Positions 1-39,395 of a DNA stretch of 39,395 bases are shown here, in pieces. Position 1 is the first letter of the stretch, and every line of letters begins with the position of its first letter. The notes below the pieces were generated by a model. The model did no database searches, was not told the origin of the DNA, and saw only the letters and a program-made list of their open reading frames with translations. Source of the DNA: Blastococcus sp. CCUG 61487 (GTDB lineage: Bacteria > Actinomycetota > Actinomycetes > Mycobacteriales > Geodermatophilaceae); NCBI RefSeq assembly GCF_005222955.1, contig NZ_LWUA01000222.1:1-39395 (forward strand). Direction: 5' to 3'. The translations under genes were made by a program, and so were the position numbers.

Positions 1-435
1 CTCGTGGCGCTCGATGTCGGCGACCCAGAGCCGGTCCAGCTCGGTGGCGGCGAACTGCCGGCCGACCAGGTCCGGCGCCGGCGCGTGACCGGCGGCCTGC
101 CGGGTCGTCTTCTGGCCGCGGCGGCGCCGGTGCACTCCCTCGATACCGCCCACGCTCATCAGCCGGGCGACCCGCTTGCGCGCCCAGTCGTGCCCGCGGT
201 CGCGGATCTCGGCAGTCAGCCGGCGAGCGCCGTAGACGCGCCGATGCTCGGTCCAGGCGGTGTGCAGCTCGTCGATGGCGTACGCCTCGGCCAGCTCGGC
301 CTCAGTGGGTCCGCCGCGCCGGGCGGCCCAGGCGTAGAAGGCAGTCTTGCTGACACCGAGCACTCGGCAGAGACGGCGCACGCCGTAGGTGGTCTTCTCC
401 GCGGCGATGAAGGCGAACGTCTCGCCTCGGCTCAC
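1..435 (-). CDS. IS3-family transposase orfB (DDE integrase), partial
   Basis: The minus-strand frame reads from GTG at 435 to the window edge with no stop (145 codons). The N-terminal half has the HTH_21-like region of IS3 OrfB (RRLCRVLGVSKTAFYAWAAR, then HRRVYGARRLTAEI). It ends at DRLWVADIERHE, where the first catalytic Asp of the DDE integrase domain is expected; the remaining catalytic residues lie beyond the window. The GTG overlaps the orfA stop as GTGA (432-435), so termination-reinitiation is possible. An A6G run inside orfA (minus strand, about 471-477) also permits the -1 frameshift that produces the IS3 OrfAB fusion. Its OrfB sequence differs clearly from the relic at 11211-11456, so these are different IS3 elements. 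Confidence 0.85.
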   Translation of the reverse strand, partial: MSRGETFAFIAAEKTTYGVRRLCRVLGVSKTAFYAWAARRGGPTEAELAEAYAIDELHTAWTEHRRVYGARRLTAEIRDRGHDWARKRVARLMSVGGIEGVHRRRRGQKTTRQAAGHAPAPDLVGRQFAATELDRLWVADIERHE

Positions 436-722
436 CGCCCCGTCTCCTTGGCGAAGAAGACCGCGGCTTTTTTCAAGATCTCCTTCTCGAGCTCCAGCTC
501 GGCCACCCGCCGCCGCAACCGGGCCAACTCGGCCCGCTCATCGGCGCTGACCGGACCACCCGGCGCGGCACGTTGGGCCCGCATCGCGGCGACCCAGTTC
601 CGCAACGTCTCGTGGTTGACGTCGAGCTCGCGGGCGACCTCGCGCACGCCCCGCCCGCCATCGAGCACCAACGCCGCCGCCTGCCGCCGGAACTCCTCCG
701 GGTACTTGCTGACTCTCCCCAA
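432..722 (-). CDS. IS3-family transposase orfA (HTH_Tnp_1)
   Basis: This 96-residue protein has the standard OrfA layout. An HTH domain (YPEEFRRQAAALVLDGGRG, then VARELDVNHETLRNWV) is followed by a leucine-zipper-like coiled coil (LARLRRRVAELELEKEIL) that mediates dimer formation and OrfAB assembly. The start is TTG at 722, chosen because AGGAAGGAGG lies about 8 nt upstream on the minus strand and the HTH begins right after it. Near the 3' end an AAAAAAG run in the codons for Leu-Lys-Lys-Ala is the likely programmed -1 frameshift site. Length is normal for the family. Confidence 0.9.
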   Translation of the reverse strand: MGRVSKYPEEFRRQAAALVLDGGRGVREVARELDVNHETLRNWVAAMRAQRAAPGGPVSADERAELARLRRRVAELELEKEILKKAAVFFAKETGR

Positions 723-810
723 CCGGGGCCTCCTTCCTGGCTACTGCCAAGTCTGGAGGTGTCCGGCCCGCTGGGGTCACTTCAGCAGCACCTCCAAATG
801 GAGCGAATTT

Positions 811-1911
811 CTAGGAATGCCACTTGCGCCGGCCAGCATGTCCCGCCCCACTCAAGCTGGTCACAACACGCCTTAGCTCGTCATGAAAATGGGCGGGCGC
901 CCATTTAGAGGCATGCGCACGAATGGCCGAGCGATCCCAGCTACGCGTCTCGACTTGGTCCAGTGCGGCGCGTAGAGCCAAGGTCGACGTACTGTCCACC
1001 AGGACGGTGGAGGCAGGCGACGAGGTTTCCACATATCCGCCAGCCCTTAGGGCCACTGCTGGAGTGCCGAACGCGTAACACTCCACCGGCGTCAGGCCAA
1101 AGTCTTCATCGCCAACTGCGACTAGCGCTCGGGCGCTGGCATATAGCCACCGCAACTGGGCATCACTAACCCCGACCAACCGGATGACATTCGGAGAGTC
1201 GCTTGCTTCGCCACCTACTTGCACAAGCTTGCGGGAGCCGCCGGCGAAAGCCGCCGCGATTTCCCGCGACCGTTTGTAGCCCCGCCTGCGGCTCACCGTC
1301 AGATAGAAGCCGGGCTCCAAATTGGGCACGGGTTCCTGCCTACCGTCGGGATCGAGACCACGCGGCGGATGAACCACGGTACTATCGAGACCATACAGCC
1401 GCGCAACACGGCGCGCTACATTCTTGGAATTCGTCAGGTAACGCGTACTAGAGTGTGCCGCTCGCACGTCCCATCGCCGCAGCGGGCTTAGGGAGCCAGA
1501 GATCGCTGACCGCAACCAGCGTGGCGCGCCTTGAAAGTAGGCCTCAGGCTGATAAAGCCATCGAGCAGTGTTATGACAGTAAACAACCTTCTCGCCGCGC
1601 GTTCGAACACCGTGACTCCAGCCCGAAGAGCTACATAGCACAACATCTGCATCTATCACGCCCAGCGATCTGATTGCGAGTGGAAGCAGCGGCAAAGCGA
1701 GTCGGACATCCCCACGCCAAGCAAGTAGCCGGGATAGCCAACGAACATCCCGCACATCGAACTCAGCGAACTCCTTGAACGTTGCCGCTGGGAGATACGC
1801 GGTTGTGTAGAGCGTCGCCTCGGGGAACGCCCTCATCATGTCTAAGGCAACGCGCTCTGCGCCTCCCCGCTGGGTTAGGTAATCGTGAGCAATTGCGACT
1901 TTCATTGTCAT
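811..1911 (-). CDS. GT4-family glycosyltransferase
   Basis: A retaining GT-B glycosyltransferase of 366 residues, probably adding a sugar to a lipid-linked polysaccharide repeat unit on the cytoplasmic side. The N-terminal acceptor domain starts at the first strand with MKVAIAHDYLTQ and a glycine loop RGGAER (residues 15-20). The donor domain carries the GT4 EX7E motif as E269-DFGLTPV-E277. VVYCHNTARWLY (about 109-120) resembles WbaZ-type mannosyltransferases, but the sugar cannot be assigned. I chose ATG 1911 (ATG 1905 is equally possible); upstream residues are Arg/Pro-rich and look non-coding, and neither start has a strong ribosome site. It lies 87 bp downstream of the BY-kinase gene, ends with TAG, and is the last gene of the island before the IS3 end. 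Confidence 0.85.
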   Translation of the reverse strand: MTMKVAIAHDYLTQRGGAERVALDMMRAFPEATLYTTAYLPAATFKEFAEFDVRDVRWLSRLLAWRGDVRLALPLLPLAIRSLGVIDADVVLCSSSGWSHGVRTRGEKVVYCHNTARWLYQPEAYFQGAPRWLRSAISGSLSPLRRWDVRAAHSSTRYLTNSKNVARRVARLYGLDSTVVHPPRGLDPDGRQEPVPNLEPGFYLTVSRRRGYKRSREIAAAFAGGSRKLVQVGGEASDSPNVIRLVGVSDAQLRWLYASARALVAVGDEDFGLTPVECYAFGTPAVALRAGGYVETSSPASTVLVDSTSTLALRAALDQVETRSWDRSAIRAHASKWAPAHFHDELRRVVTSLSGAGHAGRRKWHS

Positions 1912-1998
1912 TCGAGCCCCAGATTCCAAAGGGGGAGCAGGCGGCTTACAATCAGCGCCACGAGACCGTCGCTCCATGCGCGAGTCCCCAGCCAGGGC

Positions 1999-3462
1999 TC
2001 ACGTGTCCGGCCCGCTGCTTGGAGTGGATGCTGAAACTTGTGCCGCAGCGTACTCGTAGCCGTACTCGGATCCGTATCCGTCGGCCAGATACGTCTTTGG
2101 TGGCACAAAATTCAAGACCACGCCGAGGATGCGCGCGCCAACCGCCTGCAGAGTCGACGCCGCCTGCTGCAACTGCTCGCGGCGGGTGCTGCCATACCGT
2201 ACGGAGAGAACTACGCCATCCATGAATACCGCCATGCCAGCAGCATCCGCCACGGGGAGAAGTGGCGGGGCGTCAACCAGCACAAACTCATTGTCGGCAC
2301 GCAACTTCTCGATCAAGCCCATCATTTGCTTAGAAGCCAGGAGCTCCCCAGGATTGGGTGGGGTTGGACCTGCCGCGATCACCTCGAAGTTCTCGCGGTA
2401 GCTTTGCGTAACATCCCGAAGCTCCGCTGAGCCAGCCAGGACGTTGGTGAGTCCCGCACCCCCCACGAGGCCAAGGTATCGAGTGACTTTCGGACGCCGA
2501 AGATCGGCCTCAAGAACTGTCACTCGTTGGCCAGCACTGGCCAGGGCAAGAGCCAAGTTCACTACCAGCGTGGTCTTCCCCTCGGAAGGAACCGCACTTG
2601 AAACCATTATTACCTTCGGCGGCTGATCCACGCTTAAGAACTGCAGATTCGTTCGAAGTTGACGAAAGTCCTCGGCGGTGCGATGATTGTTCAGTTTATC
2701 AAAGAGGTGGGTCCCGCTCAGCCCATCCGCCCGAAGCACAGTGCCAATAATTGGCGCGCCGACGAGTTCGACCGTCTCATCACGACTCCGAACAGTCCGG
2801 TCGAGTCTGGCGCGGAGTATGGCGAGTGCAGCGCCCAGTAGCGAGCCGACGAGGATACCGACCACTGAATTTTGGAAAGTGTTCGGCGAGCTGGGCGCCG
2901 CAGGCACATCTGGGGTCTTGGTGACCGTGACGTCCACCAGAGAGGATCCATCATCGTTCGCCGTCTCGAGTTCTTGCACGAAGTCGGTGAAGGTGACGCC
3001 AATTTCCTCGGCGATTGCCGCCGCCCTCTCTGGAGATGGATCCGCGACGTCGACCTCGATCAGCACCGTGTCCGTCAAAGCAGTTGCAGTGATGCGACTG
3101 GCGAGCAGCTCTGGCGAATACGCAAGGTCCAGGCGGTCGATCACCCGGCGAGCTACTTCGTCTCCTGCAATCAGTCTCGCGTAGGAGGTCACACGAGCCT
3201 GAGAGAACTGGCTTCCAGTGAGCACGTCCGCGGTAGATGCAGCCTCCCGCGTGGACACGAACAACTGGGTGTGAGCCGTGTACAGCGGCGTCTGGAGTTG
3301 GCTGACAAGAAAAGCCGCTCCCCCGGCAGTCATCAGACCCACAAGAGGGAGCCACCAGGCACGTTTCAGTGCACCGAGGATGTCTTTCAGATCCACGATT
3401 CCCCGTTCCTTTGACGAGCGGGGCGCGCCCGACTCGTCCCAACCTGGCTCCTCGTCGAACAT
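1999..3462 (-). CDS. Wzz/BY-kinase fusion (polysaccharide chain-length regulator and tyrosine autokinase)
   Basis: This protein combines a Wzz-type co-polymerase and a bacterial tyrosine kinase of the CpsD/CapB type, controlling length and export of a surface polysaccharide. Membrane segments lie at about residues 37-54 and 200-217, bracketing the extracytoplasmic Wzz domain; the proline-rich PNTF segment just before the second helix is typical. The kinase has Walker A SSAVPSEGKTT (about 288-298), Walker A' VTVLEADLRRP (about 314-324) and Walker B FVLVDAPP (about 393-400). The tail holds five closely spaced tyrosines, the usual autophosphorylation cluster. I prefer ATG 3462 because the following codons look coding; GTG 3396 has an AAAGGA ribosome site and begins at the conserved VDLKDIL, and TTG 3480 is also open. 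The last codons contain a 15-bp match to the neighbouring IS end. Confidence 0.9.
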   Translation of the reverse strand: MFDEEPGWDESGAPRSSKERGIVDLKDILGALKRAWWLPLVGLMTAGGAAFLVSQLQTPLYTAHTQLFVSTREAASTADVLTGSQFSQARVTSYARLIAGDEVARRVIDRLDLAYSPELLASRITATALTDTVLIEVDVADPSPERAAAIAEEIGVTFTDFVQELETANDDGSSLVDVTVTKTPDVPAAPSSPNTFQNSVVGILVGSLLGAALAILRARLDRTVRSRDETVELVGAPIIGTVLRADGLSGTHLFDKLNNHRTAEDFRQLRTNLQFLSVDQPPKVIMVSSAVPSEGKTTLVVNLALALASAGQRVTVLEADLRRPKVTRYLGLVGGAGLTNVLAGSAELRDVTQSYRENFEVIAAGPTPPNPGELLASKQMMGLIEKLRADNEFVLVDAPPLLPVADAAGMAVFMDGVVLSVRYGSTRREQLQQAASTLQAVGARILGVVLNFVPPKTYLADGYGSEYGYEYAAAQVSASTPSSGPDT

Positions 3463-3748
3463 CGGGCGCAATGTCGCCAACGCCCGCTCGCTGACACCGC
3501 CTCCGACGGCAGATGCCTAGCGGGGGAGTCTAGGACCACAGTGCGGTCAAGCCGCAGCCAAAGATACGTCACATCGGATCGGCCCACCCCACTTGGGGGA
3601 CACGCAATCACTCCGCGAGGTGATTCTGTTCCGACCTCATGCCACGGTGGCCGCCAAGGCAGATGCGTCTGGGCCACCTTTGCAGACGCCCAGGGAATCC
3701 TGATACCAAGCCTCGTCGGTTCATTCGGCGAGTTCACAAGCTTCCTGC

Positions 3749-5272
3749 TCACTGGTGCCTCGACTGCGCCGTGCTGCTCGGGCTTCCGCGGCGCAGCTTC
3801 ATCTCCTGTTCGTGCTCGCCAGGTCTCGAGACACCAGTCAAGCCGGCAACAGCGATCCAGAAATAGAGCGACAGGTTCGAAGCGGTGAGCGGACCGCTCA
3901 AGTCGAAGAATAGGAAAGCAGCGACGACGGCGAAGAGCGTTATCGAAGTCACCGCGCGCGCCCCTTCCGCCTGCTGCAGCGACCTCAGGCCTACGGCTGT
4001 GGCTTTCAGCATAATTACCAGGAACAGCAACAGCCCGACTAATCCGGTTTCGAGCGTCCTTTGCAGGTAGCCGTTATCGATGTTTGCTGACGTCTGTCCC
4101 GAAGACAGACCGCTCGCCTGCCCGGCAGTTCCTAAGCCGTCCCCTAGAGGATTGGATACTATCGCCGCACCCAATGCGGGTAGGAGCGACGATCGCGCTT
4201 GAAAAGATTCGTCGTCAGCGAGTTCGCCGATGTCATAACGCTCCTCACCACCCGAACTCGCTGCAACTAGGCGGGGAAGAGTGACGACCGAGACGGCTAG
4301 GACGACTATGACCGCGATCGCTACGGCCCGGCCTTTCGAGCGGTGGAATGGAAGCGTTGCGGCTAAGGCGACGGGTACTGCGAACAGGGCAGTGCGAACG
4401 CCCGACAGCGCGAGACCAAACACCACGATCGACAGCCCTGCCATCACCCATACACGGGTTGCGACGGCAAGGCGGCCTTTCACCAGGATTACAACTAGCG
4501 CGATGGCTGAGAGACTCAAGAAGGCTGCGAATGTCCCCGGAGATTCCGCGGGCCCAAAAATCCTGAACTCACCCGGTCTAGGCAGACCGAAGCTGATCAG
4601 TACATCCTGCCTTGCTCTAAGCCAGGCCAAGTCCCAAGCCGGAGGAGCAACCCATTGCACAACCCCATACAGCGCGACAACCGGACCCAGCGCGTAGAGG
4701 CTTCGGATCATAAATCGCGCGACGTCTCCCATCCACCGACTCTGTAGCATAGCGAGCGCGGCAGCAAAAGGGAGCCCCTGGGTTACCAGCGCGAATAGCG
4801 CAGCCGGAAGACCTCCCTGTGCGACTCCGTTAACTGCTGAAACGGCGAGCCAGCCTGCGAACCACCAAAATGCCGGCGGTGAGCGATCGGGCTGTCGCAA
4901 AGCAGCAATAACCACCGGCAATAACATCACTGCTGACAAGAGGATTAGGGGATCGTTGGGAGTATATGCGTCCTCTCCGCCCGCCAATCTTCGCAATAGC
5001 GCGACGAAAGGAATGATCAAAACCGTCACTTTGATTGGCGTTTGAGCTGAGCTTCCGCTTAGCGCAACAAACAGGCCAATACCGATCACGACGATGGTGG
5101 TTGCACTTACAAAAGGAACAGCTAACGCTAGCCCGGTGGACATAACCAGCAGGGCTATGACATAGGGAGCCGAAACGGCATTCAATGTCGCCAACAGCCG
5201 GGGCGGTCCGTCCAGACCACGTCTCGCCGTCCTGGCCCGTCGGCCTGGACTCACGATCTCACGGTACCGCAC
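3749..5272 (-). CDS. O-antigen ligase/Wzy-like polysaccharide polymerase
   Basis: A polytopic membrane protein of 507 residues with about ten or more hydrophobic helices, probably polymerising or ligating polysaccharide repeat units at the outer face of the membrane. The family signature is the Wzy_C-type region: a periplasmic-facing loop after FGPAESPGTFAAFL, the segment LALSGVRTALFAVPVA, and DNGYLQRTLETGLVG followed by further helices. This is the layout of WaaL/Wzy proteins and of actinobacterial exopolysaccharide polymerases. The start is GTG 5272; no clear ribosome site is visible, and GTG 5254 (VSPGRR) is an alternative. A 286-bp gap separates it from the BY-kinase gene, so the two may have separate promoters. 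Ligase and polymerase cannot be told apart from sequence alone. Confidence 0.85.
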   Translation of the reverse strand: MRYREIVSPGRRARTARRGLDGPPRLLATLNAVSAPYVIALLVMSTGLALAVPFVSATTIVVIGIGLFVALSGSSAQTPIKVTVLIIPFVALLRRLAGGEDAYTPNDPLILLSAVMLLPVVIAALRQPDRSPPAFWWFAGWLAVSAVNGVAQGGLPAALFALVTQGLPFAAALAMLQSRWMGDVARFMIRSLYALGPVVALYGVVQWVAPPAWDLAWLRARQDVLISFGLPRPGEFRIFGPAESPGTFAAFLSLSAIALVVILVKGRLAVATRVWVMAGLSIVVFGLALSGVRTALFAVPVALAATLPFHRSKGRAVAIAVIVVLAVSVVTLPRLVAASSGGEERYDIGELADDESFQARSSLLPALGAAIVSNPLGDGLGTAGQASGLSSGQTSANIDNGYLQRTLETGLVGLLLFLVIMLKATAVGLRSLQQAEGARAVTSITLFAVVAAFLFFDLSGPLTASNLSLYFWIAVAGLTGVSRPGEHEQEMKLRRGSPSSTAQSRHQ

Positions 5273-5496
5273 AGACGAAGGTTAGCAGTCGGCCTTCGTC
5301 CGGGTGTGGCGAGGAATCTGGCGGAATCGGACCAGGGCCCGTGGCGGCTAGGCAGTTTGCGCCCGGCGAGACCTAAGAGACGCCGCCTCGAGTTCGGTGT
5401 CTGTTTACCTCCCGGCTCCAGGGTGGCTCTCAAGGCGCACCAATGGGTTTCGCCCTTCGCCTCTGCACGCCATAAGAGTCGCCTCCAGCCTCCCCG

Positions 5497-6648
5497 TCAG
5501 GTGAGCGACCGATACAGCTCCTCGATCTTGGGGACGATGCGCGCCACGGCATAAGCAGCTCCCGCTTCCATACCAGCCGCGGCCAGCCGTTCCCTACTTT
5601 CGGGACTAACCGCGAGCCATGACAGAATGCGAGCCAACTCATGGGTGTCTCCTGGCGGGTACAGGAGGCCCGTAACGCCGTCGTCGATGATCTCCAATGG
5701 ACCGCCCGCCGCGGTTGCCACCACCGGAAGCCTATGGGCCATGCCTTGCACGACCACCTGACCAAACGGCTCTGGAACGATTGAACAGTGCACAAGAACG
5801 TCCAGGGAGGCGAGAGCCGCCGAGACGTCCTCCCGGAAACCGCAGAACTCAACCTTGAAGGCGTCCAACGCGCGCGCCCGCTCCTTCAACTCGGCCGCGT
5901 AGCGTTCGTCGCCGGGAAACATCGCTTCCCCGATGATGGAGACTCGTTCCACTAGGTTGGGATCAACTTCATCGAGGGCCTTAAGAAGAACGTCCTGGCC
6001 CTTCCAGGGTGCCAATCGTCCTAAGATGCCCACCGAGATAGGCCGCTGGTCGTCCGCGACCTTTGGCCCCCCTCTGGGGACCTCAGTGGGGAGATCAATG
6101 GGTGAATATATCACGACCACTCTGCGCCGTTTCGAGATCCGCGAGCCAAGTGTCTCAGCCGTGGCCTCACTATTCGCAATCACCGCGGTAGAACCAAGGA
6201 AGATCAGCAGCCTTATGAATCTCGCCAGCCAGGCGGACATGTAATCCGTGGATAAGCGGTCTCTCAGGTGCCATACGAGGGGCTTGGCCGTCCGCATATT
6301 GGCTAGTGTGGTTACCACACCTGCCTTCAACGAGTTTGCATGCAGGATATCGGGGTCGTGCTGCCTTATCCAGGCCGCGACACCTCTAACATGCGAGAGC
6401 AGGCTGAGCGTTGCCTTTACCAAGGCGATCGGGTTTGCATTGAACGAACGAGACACGTCGGCCGGAGTCGCCGGGCCAGGGAGCACAACGACGGACGCGC
6501 GCGTCTCCGAAAGTCGGCGCACCAAGGGGCCTTCTTCCCACAGCAGCACAACCGGGTCGATGCTAGTCGGGAGTCCACGAACCGTCCGGAGCAGAGCAAG
6601 CTCGCCGCCAGAGAGCTTCGCTGTATGGTTGACGTAGCCGACCTTCAC
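5497..6648 (-). CDS. GT4-family glycosyltransferase with EX7Q variant
   Basis: A 383-residue GT-B glycosyltransferase of the polysaccharide cluster. The acceptor-domain glycine loop is KLSGGEL (11-17), with LHANS at about 102-106. The donor domain begins with GILGRLAPWKGQD (about 207-219) and has VPEPFGQVVVQGM, so the first Glu of the EX7E motif is E293 but the second position is Gln301. Related GT4 proteins with this variant are known to me, so I do not take it as inactivation. The GTG start at 6648 overlaps the upstream gene's stop as GTGA (6645-6648), indicating translational coupling with the next GT4. Acceptor and sugar are unknown. Confidence 0.85.
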   Translation of the reverse strand: MKVGYVNHTAKLSGGELALLRTVRGLPTSIDPVVLLWEEGPLVRRLSETRASVVVLPGPATPADVSRSFNANPIALVKATLSLLSHVRGVAAWIRQHDPDILHANSLKAGVVTTLANMRTAKPLVWHLRDRLSTDYMSAWLARFIRLLIFLGSTAVIANSEATAETLGSRISKRRRVVVIYSPIDLPTEVPRGGPKVADDQRPISVGILGRLAPWKGQDVLLKALDEVDPNLVERVSIIGEAMFPGDERYAAELKERARALDAFKVEFCGFREDVSAALASLDVLVHCSIVPEPFGQVVVQGMAHRLPVVATAAGGPLEIIDDGVTGLLYPPGDTHELARILSWLAVSPESRERLAAAGMEAGAAYAVARIVPKIEELYRSLT

Positions 6649-7793
6649 GAAGAGATCACGCCAGGATTGCGCTTCAGGACGTCTTGATAGACCTGGGCTA
6701 GCCTTTCCGCAGTAGCGGCGCTCGAGAAGCTACCGAGCGCTGCACGAATCTCGGCGATGCGGTCGCTCTTTGCTCGCGCTCGATCGGCCAGTGCAGTCAG
6801 AATCGCTTCGCTCAACTGATCGTCGCGGTTAGCTTGCACCAGTTGTCCTCCCGCTCGCGGCACGAAGTCATCCGGCCCTCCCGGACCCGTCGCAACCACC
6901 GGGACGCCCATTGCTAGAGCTTCCAGAACGGTTACGCCGAAGGGCTCGGGTCGCGTGGAGCAGTGGACAACCACATCGCAGCCACCCATGAGTGCAACAG
7001 CGTCGTCTCTATGGCCGAGGACTCTGACAACGTGCTCAAGGCGCCTTGCGCGGATTGTCTCACGAAGCGCCGCGCCGGTCGACCCCACTTGCTGGTAGAA
7101 CTCGCCCCCCACGATTACGACTTTGGCTTCAGGAATCGACGCAAGCACGGACGGTATTGCCCGCAATAGCACGTCATGCCCCTTCCAGGCGTCGAGGCGG
7201 CCAAACATTCCGATGACCGGCGTATCAGCCGGCCAGCCCAAGTGAGAACGGATGTCTTCTGTCGCTGGCAGGTCATCGAAGTCGATTCCGTTGGGCACTA
7301 CGGCGGAGGATGCTCGCCACACTTTCGCGTAGGCCTTCGACATATACGTAGAAGGAACCACAACGCAGGCCTTGGGGGTTATGCGTATGAGACCTTGTAT
7401 ACCTGTGGAAGTGCGACTGCGCAGGGGTGCGTCATGCAGATGCATCACCGCCGGCACCTTCGCCCAAGCTGCGGCCAAGCCTCCGATAACCGACATGCTT
7501 TCTCCGACGGTATGGACCACATCTGGGCGCACTTCGACGATGAGCTCACGAACCCGTCGAATTGCGCCGATTGCTTGAGGCACGTCACGCAAGTGGGTGA
7601 AGGGCTTCAGGAGCCGAACGTCGACCGGAGTGTCTAGCAGGTCCTTCGTGAATGGCCCATTTGCCAGGTGGGCCACCACTGGCGCGATGTTGTAGCGAGG
7701 AAGCTCCCGCAGATTGCTGAGGAGCACAACTTCCCCGCCGGCCTTATGCCCCCCGGAGTGGACAAAAAGAATTTTGATTGGACGCATGCTCAT
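6645..7793 (-). CDS. GT4-family glycosyltransferase
   Basis: A 382-residue GT-B glycosyltransferase, paralogous in layout to its downstream neighbour. The N-terminal loop is SGGHKAGGEVVLL (13-25), the inter-domain strand is VIGMFGRLDAWKGHD (193-207), and the donor-site EX7E motif is complete as E283-PFGVTVL-E291. ATG 7793 is supported by AAGGGAAAGGAA about 6 nt upstream on the minus strand; a second ATG follows at 7787. The gene is coupled by a 4-bp overlap to the next glycosyltransferase, so the two probably act in succession on the same growing repeat unit. Sugar specificity cannot be read from the sequence. Confidence 0.87.
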   Translation of the reverse strand: MSMRPIKILFVHSGGHKAGGEVVLLSNLRELPRYNIAPVVAHLANGPFTKDLLDTPVDVRLLKPFTHLRDVPQAIGAIRRVRELIVEVRPDVVHTVGESMSVIGGLAAAWAKVPAVMHLHDAPLRSRTSTGIQGLIRITPKACVVVPSTYMSKAYAKVWRASSAVVPNGIDFDDLPATEDIRSHLGWPADTPVIGMFGRLDAWKGHDVLLRAIPSVLASIPEAKVVIVGGEFYQQVGSTGAALRETIRARRLEHVVRVLGHRDDAVALMGGCDVVVHCSTRPEPFGVTVLEALAMGVPVVATGPGGPDDFVPRAGGQLVQANRDDQLSEAILTALADRARAKSDRIAEIRAALGSFSSAATAERLAQVYQDVLKRNPGVISS

Positions 7794-7835
7794 CGTGGTT
7801 CCTTTCCCTTCTCCGGATGGTTGCCACGGTGACGT

Positions 7836-8615
7836 CTAGGTTTCAGATGAGTCGTCGACTGCCTCGCCTCCCTGCGCATGAACGCCTGCGCGTTCATCGT
7901 CGCAGAAATCAGCCACAGCTTCGAACAGATAGTCATGGTGCGTCATCTGCCGTCGAAGCCGCATCCGGGGAGTCAGCAGCTCAAGCACCGCATCAGGGGT
8001 ATCGGTCTCCACTAGGAGTAGCTCCGGGCAGTGTCGGGACAAGTCAAGCCCACTGAGGACGGCCAGTTCGGCTCCTTCGACGTCCACGGAGATCAAATTC
8101 GGTCGACCAAGCCCAGATTCGTCAATCAGTTCGGACATGGTCGCGGTCGGCACTACCACTTCCCGGCGCTTCACGCCCTGCAACCGTCTGCGTTCCTGCG
8201 CGGCGCCCTGGAGTCCTTCCGCCACAGACGTAAGGTTCGAGTCTATTATCTTGATCGTTGGGGGACCCCCCGGGCCCACCAAGGCGCGATTGAAGACGAT
8301 CGACCTCGACCGCGTACGGCGACAGGCGGCAGCTAGGCGCGGGAGGGGCTCAACCAACACGCCCGTCCAGCCCAAGTGGCGCTCCAAGTACCAGGTGTTG
8401 CTCTGGTTGTATCCGTCGTTTGCACCGACCTCTAGGAAGACTCCAGGGCTCCGAGCGGCCTCCCGAACCAGGTTCTTGTCAAGCTCGTAAAGTGCGGGCC
8501 AGCTGAACCTCGTGGATCCGATTCGCTCGGAAAGCCTGACCCGTGCGATTTTTAGTTCTCGTTTCAACGTCTCTGGTGTAGCTCGCCTTAGGGCCCGTCT
8601 AAGCAAGGTAGGCAC
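7836..8615 (-). CDS. FkbM-family methyltransferase
   Basis: A SAM-dependent O-methyltransferase of 259 residues, probably methylating a sugar hydroxyl of the polysaccharide. The SAM site is VFLEVGANDGYNQSN (about 59-73), followed by WTGVLVEP (83-90) and the FkbM signature SVDVEGAELAVL (176-187). The first 40 residues form a basic lead region. The start is GTG 8615; the purine run GGAAGG is immediately next to it, which is too close for an ideal ribosome site, so the true start is uncertain. It sits 42 bp upstream of the GT4 pair in the same direction. It ends with TAG and no SECIS-like hairpin follows, so UAG is read as stop here. Confidence 0.85.
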   Translation of the reverse strand: MPTLLRRALRRATPETLKRELKIARVRLSERIGSTRFSWPALYELDKNLVREAARSPGVFLEVGANDGYNQSNTWYLERHLGWTGVLVEPLPRLAAACRRTRSRSIVFNRALVGPGGPPTIKIIDSNLTSVAEGLQGAAQERRRLQGVKRREVVVPTATMSELIDESGLGRPNLISVDVEGAELAVLSGLDLSRHCPELLLVETDTPDAVLELLTPRMRLRRQMTHHDYLFEAVADFCDDERAGVHAQGGEAVDDSSET

Positions 8616-8671
8616 CCTTCCGATTTGGGGATGTAGAGGCGTCGCTCCTCAGCCGCACCCGCGTTACCGCG

Positions 8672-9949
8672 TTAGCGAATCAGCTTAGCTAAGGTCTTCG
8701 CGTCGGCCACTCGCGGGACAAGGCAGGTCACGGGCCTGACCCCCGCGGCGCGTCTGAGCTGAACGAGCGCGACGGCGAGCCCCGCCGCGTAAGATAAGAG
8801 ACTCGCTACCGCAGCGCCGTTGCCGCCGATCCATAGCGCTAGAGGAGGTAAGGCGATCAGCGATGGCACAAGGGCCGCGATCTGGTTCACGACTTGGCGA
8901 CCCGGGAGACCCAGCGCCACAAGGCCGGCGTTGATGACCGAAGTCAAGCCGGCGGGTATGGCAGCCACCGCCAGGATTTGAATCATCAACACAGCAGGCT
9001 GGAAATCGTCTCCGAACACAAGGGGCACAGCCCATGGAGCGACGCAGGCCGTCACGACAGCCATCGCCGCACCGCATATCGCTACGAGTCTGCATGACCT
9101 TGCTATCAGACTGACATCCCTCGCCCCTGCCGCCTCGGCGAGGAGTAGCTGTCGAAGTGCTCCGATCATGGTTTGCGGCACTTCGGCGACCGCAACCGCG
9201 ATAGCATAGAACGCGAGCTGCGGCGGGGTGACGAGTAAGACTAGTAGCGCTTGGTCCAGTCGGAGTACGAGAAAGCCGGATAGCGAGCCAGACCAGGTTC
9301 GGAGGCTGAAAGGCAAGAACGTGGTGAGCTGCGATAGCCGTGGCCACCCTCCCTTATAGGGCAGGCCCCAAAAAAGCAATAGTCCGCTAAGAAGCCCCGT
9401 GCCCCACGTGGAAAGCGCCGCCGTGAAGACGGTGAGACTATCCGCAGCGACTAGTACTAGGATCAATGCTAGGCGCAGGACGGGCGACAGCCACCGTTCG
9501 GTATAGACCAAACGCGTGTTGCCTAGTCCAAGATGGGCGCCCCTGGCCGCCCCCGTGGCGAGGGCCACAGGCAGAGTGGCGGCCAAAAGTGTCAGCAGGG
9601 ATACCTGGGCCGGATAGCGCGCAAGAAATATCGGCGCAACCACGACGAGTACTGCAAAGCCAAGAATGCCGGAAATTGTCGCGGCAGCTAGGGCAGTCCG
9701 GACGTGATGCTCTACATCCAGTCCGCTCCTTGAGCGGGCAGCGAAGTAAGTGGCGGCTTCCGAAGTTCCGAAAGTGAAAATGACGACAGCTAGGCTGAGG
9801 GGCGTCACAACCGCCGCTAGCTCACCTCTGCCAACCGGACCAAGCGCTCGGGCGAGGATCGGCGATGTGGCGAGCGCCACCAGTGGAAGCGCAAGCGATG
9901 AAAGAGCCGTACCCCGCACCAGGCGAGCAGTCGAACCTCGCTTCGACAC
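8672..9949 (-). CDS. Wzx-like polysaccharide flippase (MOP superfamily)
   Basis: This 425-residue protein has about twelve hydrophobic helices spread along its length and fits the multidrug/oligosaccharidyl-lipid/polysaccharide exporter superfamily. Its role is probably to move undecaprenyl-linked repeat units across the membrane. Helices begin soon after a short basic N-terminus, with RGELAAVVTPLSLAVVIF as the second segment. The central GFLVLRLDQALLVLL contains the conserved charged pair RLD typical of Wzx helix 7. The start is GTG 9949, preceded by a GGTGGGG purine run. It is the first gene of the minus-strand polysaccharide transcription unit, divergent from the GT2 at 10014. Confidence 0.82.
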   Translation of the reverse strand: MSKRGSTARLVRGTALSSLALPLVALATSPILARALGPVGRGELAAVVTPLSLAVVIFTFGTSEAATYFAARSRSGLDVEHHVRTALAAATISGILGFAVLVVVAPIFLARYPAQVSLLTLLAATLPVALATGAARGAHLGLGNTRLVYTERWLSPVLRLALILVLVAADSLTVFTAALSTWGTGLLSGLLLFWGLPYKGGWPRLSQLTTFLPFSLRTWSGSLSGFLVLRLDQALLVLLVTPPQLAFYAIAVAVAEVPQTMIGALRQLLLAEAAGARDVSLIARSCRLVAICGAAMAVVTACVAPWAVPLVFGDDFQPAVLMIQILAVAAIPAGLTSVINAGLVALGLPGRQVVNQIAALVPSLIALPPLALWIGGNGAAVASLLSYAAGLAVALVQLRRAAGVRPVTCLVPRVADAKTLAKLIR

Positions 9950-10013
9950 TCACCCCACCCATCGGCGCAGCCACCGTGTCAACAAGTCAAGTGGTAACTG
10001 TAGCATGCTCTGT
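9950..10013. promoter_or_regulatory. Divergent intergenic region of the polysaccharide cluster
   Basis: Only about 55-64 bp separate the flippase start (9949, minus) from the GT2 start (10005 or 10014, plus), so promoters for both directions must lie here or inside the opposing genes. The segment is AT-richer than its surroundings. I cannot name confident -35/-10 pairs. Confidence 0.4.
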
Positions 10014-10850
10014 ATGCGACAGGTTCCGGTGTCGGCCATCCTGCTTACACGCAACGAAGAGGCGCTGCTGCCGAGGTGTCTACACAACTTGCGGTGGGCC
10101 AAGGAAGTCATCGTGGTTGATTCGGGAAGCACCGATCGAACGATGGAGATCGCAGCGGAGTTCGGTGCTCGCGTGATCGAGCAGGAGTGGCTGGGGTTTC
10201 CGCAGCAGCGAAATTTCGGGGCCAAGCACGCCAATCACGATTGGATCTTCTATGTGGACGTTGACGAGGTCGCGGACGCAACGCTGACGGACTCGATTGC
10301 GCGGGCGGTCCAGGGCGGGCGTGCGGAGGTGAACATGTACGCAGTCGACCGCAGAAATGAGTTTCTCGGCACAGTCCTACCCAATGTGCAACGCAAGAGT
10401 GAGCGCATTGGCCGAGTCAGGCTCTATAACAAGCACCAAGCCCACTGGGACGAGTCGATGATTGTGCATGAGAAAGTCGTCGGTACCGGACCGAAGGTTC
10501 TTCTCCCAGGGGTCCTAATTCACTGGCGAACCCAGAGCTTGCGCGAACTGTTCGAGAGATTGAACAGCTATGCCGATCTAGAAGTGCAGCCGCTTCTCTC
10601 CCAGTCGCCATACCGACTCTTGGCTCAGGCGACTTTCAAGCCGGTCGCTAGGTTCTTATGGCTCTACATCGTGAAGCGAGAGTTCACGCAAGGGCCCCGG
10701 GGTCTAATTCATGCACTGCTCCGTAGTTACGCCGAGTTTGTACAGTACAGTCGTGCGTGGGAAGCCGTCGCGGTCGGTAGTGCGCCTATACATCCGCCCG
10801 GATTCGAGCCTCCGGCGGTTATCGTTGATGACGGAAAGCCCCTGCCGTAG
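10014..10850 (+). CDS. GT2-family glycosyltransferase (WaaE/LgtF-like)
   Basis: An inverting GT-A glycosyltransferase of 278 residues. The nucleotide-binding start is VSAILLTRNEEALLPRCL (6-23), followed by VIVVDSGSTDRT (32-43) and the metal-binding motif YVDVDE with D82-V-D84. PQQRNFGAK (63-71) and the later HEKVVG segment are typical of the WaaE/LgtF group, which add glucose or a related hexose to a core sugar. The C-terminal third is basic and amphipathic (LWLYIVKREFTQGPRGL), as in members that sit on the membrane. I chose ATG 10014 because the conserved strand follows at once; ATG 10005 is also in frame. It is the only plus-strand gene of the island and ends with TAG. Confidence 0.87.
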   Translation: MRQVPVSAILLTRNEEALLPRCLHNLRWAKEVIVVDSGSTDRTMEIAAEFGARVIEQEWLGFPQQRNFGAKHANHDWIFYVDVDEVADATLTDSIARAVQGGRAEVNMYAVDRRNEFLGTVLPNVQRKSERIGRVRLYNKHQAHWDESMIVHEKVVGTGPKVLLPGVLIHWRTQSLRELFERLNSYADLEVQPLLSQSPYRLLAQATFKPVARFLWLYIVKREFTQGPRGLIHALLRSYAEFVQYSRAWEAVAVGSAPIHPPGFEPPAVIVDDGKPLP

Positions 10851-11210
10851 AGTTGGCGTCGAAGCATCTAGAGCCACCTCGCCATCCCGGCATCGTCGTA
10901 GTCCTAACACGCAGGGGCCGCAGGCCGGTAAGTAGAGAAGAAGCCACCTCGCATGGCTGCCTCTAGAACCACAGAATCGGGTGTGGGGTGGCAGGGCGAC
11001 CTCGGGCCGGTCCGCACGGTGCGAGCCGGGTATCGCGCCCTAGGCTCGATGGAGATTTGCAACTGACGCCTGCGACGGTGATCGCCGCGACGTTGTGCTG
11101 GCGGTGCGGCTTCGGACAGCGAGTGAGCTGCCGAGGATTCGGCTGACTCCTCACCTGTGGTGCTTCGGCTTCTAATGAGTCCCTGGCTACGGCCCGCCGG
11201 CCGACTGATG
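10851..11210. other. Gene-free stretch between island and IS3 relic
   Basis: About 360 bp with no reading frame that I consider real. Frames here have irregular codon use and no recognisable motif. It is a plausible junction of the polysaccharide island with the host chromosome and may hold unrecognisably decayed mobile-element DNA. I see no tRNA gene or long repeat in it. Confidence 0.5.
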
Positions 11211-11456
11211 CCTGTCGCGGCGGCCTGCCGTGTGCTCGGCCTCTCCAAACACGGCGTCGACATTCGGCGGCCGCCCCAGTCAGTCAGCGCGACTTGAACG
11301 ATGCGCACCTAGATGGGCCGCATCGGCATCCACCACGACGACCCGCTATTCGGCTGCCGCTTCATCACCGACGAACACGCCGACCAGGGTGTGCGAGTCT
11401 TTCGCACCCGGATAACGTCGGGGCTGGCGAGCTCCGGCTGGTCGTCCATGCATCTG
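11211..11456 (+). pseudogene. IS3-family orfB relic, frameshifted fragment
   Basis: Three short in-frame blocks in IS3 OrfB order show a decayed transposase. The first is PVAAACRVLGLSKHG (from 11211), the usual OrfB N-terminus. The next, in another frame, is PVSQRDLNDAHL (about 11276-11311). The last, after a further shift, is IHHDDPLFGCRFITDEHADQ (about 11328-11387), then GVRVFRTRI, matching the OrfB region usually written DDPxFGYRFIADEL. Start, catalytic core and end are missing. Its sequence is unlike that of the IS3 at 1-779, so it is a separate insertion. Confidence 0.7.
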
Positions 11457-11562
11457 CACTGGCTTCCACCACTCTGGGGCGACTGTGACGGGCGTGCTGG
11501 CGTGCTACCGACACGCTCCGGCTTCAGGGGGGCTGGAGTGACGCGGCTCCTAGTCTTCACTC

Positions 11563-12375
11563 ATGCCTTGTCCCACGTGTGGGGCGACGGACGAACGCAC
11601 ACAGATCCTTCCCGGTTACTGGCGGTGCGATGCGGTCGTCGGCGCCGACGAACTGGTGAGCGCGCCCTCCGGTGCCCACGCACCCGACGGTCCCGGGCCG
11701 TCGGAGGGGACCCGCTGCGGCGCGGTCTACTCTCAGCAACGGGGCGACGACGGCGGTCCGGCCCACTGCCGCTGCGGGGACCCTGCGATCGGTGAGTGCA
11801 CCGAGTGCAGCCACCCGGTGTGCGCCGACCACTCCGACCTGTGGCTGGGCTGGCGGGTCTGCGACCGCGACCTGGCCAACGCCCGCCTCCGGGCCCGCCG
11901 GGCCGCCGCCGAGGAGGAGCGCCGGCGCGAGCAGGAGGCCGCCGCCGCCGAGGCCGAGCGCGAGCGGCAGCGCACCACGCTGCTCGAGCTCGCCGAGGAA
12001 GACTCCGCCTGGCTGCTCTACGTCCACGACGGCCCGCGCACTGACCAGGAGATCCGCTCCGCCGTCCACACCCTCCGCGGCCTGACCGCTGAGGAGTCCA
12101 CCGCGCTCTGGCTGCACGTCCTCCCCCACGCCTCCGAGCCGGAGACCCGACGTCAGGGTCTCACCAGGCTCGCCGGCTGGGCGTTCGAGGGGGCGGACTA
12201 CCACGGCCGCTCCTGGTTCCTGACCCGCAAGGGCGATTGGTACCGCAGCGGCTCGTACGGCGCCACGGCCACTGAAGGCGACCGCTGGAAGAAGGTGCGC
12301 TTCGACGACGTCGAGAAGCGCGCCGTCATCGACGAGCTGGCCTGGCAGAAGCGGGTCGACAGCGGCCTGAGCTGA
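11563..12375 (+). CDS. Cys-rich zinc-finger protein with coiled coil, function unknown
   Basis: A 270-residue protein that I do not recognise. It has two putative zinc sites: a ribbon-like set C3/C6/C22/C52, and a B-box-like cluster C69, C71, C79, C82, C87, H90 and C100. A charged helical stretch (about 103-150, rich in Arg, Glu, Ala) is probably a coiled coil. The C-terminal 110 residues look folded, with aromatic-rich GWAFEGADYHGRSWFL and RKGDWYRSGSY. There is no signal peptide or membrane segment, so it is probably cytoplasmic. The start is ATG 11563, where the conserved CPTCG begins. It is convergent with the LAYTG/GT2 genes and shares their terminator hairpin at 12430-12461. Confidence 0.65.
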   Translation: MPCPTCGATDERTQILPGYWRCDAVVGADELVSAPSGAHAPDGPGPSEGTRCGAVYSQQRGDDGGPAHCRCGDPAIGECTECSHPVCADHSDLWLGWRVCDRDLANARLRARRAAAEEERRREQEAAAAEAERERQRTTLLELAEEDSAWLLYVHDGPRTDQEIRSAVHTLRGLTAEESTALWLHVLPHASEPETRRQGLTRLAGWAFEGADYHGRSWFLTRKGDWYRSGSYGATATEGDRWKKVRFDDVEKRAVIDELAWQKRVDSGLS

Positions 12376-12429
12376 CCGCGCCGGCCGGGCTCCGTCGTCG
12401 TCGGCACCCGACCCGTCACGGACGGGCTT

Positions 12430-12461
12430 TCCGGGAGGCGTCGGCACCGACGCCTCCCGGA
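12430..12461. terminator. Bidirectional hairpin terminator (15-bp stem, 2-nt loop)
   Basis: 12430-12444 (TCCGGGAGGCGTCGG) is perfectly complementary to 12447-12461, with loop CA. It lies between the convergent zinc-finger gene (ends 12375) and the LAYTG gene (ends 12468). No U-tract follows on either strand, which is common for actinobacterial terminators. Confidence 0.7.
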
Positions 12462-12467
12462 CAAGGA

Positions 12468-12623
12468 TCAGCCCTGCTTGCGGGGGACGATGCGCATCAG
12501 CGCGGTGCCCGCGGCGATCATCGCGAATGCCGCCAGGACCAGCCACAGGCTGCCGAAGCCGGTGTAGGCGAGCACACCTCCGGTGCCACCAGCCGCGAGC
12601 GAGGCAGACGGGTTGTCGTACAT
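12468..12623 (-). CDS. LAYTG sortase-signal microprotein
   Basis: A 51-residue protein made almost only of a cell-wall sorting signal. Sixteen small residues (MYDNPSASLAAGGTGG) lead to the motif LAYTG at about 18-22, then a hydrophobic helix (LWLVLAAFAMIAAGTAL) and a positive tail RIVPRK. LPxTG-like motifs followed by helix and basic tail are recognised by sortases. There is no N-terminal signal peptide and nearly nothing to anchor. ATG 12623 has AGGAGG about 10 nt upstream, lying inside the last codons of the GT2 gene, whose stop is only 4 nt before this ATG, so the two are translationally linked. Its role, perhaps as a membrane partner of the GT2, is unknown. Confidence 0.75.
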   Translation of the reverse strand: MYDNPSASLAAGGTGGVLAYTGFGSLWLVLAAFAMIAAGTALMRIVPRKQG

Positions 12624-12627
12624 GTCG

Positions 12628-13830
12628 TTACCACCTCCTCTCACGTCGGAGTGGCGCATCGGCATAGGCGCGCGCGTGCACGATCTGGAGGAAGAGGTCG
12701 TAGAGCAGCTCGTACATGAAGCCGGCGGCGAGCATGTGCCTCCATCCCCGGTCGCGAATCGTCACGACACGTTCCAGGACGAAGATCCCGGTGATCGCCA
12801 GCCAGAACGGCTGCACGCCGATCCCGCCGGCCGCGACCAGGCTGATGCCGAGGCTGCTCAGGTACAGGAAGGTCACCAGCACGCCGGCCAGGGTGAGCAG
12901 CTGCCGCCCCCAGTACCGCCACGTGATGCGGGTCAGCCCGTACTGCACGCAGTTCTCCACCGCGCCGCGCTTCCAGCGCAGCCGCTGCGACCACAGGTCC
13001 CGCCACGTCGGCATGACCTCGGTGACCAGCGTGCACTCCTTGGGGCTGAGCACCGAGTAGCCGAGATGCAGGATCGCGAAGGTCAGCTCGTTGTCCTCGG
13101 TGAGCACGGAGGTGTCGTAGATGCCGCCCTGCCCGTCACCACGCGGGAGCCGGCCGTCGCGGCGCGCCTCCGAGACCCGGCGCAGGGTCGCGGCGCGGAA
13201 CATCGCGGCCGTGCCGGTGACCACCAGGCACTTGCCCTTCAGCCGCCGGACGTCGCGGGCGTAGCGCGCGTACTCGTTGCGCTGCAGGTGGCCGATCAGC
13301 CCGCCACCCGCCTCACCGCGGAACGTCCCGCCCACGGCGCCCATCGATTCGTCGCCGAGCACGTGACGCGCGGCAGCGGCGATGAACTCCGGGTCCAGTC
13401 GGGAGTCGGCGTCCTGCACGAGCAGCAGGTCGTCGTCCGCCGCGTCCGGCACCAGCACCGTGCCGGCGGTGCGCCGCTGCGGGCCGCGGCGGAGGGTCTG
13501 CCGCCGGTCCCGGCGCTCCCGCCGCTCGCACCCCGCGTGCCAGGAGACCTCGCTGCGCTGCTCCCCCGTGCGCTGGTCCGCCGTCCGGCGGTCGCCGTCG
13601 GCCTTCCGGCGGAACCGCAGCCGCCACGCCTGGTTGAGCGCGCCGGCCTTCTTGTCCCGGTTGCCGACGGTCTCGAACACCTCGGCGCCGGCGGCGCGGG
13701 CGAGGGCCGCGGTGTCATCGGAGCAGTTGTCCGCCACCACGACGACGCGGTCCGGCAGCAGCGTCTGCCTGCGCAGCCCGGCGAGGGTGTCGGTGATCCG
13801 ATCGCCCTCGTCGTGCGCCGGGACGAGCAC
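12628..13830 (-). CDS. Processive-type GT2 glycosyltransferase (cellulose synthase-like)
   Basis: A membrane GT-A glycosyltransferase of 400 residues, resembling bacterial cellulose/hyaluronan/poly-GlcNAc synthases. Motifs appear in order: LVPAHDEGDRI (2-12), ADNCSDDT (33-40), the metal-binding D140-A-D142, TED (245-247, catalytic base region) and QRLRW (282-286, the Q/RxxRW acceptor motif). At least two membrane helices follow (about 312-358). An Arg-rich insert of about 50 residues (73-122) separates the first two motifs and looks unlike the rest. GTG 13830 is the only standard start after the in-frame stop and leaves the first strand short; a frame error or non-standard start upstream is possible. 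It lies downstream of the CelD-like gene and is coupled to the LAYTG gene. Confidence 0.85.
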   Translation of the reverse strand: MLVPAHDEGDRITDTLAGLRRQTLLPDRVVVVADNCSDDTAALARAAGAEVFETVGNRDKKAGALNQAWRLRFRRKADGDRRTADQRTGEQRSEVSWHAGCERRERRDRRQTLRRGPQRRTAGTVLVPDAADDDLLLVQDADSRLDPEFIAAAARHVLGDESMGAVGGTFRGEAGGGLIGHLQRNEYARYARDVRRLKGKCLVVTGTAAMFRAATLRRVSEARRDGRLPRGDGQGGIYDTSVLTEDNELTFAILHLGYSVLSPKECTLVTEVMPTWRDLWSQRLRWKRGAVENCVQYGLTRITWRYWGRQLLTLAGVLVTFLYLSSLGISLVAAGGIGVQPFWLAITGIFVLERVVTIRDRGWRHMLAAGFMYELLYDLFLQIVHARAYADAPLRRERRW

Positions 13831-13944
13831 GGTGACCCGCGCGGACGTCGTCGCGTCCTGCGGTCGGTGCGTGCGCGAGGCGGTGGCCGGCCTGGCCGGG
13901 CCCAGGAGAGCGGGCTGGTCACCCGTTCAGGCGACGGGTTGTCA

Positions 13945-15018
13945 TCACGAACGGTGACGGGATGGCGCTCTCTGCCCGGCGCGCACCGCCGCCAGCGAGG
14001 TGACCGCGCGGCCCGCCACTCCGCTGCCGATGAGCACGCTCAGCAGAGCGCGCTGCTCCGGATAGAGGCGGTTGACGAAGCCGTTGTCCGGCGTCGCGCA
14101 CGAATCCATCTGGTGCACGTCGGCCGCGGAGTGGAAGAGGTCGAAGTTCTCCACCTCCAGCTGCAGGCCGGGTGAGAGCGCGGCGACCTTCTCGTCGTAG
14201 GCGATCAGGTAGCAGAACATCGTGCTGCGGGTCACCAGGTTCAGCTTCATCGCCAGGGTGTGGGCACCCGACTGCAGGCTCCAGAGCTGCAGCTGGCCGC
14301 GACGCCGGAACGCGTCCGCCACCTGCCGCAGGAACGCGGCGTCCCAGGTGGTGGCGAGGAAGGCTCGGCCCTCGCGCCCCTTCCAGCCCGACGCCTCGAG
14401 CACCAGGAACTCCTCCAGCGCCGCCGGGTCGTCCGAGCGGTCGAGTACCCGGAGCACCTCGCCGGTCTCCCGCTCGAACGCCCGGCGCTTCCGGGACAGC
14501 CGCCGCAGGTTGGAGTGCCCCTCGAGGTACGTCGGGTCCGCCCGCCGGACCGCCCAGCCGCGGGTGTACCGCTCGACCTGCACCCGCGCCGGATCCACAC
14601 CGCGCAGCAGGGCACGGGTGAACGCGTCGTCCGCATCGAGGTAGTGCAGCCGCAGCCAGCGCGCGGCCCGGCGCTCGGACAGGTGCGCGAGGAGGTGGTC
14701 GGCCGCCTCCGATTCGCAGCCAGGGGCCACCAGTGGCTGGCCGAAGAAGACGTGGGGCCAGCGGTTGCGCAGGCCGCCCACCACCGGCAGCGTCAGCAGC
14801 CGGCGGGACGGCACCAGCGGGATCAGCCAGCCGAGCTCGCCGTCGTTCTCCCCGACGAGCAGCCGCATGCCGCGTGCGCTCGGCAGATGCGTTGCTGCCG
14901 CCCGCAGGAAGTCCGCGCTGTAGAACGGGTTCTCCGCCGTCGCGACGTCTTCCAGCGCTCGCCATCGCGCGGCGAAGGCGGTGTCGGTCTCGCCGACCGA
15001 CACCACCCGAGACTGCAC
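13945..15018 (-). CDS. CelD/BcsL-family GNAT acyltransferase
   Basis: A 357-residue acyltransferase of the FemAB-like/CelD type (GNAT_6 fold), known for acylating cellulose and other exopolysaccharides or lipids. Seen in the sequence: NPFYSADFLRAA near the N-terminus, NLRRLSRKRRAFERETG in the middle, LEASGWKGREG, and a C-terminal half containing AMKLNLVTRSTMFCYLIAYDE, as in the family. The GTG start at 15018 is supported by GGGAGG 5 nt upstream. There is no membrane segment. It lies 114 bp upstream of the cellulose synthase-like GT2, which suggests it modifies the product of that enzyme, though this is inference from position. Confidence 0.82.
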   Translation of the reverse strand: MQSRVVSVGETDTAFAARWRALEDVATAENPFYSADFLRAAATHLPSARGMRLLVGENDGELGWLIPLVPSRRLLTLPVVGGLRNRWPHVFFGQPLVAPGCESEAADHLLAHLSERRAARWLRLHYLDADDAFTRALLRGVDPARVQVERYTRGWAVRRADPTYLEGHSNLRRLSRKRRAFERETGEVLRVLDRSDDPAALEEFLVLEASGWKGREGRAFLATTWDAAFLRQVADAFRRRGQLQLWSLQSGAHTLAMKLNLVTRSTMFCYLIAYDEKVAALSPGLQLEVENFDLFHSAADVHQMDSCATPDNGFVNRLYPEQRALLSVLIGSGVAGRAVTSLAAVRAGQRAPSRHRS

Positions 15019-15134
15019 CGGACCTCCCGCTCCGCGCCGCTGACCGCGGGGAGCGTGGCACTCGCGTGCCCGATGCACCAGACAGTTGGCCACGCCAACG
15101 TGTTCGACGGGGGCCGCGCGGGCGCCCGGCGTCG

Positions 15135-16175
15135 TCAGCGGGTGATGGTGGAGGCGTGCTCGTGGGTGCCGGCGGCCAGCCGCTCGCGCTGCGGGACGAC
15201 GGTGTACTTCGGGTCGCGCGCGCTGGCCATACCGGCCTCGTAGACGCCGAAGCGGGTGAGCAGCGAACCGGCCGCAAGCAGCGCGCCCGACGCGATCGCG
15301 CCCAGCCGGGTACGCCCGCCGACGACCGCCAGCCCCAGCCCCGAGGCGGTGGACGCCCGGGCCGCCCGCATCAGCGTGCCGGCCTTGCCCTCGTGGTACG
15401 GCTCGGCGGCCAGCTCGTCGCTGCCCTCCACCGTGCGCAGCGCGGCCAGCTCGATGCCGGCCCCGAGGATCGCCATCTTGCGGGCCGGCTCGGACTCGTC
15501 GGTCGGCGTGAACACCAGGCACAGCCCGCCACCGGCGGCCATCGCCGAGCCCGCGAACACGTACGGCAGCCTGGTGGAGAAGTCGCGCCACGACGGGACG
15601 GCGGTGTTCGCGAACAGCACCGCCGTGTAGGTCGCCATCGGCGGGCCGAACAGCCCGGCCACGAACCCGCCGAACCGCTTCAGCCGCGGGAACCAGCCCA
15701 GCAGCTCCACGGCCGCCGTCGCCCCCGCCGCTGCGCTGAACGGCGCCAGGATGTAGGAGCCCACCGACAGCGCCGACGTCGGCTTCATCACCCGCAGCAT
15801 GTGCAGGAAGCGCTCCGGGCGGCCGAGGTCGTGGATCAGCCACCCGACCGAGGAGACCGCCGACCCGCCGGCGATCAGCCGCCCGGCCCGCGTCAGCGCC
15901 GGCCGGCCGCTCAGGTCGCCCAGCGCCGCGAGCACCGCCGACGTGCCGGCCGCGCCGCCGAGGAACAGGTACAGCGGGACGTCGGGGGTCTTCCACACCG
16001 GCGCCTTGATGATCGGCCGGTCGTAGTAGGAGGTGAACTCGGCGTCGTCGACCATCGACTGCTCGCCGACGGCCCGCCGGCCGCTGCGCCGTCGCCTGCC
16101 GTCGCCCTTCTTCTTGCCGACCCAGCCGTCGGCCCGGCGCCAGCCCGCCCCCGGGGTCACCAGCCCTTCGGTCAC
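15135..16175 (-). CDS. NrfD-type membrane subunit of formate dehydrogenase
   Basis: A 346-residue polytopic protein of the NrfD/PsrC family, expected to pass electrons from the Fe-S subunit to menaquinone. After a basic cytoplasmic lead (about 1-50) come YYDRPIIKAPVWKTPDVPLYLFLGG-type residues at the first helix, then GWLIHDLGRPERFLHMLRV, the family's conserved loop, and about eight helices in all. The start is GTG 16175, which overlaps the beta-subunit stop as GTGA (16172-16175) and has GGAGG about 6 nt upstream. It is the last gene of the operon. This is not the cytochrome b FdnI type, so quinone reduction would be haem-free in this subunit. Confidence 0.88.
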   Translation of the reverse strand: MTEGLVTPGAGWRRADGWVGKKKGDGRRRRSGRRAVGEQSMVDDAEFTSYYDRPIIKAPVWKTPDVPLYLFLGGAAGTSAVLAALGDLSGRPALTRAGRLIAGGSAVSSVGWLIHDLGRPERFLHMLRVMKPTSALSVGSYILAPFSAAAGATAAVELLGWFPRLKRFGGFVAGLFGPPMATYTAVLFANTAVPSWRDFSTRLPYVFAGSAMAAGGGLCLVFTPTDESEPARKMAILGAGIELAALRTVEGSDELAAEPYHEGKAGTLMRAARASTASGLGLAVVGGRTRLGAIASGALLAAGSLLTRFGVYEAGMASARDPKYTVVPQRERLAAGTHEHASTITR

Positions 16176-17227
16176 CGTGGCCTCCGGGAGCCGAGGACGG
16201 CGGTCAGTGCGACCCCGACGATCATCACGGCGGCCTTCCCGGCGGCCCGCCACATCGCGGGCAGGTCGCGGGCGGGGACGATCGGGTCCGGCGGCAGGCC
16301 GTAGACCTCGGGCTCGTCCAGCAGCAGGAAGAACGCCCCGTTACCGCCGACGCCGTCGTTCTCGTCGCGGCCGTACAGCCGCGCCGTCTCCACGCCCTGC
16401 TCCTTGAGCGTCGCCAGCCGCGCGTCGGCCCGGGCCTGCAACTCGTCGAGGTCGCCGAACTGGATCGACTGGGTGGGGCAGGCGGTGGCGCACGCCGGCT
16501 GCAGCCCGTCGGTCAGCCGGTCGTAGCACATCGTGCACTTGAAGACCCGGCCGTCGCCCTCGCGCTGGTCGATGACCCCGTACGGGCACGAGGGCACGCA
16601 GTAGCCGCAGCCGTTGCAGATGTCCTGCTGGACGACCACGGTGCCGTACTCGGTGCGGAACAGCGCCCCGGTCGGGCAGGCGTCCAGGCACCCGGCGTGC
16701 GTGCAGTGCTTGCAGACGTCGGAGCTCATCAGCCACCGGATCTCCCGGTCGGCCGAGTGCCCGGTCTGCGGGTCGAACTCGGTCAGCGCCTCGGCGTTGA
16801 GCACGCTCTGCTGCGCGCTCGCCAGGCTGTCGTCCTGCCGGGTGTCGATGCCCAGGTCCCGCCGCTGCGCCCCGGGCAGGCCGACCTGCGGCATCGGCAG
16901 GTCGACGGTGCGCGACTGCTCGATGAACGCCACGTGCCGCCAGGTGTTCGCGCCGAGCTGGCCGGTGTTGTCGTAGGACATGCCCGACAGGCCGAGGGCG
17001 TCGCGGTTGCCGTGCGCGTCGTCCATCGGGAGGGTGTTCCACTCCTTGCAGGCGACCTCGCAAGCCTTGCAGCCGATGCACACCGAGGTGTCGGTGAAGA
17101 ACCCGACCCGCTTCGGGTGGCCCTCGTCGTAGCCGGCCTCGGAGGTGACGTCGGGCAGCGGCCCGAACAGCCGGTTCTCGGGGTCGTTGCCCGTGAAGGC
17201 GGGGCTGGCCGAACTGATCATCGCCAT
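16172..17227 (-). CDS. Formate dehydrogenase 4Fe-4S (beta) subunit
   Basis: A 351-residue ferredoxin-type electron-transfer subunit with four Cys clusters. The first is C50-IG-C53-KA-C56-EVA-C60; CKHCTHAGCLDACPTG, CNGCGYCVPSCPYG and CTMCYDRL with CATACPTQS follow in order, consistent with four 4Fe-4S centres as in FdnH/HybA-type proteins. A C-terminal hydrophobic stretch (AAGKAAVMIVGVALTAVLG) could be a membrane anchor. ATG 17227 has AGGAGG 7 nt upstream. It lies 118 bp downstream of the alpha gene and overlaps the NrfD gene by 4 bp. It would pass electrons from the alpha-subunit cofactor to NrfD. Confidence 0.92.
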   Translation of the reverse strand: MAMISSASPAFTGNDPENRLFGPLPDVTSEAGYDEGHPKRVGFFTDTSVCIGCKACEVACKEWNTLPMDDAHGNRDALGLSGMSYDNTGQLGANTWRHVAFIEQSRTVDLPMPQVGLPGAQRRDLGIDTRQDDSLASAQQSVLNAEALTEFDPQTGHSADREIRWLMSSDVCKHCTHAGCLDACPTGALFRTEYGTVVVQQDICNGCGYCVPSCPYGVIDQREGDGRVFKCTMCYDRLTDGLQPACATACPTQSIQFGDLDELQARADARLATLKEQGVETARLYGRDENDGVGGNGAFFLLLDEPEVYGLPPDPIVPARDLPAMWRAAGKAAVMIVGVALTAVLGSRRPR

Positions 17228-17345
17228 CTCGGCCTCCTGGCCCTCATCCCGCCGTCCTCCCTCACCGTTTCGGGACCTCCCTCGCCGTCGACCGGGAGGG
17301 AGGAGCCGGAACGATCAGGGAGGCTGATCATCACCGCGGCCGGCG

Positions 17346-20300
17346 TCATGGGGCCTCCACCGCGGTGCTCTCCACCGCGACCCGGCCGCCCGTGGGCATC
17401 AGCCCGCTCGGCATGCCGGCCCGCTGCCGGTACTCCTCGAGGAACTGCACCAGCTCCGGCCCGCGCGGGCGCCGGCCCGGGCGAATGTCGCAGGTCGCGG
17501 CCTTGCTCTCCTGGATGTGCACGTTGGAGTCCATGACCACGCCGAGCAGGTCGTTGGCGGAGTCACCGGTCGCTATCCCGCCCTCGCCCCAGTGGTACGG
17601 GATGCCGATCTGGTGCACGACCCGCCCGCCGCCGAGCTTCAGCGGGCGCATCCGCTCGGTCACCAGCACCCGGGCCTCCACCGCGGCCCGGCCGGTCACG
17701 ACGGTCGCCCAGCCGCCGTTCTCCAGCCCGCGCTCCTCGGCCAGCTGGGGGCTGACCTCCACGAAGAACTCCGGCTGCAGCTCGGCGAGGTAGGGCAGGA
17801 AGCGGCTCATGCCGCCGGCGGTGTGGTGCTCGGTGAGCCGGTAGGTGGTGAACACGTACGGGAAGACGTCGCTGGCCGCGTCGTTCTTGCGGTTGTACGG
17901 CGCGTGCAGCACCTCCCGCGCGGGATTGGCCTGTACGCCGTACAGCGGGTTCAGCACCGGCGACTCGGCCGGCTCGTAGTGCGTCGGCAGCGGCCCGTCG
18001 GTCATCCCCTTGGGTGCGAACAGCCACGCCTTGCCGTCGCTCTGCATGATGAACGGGTCGGCGCCGCCGATCGCGGCCTGGGCCTTGGCACCGTCCGGCG
18101 GCACGTAGCTCGGCGGCTTGGTTGCCTCGAAGTCGGGGACGTCACCCGTCGAGGTCCACCGCCCGGCGTCCTCGTCCCACCAGACGTACTTCTTCCGCTC
18201 GCTCCACGGCTTGCCCTCCGGGTCGGCCGAGGCACGGTTGTAGAGGATCCGGCGGTTGGCCGGCCACGCCCAGCCCCACTCGGAGGCGACCTCGTTCATC
18301 TCGTGGCGAGGCTTGCGACGGCGGGCCTGGTTGACCTCGTCGGCGTAGACCCCGGTGTAGATCCAGCAGCCACCGCTGGTCGACCCGTCGTCCTTCATCT
18401 CGTTGAAGGTCGACAGCAGCTTCCCGTCGGGCCCGAAGCCGTTGATCTCGCGCAGCACGGCGTCGGCGCTCGGCTCGTCCCACGGCCCGTGCGTCGGGTA
18501 GTCCCAGGTGAGGTCCAGCAGCGGGCGGTCCCGCCGGTCGGTGGAGTCCTTGAGCTTCTCGCGGAGCATCCGGCCCAGGTGGAAGTAGAACCACAGGTCG
18601 CTGCGGGCATCGCCCGGCGGGTCGACGGCCTTGTCCCGCCACTGCAGCATCCGCTGGGTCTGGGTGAACGTGCCCTCCTTCTCCGCGTACGAGGCGGCGG
18701 GCATGAAGAAGACCTCGGTGGCGATCTGGTCGGTGACCAGCTCGCCGGTCGCGATCTCCGGGGCGTCCTTCCAGAAGGTGGCCGACTCGATGAACTGCAG
18801 GTCGCGGACGACGAGCCACTCGAGGTTGGCCAGCCCGAACCGCTGCATCCGGCCGTTGGCGTGCCCGACCGACGGGTTCTCACCGACGAGGAAGTAGCCG
18901 GGGACCTTGCCCTCGATCATGTCGCTGACCGTGCGGTAGGAGCTGTGGTCGCCGTTGATCCGCGGCAGGTAGTCGAAGGCGAAGTCGTTCTCCGGCGTCG
19001 CCGCGTCGCCCCACCACGCCTTGAGCAGGCTGACCATGTACGCCCGCTTGTTCCCCCAGAAGCCGCCGGCGCCCTCGGACTCCGCGACGTACTCGTCGAG
19101 GTTGCTGTGCTGGTCGGCGTGCGGCATCGGCAGGTAGCCGGGCAGCAGGTTGAACAGCGTCGGGATGTCGGTGGAGCCCTGGATGCTCGCGTGCCCGCGC
19201 AGCGCCAGGATCCCGCCGCCCGGCCGGCCCATGTTGCCCAGCAGCGCCTGCAGCAGCGACGCCGTCCGGATGTACTGCGCACCCACGGTGTGCTGCGTCC
19301 AGCCGACCGAGTACACCCACGCCGTCGTCCGCTCGCGGCCGCTGTTCGCCGTGACCCACTCGGCGACCTTGAGGAACACCTCCGGCTCGATGCCGCAGAC
19401 CTCGGCCACCATCTCCGGGGTGTACCGGGAGTAGTGCCGCTTGAGCACCTGGAAGACCGACCGGGGGTGCTGCAGCGTCTCGTCCCGCTTGGGCTTGGCC
19501 CCCAGCGACGGCCCGCCCGACCCGGCGGCGTGCGCCTGGTCGGCCCGCTTCACCGACTCCTGCTGGGAGAGCTCCTCCTGCTCGTGACCCTCGGCCGGCT
19601 GGTCCCGGGACTCCGTGCCCGGCTCCATCTCGAACTGCCAGGTCTCCTGGTCGTAGTGCCCCTTCTCGGGGTCGTAGCCGGAGAACAGTCCGTCGAGGTC
19701 CTCGGGGCCCTGGAAGTCCTCGCGCACGATCGCCGGGGCGTTGGTGTAGGCGACCACGTACTCCTTGAAGTACAGGTCGTTGTCCAGGACGTACTTGATC
19801 AGCCCGCCGAGGAAGGCGATGTCACTGCCGGCGCGCAGCGGCACGTGCAGGTCGGCGATCGCGCTGGTGCGGGTGAACCGCGGGTCGATGTGGATGACCT
19901 TCGCGCCGCGCGCCTTGGCCTCGCTCACCCACTGGAACCCCACCGGGTGGCACTCGGCCATGTTGGAGCCCTCGATGACGATGCAATCCGCATTCGCCAG
20001 GTCCTGCTGCGTGCCCGTGGCGCCGCCACGTCCGAACGAGGTGCCCAGACCGGGCACCGTGGAGGAGTGCTATATCCGGGCCTGGTTCTCGATCTGGATC
20101 GCGCCCAGGGCGCTGTAGAGCTTCTTCATGAGGTAGTTCTCCTCGTTGTCGAGGGTCGCCCCTCCGAGGCTCGCTATCCCCATGGTTCTTCCGAGCCGCC
20201 GGCCCTGCCCATCGGCGGACTGCCAGGTCTTGCGGCGTGCGTCGAGGACGCGGTCGGCGATCATCTCCATCGCCGTGTCGAGGTCGAGGTCCTCCCACTC

Positions 20301-20633
20301 GGTCCCGTAGGGACGGCGGTACTTGACCGTGGTGACCCGGGTCGGGCTGGTGACCAACTGCTTGCTGGCGCTGCCCTTGGGGCACAGCCGGCCGCGGTTG
20401 ACCGGCGAATCCGGATTGCCCTCGATCTGGACGATCTGCTCGTCCTTCACGTAGATGTTCTGCGCGCAGCCGACGGCGCAGTACGGGCAGACGCTCTTGA
20501 CCACGCGGTCGGCGGTGGCGGTGCGCGAGACGGTCGCCTCGGTCGCCTTGCTGCGCGCGGCGGCGCCGCGTCCGAGCGGATCGGAGCCGGTGAGCTGGCG
20601 GTACACCGGCCAGCTGTCGAGCCAGGTCTTCAC
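17346..20633 (-). CDS. fdh: Formate dehydrogenase alpha subunit, UAG-encoded selenocysteine
   Basis: A molybdopterin (bis-MGD) oxidoreductase oxidising formate to CO2, 1095 residues if the in-frame TAG at 20070-20072 is read through. N-terminal 4Fe-4S site: C49, C52, C56, C84 (CPYCAVGC, then GRLCPKG). Codon 188 is TAG in IENQARI-TAG-HSSTVPGLG, exactly where formate dehydrogenases have catalytic Sec or Cys followed by His. Downstream is the intact active-site region FGRGGATGTQQDL and GSNMAE, then the full molybdopterin domains and the C-terminal dinucleotide-binding domain (GWATVVTGRAAVEARVL, IPYHWG). A SECIS-like hairpin begins 11 nt after TAG. Start GTG 20633 is chosen from the family N-terminus (KTWLDSWPVYRQL); its ribosome site is weak. 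Without recoding, translation would stop after 187 residues. The beta and NrfD genes follow. Confidence 0.93.
20040..20072 (-). promoter_or_regulatory. UAG recoding site with bacterial SECIS-like hairpin
   Basis: On the coding strand TAG (20072-20070) is followed by 11 nt, then GGTGCCC-GGTCT-GGGCACC (20058-20040): a perfect 7-bp stem with a five-base GGTCT loop. In E. coli fdhF the SelB-binding minihelix likewise starts 11 nt after the Sec codon, and its loop contains GGUCU. The distance from codon to loop is 18 nt, and the loop opens with G, as in general bacterial SECIS models. The bulged U of the E. coli stem is absent. The hairpin lies within coding sequence for STVPGLGTSF. Confidence 0.9.
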
Positions 20634-20685
20634 CCTGTGAACTGTGCCACTGGCCGCAGGGTTCGCAACCCGGGTCGGCGGACGC

Positions 20686-20898
20686 TCAGACCCGGCGGCC
20701 GTCCTCGGTGCGGCGCTTGGCGCCGCAGTCGCGGCACAGGTCGTGGGTCCGGGGGGCGGGGTCCCAGCGCGGGTTGATCCTGGCGACGCCGCGCCGGACG
20801 GCCTGCGACCGCATCGCGACGACGTTCCCGCTGCCGCAGATGCCGCAGGGCTCGCTGCTGACGCCGATGGCGGTCGCCCGCCGGAGCCGCACCTCCAT
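20686..20898 (-). CDS. Small zinc-ribbon protein, function unknown
   Basis: A 70-residue protein with two CxxC pairs: CGICGSG near residue 18 and CRDCGAKR near residue 55, a classic zinc-ribbon spacing. The N-terminus is basic (MEVRLRRATAIG). There is no membrane segment. It reads in the same direction as the formate dehydrogenase and ends 52 bp before that gene's start, so co-transcription is possible. I do not recognise a named family; the position suggests a link to formate dehydrogenase maturation or regulation, but nothing in the sequence proves this. The start is ATG 20898, where the conserved-looking part begins. Confidence 0.55.
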   Translation of the reverse strand: MEVRLRRATAIGVSSEPCGICGSGNVVAMRSQAVRRGVARINPRWDPAPRTHDLCRDCGAKRRTEDGRRV

Positions 20899-21015
20899 GG
20901 CCGCATCCTGGCAGGGGAGATGCGGGCCGCGGTACCGGTTTCGGCGCTGTGACCTGGATCTTCGCGCTGTGGTCGCGATCGGCGCGATATCGGACCGAGC
21001 GGTACCGTTCCACAC

Positions 21016-21861
21016 GTGGCACGACGGCCAGACCGACCGGGGTTCTTCCGGAGCCTGCCGATGCCGAGCCGGACCGAGGGCCTCGTCGTCCTGGCGATCC
21101 TCCTGGTGATGGCGATCGCCGTCGGCGTCTCCGCGTGGGTGGCGAGCAACCGGACCCCGCCGTCGTTCGACCCGCCCGCCGCCGCGGCGCAGGACTCACC
21201 CGAGGAGCCCGCTGACCGGCCGGTCCTCGCCTTCTACGGCGACTTCCTCACCTCGGGCACCGAGTACGGCGGCCTCGGGCCGGCCGGCTGGCCCGCGCTG
21301 GTCAGCGAGCGCCTCGACGCCGTCTCCACTCCGCTGCACGCCGTGCCGGAGGCCGGCTACGTGGCCGGTGCCACCACGGGCTCCGCCTTCCCGGCGCTCG
21401 TCGAGCGCTTCCCGGAGCCCGACGCCGACGTGACCATCGTGTTCGGCAGTCGCAACGACTACGTGGCGTCCCCGCAGCAGATCACCGCCGCGGCGACCCG
21501 CACCATCGAGGCGATCCTCGCCGCCGCCCCGGACACCCAGGTGGTGGTGATCGGACCGGCGTGGACCGACGTCGTCGTCCCGCCGGAGCTGCCGCGGGTG
21601 CGCGACGCCGTCCAGCTGGCCGCCTACGTCGCGGGGGCAACGTGGGTGGACCCGCTCAGCGAGCGCTGGTTCTTCGACGACGCGGGGCTGATCGCCACCG
21701 ACGCGATCAGCCCGACCGACGCCGGGCACGTGTTCATGGCCGACCAGATCGAGCCGGTGCTGCGCGCCCTGCTCGAAGGGGACGCCGGCGCGACGGCGGG
21801 CAGCACCGCCGGTCCGACGGCCGGCTCGACCGCGGGGACGACGGCCCGTCCGACGTCCTGA
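21016..21861 (+). CDS. Membrane-anchored SGNH-fold protein lacking the usual nucleophile Ser
   Basis: A 281-residue protein with an N-terminal hydrophobic anchor (about 23-46), a Pro/Ala linker and an SGNH/GDSL-like domain outside the cell. Block I reads FYGDFLTSGTE: the serine of the GDS motif is Phe (TTC, one base from TCC). Block III FGSRNDY and the C-terminal DAGH, with D and H of the catalytic dyad, are present. The C-terminus is a low-complexity Gly/Ser/Thr/Ala/Pro tail with GSTAG-like repeats. Start GTG 21016 is chosen because the basic lead and signal anchor follow. It is divergent from the zinc ribbon/formate dehydrogenase genes and convergent with fic. It may be inactive, or use the nearby Ser of TSG. 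Confidence 0.7.
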   Translation: MARRPDRPGFFRSLPMPSRTEGLVVLAILLVMAIAVGVSAWVASNRTPPSFDPPAAAAQDSPEEPADRPVLAFYGDFLTSGTEYGGLGPAGWPALVSERLDAVSTPLHAVPEAGYVAGATTGSAFPALVERFPEPDADVTIVFGSRNDYVASPQQITAAATRTIEAILAAAPDTQVVVIGPAWTDVVVPPELPRVRDAVQLAAYVAGATWVDPLSERWFFDDAGLIATDAISPTDAGHVFMADQIEPVLRALLEGDAGATAGSTAGPTAGSTAGTTARPTS

Positions 21862-21899
21862 CATCCCTGATCGGCAGCATCGAACGAAGGCGAGTCGCG

Positions 21900-23093
21900 T
21901 CAGGTGAGTTGGCGGGCCGTCAAGACCTCGACCACAGCGGGCGCCTCGAAGAGACGGCCGTACGGGCGGCCCGTTCGTTCGCGCAAGATGCCGAGGCCCA
22001 CAAGGCGGGCTACCGCCTTGTTGACCGTCTGAAAAGTGCTGTCCAGCCGCGCCGCCGTCCGCGAGACGTCGATGTACGGGTAGGCGATGAGGGACTCCGC
22101 CAGATCCCGGACGAGGCCCACCGCACCTTCATCTCGCAGGGTCTGGGCGTAGCCCTCCTGGACGCGAAGGAGACGGTCCACCCGGATGGCAGTGTCCAGA
22201 GCGGAGTTCTCGATTCCCTCCGCGAAAAATCTGATCCACCCATCCCAATCACCGCTGGCACTGACCTCGAGCAGGCGGTCCTGGTACTCGCGGCGCCGCT
22301 GCTCGAACCACGGCGAGATGCTCAGGAGCGGATCCTCCAGGGCCGCGTCCTGGATGAGCTGCAGGACCACGAGCAGGCGGCCGATCCGTCCGTTGCCATC
22401 GTTGAAGGGGTGCAGTGCTTCGAACTGGTAATGCGCCATTGCCGCGGCCACCACAGGGTCACGTCGCGCGGCTCGTGACGTGTTCATCCAGTCCAACAGG
22501 TCGCGCAACGAACGCTCCAACTCCGGGCCAGGTGGAGGAGGCACGTAGCGCGCCGTTTCGATGCTGCCGCCCGCTTCACCGATGGCGACCTGGATGGTCC
22601 TGACATGACCGGCGTGCTCGGTATCAGCCGGGGTACCGCGTGCCAGGCGCCCCTGCATGTCTTCCACCATGGCTACACCGAGCGGCCGCCCGTCAGCCAG
22701 CTCCGCGAAGGCGAACTCGGCCGTCTGGACGTAGTTCAACACCTCGGCCAGCTCGAGCGACAACTTCCCCTCGTCCAGCGCGTCCACCGCGAGCACGTCT
22801 TCCAGCGGAGCGAAGGTCCCTTCGAGCGCTGACGTGCTCTGCGCCTCCCGGCGCAGCGTCGGGCGTCGCAGCAGTCCCGGCTGAGGTATCTGACGGCCGG
22901 CCTGGAGCAAGCGGCCCAAGGCATGCCCGGCGCGACTGACCGCCCGCCAGGTGTCGCCTGAGAGGACAGGATCGTCTGCTAGCGGATCTGGGATGAACGC
23001 CACGTGGTCGTACTCCCGGCCGGTGCGGCCGTCGGTGCCACGGACAGGCTCGAGGTGTCCGACAGGGGAGGATGAAAAGCGATCCGCTTGCAA
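21900..23093 (-). CDS. Fic-family protein with class II inhibitory motif and wHTH tail
   Basis: A 397-residue Fic protein, expected to AMPylate or otherwise modify a target hydroxyl using a nucleotide. The catalytic motif is HPFNDGNGRIGR, with catalytic His228. The N-terminal inhibitory helix carries T87-SAL-E91-G92, matching (S/T)xxxE(G/N), so activity is probably self-restrained (class II). The C-terminal 80 residues contain a winged-helix-like region (DVSRTAARLDSTFQTVNKAV), as in DUF4172/Fic-wHTH proteins. Start TTG 23093 has AGGAG 6 nt upstream; upstream frames are closed. No antitoxin gene is next to it, consistent with the built-in inhibitor. A direct repeat lies 44-80 bp upstream. Confidence 0.88.
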   Translation of the reverse strand: MQADRFSSSPVGHLEPVRGTDGRTGREYDHVAFIPDPLADDPVLSGDTWRAVSRAGHALGRLLQAGRQIPQPGLLRRPTLRREAQSTSALEGTFAPLEDVLAVDALDEGKLSLELAEVLNYVQTAEFAFAELADGRPLGVAMVEDMQGRLARGTPADTEHAGHVRTIQVAIGEAGGSIETARYVPPPPGPELERSLRDLLDWMNTSRAARRDPVVAAAMAHYQFEALHPFNDGNGRIGRLLVVLQLIQDAALEDPLLSISPWFEQRRREYQDRLLEVSASGDWDGWIRFFAEGIENSALDTAIRVDRLLRVQEGYAQTLRDEGAVGLVRDLAESLIAYPYIDVSRTAARLDSTFQTVNKAVARLVGLGILRERTGRPYGRLFEAPAVVEVLTARQLT

Positions 23094-23136
23094 CCGGAGC
23101 TCCTACGAGTTCACGTCGACGTCCATCTTCGGGCCA

Positions 23137-23173
23137 GAATTTCACATGATGACCCGCTCGACGTGAATTTCAC
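23137..23173 (-). promoter_or_regulatory. Direct repeat upstream of fic, possible operator
   Basis: GAATTTCAC occurs at 23137-23145 and 23165-23173 (start-to-start 28 bp) in an AT-richer patch 44-80 bp upstream of the fic TTG start. Position and spacing suit an operator or promoter region, possibly bound by the Fic wHTH tail. No further evidence is visible. Confidence 0.3.
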
Positions 23174-23405
23174 CCTTGCAAGTTAACGCGGACGACCAAG
23201 CGCTCTGCGGCCGCCGACCATCTGACGTCTCGGCGGGCTGAGCTCCGCGAACTCAGCTGCTTGGCCTTGCACCGACGGCACCGCCGGTAGGTGCGGATTC
23301 ACGGCTCGGGGGCGCATCTGGGAGGAAAGCGTCGTCGGAGCAACTCTCAGCGAGGAGCAAGAGCGCCGGGGTCGGTGCCGCGCGAACCGACGGTGGGCCT
23401 GGGTT

Positions 23406-23451
23406 CTGCGATCTCGTGGCCATCCGGCCCGGAACCGCCACGAGATCGCAG
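23406..23451. repeat. Perfect 15-bp inverted repeat (16-nt loop)
   Basis: CTGCGATCTCGTGGC (23406-23420) is fully complementary to 23437-23451. Its inner sequence CCACGAGATC also occurs in the left arm of the palindrome at 29085-29142, which suggests one dispersed repeat family. It stands downstream of the 42-residue peptide gene (ends 23497) and may terminate it. Confidence 0.6.
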
Positions 23452-23496
23452 CAGTCACGAAAGATCGGACGGCGACCGGCAACCCTGCGGAGGGCG

Positions 23497-23625
23497 TCAG
23501 ACCAGGACGTCGCCGTCGACGTCGAGCCCGAGCGCGGCGGCGCCCGCGGCCGCGACCAGCCAGAAGCCGATCGAGAGGTAGCGGCGGACGGTGTCCCGCT
23601 GGTGCGCGTGCTGCGTGATCTCCAT
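23497..23625 (-). CDS. 42-residue single-helix membrane peptide
   Basis: A short frame with good codon composition, starting at ATG 23625 after a GGGGGAGG purine run that sits very close to the start. The N-terminal part is polar (MEITQHAHQRDTVRRYL); a hydrophobic helix follows (SIGFWLVAAAGAAALGL), and an acidic tail (DVDGDVLV). It is probably a membrane microprotein of unknown role. It lies downstream of the TasA-like gene in the same direction, beyond that gene's terminator. Confidence 0.5.
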   Translation of the reverse strand: MEITQHAHQRDTVRRYLSIGFWLVAAAGAAALGLDVDGDVLV

Positions 23626-23723
23626 GGCCTCCCCCTTCGTCGTGCCGAAGACCCGAACCTAGGGCTCCCGCCCGCGGCATGACGGGCCTGCGAGGCGGGT
23701 GGGACGCGATGAGGCGCATGTGA

Positions 23724-23770
23724 CGAGCCGCCCGGTGGCCGTCATGTGCAGACGTCCACCGGGCGGCTCG
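23724..23770. terminator. Hairpin terminator downstream of the TasA-like gene
   Basis: CGAGCCGCCCGGTGG (23724-23738) is fully complementary to 23756-23770, with a 17-nt loop. It begins 23 bp after the stop of the minus-strand TasA-like gene. No U-tract is present. Confidence 0.65.
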
Positions 23771-23793
23771 CGGTCAGGCCGTGGGCGCGAGGA

Positions 23794-24402
23794 TCAGCGG
23801 TTGCCGCCGTCCCGCTGCGTGCCGGTGAACGTGAACTCGAAGGTGCTGCTCTGGTTCTGCAGCGCGTTCTGGTTCGTGTCCGGGAAGGAGACGGTGGCCA
23901 GCAGCCGGTCGACGACGCCGGCCTGGAGGCTGCGCGCCCCGGTCAGCGGCGAGTTCGCCACGATCGGGCCGTCGTACAGCTCGGTCGCCCCGCCGGAGCA
24001 GGTCCAGTTCTGACCCGACGCGCTCCACGGCGTCGCGCAGGTCTCCAGCTTCAGCTGCAGGCCGTTCACCTGATCCGTGTCGAGCAGGCTCGAGGTGGTG
24101 GCGCGGGACTCGAAGACCAGCGACGCCAGGTCGACCGAGCCGCCGTTGCGCAGGTCCATGGGGAACGAACCCGAGTCGCCCGGCAGCATCCCGAACGAGC
24201 TGTAGGGCACCGGCGCGGACGTGCCGGCGATCGAGACGTCGATCGAGAGGACGCCGGTGTCGGCGACGGCCTCGACCGCCTCGGTGCTGCTGGTGAACGC
24301 GCCGAAGGTCCCCAGGCCGGCCACGGCAGCCGCGGCGCCGACGACGGCGATGCTTCCGACGATCCTGCCGGCGCTGACCCGGCGAGCGGTGCTGGTGCTC
24401 AT
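23794..24402 (-). CDS. TasA/CalY-like exported protein (SipW-type signal)
   Basis: A 202-residue secreted protein. The N-terminus has basic residues, a long hydrophobic core (IVGSIAVVGAAAAVAGLGTF) and GAFTSSTEA, which is the arrangement of SipW-processed camelysin/TasA proteins in which the mature part starts near an A-x-F-T/S motif. The mature domain shows a beta-rich pattern and two Cys near residues 125-140 (LKLETCATPW, QNWTCSGG) that could form a disulfide. Such proteins form surface fibres or remain in the wall. ATG 24402 is chosen because the signal begins there; GGGAG lies about 11 nt upstream. No SipW peptidase gene is in the window. Confidence 0.75.
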   Translation of the reverse strand: MSTSTARRVSAGRIVGSIAVVGAAAAVAGLGTFGAFTSSTEAVEAVADTGVLSIDVSIAGTSAPVPYSSFGMLPGDSGSFPMDLRNGGSVDLASLVFESRATTSSLLDTDQVNGLQLKLETCATPWSASGQNWTCSGGATELYDGPIVANSPLTGARSLQAGVVDRLLATVSFPDTNQNALQNQSSTFEFTFTGTQRDGGNR

Positions 24403-24518
24403 GGCGTGCGGTCTCCCTGGGCTGCGGAGCGGCTGGTCCGCTCCCTGCTCGCCGTCGACCATCGGCGCCGATCCGCAGGCCCGCCCCGAGGAAGCCGCAA
24501 GGGATCCGCAAGATGCGG

Positions 24519-24551
24519 CGGTACCCCCGATGGGGTGACAGGGGGGTACCG
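24519..24551. promoter_or_regulatory. 10-bp interrupted palindrome in the tasA-like/GGDEF divergent region
   Basis: CGGTACCCCC (24519-24528) pairs with GGGGGTACCG (24542-24551) around a 13-nt spacer. It lies between the divergent starts at 24402 and 24591 and is a candidate operator or leader hairpin. Its location inside the longest version of the plus-strand frame is one reason to place that gene's start at 24591. Confidence 0.4.
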
Positions 24552-24590
24552 GCGCTGCAGCAGGGCGCCGCGGAGCCCGACATCCACGAG

Positions 24591-26492
24591 GTGACCACCG
24601 CGTCGGCTCCGGGGCAGCTCCCGGCGGCGCCCCGTGCGGGGCGCGCCGGGCCCGTCGCCGTCGCCGCAGCAGCCGTCGTCGTCATCGGCGCGCTGCTCGT
24701 CCAGGCTCTCGGCCCCGGCCTCGCGGCCGCCACCGCCGGCCTGGTCGCCGTCCTCACCGCGCAGGTCGTGCTGTGGCAGCGGCAGCGCCGCCTCGCCGGC
24801 GCCCTGCGGCGCAGCCAGATCTCGCTGCGCACCCTCGTGCGCAGCAGCGTCGACGCCGTCGTCCTCCTCGACGACGCCCTGTGCGTCACCTTCGCCTCCG
24901 AGGCCGCCGCCGACCTGCTGGGCCTGGACGCCGCCGCCGTCCTGGGCCGGCCGGTCGCCGAGGCCGTGCACCCCGCCGACCGGGCCGGGCTGTTCGCCGC
25001 GCTGCTCAGCGGCAGCGAGACCGCCGTCCGCACCGCCCGCGTCTGCCAGCCCGACGGCACCTGGCGCCTGGTCCAGGCCACCATCCGCGACCTGCGGGGC
25101 GACCCCGACGTCGGCGGGCTGGTGCTGCACTGCCGCGACGTCAGCGTCGGCGCCCCCGCTCCCGGCGCGGACACCGAACTGCTCGAGCTCTCCCTCACCG
25201 ACGCCGTCACCGGGCTGCCCAACCGGACGGCGCTGGTCCGCCGCCTCGGCGCGCTGGCCCGCGAGACCGACGACCGCCCGCTGGCCATGGCCCTCATCGG
25301 CATCAGCGGGTGGGGGCCGGACGTGCTCTCCCCCGCCGCCGAGGCCACCGTGCTGCGCGCGCTGAGCTCCCGGCTGTCCCGTGCGCTCCGCGGCGAGGAC
25401 TGGCTGGCCCGCGGCACCGACGGCGACTTCGTCGTCCTCGTCGAGGGAAGCGTCGCCGACGCCGAGGTGGTCGCCGCCCGGCTGATCGCCACCGTCGGCC
25501 CGCTCGCCACCCCGACCGGCACCCTGCCGCTCACCGCCGCCGCCGGTGTCAGCGCCCTGGAGCACGACCTCGACCCCGGCGAGGCGCTGCGCCGGGCCGA
25601 CCTTGCGCTGCGCTCCGCCCGCCGCGCCGGCACCGGCTGCGTGCACCGCTACGACGACGCCCTGCGCACCGAGCAGGACCGCCGCACCGCCCTGCGCACC
25701 GACCTCCGCGGCGCCCTGGAGCGCGGCGAGCTGCGGCTGGTCTTCCAGCCGGTCGTCGACGCCGTCCTGCAGCGCACCGTCACCGTCGAGGCGCTGCTGC
25801 GCTGGCAGCACCCCGTCTTCGGCGACGTCCCGCCGGTGGAGTTCGTGCCGCTGGCCGAGGAGACCTCGCTGATCATCGACATCGGCCGGTGGGTGCTGCT
25901 CGAGGCCTGCCGCACCGTCGCGGCCCAGGACGACGCGGAGCTCGGCGTCGCCGTCAACGTCTCCGCCCGCCAGGTGCGCAGCGGCGAACTGGTGCCCGAC
26001 GTGCTCGCGGCGCTGGAGACCAGCGGCCTGCACCCCTCCCGGCTGCTCGTCGAGATCACCGAATCGGTGCTGCTCGACGACGCGCACGTCATCGAGGACC
26101 TCGGCGCCCTGCGCAGGCTCGGCGTCCGCATCGCCGTCGACGACTTCGGCACCGGCTGGTCGTCGCTGGCCTACCTGGTCGGCATGCCGGTCGACGTCCT
26201 CAAGATGGACCAGTACTTCCTGGCCGACGTCGAGCACGACCCCGCCCGCCGCGCCATGTGTCGCGCGGTGCTGCAGCTCGGCGCCAGCATCGGCCTGCCG
26301 GTGATCGTCGAGGGCGTCACTACCCCGGCCACCCTCGCGCTGCTGCGCGACATGGGGCACCGGTACCTCCAGGGCTTCCAGCTCTCCCGCCCGCTGGAGG
26401 CCGACCGGCTCGCCGACAGCGCCCAGCTCGCCGCCGCCGCACTCGACGCCGCCGCGGTCCCCGCGCCCCGCACCCCGGTGGTGCTCCCGTGA
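24591..26492 (+). CDS. PAS-GGDEF(degenerate)-EAL membrane protein, likely c-di-GMP phosphodiesterase
   Basis: About 633 residues. Two N-terminal hydrophobic helices (AGPVAVAAAAVVVIGALLV, then LAAATAGLVAVLTAQVVL) precede a PAS domain (SSVDAVVLLDDALCVTFA). The GGDEF domain has the position of the signature occupied by TDGDF (about 276-280), so cyclase activity is unlikely. The EAL domain looks active: E400-ALLRW, DDFGTGWSSL (from about 517), LKMDQYFL and VEGV. The net role is therefore probably hydrolysis of c-di-GMP. GTG 24591 is preferred because codons before it include rare ones and a palindrome; ATG 24513 is also in frame. The stop overlaps the next gene's start as GTGA, so the two proteins are translated together. 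Confidence 0.85.
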   Translation: MTTASAPGQLPAAPRAGRAGPVAVAAAAVVVIGALLVQALGPGLAAATAGLVAVLTAQVVLWQRQRRLAGALRRSQISLRTLVRSSVDAVVLLDDALCVTFASEAAADLLGLDAAAVLGRPVAEAVHPADRAGLFAALLSGSETAVRTARVCQPDGTWRLVQATIRDLRGDPDVGGLVLHCRDVSVGAPAPGADTELLELSLTDAVTGLPNRTALVRRLGALARETDDRPLAMALIGISGWGPDVLSPAAEATVLRALSSRLSRALRGEDWLARGTDGDFVVLVEGSVADAEVVAARLIATVGPLATPTGTLPLTAAAGVSALEHDLDPGEALRRADLALRSARRAGTGCVHRYDDALRTEQDRRTALRTDLRGALERGELRLVFQPVVDAVLQRTVTVEALLRWQHPVFGDVPPVEFVPLAEETSLIIDIGRWVLLEACRTVAAQDDAELGVAVNVSARQVRSGELVPDVLAALETSGLHPSRLLVEITESVLLDDAHVIEDLGALRRLGVRIAVDDFGTGWSSLAYLVGMPVDVLKMDQYFLADVEHDPARRAMCRAVLQLGASIGLPVIVEGVTTPATLALLRDMGHRYLQGFQLSRPLEADRLADSAQLAAAALDAAAVPAPRTPVVLP

Positions 26493-29065
26493 CCACCTTC
26501 CGGACCATGCCCGCACAGCTGCGCTGGACCCTGCTGCTCGGGCTGCTGGGCCTCGCCGTCACCGTGCCGTTCAGCTCCCCCGACGGCACCGGCATGCAGT
26601 GGGACGAGCTCGTGCTCGGCTCGATCGCGCTCAGCTGCGCCTCGTTGGCCTCGCGCCGGCTGTGGCAGATGGACCGCAACGCGGCCCGCCCCTGGTGGCC
26701 GCTGCTGTTCGGCTCGGTCAGCTTCGCCGTCTCGCAGTTCCTCGCGGGGCTCTTCCCCGGCCCGGCGTTCGACGGCTTCGGTGCCGACGACGTCCTGCTC
26801 TTCCTCGGCGCTACCTCGCCGCTGGTCACCTGCTTCCTCCTGGCCCGCCGGGTCATGCGCACCCGGTGGACGGCGCTGCTCGTCGACGGCGCGCTGGTCA
26901 CCCTCGCCCTGCTCGTGGTCACGGAGGTGCTGCGGACGCCGCTGGTCAACCCCGCGGACGCCCCCGAGGACCTGCGCACGCTCGTGCTCGCCTACGGCGG
27001 CTACAGCGCGGTCATGCTCGGTGGGGCCGGCGCGCTGTGCACCGTCTCCACCCGGGCGATGCGCAGCGCCGTCACCACGCTGATCTTCGCGGTCACCGCG
27101 CAGGCCGCCGCCGGTGCGTGCGAGGCCATGGCCATCCTCGCGCCGTCCCCGCTGTGGACCGCCGGCTCCGACGTCTCGGTGGCGCTGGCCTTCCAGCTGG
27201 CGATCCTCGCCCTGCTCCGCTCCCCCGTGCGGTTCACCGACCGCTCGGCCCGCGCGTCCGCCCCGGTGATCAGCAGCGCCGGGCTGAGCCTGGTCGTGCT
27301 GGCCATGCTGAGCCTGCCCGCCGCCCTGGCCTACGCCCTGCTCGCCGACGAGCCGCTGTCGGTCGGCGCCGAGCTCGGCTGCGGCGCGATCTTCGTCCTG
27401 CTGGGCATCCGCCAGGTGCTGCGCATCCGCGAGGACGGCCGGCTGACCGAGGACCTCGTCCGCAGCGAGGAGGACTTCCGCGAGCTGGTCGAGGCGAGCT
27501 CCGACGGCATCGCGATCATCGACGGCGACTTCCAGCTGCTGTTCACCTCCCCCGCCGCGCGCCGGCTGCTCGGCATCGGCGCCGACCTCGACGACGGCGT
27601 CACGCTGCTCGACCTGGTCCGCCCCGAGGACCGCGCCGCCCTGCGCGCCGCGGGCGAGGAGCCCGCGACCGGCACCGGCCCCGCCATCCACCTGGGCGTG
27701 ACCGCCGAGGACGGCACCGCCCGGGAGCTCGAGGTCGCCTCCTCCGAGCGGCCCGGCAGCGGCCGGCGGGTGCTGTACCTGCGCGACGTCACGACCCGCC
27801 GCCGCCGCGAGCGCGAGCTCGAGCGGATGGCCTACACCGACGACCTCACCCGGCTGCCCAACCGCGCCGTGCTGTTCCAGGAGCTGGCCGCGGACTCGGC
27901 CGCGCCGCGCTGCCTGCTGGTGCTCGACATGGACGGGTTCAAGCAGGTGAACGACGGCGCCGGGCACGAGGCCGGTGACCAGCTGCTGGTCGAGGTCGCC
28001 CGCCGGCTGCGCACCGTCGTCCGCGACTCCGACGTGATCGCCCGGCTCGGCGGCGACGAGTTCGCCGTCGTCGTCACCGGCGACCTGGACGAGGCCGCGG
28101 ACGTGGCCGGACGCATCGTGCAGATCATGGGCCTGCCGTACCGCGTGGAGGGCCGCACCTATGCCGTCGGCGCCAGCGTCGGGCTGGCGGAGGTCGGCCC
28201 CGGTGGCGGGCGGCTCGCCTTCCGCAAGGCCGACGCCGCGCTGCTCGCCGCCAAGGCCGCGGGCAAGGGCTGCGTGCGGATCGCCGACGCCGAGGAGGCC
28301 GCCCCCGACACCGACGTCTTCTACGCCGCGCGCGCCGAGGGCGAGATGGGCCTGCGACTGGACGCCGCGGTCGGCCCGGACGGCTCGGTGGAGCTGCTGC
28401 ACGCCCTTCCCCGCTGGACCCACCCGACGCTCGGCGTTCTGCAGGGCCCGGACATCTGGTCCTCGGCCGAGCGGCACGGCCGCAGCGCCGAGCTGCAGCG
28501 CTGGCTGATCGAGCGTGCTGCGTCCGCGGTCGTCGCGCTGCCCGATCCGCGGGTCGCCGTCGCGGTGAGCCTGCCCGCCGGGCACGTCTCCGGTGACGGG
28601 CTCGCCTCCGCCGTCGCCACCACCCTGGCCGACACCGGCCTGGCGCCCGCCCGGCTGATCGTCTCCCTCACCGAGGAGACGCTCCTGACCTCCCCGGCGA
28701 CCCTGGTCGCCGAGCTGGAGGCCATGCGCCGGCTCGGCGTCCGGCTCTGCCTGGACGACTACGGGATGGGACACAGCCTGTTCGCGCTGCTCGCCCGCGT
28801 CCCGTTCGACCTCATCCGGGTGGACCTGCACGCGCTGGCCGCCCGCCAGGACACCGAGCGGGCGCTGCGGGTGCTCGCCGCGATCGTGCAGACGACGGCG
28901 AGCTTCGGGCTCGACGTCGTCGCCGGGGGGATCGCCACCCCCGAGCTGCGGGAGGCCGCCGTCGCCACCGGGGTGCAGCTCCTGCACGGCCGCGCGCTGC
29001 CGCACGACCTCACCCCCGAGACCGCGACCGACCTCCTCGCCCTCGCCCCCGTCTCCGCCTCCTGA
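26489..29065 (+). CDS. Polytopic PAS-GGDEF-EAL(degenerate) protein, likely diguanylate cyclase
   Basis: An 858-residue protein. The first ~310 residues contain about ten hydrophobic helices, a MASE-like membrane sensor. A PAS domain follows (EDFRELVEASSDGIAIIDG, from about 327), then GGDEF with an intact signature RLGGDEFAVVV (GGDEF at 521-525), DMDGFKQVND and the usual LTRLPNR start. The EAL domain is degenerate: HALPRW replaces EALLRW (about 638-643), DDYGMGHS replaces DDFGTGYS, and AGGIATPEL replaces the EGVE segment. It therefore probably makes c-di-GMP and only senses or scaffolds through its EAL part. The GTG at 26489 overlaps the upstream stop by 4 bp. The 25-bp palindrome at 29085 follows. 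Confidence 0.87.
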   Translation: MTTFRTMPAQLRWTLLLGLLGLAVTVPFSSPDGTGMQWDELVLGSIALSCASLASRRLWQMDRNAARPWWPLLFGSVSFAVSQFLAGLFPGPAFDGFGADDVLLFLGATSPLVTCFLLARRVMRTRWTALLVDGALVTLALLVVTEVLRTPLVNPADAPEDLRTLVLAYGGYSAVMLGGAGALCTVSTRAMRSAVTTLIFAVTAQAAAGACEAMAILAPSPLWTAGSDVSVALAFQLAILALLRSPVRFTDRSARASAPVISSAGLSLVVLAMLSLPAALAYALLADEPLSVGAELGCGAIFVLLGIRQVLRIREDGRLTEDLVRSEEDFRELVEASSDGIAIIDGDFQLLFTSPAARRLLGIGADLDDGVTLLDLVRPEDRAALRAAGEEPATGTGPAIHLGVTAEDGTARELEVASSERPGSGRRVLYLRDVTTRRRRERELERMAYTDDLTRLPNRAVLFQELAADSAAPRCLLVLDMDGFKQVNDGAGHEAGDQLLVEVARRLRTVVRDSDVIARLGGDEFAVVVTGDLDEAADVAGRIVQIMGLPYRVEGRTYAVGASVGLAEVGPGGGRLAFRKADAALLAAKAAGKGCVRIADAEEAAPDTDVFYAARAEGEMGLRLDAAVGPDGSVELLHALPRWTHPTLGVLQGPDIWSSAERHGRSAELQRWLIERAASAVVALPDPRVAVAVSLPAGHVSGDGLASAVATTLADTGLAPARLIVSLTEETLLTSPATLVAELEAMRRLGVRLCLDDYGMGHSLFALLARVPFDLIRVDLHALAARQDTERALRVLAAIVQTTASFGLDVVAGGIATPELREAAVATGVQLLHGRALPHDLTPETATDLLALAPVSAS

Positions 29066-29084
29066 CCCCGCGCCCCTCGCCCCA

Positions 29085-29142
29085 CGAGATCTGCACACTC
29101 GGGGCTTTCCGGGGCCCGAAAGCCCCGAGTGTGCAGATCTCG
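29085..29142. terminator. Perfect 25-bp palindrome with 8-nt loop
   Basis: 29085-29109 (CGAGATCTGCACACTCGGGG, then CTTTC) is fully complementary to 29118-29142; the loop is CGGGGCCC. It starts 19 bp after the stop of the GGDEF gene and has no U-tract. The perfect pairing is longer than a simple terminator needs. The outer part shares CCACGAGATC with the inverted repeat at 23406-23451. Confidence 0.7.
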
Positions 29143-29203
29143 GGCAGCCCTTCCCAGGCCATGTCGCTGGGATCCGACGCCGGGCCAGCGAATACTGGCC
29201 GTC

Positions 29204-30013
29204 GTGGGCATCCCCGAGCTGCACTTCCTCGGCCACTCGACGGTCCGCGTCGAGCTGGCCGGGTGCACCGTGCTCACCGACCCGGTGCTCACCCGCTCGA
29301 TCGGCCCGCTGCGCCGGATGGTGCCGCCGCCCGATCCGGCGCTCTGGTCGGGTGTCGACGTCGTCCTGCTCAGCCACCTGCACCCCGACCACCTGCACCT
29401 GCGCTCGCTGCGGCTGCTCGACGACCGGCCCACCCTCGTCGTCCCCCGCGGCGCCGGTGCGTGGCTGCGCCGGCAGGGCTTCTCGCGGGTCGAGGAGATC
29501 GCCAGCGGCGAGACGCTCGGCTTCGGCGGGTTGCGGGTCACCGCCGTCCACGCCGAGCACAGCGGCCACCGCTGGGGGCCGCGGCTCACCTCCGGCCCGG
29601 ACGCCCACGCCGTCGGCCACCTGCTCGAGGCCGATGGCGCCACCGTCTACGTCAGCGGCGACACCGCGCTGCACGACGGCATGACCGGCCTCGGCGACCG
29701 CGGCATCGACGTCGCCGTCCTCCCTGTCTGGGGCTGGGGTCCCGACCTCGGCCCCGGGCACCTCGACCCCGCCGAGGCGGCCGAGGCGGTGGCGCGGCTG
29801 CGCCCCCGGACCGCCGTCCCGGTGCACTGGGGCACGCTCGCCCCCGCCGGGACGACGTCGCTGCCCACCCCCGTGCGCGCCCGCATGCGCCGGTTGCTGG
29901 TCGAGCCGCCGCACACCTTCGCCCGCGCGGTCGCCGAGCGCGGCCTGGCCACCACCGTCGCCATCGCCGAGCCCGGCGGCGCGGTCCCGCTGCTGCCGGG
30001 GGTGACGCCGTGA
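29204..30013 (+). CDS. MBL-fold metallo-hydrolase (UlaG/YtnP-like)
   Basis: A 269-residue metallo-beta-lactamase-fold protein. Metal ligands appear as H58-L-H60-P-D62-H63, with YVSGDTALHDG and VPVHWGTLAP supplying the later ligands. The opening strand ELHFLGHSTVRVEL and TDPVLTRS are typical of the UlaG-like group that includes NAPE-PLD-like hydrolases. There is no signal peptide, so it is cytoplasmic. Start GTG 29204 lies where the conserved fold begins; a TACTGG -10-like element about 9 nt upstream would fit a leaderless message. The stop overlaps the dedA start as GTGA (30010-30013). Substrate unknown; its tie to DedA suggests a lipid-related role. Confidence 0.85.
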   Translation: MGIPELHFLGHSTVRVELAGCTVLTDPVLTRSIGPLRRMVPPPDPALWSGVDVVLLSHLHPDHLHLRSLRLLDDRPTLVVPRGAGAWLRRQGFSRVEEIASGETLGFGGLRVTAVHAEHSGHRWGPRLTSGPDAHAVGHLLEADGATVYVSGDTALHDGMTGLGDRGIDVAVLPVWGWGPDLGPGHLDPAEAAEAVARLRPRTAVPVHWGTLAPAGTTSLPTPVRARMRRLLVEPPHTFARAVAERGLATTVAIAEPGGAVPLLPGVTP

Positions 30014-30684
30014 GCGTCCTCGACGTGAGTGTCCTCGCCGCGAGCGCCGAGCCGACGTCGGTCGGCTACTCGCTGCTGTTCGCCGGCGTGTTCATCGGGT
30101 CGGTGGCGCCGGTGCTGCCCACGGGCGCCGTGGTCGGCTCGGCCGCGGCCTTCGCGATGACCAGCAACGACCTCGGCCTGGCCACGGTCATCGCGCTGGC
30201 GACCCTCGCCGCGCTGCTCGGCGACCTCATCACCTTCGCGGTCTGCCGGTTCGGCGGGCCCGCGGCGGTCCGGCTGGTCTCCCGCGGCCAGCACGCCGAG
30301 CGGATCGCCGAGGTGCGCCAGCAGTTCCACCGGCACGGCTGGCAGATCCTGCTGGTCGGCCGGCTGCTGCCCGCGGGCCGCATCCCGGTGCTGCTGGCCG
30401 CCGGGGCGCTGAGCTACCCGTGGCGCCGGCTGGTGCCCGCCCAGTTCCTCGCCGCGCTGCTGTGGGCGATCGCCTACGCGCTGCTCGGGGTGATCAGCGG
30501 CGGCATCTTCGACTCGCCGCTGATCGCCGTCCTCATCGCCACCCTGCTCGTGCTCGTCGTCGGCGGGGTGCTCAACCTGATCGCCGCGCGCCGCCGCTCC
30601 CCCGCCGCCCGTCCGGGCCAAAAGCGTGCTTTTGGCCCTGACCAAGAAGCGTCGAGGGCAACGTCCGCGGCCGAGCAGCGGTGA
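30010..30684 (+). CDS. DedA-family membrane protein
   Basis: A 224-residue VTT/DedA protein with about five helices, likely a phospholipid or undecaprenyl-phosphate flippase. Seen: FAGVFIGSVAPVLPTGAVVG (entry region), GDLITFAVCRFGGPAAV, the reentrant VGRLLPAGRIPVLLAAGA with the conserved Arg and Gly-Arg, and two further C-terminal helices. The tail GQKRAFGPDQEASRA is encoded by a 24-bp palindrome (30615-30638) and looks like an added extension. The GTG start overlaps the MBL gene, and the stop overlaps the next gene's GTG (30681-30684), so three genes are chained by 4-bp overlaps. Confidence 0.87.
   Translation: MSVLDVSVLAASAEPTSVGYSLLFAGVFIGSVAPVLPTGAVVGSAAAFAMTSNDLGLATVIALATLAALLGDLITFAVCRFGGPAAVRLVSRGQHAERIAEVRQQFHRHGWQILLVGRLLPAGRIPVLLAAGALSYPWRRLVPAQFLAALLWAIAYALLGVISGGIFDSPLIAVLIATLLVLVVGGVLNLIAARRRSPAARPGQKRAFGPDQEASRATSAAEQR
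30615..30638. repeat. Palindrome inside the 3' end of dedA
   Basis: GGGCCAAAAGC (30615-30625) is complementary to 30628-30638, with 2 nt between. It encodes part of the DedA tail (GQKRAFGP) and resembles in form the intergenic palindromes of this window, so it may be an inserted repeat element that extended the gene. Confidence 0.6.
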
Positions 30685-32831
30685 CGGGACCCGCTCCCGC
30701 CGGCCGGGTGCTCCAGACCGGTCGCACGATCGCCCGCGTCCTGCTCACCTGGGCCGTCGCCACCGGGGCGCTGCTCGCGCTGGACACCTGGCTGAGCGGC
30801 TTCCGGATGAACGCGTGGTGGCACGCGCCCGTGGCCGCGCTGCTGCTCGGGCTGCTGACGGCGGGCGTCTGGCCGGTGGTGCTGCGGATCGCGCTGCCGT
30901 TCACCTTCCTCACCCTCGGGCTGGGCGGCTTCCTGCTGCTCGGCGCCGGCGTGCTGGGCGTGTTCACCGCGATCCCGGGCGTGGAGGTGCGGAGCTTCAC
31001 CACCTCGGTGGTGGTCGCCGTCGCCATGGCCGGGGTCTCGGCCGTGGTGAACAGCCTGCTCGCCGTCGACGAGGACGAGATCTTCTTCCGCCGGGCCCGC
31101 CGCCGGGCCGACGCGCGCGTCTCCGGCGAGCCGCTGCCGCCGGGCGTGCTGTTCCTGCAGATCGACGGGCTCGGCGCCGACACCGCCCGCCGCGCCGTCC
31201 GCGACGGGTCGATGCCCACGCTGGCCGCCTGGCTGCGCGAGGGCAGCCACGTGCTCGGCGAGTGGCACACCGACTGGAGCTCGCAGACCGGCGCGAGCCA
31301 GTGCGGCATCCTGCACGGCTCCAACCACGACATCCCGGCGTTCCGCTGGTACGAGAAGGAGCACGACCGGCTGCTGCAGGTCTCCAACCCGCGGGACGCC
31401 GCCGAGGTCGAGCGCCGACACTCCGACGGGCGCGGGCTGCTCGCCCCCGACGGCGCCGGCCGCGGCAACCTGTTCACCGGCGACGCCCGCGCGGTCAGCC
31501 TCACGCTCAGCTCGCTGGCGCACGTGGTGCCGGCCGGGGCCCGGCGGCGGCGCCGCGGCCGCGACCGGGTGGGCGCCGGCTACTACGCCTACTTCGCCAA
31601 CCCGGTGAACGCGGTGCGCACGCTCGGCGTCGCGGCGGTCGACATCTACCGGGAGCTCTCCGCCGCCGCCCGGCAGCGGCGCGCCGACGTCCGGCCCCGG
31701 GTGCCCCGCGGCGGCCTCTACCCGCTGGCGCGGGCGGCGACGGCGGTCGTGGCGCGCGACGTCGTCGTCTCCGCCCTGCTGGAGGACATGCTCGCCGGCC
31801 GGCCCGTCGTGTACGCCGACTTCCTCGGCTACGACGAGGTCGCCCACCACTCCGGAGTCGAGCGCTTCGACACCCTCGAGGTGCTGCGCAGCATCGACCA
31901 GCAGATCGGCCGGCTGCACCGCGCCAGCGCGCTCGGGCCGCGCCCGTACCACCTGGTGTGCCTCTCCGACCACGGCCAGACGCAGGGCTGGGCGTTCGAG
32001 GACCGGTTCGGCTACTCGATCGAGGAGCTGGTCGGGGGGCTCTGCGATGCGGACGTGCAGCCCCGCGGCCGGCACCTCACCGGCCCGCGGGACAGCCGGC
32101 GGGCCACCGAGGGCTGGCAGGTGGGCGCGGCGCTGGCCGAGGGCAGCGGGCCGATCGCGCGCCGGCTGCGCCAGCGCGCCGAGGCCGCCGAACCGTACGA
32201 GGGTGGCGACGACGACGGCCGCCCGGTGCGGACGACGGCCGGCGGGGTGCCGCTGGCCGCTCCCGGCGTCGTCTGCGCGGTGTCGGGCCACACCGCGGTG
32301 GTCTCCTTCGCCGACATCGCCGGCCGGGCCACGGTCGAGGAGATCGAGCGACGCTGGCCCCGGCTGCTGCCCGGCCTGGTCGACCACGACGGCGTCGGCT
32401 TCGTGCTGGTGCACTCCGCCGAGGTCGGGCCCGTCGTGCTGGGGCGCGATGGGCTGCACCGGCTGCGCTCGGGAGAGGTGCTGGGCACCGACCCGCTGCT
32501 GCCGTACGGACCGCACGCCGCGGCGCTGGTCGCCCGCACCTCGACGTTCCCGCACTGCCCCGACCTGGTGATCAACAGCCGGTACGACCCCGCGACCGAC
32601 GAGGCGTCGGCCTTCGAGCCGCACGTCGGCTCGCACGGCGGGCTGGGCGGGCAGCAGCAGCGCGGGCTGCTCGCCTACCCGGCGGCGTGGGCCGATCCGG
32701 GCGAGGTCGTCGGGGCCGAGCATCTGCACCGGGTGCTGCGCGGCTGGCTCACCGACCTCGGCCACCCGGAGCCCACCGGGGAGGGCACCCCCGTCGGGGA
32801 GCAGAGCCGGCTGTCGCTCGAACCGGCCTAA
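30681..32831 (+). CDS. Holin-like membrane domain fused to alkaline-phosphatase-fold phosphodiesterase
   Basis: A 716-residue fusion. Four hydrophobic helices (about 20-125) match the phage holin IV-like family often attached to this enzyme. The C-terminal domain has the alkaline phosphatase/nucleotide pyrophosphatase fold: first metal Asp in FLQIDGLG (D162), nucleophile in GASQCGILHG (Ser206), DFLGYDEVAHHSG with D and H ligands, and LSDHGQTQG with D and H. It probably cleaves a phosphodiester at the outer or inner membrane face; the substrate is unknown. It is coupled to dedA by GTGA overlap. A C-terminal GSHGGLGGQQQRGLLAYP segment is also typical for this group. Confidence 0.85.
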   Translation: MTGPAPAGRVLQTGRTIARVLLTWAVATGALLALDTWLSGFRMNAWWHAPVAALLLGLLTAGVWPVVLRIALPFTFLTLGLGGFLLLGAGVLGVFTAIPGVEVRSFTTSVVVAVAMAGVSAVVNSLLAVDEDEIFFRRARRRADARVSGEPLPPGVLFLQIDGLGADTARRAVRDGSMPTLAAWLREGSHVLGEWHTDWSSQTGASQCGILHGSNHDIPAFRWYEKEHDRLLQVSNPRDAAEVERRHSDGRGLLAPDGAGRGNLFTGDARAVSLTLSSLAHVVPAGARRRRRGRDRVGAGYYAYFANPVNAVRTLGVAAVDIYRELSAAARQRRADVRPRVPRGGLYPLARAATAVVARDVVVSALLEDMLAGRPVVYADFLGYDEVAHHSGVERFDTLEVLRSIDQQIGRLHRASALGPRPYHLVCLSDHGQTQGWAFEDRFGYSIEELVGGLCDADVQPRGRHLTGPRDSRRATEGWQVGAALAEGSGPIARRLRQRAEAAEPYEGGDDDGRPVRTTAGGVPLAAPGVVCAVSGHTAVVSFADIAGRATVEEIERRWPRLLPGLVDHDGVGFVLVHSAEVGPVVLGRDGLHRLRSGEVLGTDPLLPYGPHAAALVARTSTFPHCPDLVINSRYDPATDEASAFEPHVGSHGGLGGQQQRGLLAYPAAWADPGEVVGAEHLHRVLRGWLTDLGHPEPTGEGTPVGEQSRLSLEPA

Positions 32832-32864
32832 GCTCGGAGGTTCAGCCGAGGAGGACGAACGAGC

Positions 32865-33323
32865 GTGGCCGTGCACGAGACGACCGCGGTGGACGGCCCC
32901 CAGAGCCGCGTCCGCCCCGGGCCCATCCGCTGGATCTGGTACGCGCTGGGCGGCCGGCTCCCGGCGCGCTTCAGCCCGTGGGTGCTGCACGACACCACCA
33001 CCCGCACCTGGGTGCTGCGGCACTTCGCCCGCGCGTTCGTCCAGCTCGCCGTCCCGATCGCGCTGGTGCTCGTGTTCGTGCCGGGCGAGTTCTGGATCCG
33101 CGGGATGGCCGCCCTCGGCGGGGTGTTCCTCGGGCTCTTCTACTCCGTGGCCTACATGCCCGAGGGCACCGAGCACCGGGTCAAGCAGGCCGGATACCCC
33201 GTGGGGACGGCGACGGCGGTGCGCGACGAGGCGGCGCGCCTGCGGGAGGCCCGGGACAGCGAGCGCCGCCGGGCCGCCGCCGCCAAGCGGGCCGCGAAGT
33301 ACCGCGAGCGCCTCGGCCGCTGA
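32865..33323 (+). CDS. DUF5313-family membrane protein
   Basis: A 152-residue actinobacterial protein resembling DUF5313. It has PIRWIWYALGGRLPARF, VLHDTTTRTWVLRHFARA, two adjacent helices (LAVPIALVLVFVPGEFWI and GMAALGGVFLGLFYSVAYM), then GTEHRVKQAGYPVGT. The C-terminal 45 residues are a charged Arg/Ala helix. Function is unknown for the family. Start GTG 32865 is preceded by GAGGAGG about 10 nt upstream. It lies 33 bp after the phosphodiesterase gene and is probably the last gene of the unit starting at 29204. Confidence 0.8.
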   Translation: MAVHETTAVDGPQSRVRPGPIRWIWYALGGRLPARFSPWVLHDTTTRTWVLRHFARAFVQLAVPIALVLVFVPGEFWIRGMAALGGVFLGLFYSVAYMPEGTEHRVKQAGYPVGTATAVRDEAARLREARDSERRRAAAAKRAAKYRERLGR

Positions 33324-33414
33324 GCGGCTGCCGGGCCCCGTCGTGGCGTGACGATCGAGTGAACACCCTCACAGGTCAGTGGTGCGCGGCGTGATCGTGG
33401 CCGACAGTGAGGCG

Positions 33415-34392
33415 ATGCGACCCGACGCCCGTGCCTGGTTCCACAGCCGCACGACGTCCGCCGCCTCCCTCGAGGCCGTGGACGTCGACGCGCTGCTGCA
33501 CGCCAAGCGCCGCGCCGGCGCCCGGGTGAGCGTCGTCCTCCCCGCCCGCGACGAGCAGGCGACGGTCGGCGCGCTCGTGGCCGACATCGCCGAGCGCTGG
33601 ATGCGCCGCACCCCGCTGGTCGACGAGCTCCTGGTGGTGGACTCCGACTCCACCGACGGCACCGCGGAGGTCGCCCGCGCCGCCGGGGCCGACGTCGTCT
33701 CCACCGCCGACGTGCTGCCCGCGCACGGCACCCGGCCCGGCAAGGGCGAGGCGCTGTGGAAGTCGCTGGCCGCGACCTCCGGTGACCTGGTCGTCTTCCT
33801 CGACTCCGACCTGCGCGGCGACGTCGCCCACTTCGTGCCCGGGCTGCTCGGGCCGCTGCTCACCGACGCCTCGGTCCACTTCGTGAAGGGCTGCTACACC
33901 CGCCCGCTGGAGACCGACGCCGGCACCGATCCCACCGGCGGCGGCCGGGTGACCGAGCTGACCGCGCGGCCGCTGCTCAACGCGCTGTTCCCGGAGCTCG
34001 CCGGGTTCGTCCAGCCGCTCGGCGGCGAGTACGCGGGCCGGCGGTCGGTGCTCGAGCGGGTGCCGTTCGCCGGGGCGTACGGCGTCGAGATCGGCCTGCT
34101 CGTCGACCTGCTGGGCCTGGTCGGGCTCGGCGGCCTGGCCCAGGTCGACCTCGGCGAGCGCCGGCACACCTCGCAGAGCCAGGAGGCGCTGGGCGCGATG
34201 GCCGGGCAGGTGGCGGCCACCGTGCTGGCCCGCGCGGGCGGCCTCCCGCCCACCGCCGGGGGTCTGCTCACCCAGTTCCGGCACGACGGCGAGGGCTTCG
34301 TGCCGCGCAGCACCGCCGTCGCCCTGGACGAGCGGCCGCCGATGCTGTCGGTGCCCGAGTACCGGGCGCGACGGGCGGGGCTCGCGGGCTGA
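33415..34392 (+). CDS. gpgS: Glucosyl-3-phosphoglycerate synthase
   Basis: A 325-residue GT81-family enzyme that transfers glucose from NDP-glucose to 3-phosphoglycerate, the first step of glucosylglycerate and, in mycobacteria, methylglucose lipopolysaccharide synthesis. Motifs match GpgS: VSVVLPARDEQATV (39-52), VVDSDSTDGT (74-83), RPGKGEALWKSLAATSGD (107-124), the metal-binding D130-S-D132, GGGRVTELTARPLL, LGGEYAGRR and YGVEIGLLVD. ATG 33415 is chosen over GTG 33379 because the N-terminus then resembles characterised enzymes (RAWFHSRT). Length is normal. A HAD phosphatase (35367) lies close by and could act on the product, but this is inference. Confidence 0.9.
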   Translation: MRPDARAWFHSRTTSAASLEAVDVDALLHAKRRAGARVSVVLPARDEQATVGALVADIAERWMRRTPLVDELLVVDSDSTDGTAEVARAAGADVVSTADVLPAHGTRPGKGEALWKSLAATSGDLVVFLDSDLRGDVAHFVPGLLGPLLTDASVHFVKGCYTRPLETDAGTDPTGGGRVTELTARPLLNALFPELAGFVQPLGGEYAGRRSVLERVPFAGAYGVEIGLLVDLLGLVGLGGLAQVDLGERRHTSQSQEALGAMAGQVAATVLARAGGLPPTAGGLLTQFRHDGEGFVPRSTAVALDERPPMLSVPEYRARRAGLAG

Positions 34393-34398
34393 CCTGCG

Positions 34399-34424
34399 GG
34401 GGCAGAAATGGCCATTTCTGCCCC
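34399..34424. terminator. Perfect 26-bp loopless palindrome after gpgS
   Basis: GGGGCAGAAATGG (34399-34411) runs straight into its complement (34412-34424) with no spacer. It starts 6 bp after the gpgS stop. No U-tract follows; a loop of about 4 nt would form at the centre in RNA. Confidence 0.65.
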
Positions 34425-34527
34425 TCGGGCGATCCGTGTCGCGGCGTTTCCGGCCCGCCGCGTGCATGCTCGGCGCCGGAGGGGGCAGGATTCCGGGCGT
34501 GCCGGTCGTCAACCCCGCCCAGCTCCG

Positions 34528-35370
34528 GTGACCGCCATCGAGGTGGTCGCGCACCGCGGCGACACCGCCGAGGCCCCCGAGCACACGCTCGCGGCCTACC
34601 GCCAGGCCGCCGCCGTGGGTGCCGACGCCGTCGAGTGCGACGTGCGGCTGACCCGCGACGGCGTGCTGGTCTGCGTGCACGACCGGCAGATCAAGCGGAC
34701 CTCCAACGGCCGCGGCGTCGTCTCCGCGCTGCACCTGGCCGAGCTCGAGCAGTACCAGTTCGGCGCCCGCCGGCCGAAGGGCCGGAGCCGCTGGGCCGAC
34801 GACGAGATCACCTCGGTGACCGACGAGCCGGAGATCGAGAACGGGCTCGTGCTCACCCTCGACCGGCTGCTGGACTACATCACCGCGACGCCCGGCAAGC
34901 TGCGGCTGGCGATCGAGACCAAGCACCCGACCCGGCACACCCGCAAGGTCGAGGCCGAGCTGGCGGCCACCTTGACCCGCTTCGGGCTGCTGAGGAACGG
35001 GCGGCCGATCGAGTGGGGCGGGCGGCCCGCCGTCCGGATGATGAGCTTCTCCCAGCTCGCCGTCCGCCGGATGGGCGAGCTCGCACCCGGGATGCCGACG
35101 GTGCAGCTGATCGGCAAGCGGCTGCGGACGGTGCGCCGGGAGCTGCTGATCACCAGCAACGCGACGGCGGTCGGGCCGGCGGTCTCGGTGATCCGCTCCG
35201 ATCCGGACTTCGTCGCCGACGCGCACGCGGCCGGCAAGGAGGTCCACGTGTGGACGGTGAACCGGCCGTCGGACATGGACCTGATGCGTGACCTCGGGGT
35301 GGACGCCATCATCACCGACCATCCCGCGGAGGTCCTCCGCCGGCTCGGCCGCAGCGCCGCCGCCTCCTAG
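34528..35370 (+). CDS. Glycerophosphodiester phosphodiesterase
   Basis: A 280-residue GDPD TIM-barrel enzyme, hydrolysing glycerophosphodiesters to glycerol-3-phosphate and an alcohol. Catalytic His is in AHRGDTAEAPEHTL (H9-R10-G11); ECDVRLTRDGVLVCVHD supplies the Glu/Asp metal ligands and second His; LAIETKHP and VHVWTVN are the later barrel motifs. No signal peptide is seen, so it is probably cytoplasmic. Start GTG 34528 is chosen because the barrel begins immediately; upstream codons include the palindrome. It ends with TAG inside CTAG shared with the convergent HAD gene. Confidence 0.9.
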   Translation: MTAIEVVAHRGDTAEAPEHTLAAYRQAAAVGADAVECDVRLTRDGVLVCVHDRQIKRTSNGRGVVSALHLAELEQYQFGARRPKGRSRWADDEITSVTDEPEIENGLVLTLDRLLDYITATPGKLRLAIETKHPTRHTRKVEAELAATLTRFGLLRNGRPIEWGGRPAVRMMSFSQLAVRRMGELAPGMPTVQLIGKRLRTVRRELLITSNATAVGPAVSVIRSDPDFVADAHAAGKEVHVWTVNRPSDMDLMRDLGVDAIITDHPAEVLRRLGRSAAAS

Positions 35371-36101
35371 TTTGCTTTTCCGGGGAGAAGCGGGCTGCTT
35401 CTCCGCGGAAACGCAGGCTGCTTCTCCGCGGAAAAGCAGGTCAGGTCGAGGTCGTCGAGGGCGGCGGCGAGGTCGGCCGGGGTGTCGTAGATGCCGAGGG
35501 CGCCGGCGTCCCGCAGCTCGTCGTCGCCGAACCCGCCGGAGCGGACCACCACCGCCGGCATCCCGGCGTTCTTCGCGGCCTCGACGTCGTACACCGAGTC
35601 GCCGATGACGAGGCTGGGCGCGTCGGCCGGCTCGCCGATCGTCCGCACCGCCACCTGCAGCAGGTCGGGCGCGGGCTTGGTGGCCTCGACGTCGTCGCTG
35701 GTGGTCCAGCCGTCGGCCAGCTCGCGGACGTCGAGGAGGTCCAGCGCGCGGTCGACGTGGTGCGGCTTGCCGGAGCTGGCCAGCACCACCCGGTGCCCGC
35801 GCGCCTTGAGCGCCTCGATCAGCTCCCGCGCGCCGGGCAGCAGCGCCGTCTCGCCGATCATCGGGTCGACCTCCTCCACCCAGCGCTCGCGGGCTGCGTC
35901 GCCGATCCGCTTCTCGACGTCGTCACCACCGAGCGCGGCGACCAACTGGTCGCCGCCCATGCCGATCAGCCGGTGGATCCGCCAGACGGGGAACGTCTCG
36001 CCGAGCGACCGGAAGGCCCGGTACCAGGCGAGCGCGTGCTGGTAGTTGGTGTCGACGAGGGTGCCGTCGACGTCGACGACGGCGATGCGGGGTGAGGTCA
36101 C
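35367..36101 (-). CDS. HAD-superfamily phosphatase (Gph/PGMB-like)
   Basis: A 244-residue HAD hydrolase. The nucleophile motif is D10-V-D12-GT, motif II ASSGK, motif III KPAPD and motif IV GDSVYDVEAAKNAG, with an alpha-helical C1 cap between motifs I and II, as in phosphoglycolate phosphatase and beta-phosphoglucomutase. The substrate is not evident; proximity to gpgS makes glucosyl-3-phosphoglycerate a possibility only. GTG 36101 has AGGAGG about 7 nt upstream. The last 25 residues (SAEKQPAFPRRSS onward) are encoded by a palindromic repeat (35371-35437) and look like an extension. It ends with TAG overlapping the TAG of the convergent GDPD gene. Confidence 0.87.
   Translation of the reverse strand: MTSPRIAVVDVDGTLVDTNYQHALAWYRAFRSLGETFPVWRIHRLIGMGGDQLVAALGGDDVEKRIGDAARERWVEEVDPMIGETALLPGARELIEALKARGHRVVLASSGKPHHVDRALDLLDVRELADGWTTSDDVEATKPAPDLLQVAVRTIGEPADAPSLVIGDSVYDVEAAKNAGMPAVVVRSGGFGDDELRDAGALGIYDTPADLAAALDDLDLTCFSAEKQPAFPRRSSPLLPGKAN
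35374..35437. repeat. Nested direct and inverted repeat at convergent gene ends
   Basis: GGCTGCTTCTCCGCGGAAA occurs at 35393-35411 and again at 35416-35434 (23-bp period). The outer arms 35374-35391 and 35420-35437 are inverted complements with one mismatch in 18. The element lies just past the GDPD stop and inside the coding end of the HAD gene, so it can act as a terminator for GDPD while adding residues to HAD. Confidence 0.65.
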
Positions 36102-36200
36102 CGCCCCCTCCTGCCCCGCTGCCACGGTTGATGCACACGGGTGGCGTACGCCTCACCACCAGTCATGCGGCGAACACGTTCGGTACCTACCCTGGTGCCC

Positions 36201-36899
36201 GTGGGGGATCTCGGGCAGCGGCGTGCGCAGAAGAAGGCAGCGACCAGGGAGTTGGTGCGCACCACGGCCCACCGGATGTTCGCGGAGCAGGGCTTCGACG
36301 CGATCACCATCGCCGACGTCGCCCGCGAGGCCGGGGTCGCCGTCCAGACGGTGTTCAACCACTTCGCCACCAAGGAAGAGCTGTTCTTCGACGGCCGCAT
36401 CTCCTGGGTGGACGACCCCGCGACCGCGATCCGCGAACGCGCCGACGGCGTGGACGCGCTCTCCGCTCTGCGCTGCCACTTCCTCGAGTTCCTCGCCGCC
36501 GAGATCAGCGCGCTGGACACCCCCGAGCACCGCTGCATGCGGGCCACGGTGGCAGCGTCGGACGCCCTGCGCAGCTACGAGCGCGGACTGGTCTTCGAGG
36601 CGGAGTACCGGCTCGCCGACGCCCTGCTCGACACGTGGGACCGGGACGCGGCCGCGGGCCACGAGGTGCCCGCGGACACCGCGACCGCCGCGCCGCTGAT
36701 CGCCGCCACCTGGCTCGCCGCGGTGCGGGTGCTGGTCGTGGAGAACCGGATGCGGGTGGCCGAGGGGTACGGCGCCGCCGAGGTCGCGGCGACGGTGAAG
36801 CAGCTCGGCGACCAGCTGCTGGGCAACATGCAGGCCGGCTCGACGGCCGTGACCGAGCTCCGGGCAGCGCTACCGACGCCGGACCGCCGCGTCAGCTGA
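36201..36899 (+). CDS. TetR-family transcriptional regulator
   Basis: A 232-residue repressor. The N-terminal HTH is clear: TRELVRTTAHRMFAEQGF, ITIADVAREAGVAVQTVFNHF and ATKEELFF. The C-terminal helical domain is of the MftR-like/TetR_C type and would bind an unknown ligand. GTG 36201 is preferred because codons before it look non-coding and TACCCT (36188-36193), a good -10 element, lies 7 nt upstream, suggesting a leaderless message; ATG 36165 and the longer frame are alternatives. It is divergent from the HAD gene, which could be a target, and its end overlaps the convergent TetR gene by 8 bp. Confidence 0.87.
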   Translation: MGDLGQRRAQKKAATRELVRTTAHRMFAEQGFDAITIADVAREAGVAVQTVFNHFATKEELFFDGRISWVDDPATAIRERADGVDALSALRCHFLEFLAAEISALDTPEHRCMRATVAASDALRSYERGLVFEAEYRLADALLDTWDRDAAAGHEVPADTATAAPLIAATWLAAVRVLVVENRMRVAEGYGAAEVAATVKQLGDQLLGNMQAGSTAVTELRAALPTPDRRVS

Positions 36900-37503
36900 C
36901 CGCGGTTCCGGCGGCCACCCGCTCGTCGGACCGGCCCAGCAGCGGGACGAGCACCTCGGCCACCACCCGGTCGACCTGGTCGGCGATCATCGCTCCGTCG
37001 CCGGCCGCGGTGAACCGCTGCCACCAGAACGCCTCGAGCACCGAGCCGAGCAGCGCCAGCCGCTCGGACGAGACACCCTCGCCCCGGGCCTCGGCGCGGG
37101 AGCCGATGGTGGCGACCGCCTCGGCCAGCGGCTGCACGAGGGCCTCCTCGAGACCGGCCCGCAGCTGCTCGTCGTGCCGCGCCGCGCCGACGATGCTGGC
37201 CGCCGCACGCTCCTCGCGGTCCAGCGGCACCGTCCACCTGTCCACCAGCGCGCGCAGGTCGCCGCGCAGCGAGCCGGTGTCCTCCGGCGTCGCGACCAGG
37301 CGCACCCGGCCGACGGCGGCCCGCGCCAGCGCGGCCATCGTGGGCCAGCGGCGGTAGATGCCCGCCTTGCCCGCGCGAGCGCGCGCGGCGACGCGGTCGC
37401 TGTTGAGCCGGCTCCAGCCCTCCTCGGCCAGGATGTCGACAGCGACCGACAGCAGTTGCTCGGACAGCTCGGCACTCAGCGGGCGCCCGGGCGTACCGCT
37501 CAC
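36892..37503 (-). CDS. TetR-family transcriptional regulator
   Basis: A 203-residue repressor. The HTH reads LLSVAVDILAEEGWSRLNSD, then RVAARARAGKAGIYRRWPTM; the KAGIYRRWP form is typical of the TetR_C_16/AcrR-like group in actinobacteria. GTG 37503 is preferred over the longer frame because upstream codons look non-coding. It is convergent with the TetR gene at 36201 and overlaps it by 8 bp; the two proteins are not close copies. Target unknown; no obvious efflux gene is adjacent. Confidence 0.85.
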   Translation of the reverse strand: MSGTPGRPLSAELSEQLLSVAVDILAEEGWSRLNSDRVAARARAGKAGIYRRWPTMAALARAAVGRVRLVATPEDTGSLRGDLRALVDRWTVPLDREERAAASIVGAARHDEQLRAGLEEALVQPLAEAVATIGSRAEARGEGVSSERLALLGSVLEAFWWQRFTAAGDGAMIADQVDRVVAEVLVPLLGRSDERVAAGTAVS

Positions 37504-37618
37504 GTGGGATCCAAGGACCTGCAGGTCATGCGCACCGCGACATAGTGACCCGAACGGTGGAGTGACCACAATGACCTGGGCCCGGAACCTCCTGACGAGT
37601 TTCGGTACGGGCTCGCTC

Positions 37619-37951
37619 TCAGGCGCCCGCGGCGGGCTGCACCGACACGGTGATCGTGGCGCCGTCCGCCGACAGCCGCCCCTCGGCGCGGGCGGAGGCC
37701 ACCATCGCGTCCCACTGCTCCGGCCAGTCGCCGGTGCCGGCCCGCGGCTCGGCGGCGGCCCGCAGCGCGGCGGCGTCCAGGTGGGCGGTCGCGCCGTCCT
37801 GGAGCCGCCCGAGCCCCGACCGCTCGAGCACCTCGGCCGCCTCCTCGTCGGTGACCTGGCCCAGCGCCAGGAACAGCCGGCTCAGGTCGTCGATCTCCAC
37901 CACCCGCGCCTCCGGGCGCTCCTCGGCCCCGGTCACCACCTCGACGATCAC
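37619..37951 (-). CDS. Small protein of unknown function
   Basis: A 110-residue acidic protein without Cys clusters, membrane segments or signal peptide. It begins IVEVVTGAEERPEARVVEID, has a helical centre (LALGQVTDEEAAEVLERSG) and ends with TITVSVQPAAGA. I do not recognise the family. GTG 37951 is supported by GAGGAG 5 nt upstream. It lies downstream of menB in the same direction, separated by the tandem palindromes at 37969-38012, so it probably has its own message or reads through. Confidence 0.65.
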   Translation of the reverse strand: MIVEVVTGAEERPEARVVEIDDLSRLFLALGQVTDEEAAEVLERSGLGRLQDGATAHLDAAALRAAAEPRAGTGDWPEQWDAMVASARAEGRLSADGATITVSVQPAAGA

Positions 37952-37968
37952 GGCATCTCCTCACCTCG

Positions 37969-38012
37969 GGGACTTTCGGTACCGAAAGTCCCGAACTTTC
38001 GGTACCGAAAGT
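37969..38012. terminator. Two tandem copies of a palindrome after menB
   Basis: ACTTTCGGTACCGAAAGT occurs at 37972-37989 and 37995-38012; each is a perfect loopless palindrome, and the first has extra GGG/CCC-type pairs outside. It lies 3 bp after the menB stop, so it is a likely terminator, but its duplication also allows alternative pairing between copies. Confidence 0.65.
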
Positions 38013-38015
38013 CCG

Positions 38016-38906
38016 CTATACGTGCCAGGGGAACTGGGTGAAGTCGGGGTCGCGCTTCTCGAGGAAGGCGTCCCGGCCCTCGACGGCCTCCTCGGCCATG
38101 TACGCCAGCCGGGTGGTCTCACCCGCGAACAGCTGCTGGCCGACCAGCCCGTCGTCGATCAGGTTGAACGAGTACTTGAGCATCCGCTGGGCGGTCGGCG
38201 ACTTGGCCACGATCTTCTTGCCCCACTCCAGCGCGGTGGCCTCGAGCTCCGCGTGCGGGACGACGCGGTTGACCATGCCCATCGCGTGCGCGTCGGCGGC
38301 GGTGTACTCCTCGCCGAGGAAGAAGATCTCGCGGGCGAACTTCTGGCCCACCTGCCGGGCGAGGTAGGCCGAGCCGAACCCGCCGTCGAAGCTGCCGACG
38401 TCGGCGTCGGTCTGCTTGAAGCGCGCGTGCTCGGCGCTGGCCAGGGTCAGGTCGGAGACGACGTGCAGGCTGTGCCCGCCACCGGCGGCCCACCCGGGGA
38501 CGACGCAGATGACCACCTTCGGCATGAACCGGATCAGCCGCTGCGCCTCGAGGATGTGCAGCCGCCCGCTGGACCGGCCCTTGTCGTGCTCGTAGCCGTA
38601 CTTGCCGCGCACCCGCTGGTCACCGCCCGAGCAGAACGCCCACCCGCCGTCCTTCGGGCTCGGCCCGTTGCCGGTGAGAATCACGCAGCCGACGTCGGTG
38701 GACAGCCGGGCGTGCTCGAGCGCGGTGATCAGCTCGTCGACCGACTGCGGCCGGAACGCGTTGCGCACCTCGGGCCGGTCGAAGGCGATCCGGACGACGC
38801 CGGCGTCGACGGCGCGGTGGTAGGTGATGTCGGAGAAGTCGAACCCCTCCACCGGCCGCCACGCGGAGCTGTCGAAGATCTCGGAGACGTCGTCGCGGGC
38901 GCTCAT
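38016..38906 (-). CDS. menB: 1,4-dihydroxy-2-naphthoyl-CoA synthase
   Basis: A 296-residue crotonase-fold enzyme of menaquinone synthesis, cyclising o-succinylbenzoyl-CoA. MenB signatures are present: RPEVRNAFRP, GWAFCSGGDQRVRGKYGYE (oxyanion and substrate loop), VVPGWAAGGGHSLHVVSDL, the catalytic-site SFDGGFGSAYLARQVGQK, EIFFLGEEYTAADAHAMGMVN and the C-terminal RDPDFTQFPWH. Length and N-terminal extension are usual for actinobacteria. ATG 38906 starts the protein; AGGT lies about 9 nt upstream. No other men genes are in the window. Menaquinone is the likely electron acceptor of the NrfD-linked formate dehydrogenase, though the genes are far apart. Confidence 0.95.
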   Translation of the reverse strand: MSARDDVSEIFDSSAWRPVEGFDFSDITYHRAVDAGVVRIAFDRPEVRNAFRPQSVDELITALEHARLSTDVGCVILTGNGPSPKDGGWAFCSGGDQRVRGKYGYEHDKGRSSGRLHILEAQRLIRFMPKVVICVVPGWAAGGGHSLHVVSDLTLASAEHARFKQTDADVGSFDGGFGSAYLARQVGQKFAREIFFLGEEYTAADAHAMGMVNRVVPHAELEATALEWGKKIVAKSPTAQRMLKYSFNLIDDGLVGQQLFAGETTRLAYMAEEAVEGRDAFLEKRDPDFTQFPWHV

Positions 38907-38939
38907 GCAGCGAACCTAACCCGCGCCCCGGGACGGCCG

Positions 38940-39395
38940 TCAGCCCGGCAGCAGGCCACCGACGAGCCGGGTCAGGCTGATCAGCACGCCGCCCACCAGC
39001 TTGCAGGGGCAGGGATAGCCGTCGGCGTCCTCGGCGGGCTCCGGTTCGGGCTGGGGTTGTGGTTGGGGCTGGGGTTGGGGCTGGGGTGCCGGCGCCGGTG
39101 GGGCCGGTGGTGGCGGGGCCGGCTGCGGTGCGGGCTGCTGCGGGGCCGGCTGCCGCGGGGCGGGAGCACCGCCCTGGACCGGTGCCGGCTGCTGCTGACC
39201 CGTCCGCGGCTGGGTCGCCACCGGACCGGAGCTCCCCTGCCCACCCCCGGCCGGCGCCCAGCCCGGGCCTGCGCCTGCCGGTGGGGCGGCGGGCGGCGCG
39301 GCCGCATCCGCCGGGCCGGGGTCGGGAGCCGGGGGCGGTTCCGGCGTGCGGGAGGCCTCGGTGGTCACCCCGGCGCGCCGCCGGTGCTCGTCCCC
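38940..39395 (-). CDS. Pro/Gln-rich protein with hydrophobic C-terminus, probably partial
   Basis: A low-complexity protein dominated by Pro, Ala, Gly and Gln, with a run of PQ dipeptides and PEPEP, then YPCPCKLVGGVLISLTRLVG at the C-terminus. GTG 39368 could be a start, but the frame stays open to the window edge (DEHRRRAG before it), so the gene may begin outside. The CPC pair and short amphipathic C-terminal helix are its only distinctive parts. Such Pro-rich stretches span cell walls in exported proteins, but no signal peptide can be seen here. Function unknown. Confidence 0.55.
   Translation of the reverse strand, partial: GDEHRRRAGVTTEASRTPEPPPAPDPGPADAAAPPAAPPAGAGPGWAPAGGGQGSSGPVATQPRTGQQQPAPVQGGAPAPRQPAPQQPAPQPAPPPPAPPAPAPQPQPQPQPQPQPEPEPAEDADGYPCPCKLVGGVLISLTRLVGGLLPG
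39043..39086. repeat. Short G/T-rich tandem repeat coding for PQ dipeptides
   Basis: Imperfect hexamers GGTTGG/GGCTGG repeat about seven times and encode the PQPQPQ run of the minus-strand gene. Such a run can change length by slippage without shifting frame. Confidence 0.7.

What the first reader, a model, noticed from the sequence alone, without database searches (positions are those of the whole stretch)
20040..20072. UAG-encoded selenocysteine in formate dehydrogenase, with a SECIS-like hairpin
Seen: the formate dehydrogenase alpha frame is interrupted only once, by TAG, at the exact position of the catalytic Cys/Sec (QARI-TAG-HSSTV). Exactly 11 nt later comes GGTGCCC-GGTCT-GGGCACC, a perfect stem with the GGUCU loop of the E. 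coli fdhF SECIS at the same distance. Both flanks are well conserved, so gene decay is unlikely. Known: UAG-directed Sec insertion was reported for Geodermatophilus and Blastococcus (Mukai and colleagues, 2016). Inference: this is one full selenoprotein gene, which standard annotation would split at the TAG into a short fragment and an N-terminally truncated enzyme.
Basis: partly seen in the sequence, partly recalled or inferred. Interest (0 to 1): 0.97.

Follow-up and report, generated by a model that had tools for sequence, protein, structure and literature searches.

The report
UAG-coded selenocysteine in formate dehydrogenase
A soil bacterium appears to read one UAG stop codon in its formate dehydrogenase gene as the rare amino acid selenocysteine; this code variant was already known in its family, but relatives show genes that were re-spelled to fit it and one genome that may use two stop codons for selenocysteine.

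Summary
Observation right, reading supported. On the minus strand a formate dehydrogenase (FDH) alpha gene (17346-20633) has one internal stop, TAG, at the catalytic Cys/Sec site; 11 nt later stands the hairpin GGTGCCC-GGTCT-GGGCACC. The same genome has a tRNA-Sec with anticodon CUA beside selA, selB (cut by a contig end) and selD, and a second, unrelated gene (UGSC family) with TAG at its Sec site. TAG is at the FDH site in 63 of 63 named Geodermatophilaceae loci, TGA in 17 of 17 named loci of other Actinomycetota. The hairpin is kept (at least 6 of 7 pairs) in 119 of 119 Sec rows and in 2 of 19 Cys rows. UAG-selenocysteine in this family has been in print since 2016-2017, so the gene is a new member of a known kind. 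Less familiar are three facts about the relatives: inside the family, seven genomes of three genera have a UCA tRNA-Sec instead, and four of them a different FDH with TGA; extra FDH copies fall in separate places among TGA genes, so TAG arose at the site at least three times; and Geodermatophilus sp. LHW52908 also carries a tRNA-Sec(UCA) beside a TGA-containing AhpD-like gene, possibly two Sec codons in one cell.

The parts
17346..20633 (-). FDH alpha gene, GTG start (tentative) to TGA stop, read through one TAG; about 1095 residues
   Evidence: NF041513 1946 bits (cut-off 1400), TIGR01553 966.5 bits (cut-off 814.2); Pfam molybdopterin domains
20070..20072 (-). TAG, proposed Sec codon, at the site of Cys in 19 Cys-type and of TGA in 47 TGA-type homologues
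20059..20069 (-). 11-nt spacer between codon and hairpin
20040..20058 (-). SECIS-like hairpin, 7-bp stem and GGTCT loop
16172..17227 (-). 4Fe-4S (Fer4_11) subunit, next gene of the likely operon
   Evidence: 87.1 bits
15135..16253 (-). NrfD-type membrane subunit, third gene of the likely operon (ORF bounds; true start may be inside)
   Evidence: 37.3 bits

Best explanation
One full-length selenoprotein gene. SelA, with selenophosphate from SelD, converts Ser-tRNA-Sec(CUA) to Sec-tRNA-Sec. SelB brings it to the ribosome at this UAG, held there by the hairpin 11 nt downstream, and Sec goes into the catalytic site in competition with release factor 1. The enzyme works with its Fe-S and NrfD-type membrane subunits. 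UAG stays an ordinary stop where no hairpin follows. Shown by sequence here: codon, hairpin and its conservation, tRNA anticodon, sel genes, operon. Inferred from established knowledge of the pathway: charging, SelB binding, Sec insertion, enzyme activity.
For: TAG at the exact site. tRNA-Sec(CUA) next to selA, selB and selD. Second UAG-Sec gene in the same genome: UGSC family, ALAD*GSCTSC, with an 8-bp hairpin GTCGTGCA-GTG-TGCACGAC 11 nt later. TAG in 63 of 63 named family loci against TGA in 17 of 17 outgroup loci. Codon and anticodon go together inside the family: CUA tRNA in 101 of 112 genomes; in four genomes of genus g7 a different FDH has TGA exactly at this site, and in three of those four (G072-G074) the tRNA-Sec was read as UCA. 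Hairpin in 119 of 119 Sec rows against 2 of 19 Cys rows; two facing silent bases pair in 34 of 34 distinct rows with five pair types, shuffles mean 18.9, maximum 30. TAG arose at the site at least three times. UAG is the stop of 2 of 14 window genes, so it is not reassigned throughout.
Against: No direct proof of Sec here. The Rfam SECIS match is below its gathering score and the hairpin energy is not unusual on the longer piece. selB is cut by the contig end, so its hairpin-binding domain was not seen in this genome. The hairpin loss in Cys rows is partly tied to an amino-acid change (Pro to Ala, Val or Ser) in the stem. pylS was not searched for, so Pyl is argued against, not excluded by search.
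Confidence: 0.95

Rival explanations
1. Nonsense mutation or sequencing error in a decaying gene.
For: There is an in-frame stop, and broken FDH copies do exist in the family: G079 has two copies in pieces that lack the Sec region.
Against: 907 codons stay open after the TAG; same TAG in 63 of 63 named family loci; hairpin and silent pairing kept; cognate tRNA-Sec(CUA).
Confidence: 0.01
2. UAG is read as pyrrolysine; ARAGORN labels the tRNA as tRNA-Pyl.
For: ARAGORN names it tRNA-Pyl, anticodon cta.
Against: It scores 64.2 bits as tRNA-Sec, and no other Rfam family was reported there at E up to 0.01; it lies 33 bp before selA; the relatives' tRNAs differ from UCA tRNA-Sec mainly at the anticodon; the site is Cys or TGA in homologues.
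Confidence: 0.01
3. The enzyme is made in two pieces, by termination at UAG and restart at the GTG at 20057.
For: An ORF 17346-20057 (903 aa) starts with GTG 12 nt after the TAG.
Against: It leaves out the catalytic residue and the 4Fe-4S domain (residues 44-95), and does not account for the hairpin, its silent pairing or the CUA tRNA-Sec.
Confidence: 0.02
4. UAG is read by an ordinary tRNA at low level (general readthrough), giving a Gln, Lys or Ser form.
For: Misreading of UAG is a known side product when UAG-Sec systems are engineered in E. coli (review passage PMC10778597).
Against: A dedicated CUA tRNA-Sec is in 101 of 112 family genomes and the site is a catalytic Cys/Sec. A minor fraction of such product is not excluded.
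Confidence: 0.01

Closest known systems
UAG-directed selenocysteine in Geodermatophilaceae (Mukai et al. 2016, doi 10.1002/anie.201511657: not held, content recalled; Santesmasses et al. 2017, PMC5330540: section 17 read, other passages seen)
   Same: Family, tRNA-Sec(CUA), FDH with UAG, UGSC-motif gene with UAG. By genus code the window is Blastococcus, a genus named there.
   Different: A further species. Those texts, as far as seen, speak of three genomes; here 112 genomes and 80 named loci. The AhpC with UAG that PMC5330540 reports for Blastococcus saxobsidens was not looked for in this genome.
UGA-directed Sec in FDH of other Actinomycetota
   Same: Homologous gene, same site, same spacing and GGTCT loop.
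   Different: TGA in 47 of 47 rows read (17 named, 30 from the class sample).
E. coli fdhF SECIS (recalled)
   Same: GGUCU loop and 11-nt spacing, as recalled.
   Different: Other stem sequence; UGA codon. Not compared by a call.
CxxU AhpD-like selenoproteins (NF041238 and TIGR01926 in the table of review PMC13188914, passages seen)
   Same: The LHW52908 gene P0002 fits TIGR01926 (112.6 bits, cut-off 81.8) with CxxU.
   Different: It stands in a genome whose other Sec codons read are UAG and has a UCA tRNA-Sec at its side. It is below the NF041238 cut-off (51.8 against 175).

Membership tests
UAG-Sec decoding as in Geodermatophilaceae | In-frame TAG at a Cys/Sec site of a known selenoprotein family | tested here: met
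UAG-Sec decoding as in Geodermatophilaceae | tRNA-Sec with anticodon CUA in the genome | tested here: met
UAG-Sec decoding as in Geodermatophilaceae | selA, selB and selD | tested here: met
   selB only in its first 323 codons, cut by the contig end
UAG-Sec decoding as in Geodermatophilaceae | Hairpin (SECIS) shortly after the codon, kept in relatives | tested here: met
UAG-Sec decoding as in Geodermatophilaceae | Sec found in the protein | not testable with these tools
   needs 75Se labelling or mass spectrometry
Rfam SECIS_3 (RF01989) | Score at or above the gathering score of 63 bits | tested here: not met
   25.7 bits; it works like a SECIS but is not filed under this Rfam family
Actinobacterial formate dehydrogenase NF041513 | Score over the curated cut-off of 1400 bits | tested here: met
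   1946.4 bits for the read-through protein
Pyrrolysine decoding | pylS and Pyl biosynthesis genes | not tested

The most novel reading that the evidence does not exclude
The family's private Sec codon is a barrier that genes must be fitted to. FDH genes of separate descent were each changed from TGA to TAG (at least three separate changes), some probably after coming in from UGA-Sec actinobacteria. In Geodermatophilus sp. LHW52908 a UGA selenoprotein gene met the barrier the other way, by coming with its own tRNA-Sec(UCA), so that one cell, with one SelB found, reads both UAG and UGA as Sec.
Probability: 0.45. Interest if true: 0.8.

Novelty: new member of a known kind. Interest (0 to 1): 0.5.

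Why it matters
The gene adds one more case to a published code variant; automatic annotation would still tend to cut it in two. The comparison is worth more. It places a natural change of Sec codon and anticodon inside one bacterial family, with lineages of both kinds at hand, and offers natural cases of what happens to a gene in a cell with another code: it is re-spelled, or it keeps its codon and has its own tRNA beside it. How a code change becomes fixed could then be tested in cultivable soil bacteria.

Tried and rejected
Searches translated an offset frame and were repeated in frame. Eight FDH rows showed a TGA besides the TAG; I took them for possible second Sec codons, but in all eight (L013, L017-L022, L027) the TGA lies at the C-terminal end. 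In one search the selB query was in the wrong frame; its selB rows are not used. In one search the second fold (L207:1-60) was of a wrong stretch and is not used; the UGSC hairpin fold is. The pattern match in G233 is not called a tRNA by ARAGORN and was set aside. A TAG in G839's FDH is not at the site; the site reads TGA (L266). A TAG in a short FDH-like fragment of G070 (44-63% identity in pieces) stands at query residue 52, not 189. L090 and L091 (G079) lack the site and gave a meaningless GCC; they are left out of all later counts. Contig C17 of G058 as a contaminant: held unlikely, since the stretch 20-40 kb has GC 0.76 like the genome's other loci and 28-32 kb matches same-genus DNA in pieces of 74-86% identity in G041 and G053; not excluded. 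Viral contigs: no relative of the AhpD-like protein and no match to the CUA tRNA pattern. Plasmids: the AhpD-like protein finds 333 records, all under 60% identity; FDH finds 985, best 63%. An Rfam scan of the AhpD hairpin found nothing.

Full report
OBSERVATION. The minus-strand frame that ends at 17346 is open from the GTG at 20633 except for one TAG at 20070-20072, in ...IENQARI*HSSTVPGLGT..., with 187 codons before and 907 after it. Eleven bases later comes GGTGCCC-GGTCT-GGGCACC at 20058-20040. The read-through protein scores 1946 bits against NF041513, formate dehydrogenase (cut-off 1400), and 966 against TIGR01553. Next in the same direction are a 4Fe-4S subunit (16172-17227) and an NrfD-type membrane subunit (15135-16253), a usual make-up of a membrane-bound FDH (established knowledge).

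IS IT CHANCE? The hairpin alone is not overwhelming in GC-rich DNA: 15,013 of 200,000 synonymous recodings have 7 Watson-Crick pairs at that place and 1,107 also the GGTCT loop; the Rfam SECIS_3 match of 25.7 bits is below its gathering score of 63. Conservation settles it. I took 119 Sec-type rows: 63 named family loci, the window's own, 8 further copies from family genomes, 17 named outgroup loci and 30 loci of the class sample. Of these 119, 119 have at least 6 of 7 pairs, 102 all 7, and 118 the loop GGTCT. Of 20 rows fetched as controls, one (L266) proved to have TGA at the site; of the other 19, all Cys (18 TGC, 1 TGT), none has 7 pairs, 2 have 6, and 3 have the loop. Part of that loss goes with an amino-acid change in the stem (Pro to Ala, Val or Ser), so the two cannot be told apart there. 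Two silent third bases that face each other in the stem (Val and the second Gly) pair in 34 of 34 distinct Sec rows, with five pair types; shuffles give a mean of 18.9 and at most 30. This counts sequences, not events.

THE MACHINERY. The window's genome (G000, 4.11 Mb, 296 contigs, 98.65% complete) has a tRNA-Sec at C50:8348-8439, 64.2 bits against a cut-off of 47, with anticodon loop CTCTAAA, anticodon CUA. selA follows at 8473-9804; selB starts at 9795 and runs off the contig; selD lies before them on the other strand. Of the nine further hits, seven were read and are tRNA-Ser, -Arg, -Tyr, -Gly or -Leu; one of them, a tRNA-Ser, is also over the cut-off (48.8 bits); the last two (32.1 and 30.6 bits) were not read. 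A second, unrelated gene of the UGSC family has TAG at its motif (ALAD*GSCTSC) and an 8-bp hairpin GTCGTGCA-GTG-TGCACGAC 11 nt later. UAG is still an ordinary stop: 2 of 14 window genes examined end with it.

DISTRIBUTION. Of 112 family genomes 101 have an FDH match at E up to 1e-50; in 98 of these a match spans the site and 98 of 98 hold a TAG; its exact place was read in 30 of the loci. G033, G079 and G096 have no match that spans it. The CUA tRNA pattern is in 101 of 112. The 11 without it are two incomplete genomes (G097, G098) and all nine genomes of three genera, g5-g7. In seven of these nine I read the tRNA-Sec as UCA; in the other two (G067, G071) none was read. The nine have no FDH match at 1e-50; G070 has a short FDH-like fragment with pieces up to 63% identity. 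Four of them (G071-G074) have a different FDH, 30-35% identical, with TGA exactly at this site. Named records: TAG in 63 of 63 Geodermatophilaceae loci (Geodermatophilus, Blastococcus, Modestobacter, Klenkia, Goekera and others by title; L131 and L142 by their place in the tree), TGA in 17 of 17 loci of other Actinomycetota; these are the best 80 of 538 relatives. In a class sample of 394 genomes 109 have an FDH, in 112 rows: 75 with one TGA, 3 with one TAG (G000 and G022 of this family; G839, whose TAG is off the site), 19 full-length without a stop, which are the Cys rows above, and 15 partial rows that begin past the site and were not read. In a phylum sample of 396 genomes the CUA pattern is in the own genome and in one other stretch that ARAGORN does not call a tRNA. 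Between the family's UCA and CUA tRNAs, anticodon positions 34 and 35 and one stem pair differ. TGA to TAG likewise takes two changes; a path through UUA and UAA is inference.

SEPARATE CHANGES TO TAG. Some family genomes have further FDH copies; seven of those fetched (L082-L088) are 65-68% identical to the window's and have TAG too. They do not group with the main copies. On a FastTree of 82 rows TAG needs four changes, all four forced by well-supported branches; on an IQ-TREE of 38 of these rows four changes, three forced. The AU test rejects one TAG clade (p 2.8e-47), main plus L083 (1.7e-5), main plus L085-L088 (1.5e-5) and L083 plus L085-L088 (4.1e-71); it does not reject main plus L082/L084 (0.094). 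The groups were named after the first tree was seen. So TAG came to the site at least three times. L083 sits inside a set of TGA genes of another family (79% identity to L244), which looks like an import that was re-spelled. But old paralogues that were all re-spelled when the anticodon changed, with losses elsewhere, are not excluded.

TWO SEC CODONS IN ONE GENOME? It also has a second tRNA-Sec, 81.8 bits, anticodon UCA. Among the tRNAs read, it is the only one of 112 genomes with both; that search used stricter filters, and second hits near 50 bits in other genomes, of the kind that is tRNA-Ser in the own genome, were not read. At 315 bp from it, on the other strand, is an AhpD-like gene (TIGR01926, 112.6 bits, cut-off 81.8) with one TGA, in STLNRCFY*MESHAEF, where 5 of 5 family homologues compared have Cys. 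Ten nt later stands the hairpin ACGCAGA-GTT-TCTGCGT; its energy is not unusual (59 of 200 shuffles) and no Rfam family matches. The gene has GC 0.60, the next 20 kb of the contig 0.76. Four ORFs within 8 kb have transposase or integrase domains. One SelB over the cut-off was found in this genome; the second hit is below it. Of 112 family genomes only G058 has a close copy of this gene; five others have Cys relatives at 33-40%. This rests on one assembly.

LITERATURE. Section 17 of PMC5330540 (read) says that three genomes of Geodermatophilaceae have tRNA-Sec with CUA, as Mukai and colleagues had reported in 2016, with FDH and UGSC-motif selenoproteins, and adds an AhpC with UAG in Blastococcus saxobsidens. 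The 2016 paper is not held; that it showed UAG-Sec synthesis by 75Se labelling or mass spectrometry is recalled. Passages of PMC10778597 and PMC8124441 also cite it. In six full-text searches, of which I saw listings and the passages named, I met nothing on repeated change of FDH genes to TAG or on two Sec stop codons in one bacterium; most subscription papers are not in that library, and the 2016 paper itself could hold either.

VERDICT. Observation confirmed, interpretation supported, the window's gene a new member of a known kind. The more interesting part lies in the relatives.

Noticed in passing
L072:1173-1263 (-) and L072:1579-2157 (+), Geodermatophilus sp. LHW52908 (G058 contig C17): tRNA-Sec(UCA) 315 bp from an AhpD-like gene with an in-frame TGA at a CxxC-type Cys site and a hairpin 10 nt later, in a low-GC stretch with transposase genes, in a genome that otherwise has UAG-Sec genes.
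   Followed up: partly
L082-L088 (FDH copies in G038, G001, G057, G097, G052, G032, G092): Diverged FDH copies with TAG that fall among TGA genes in the tree: separate changes to TAG.
   Followed up: partly
L043-L048, L051 and L095-L098 (genera g5-g7 of the family): UCA tRNA-Sec in seven genomes, and in G071-G074 another FDH with TGA at the Sec site: codon and anticodon differ inside one family.
   Followed up: partly
Decay or assembly trouble at a hairpin.
   Followed up: partly
L207 (G000:C52, TAG at 36838-36840 on -): Second UAG-Sec gene of the window's genome, UGSC family.
   Followed up: yes
L212, L213 (G066, G072): UGSC-family genes of two genomes with a UCA tRNA-Sec have Cys, no stop, at the motif; no UGSC row shows a TGA.
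   Followed up: partly
L142 (SPQJ01000035.1): Record titled Bacillus sp. AZ43 (marked unverified) whose FDH groups with Blastococcus and has TAG; probably mislabelled.
   Followed up: no
L001, L073 (tRNA at 1501-1596 and 6197-6292): ARAGORN names the CUA tRNA-Sec tRNA-Pyl, so annotation pipelines that use it would mislabel these genes.
   Followed up: no
window 811-10850: Polysaccharide gene cluster: glycosyl transferases, Wzz-like, Wzy_C-like and flippase-type proteins.
   Followed up: no
window 21900-23093 (-) and 24513-29065 (+): A Fic-domain protein upstream of the FDH gene, and two overlapping ORFs with PAS-GGDEF-EAL domains.
   Followed up: no
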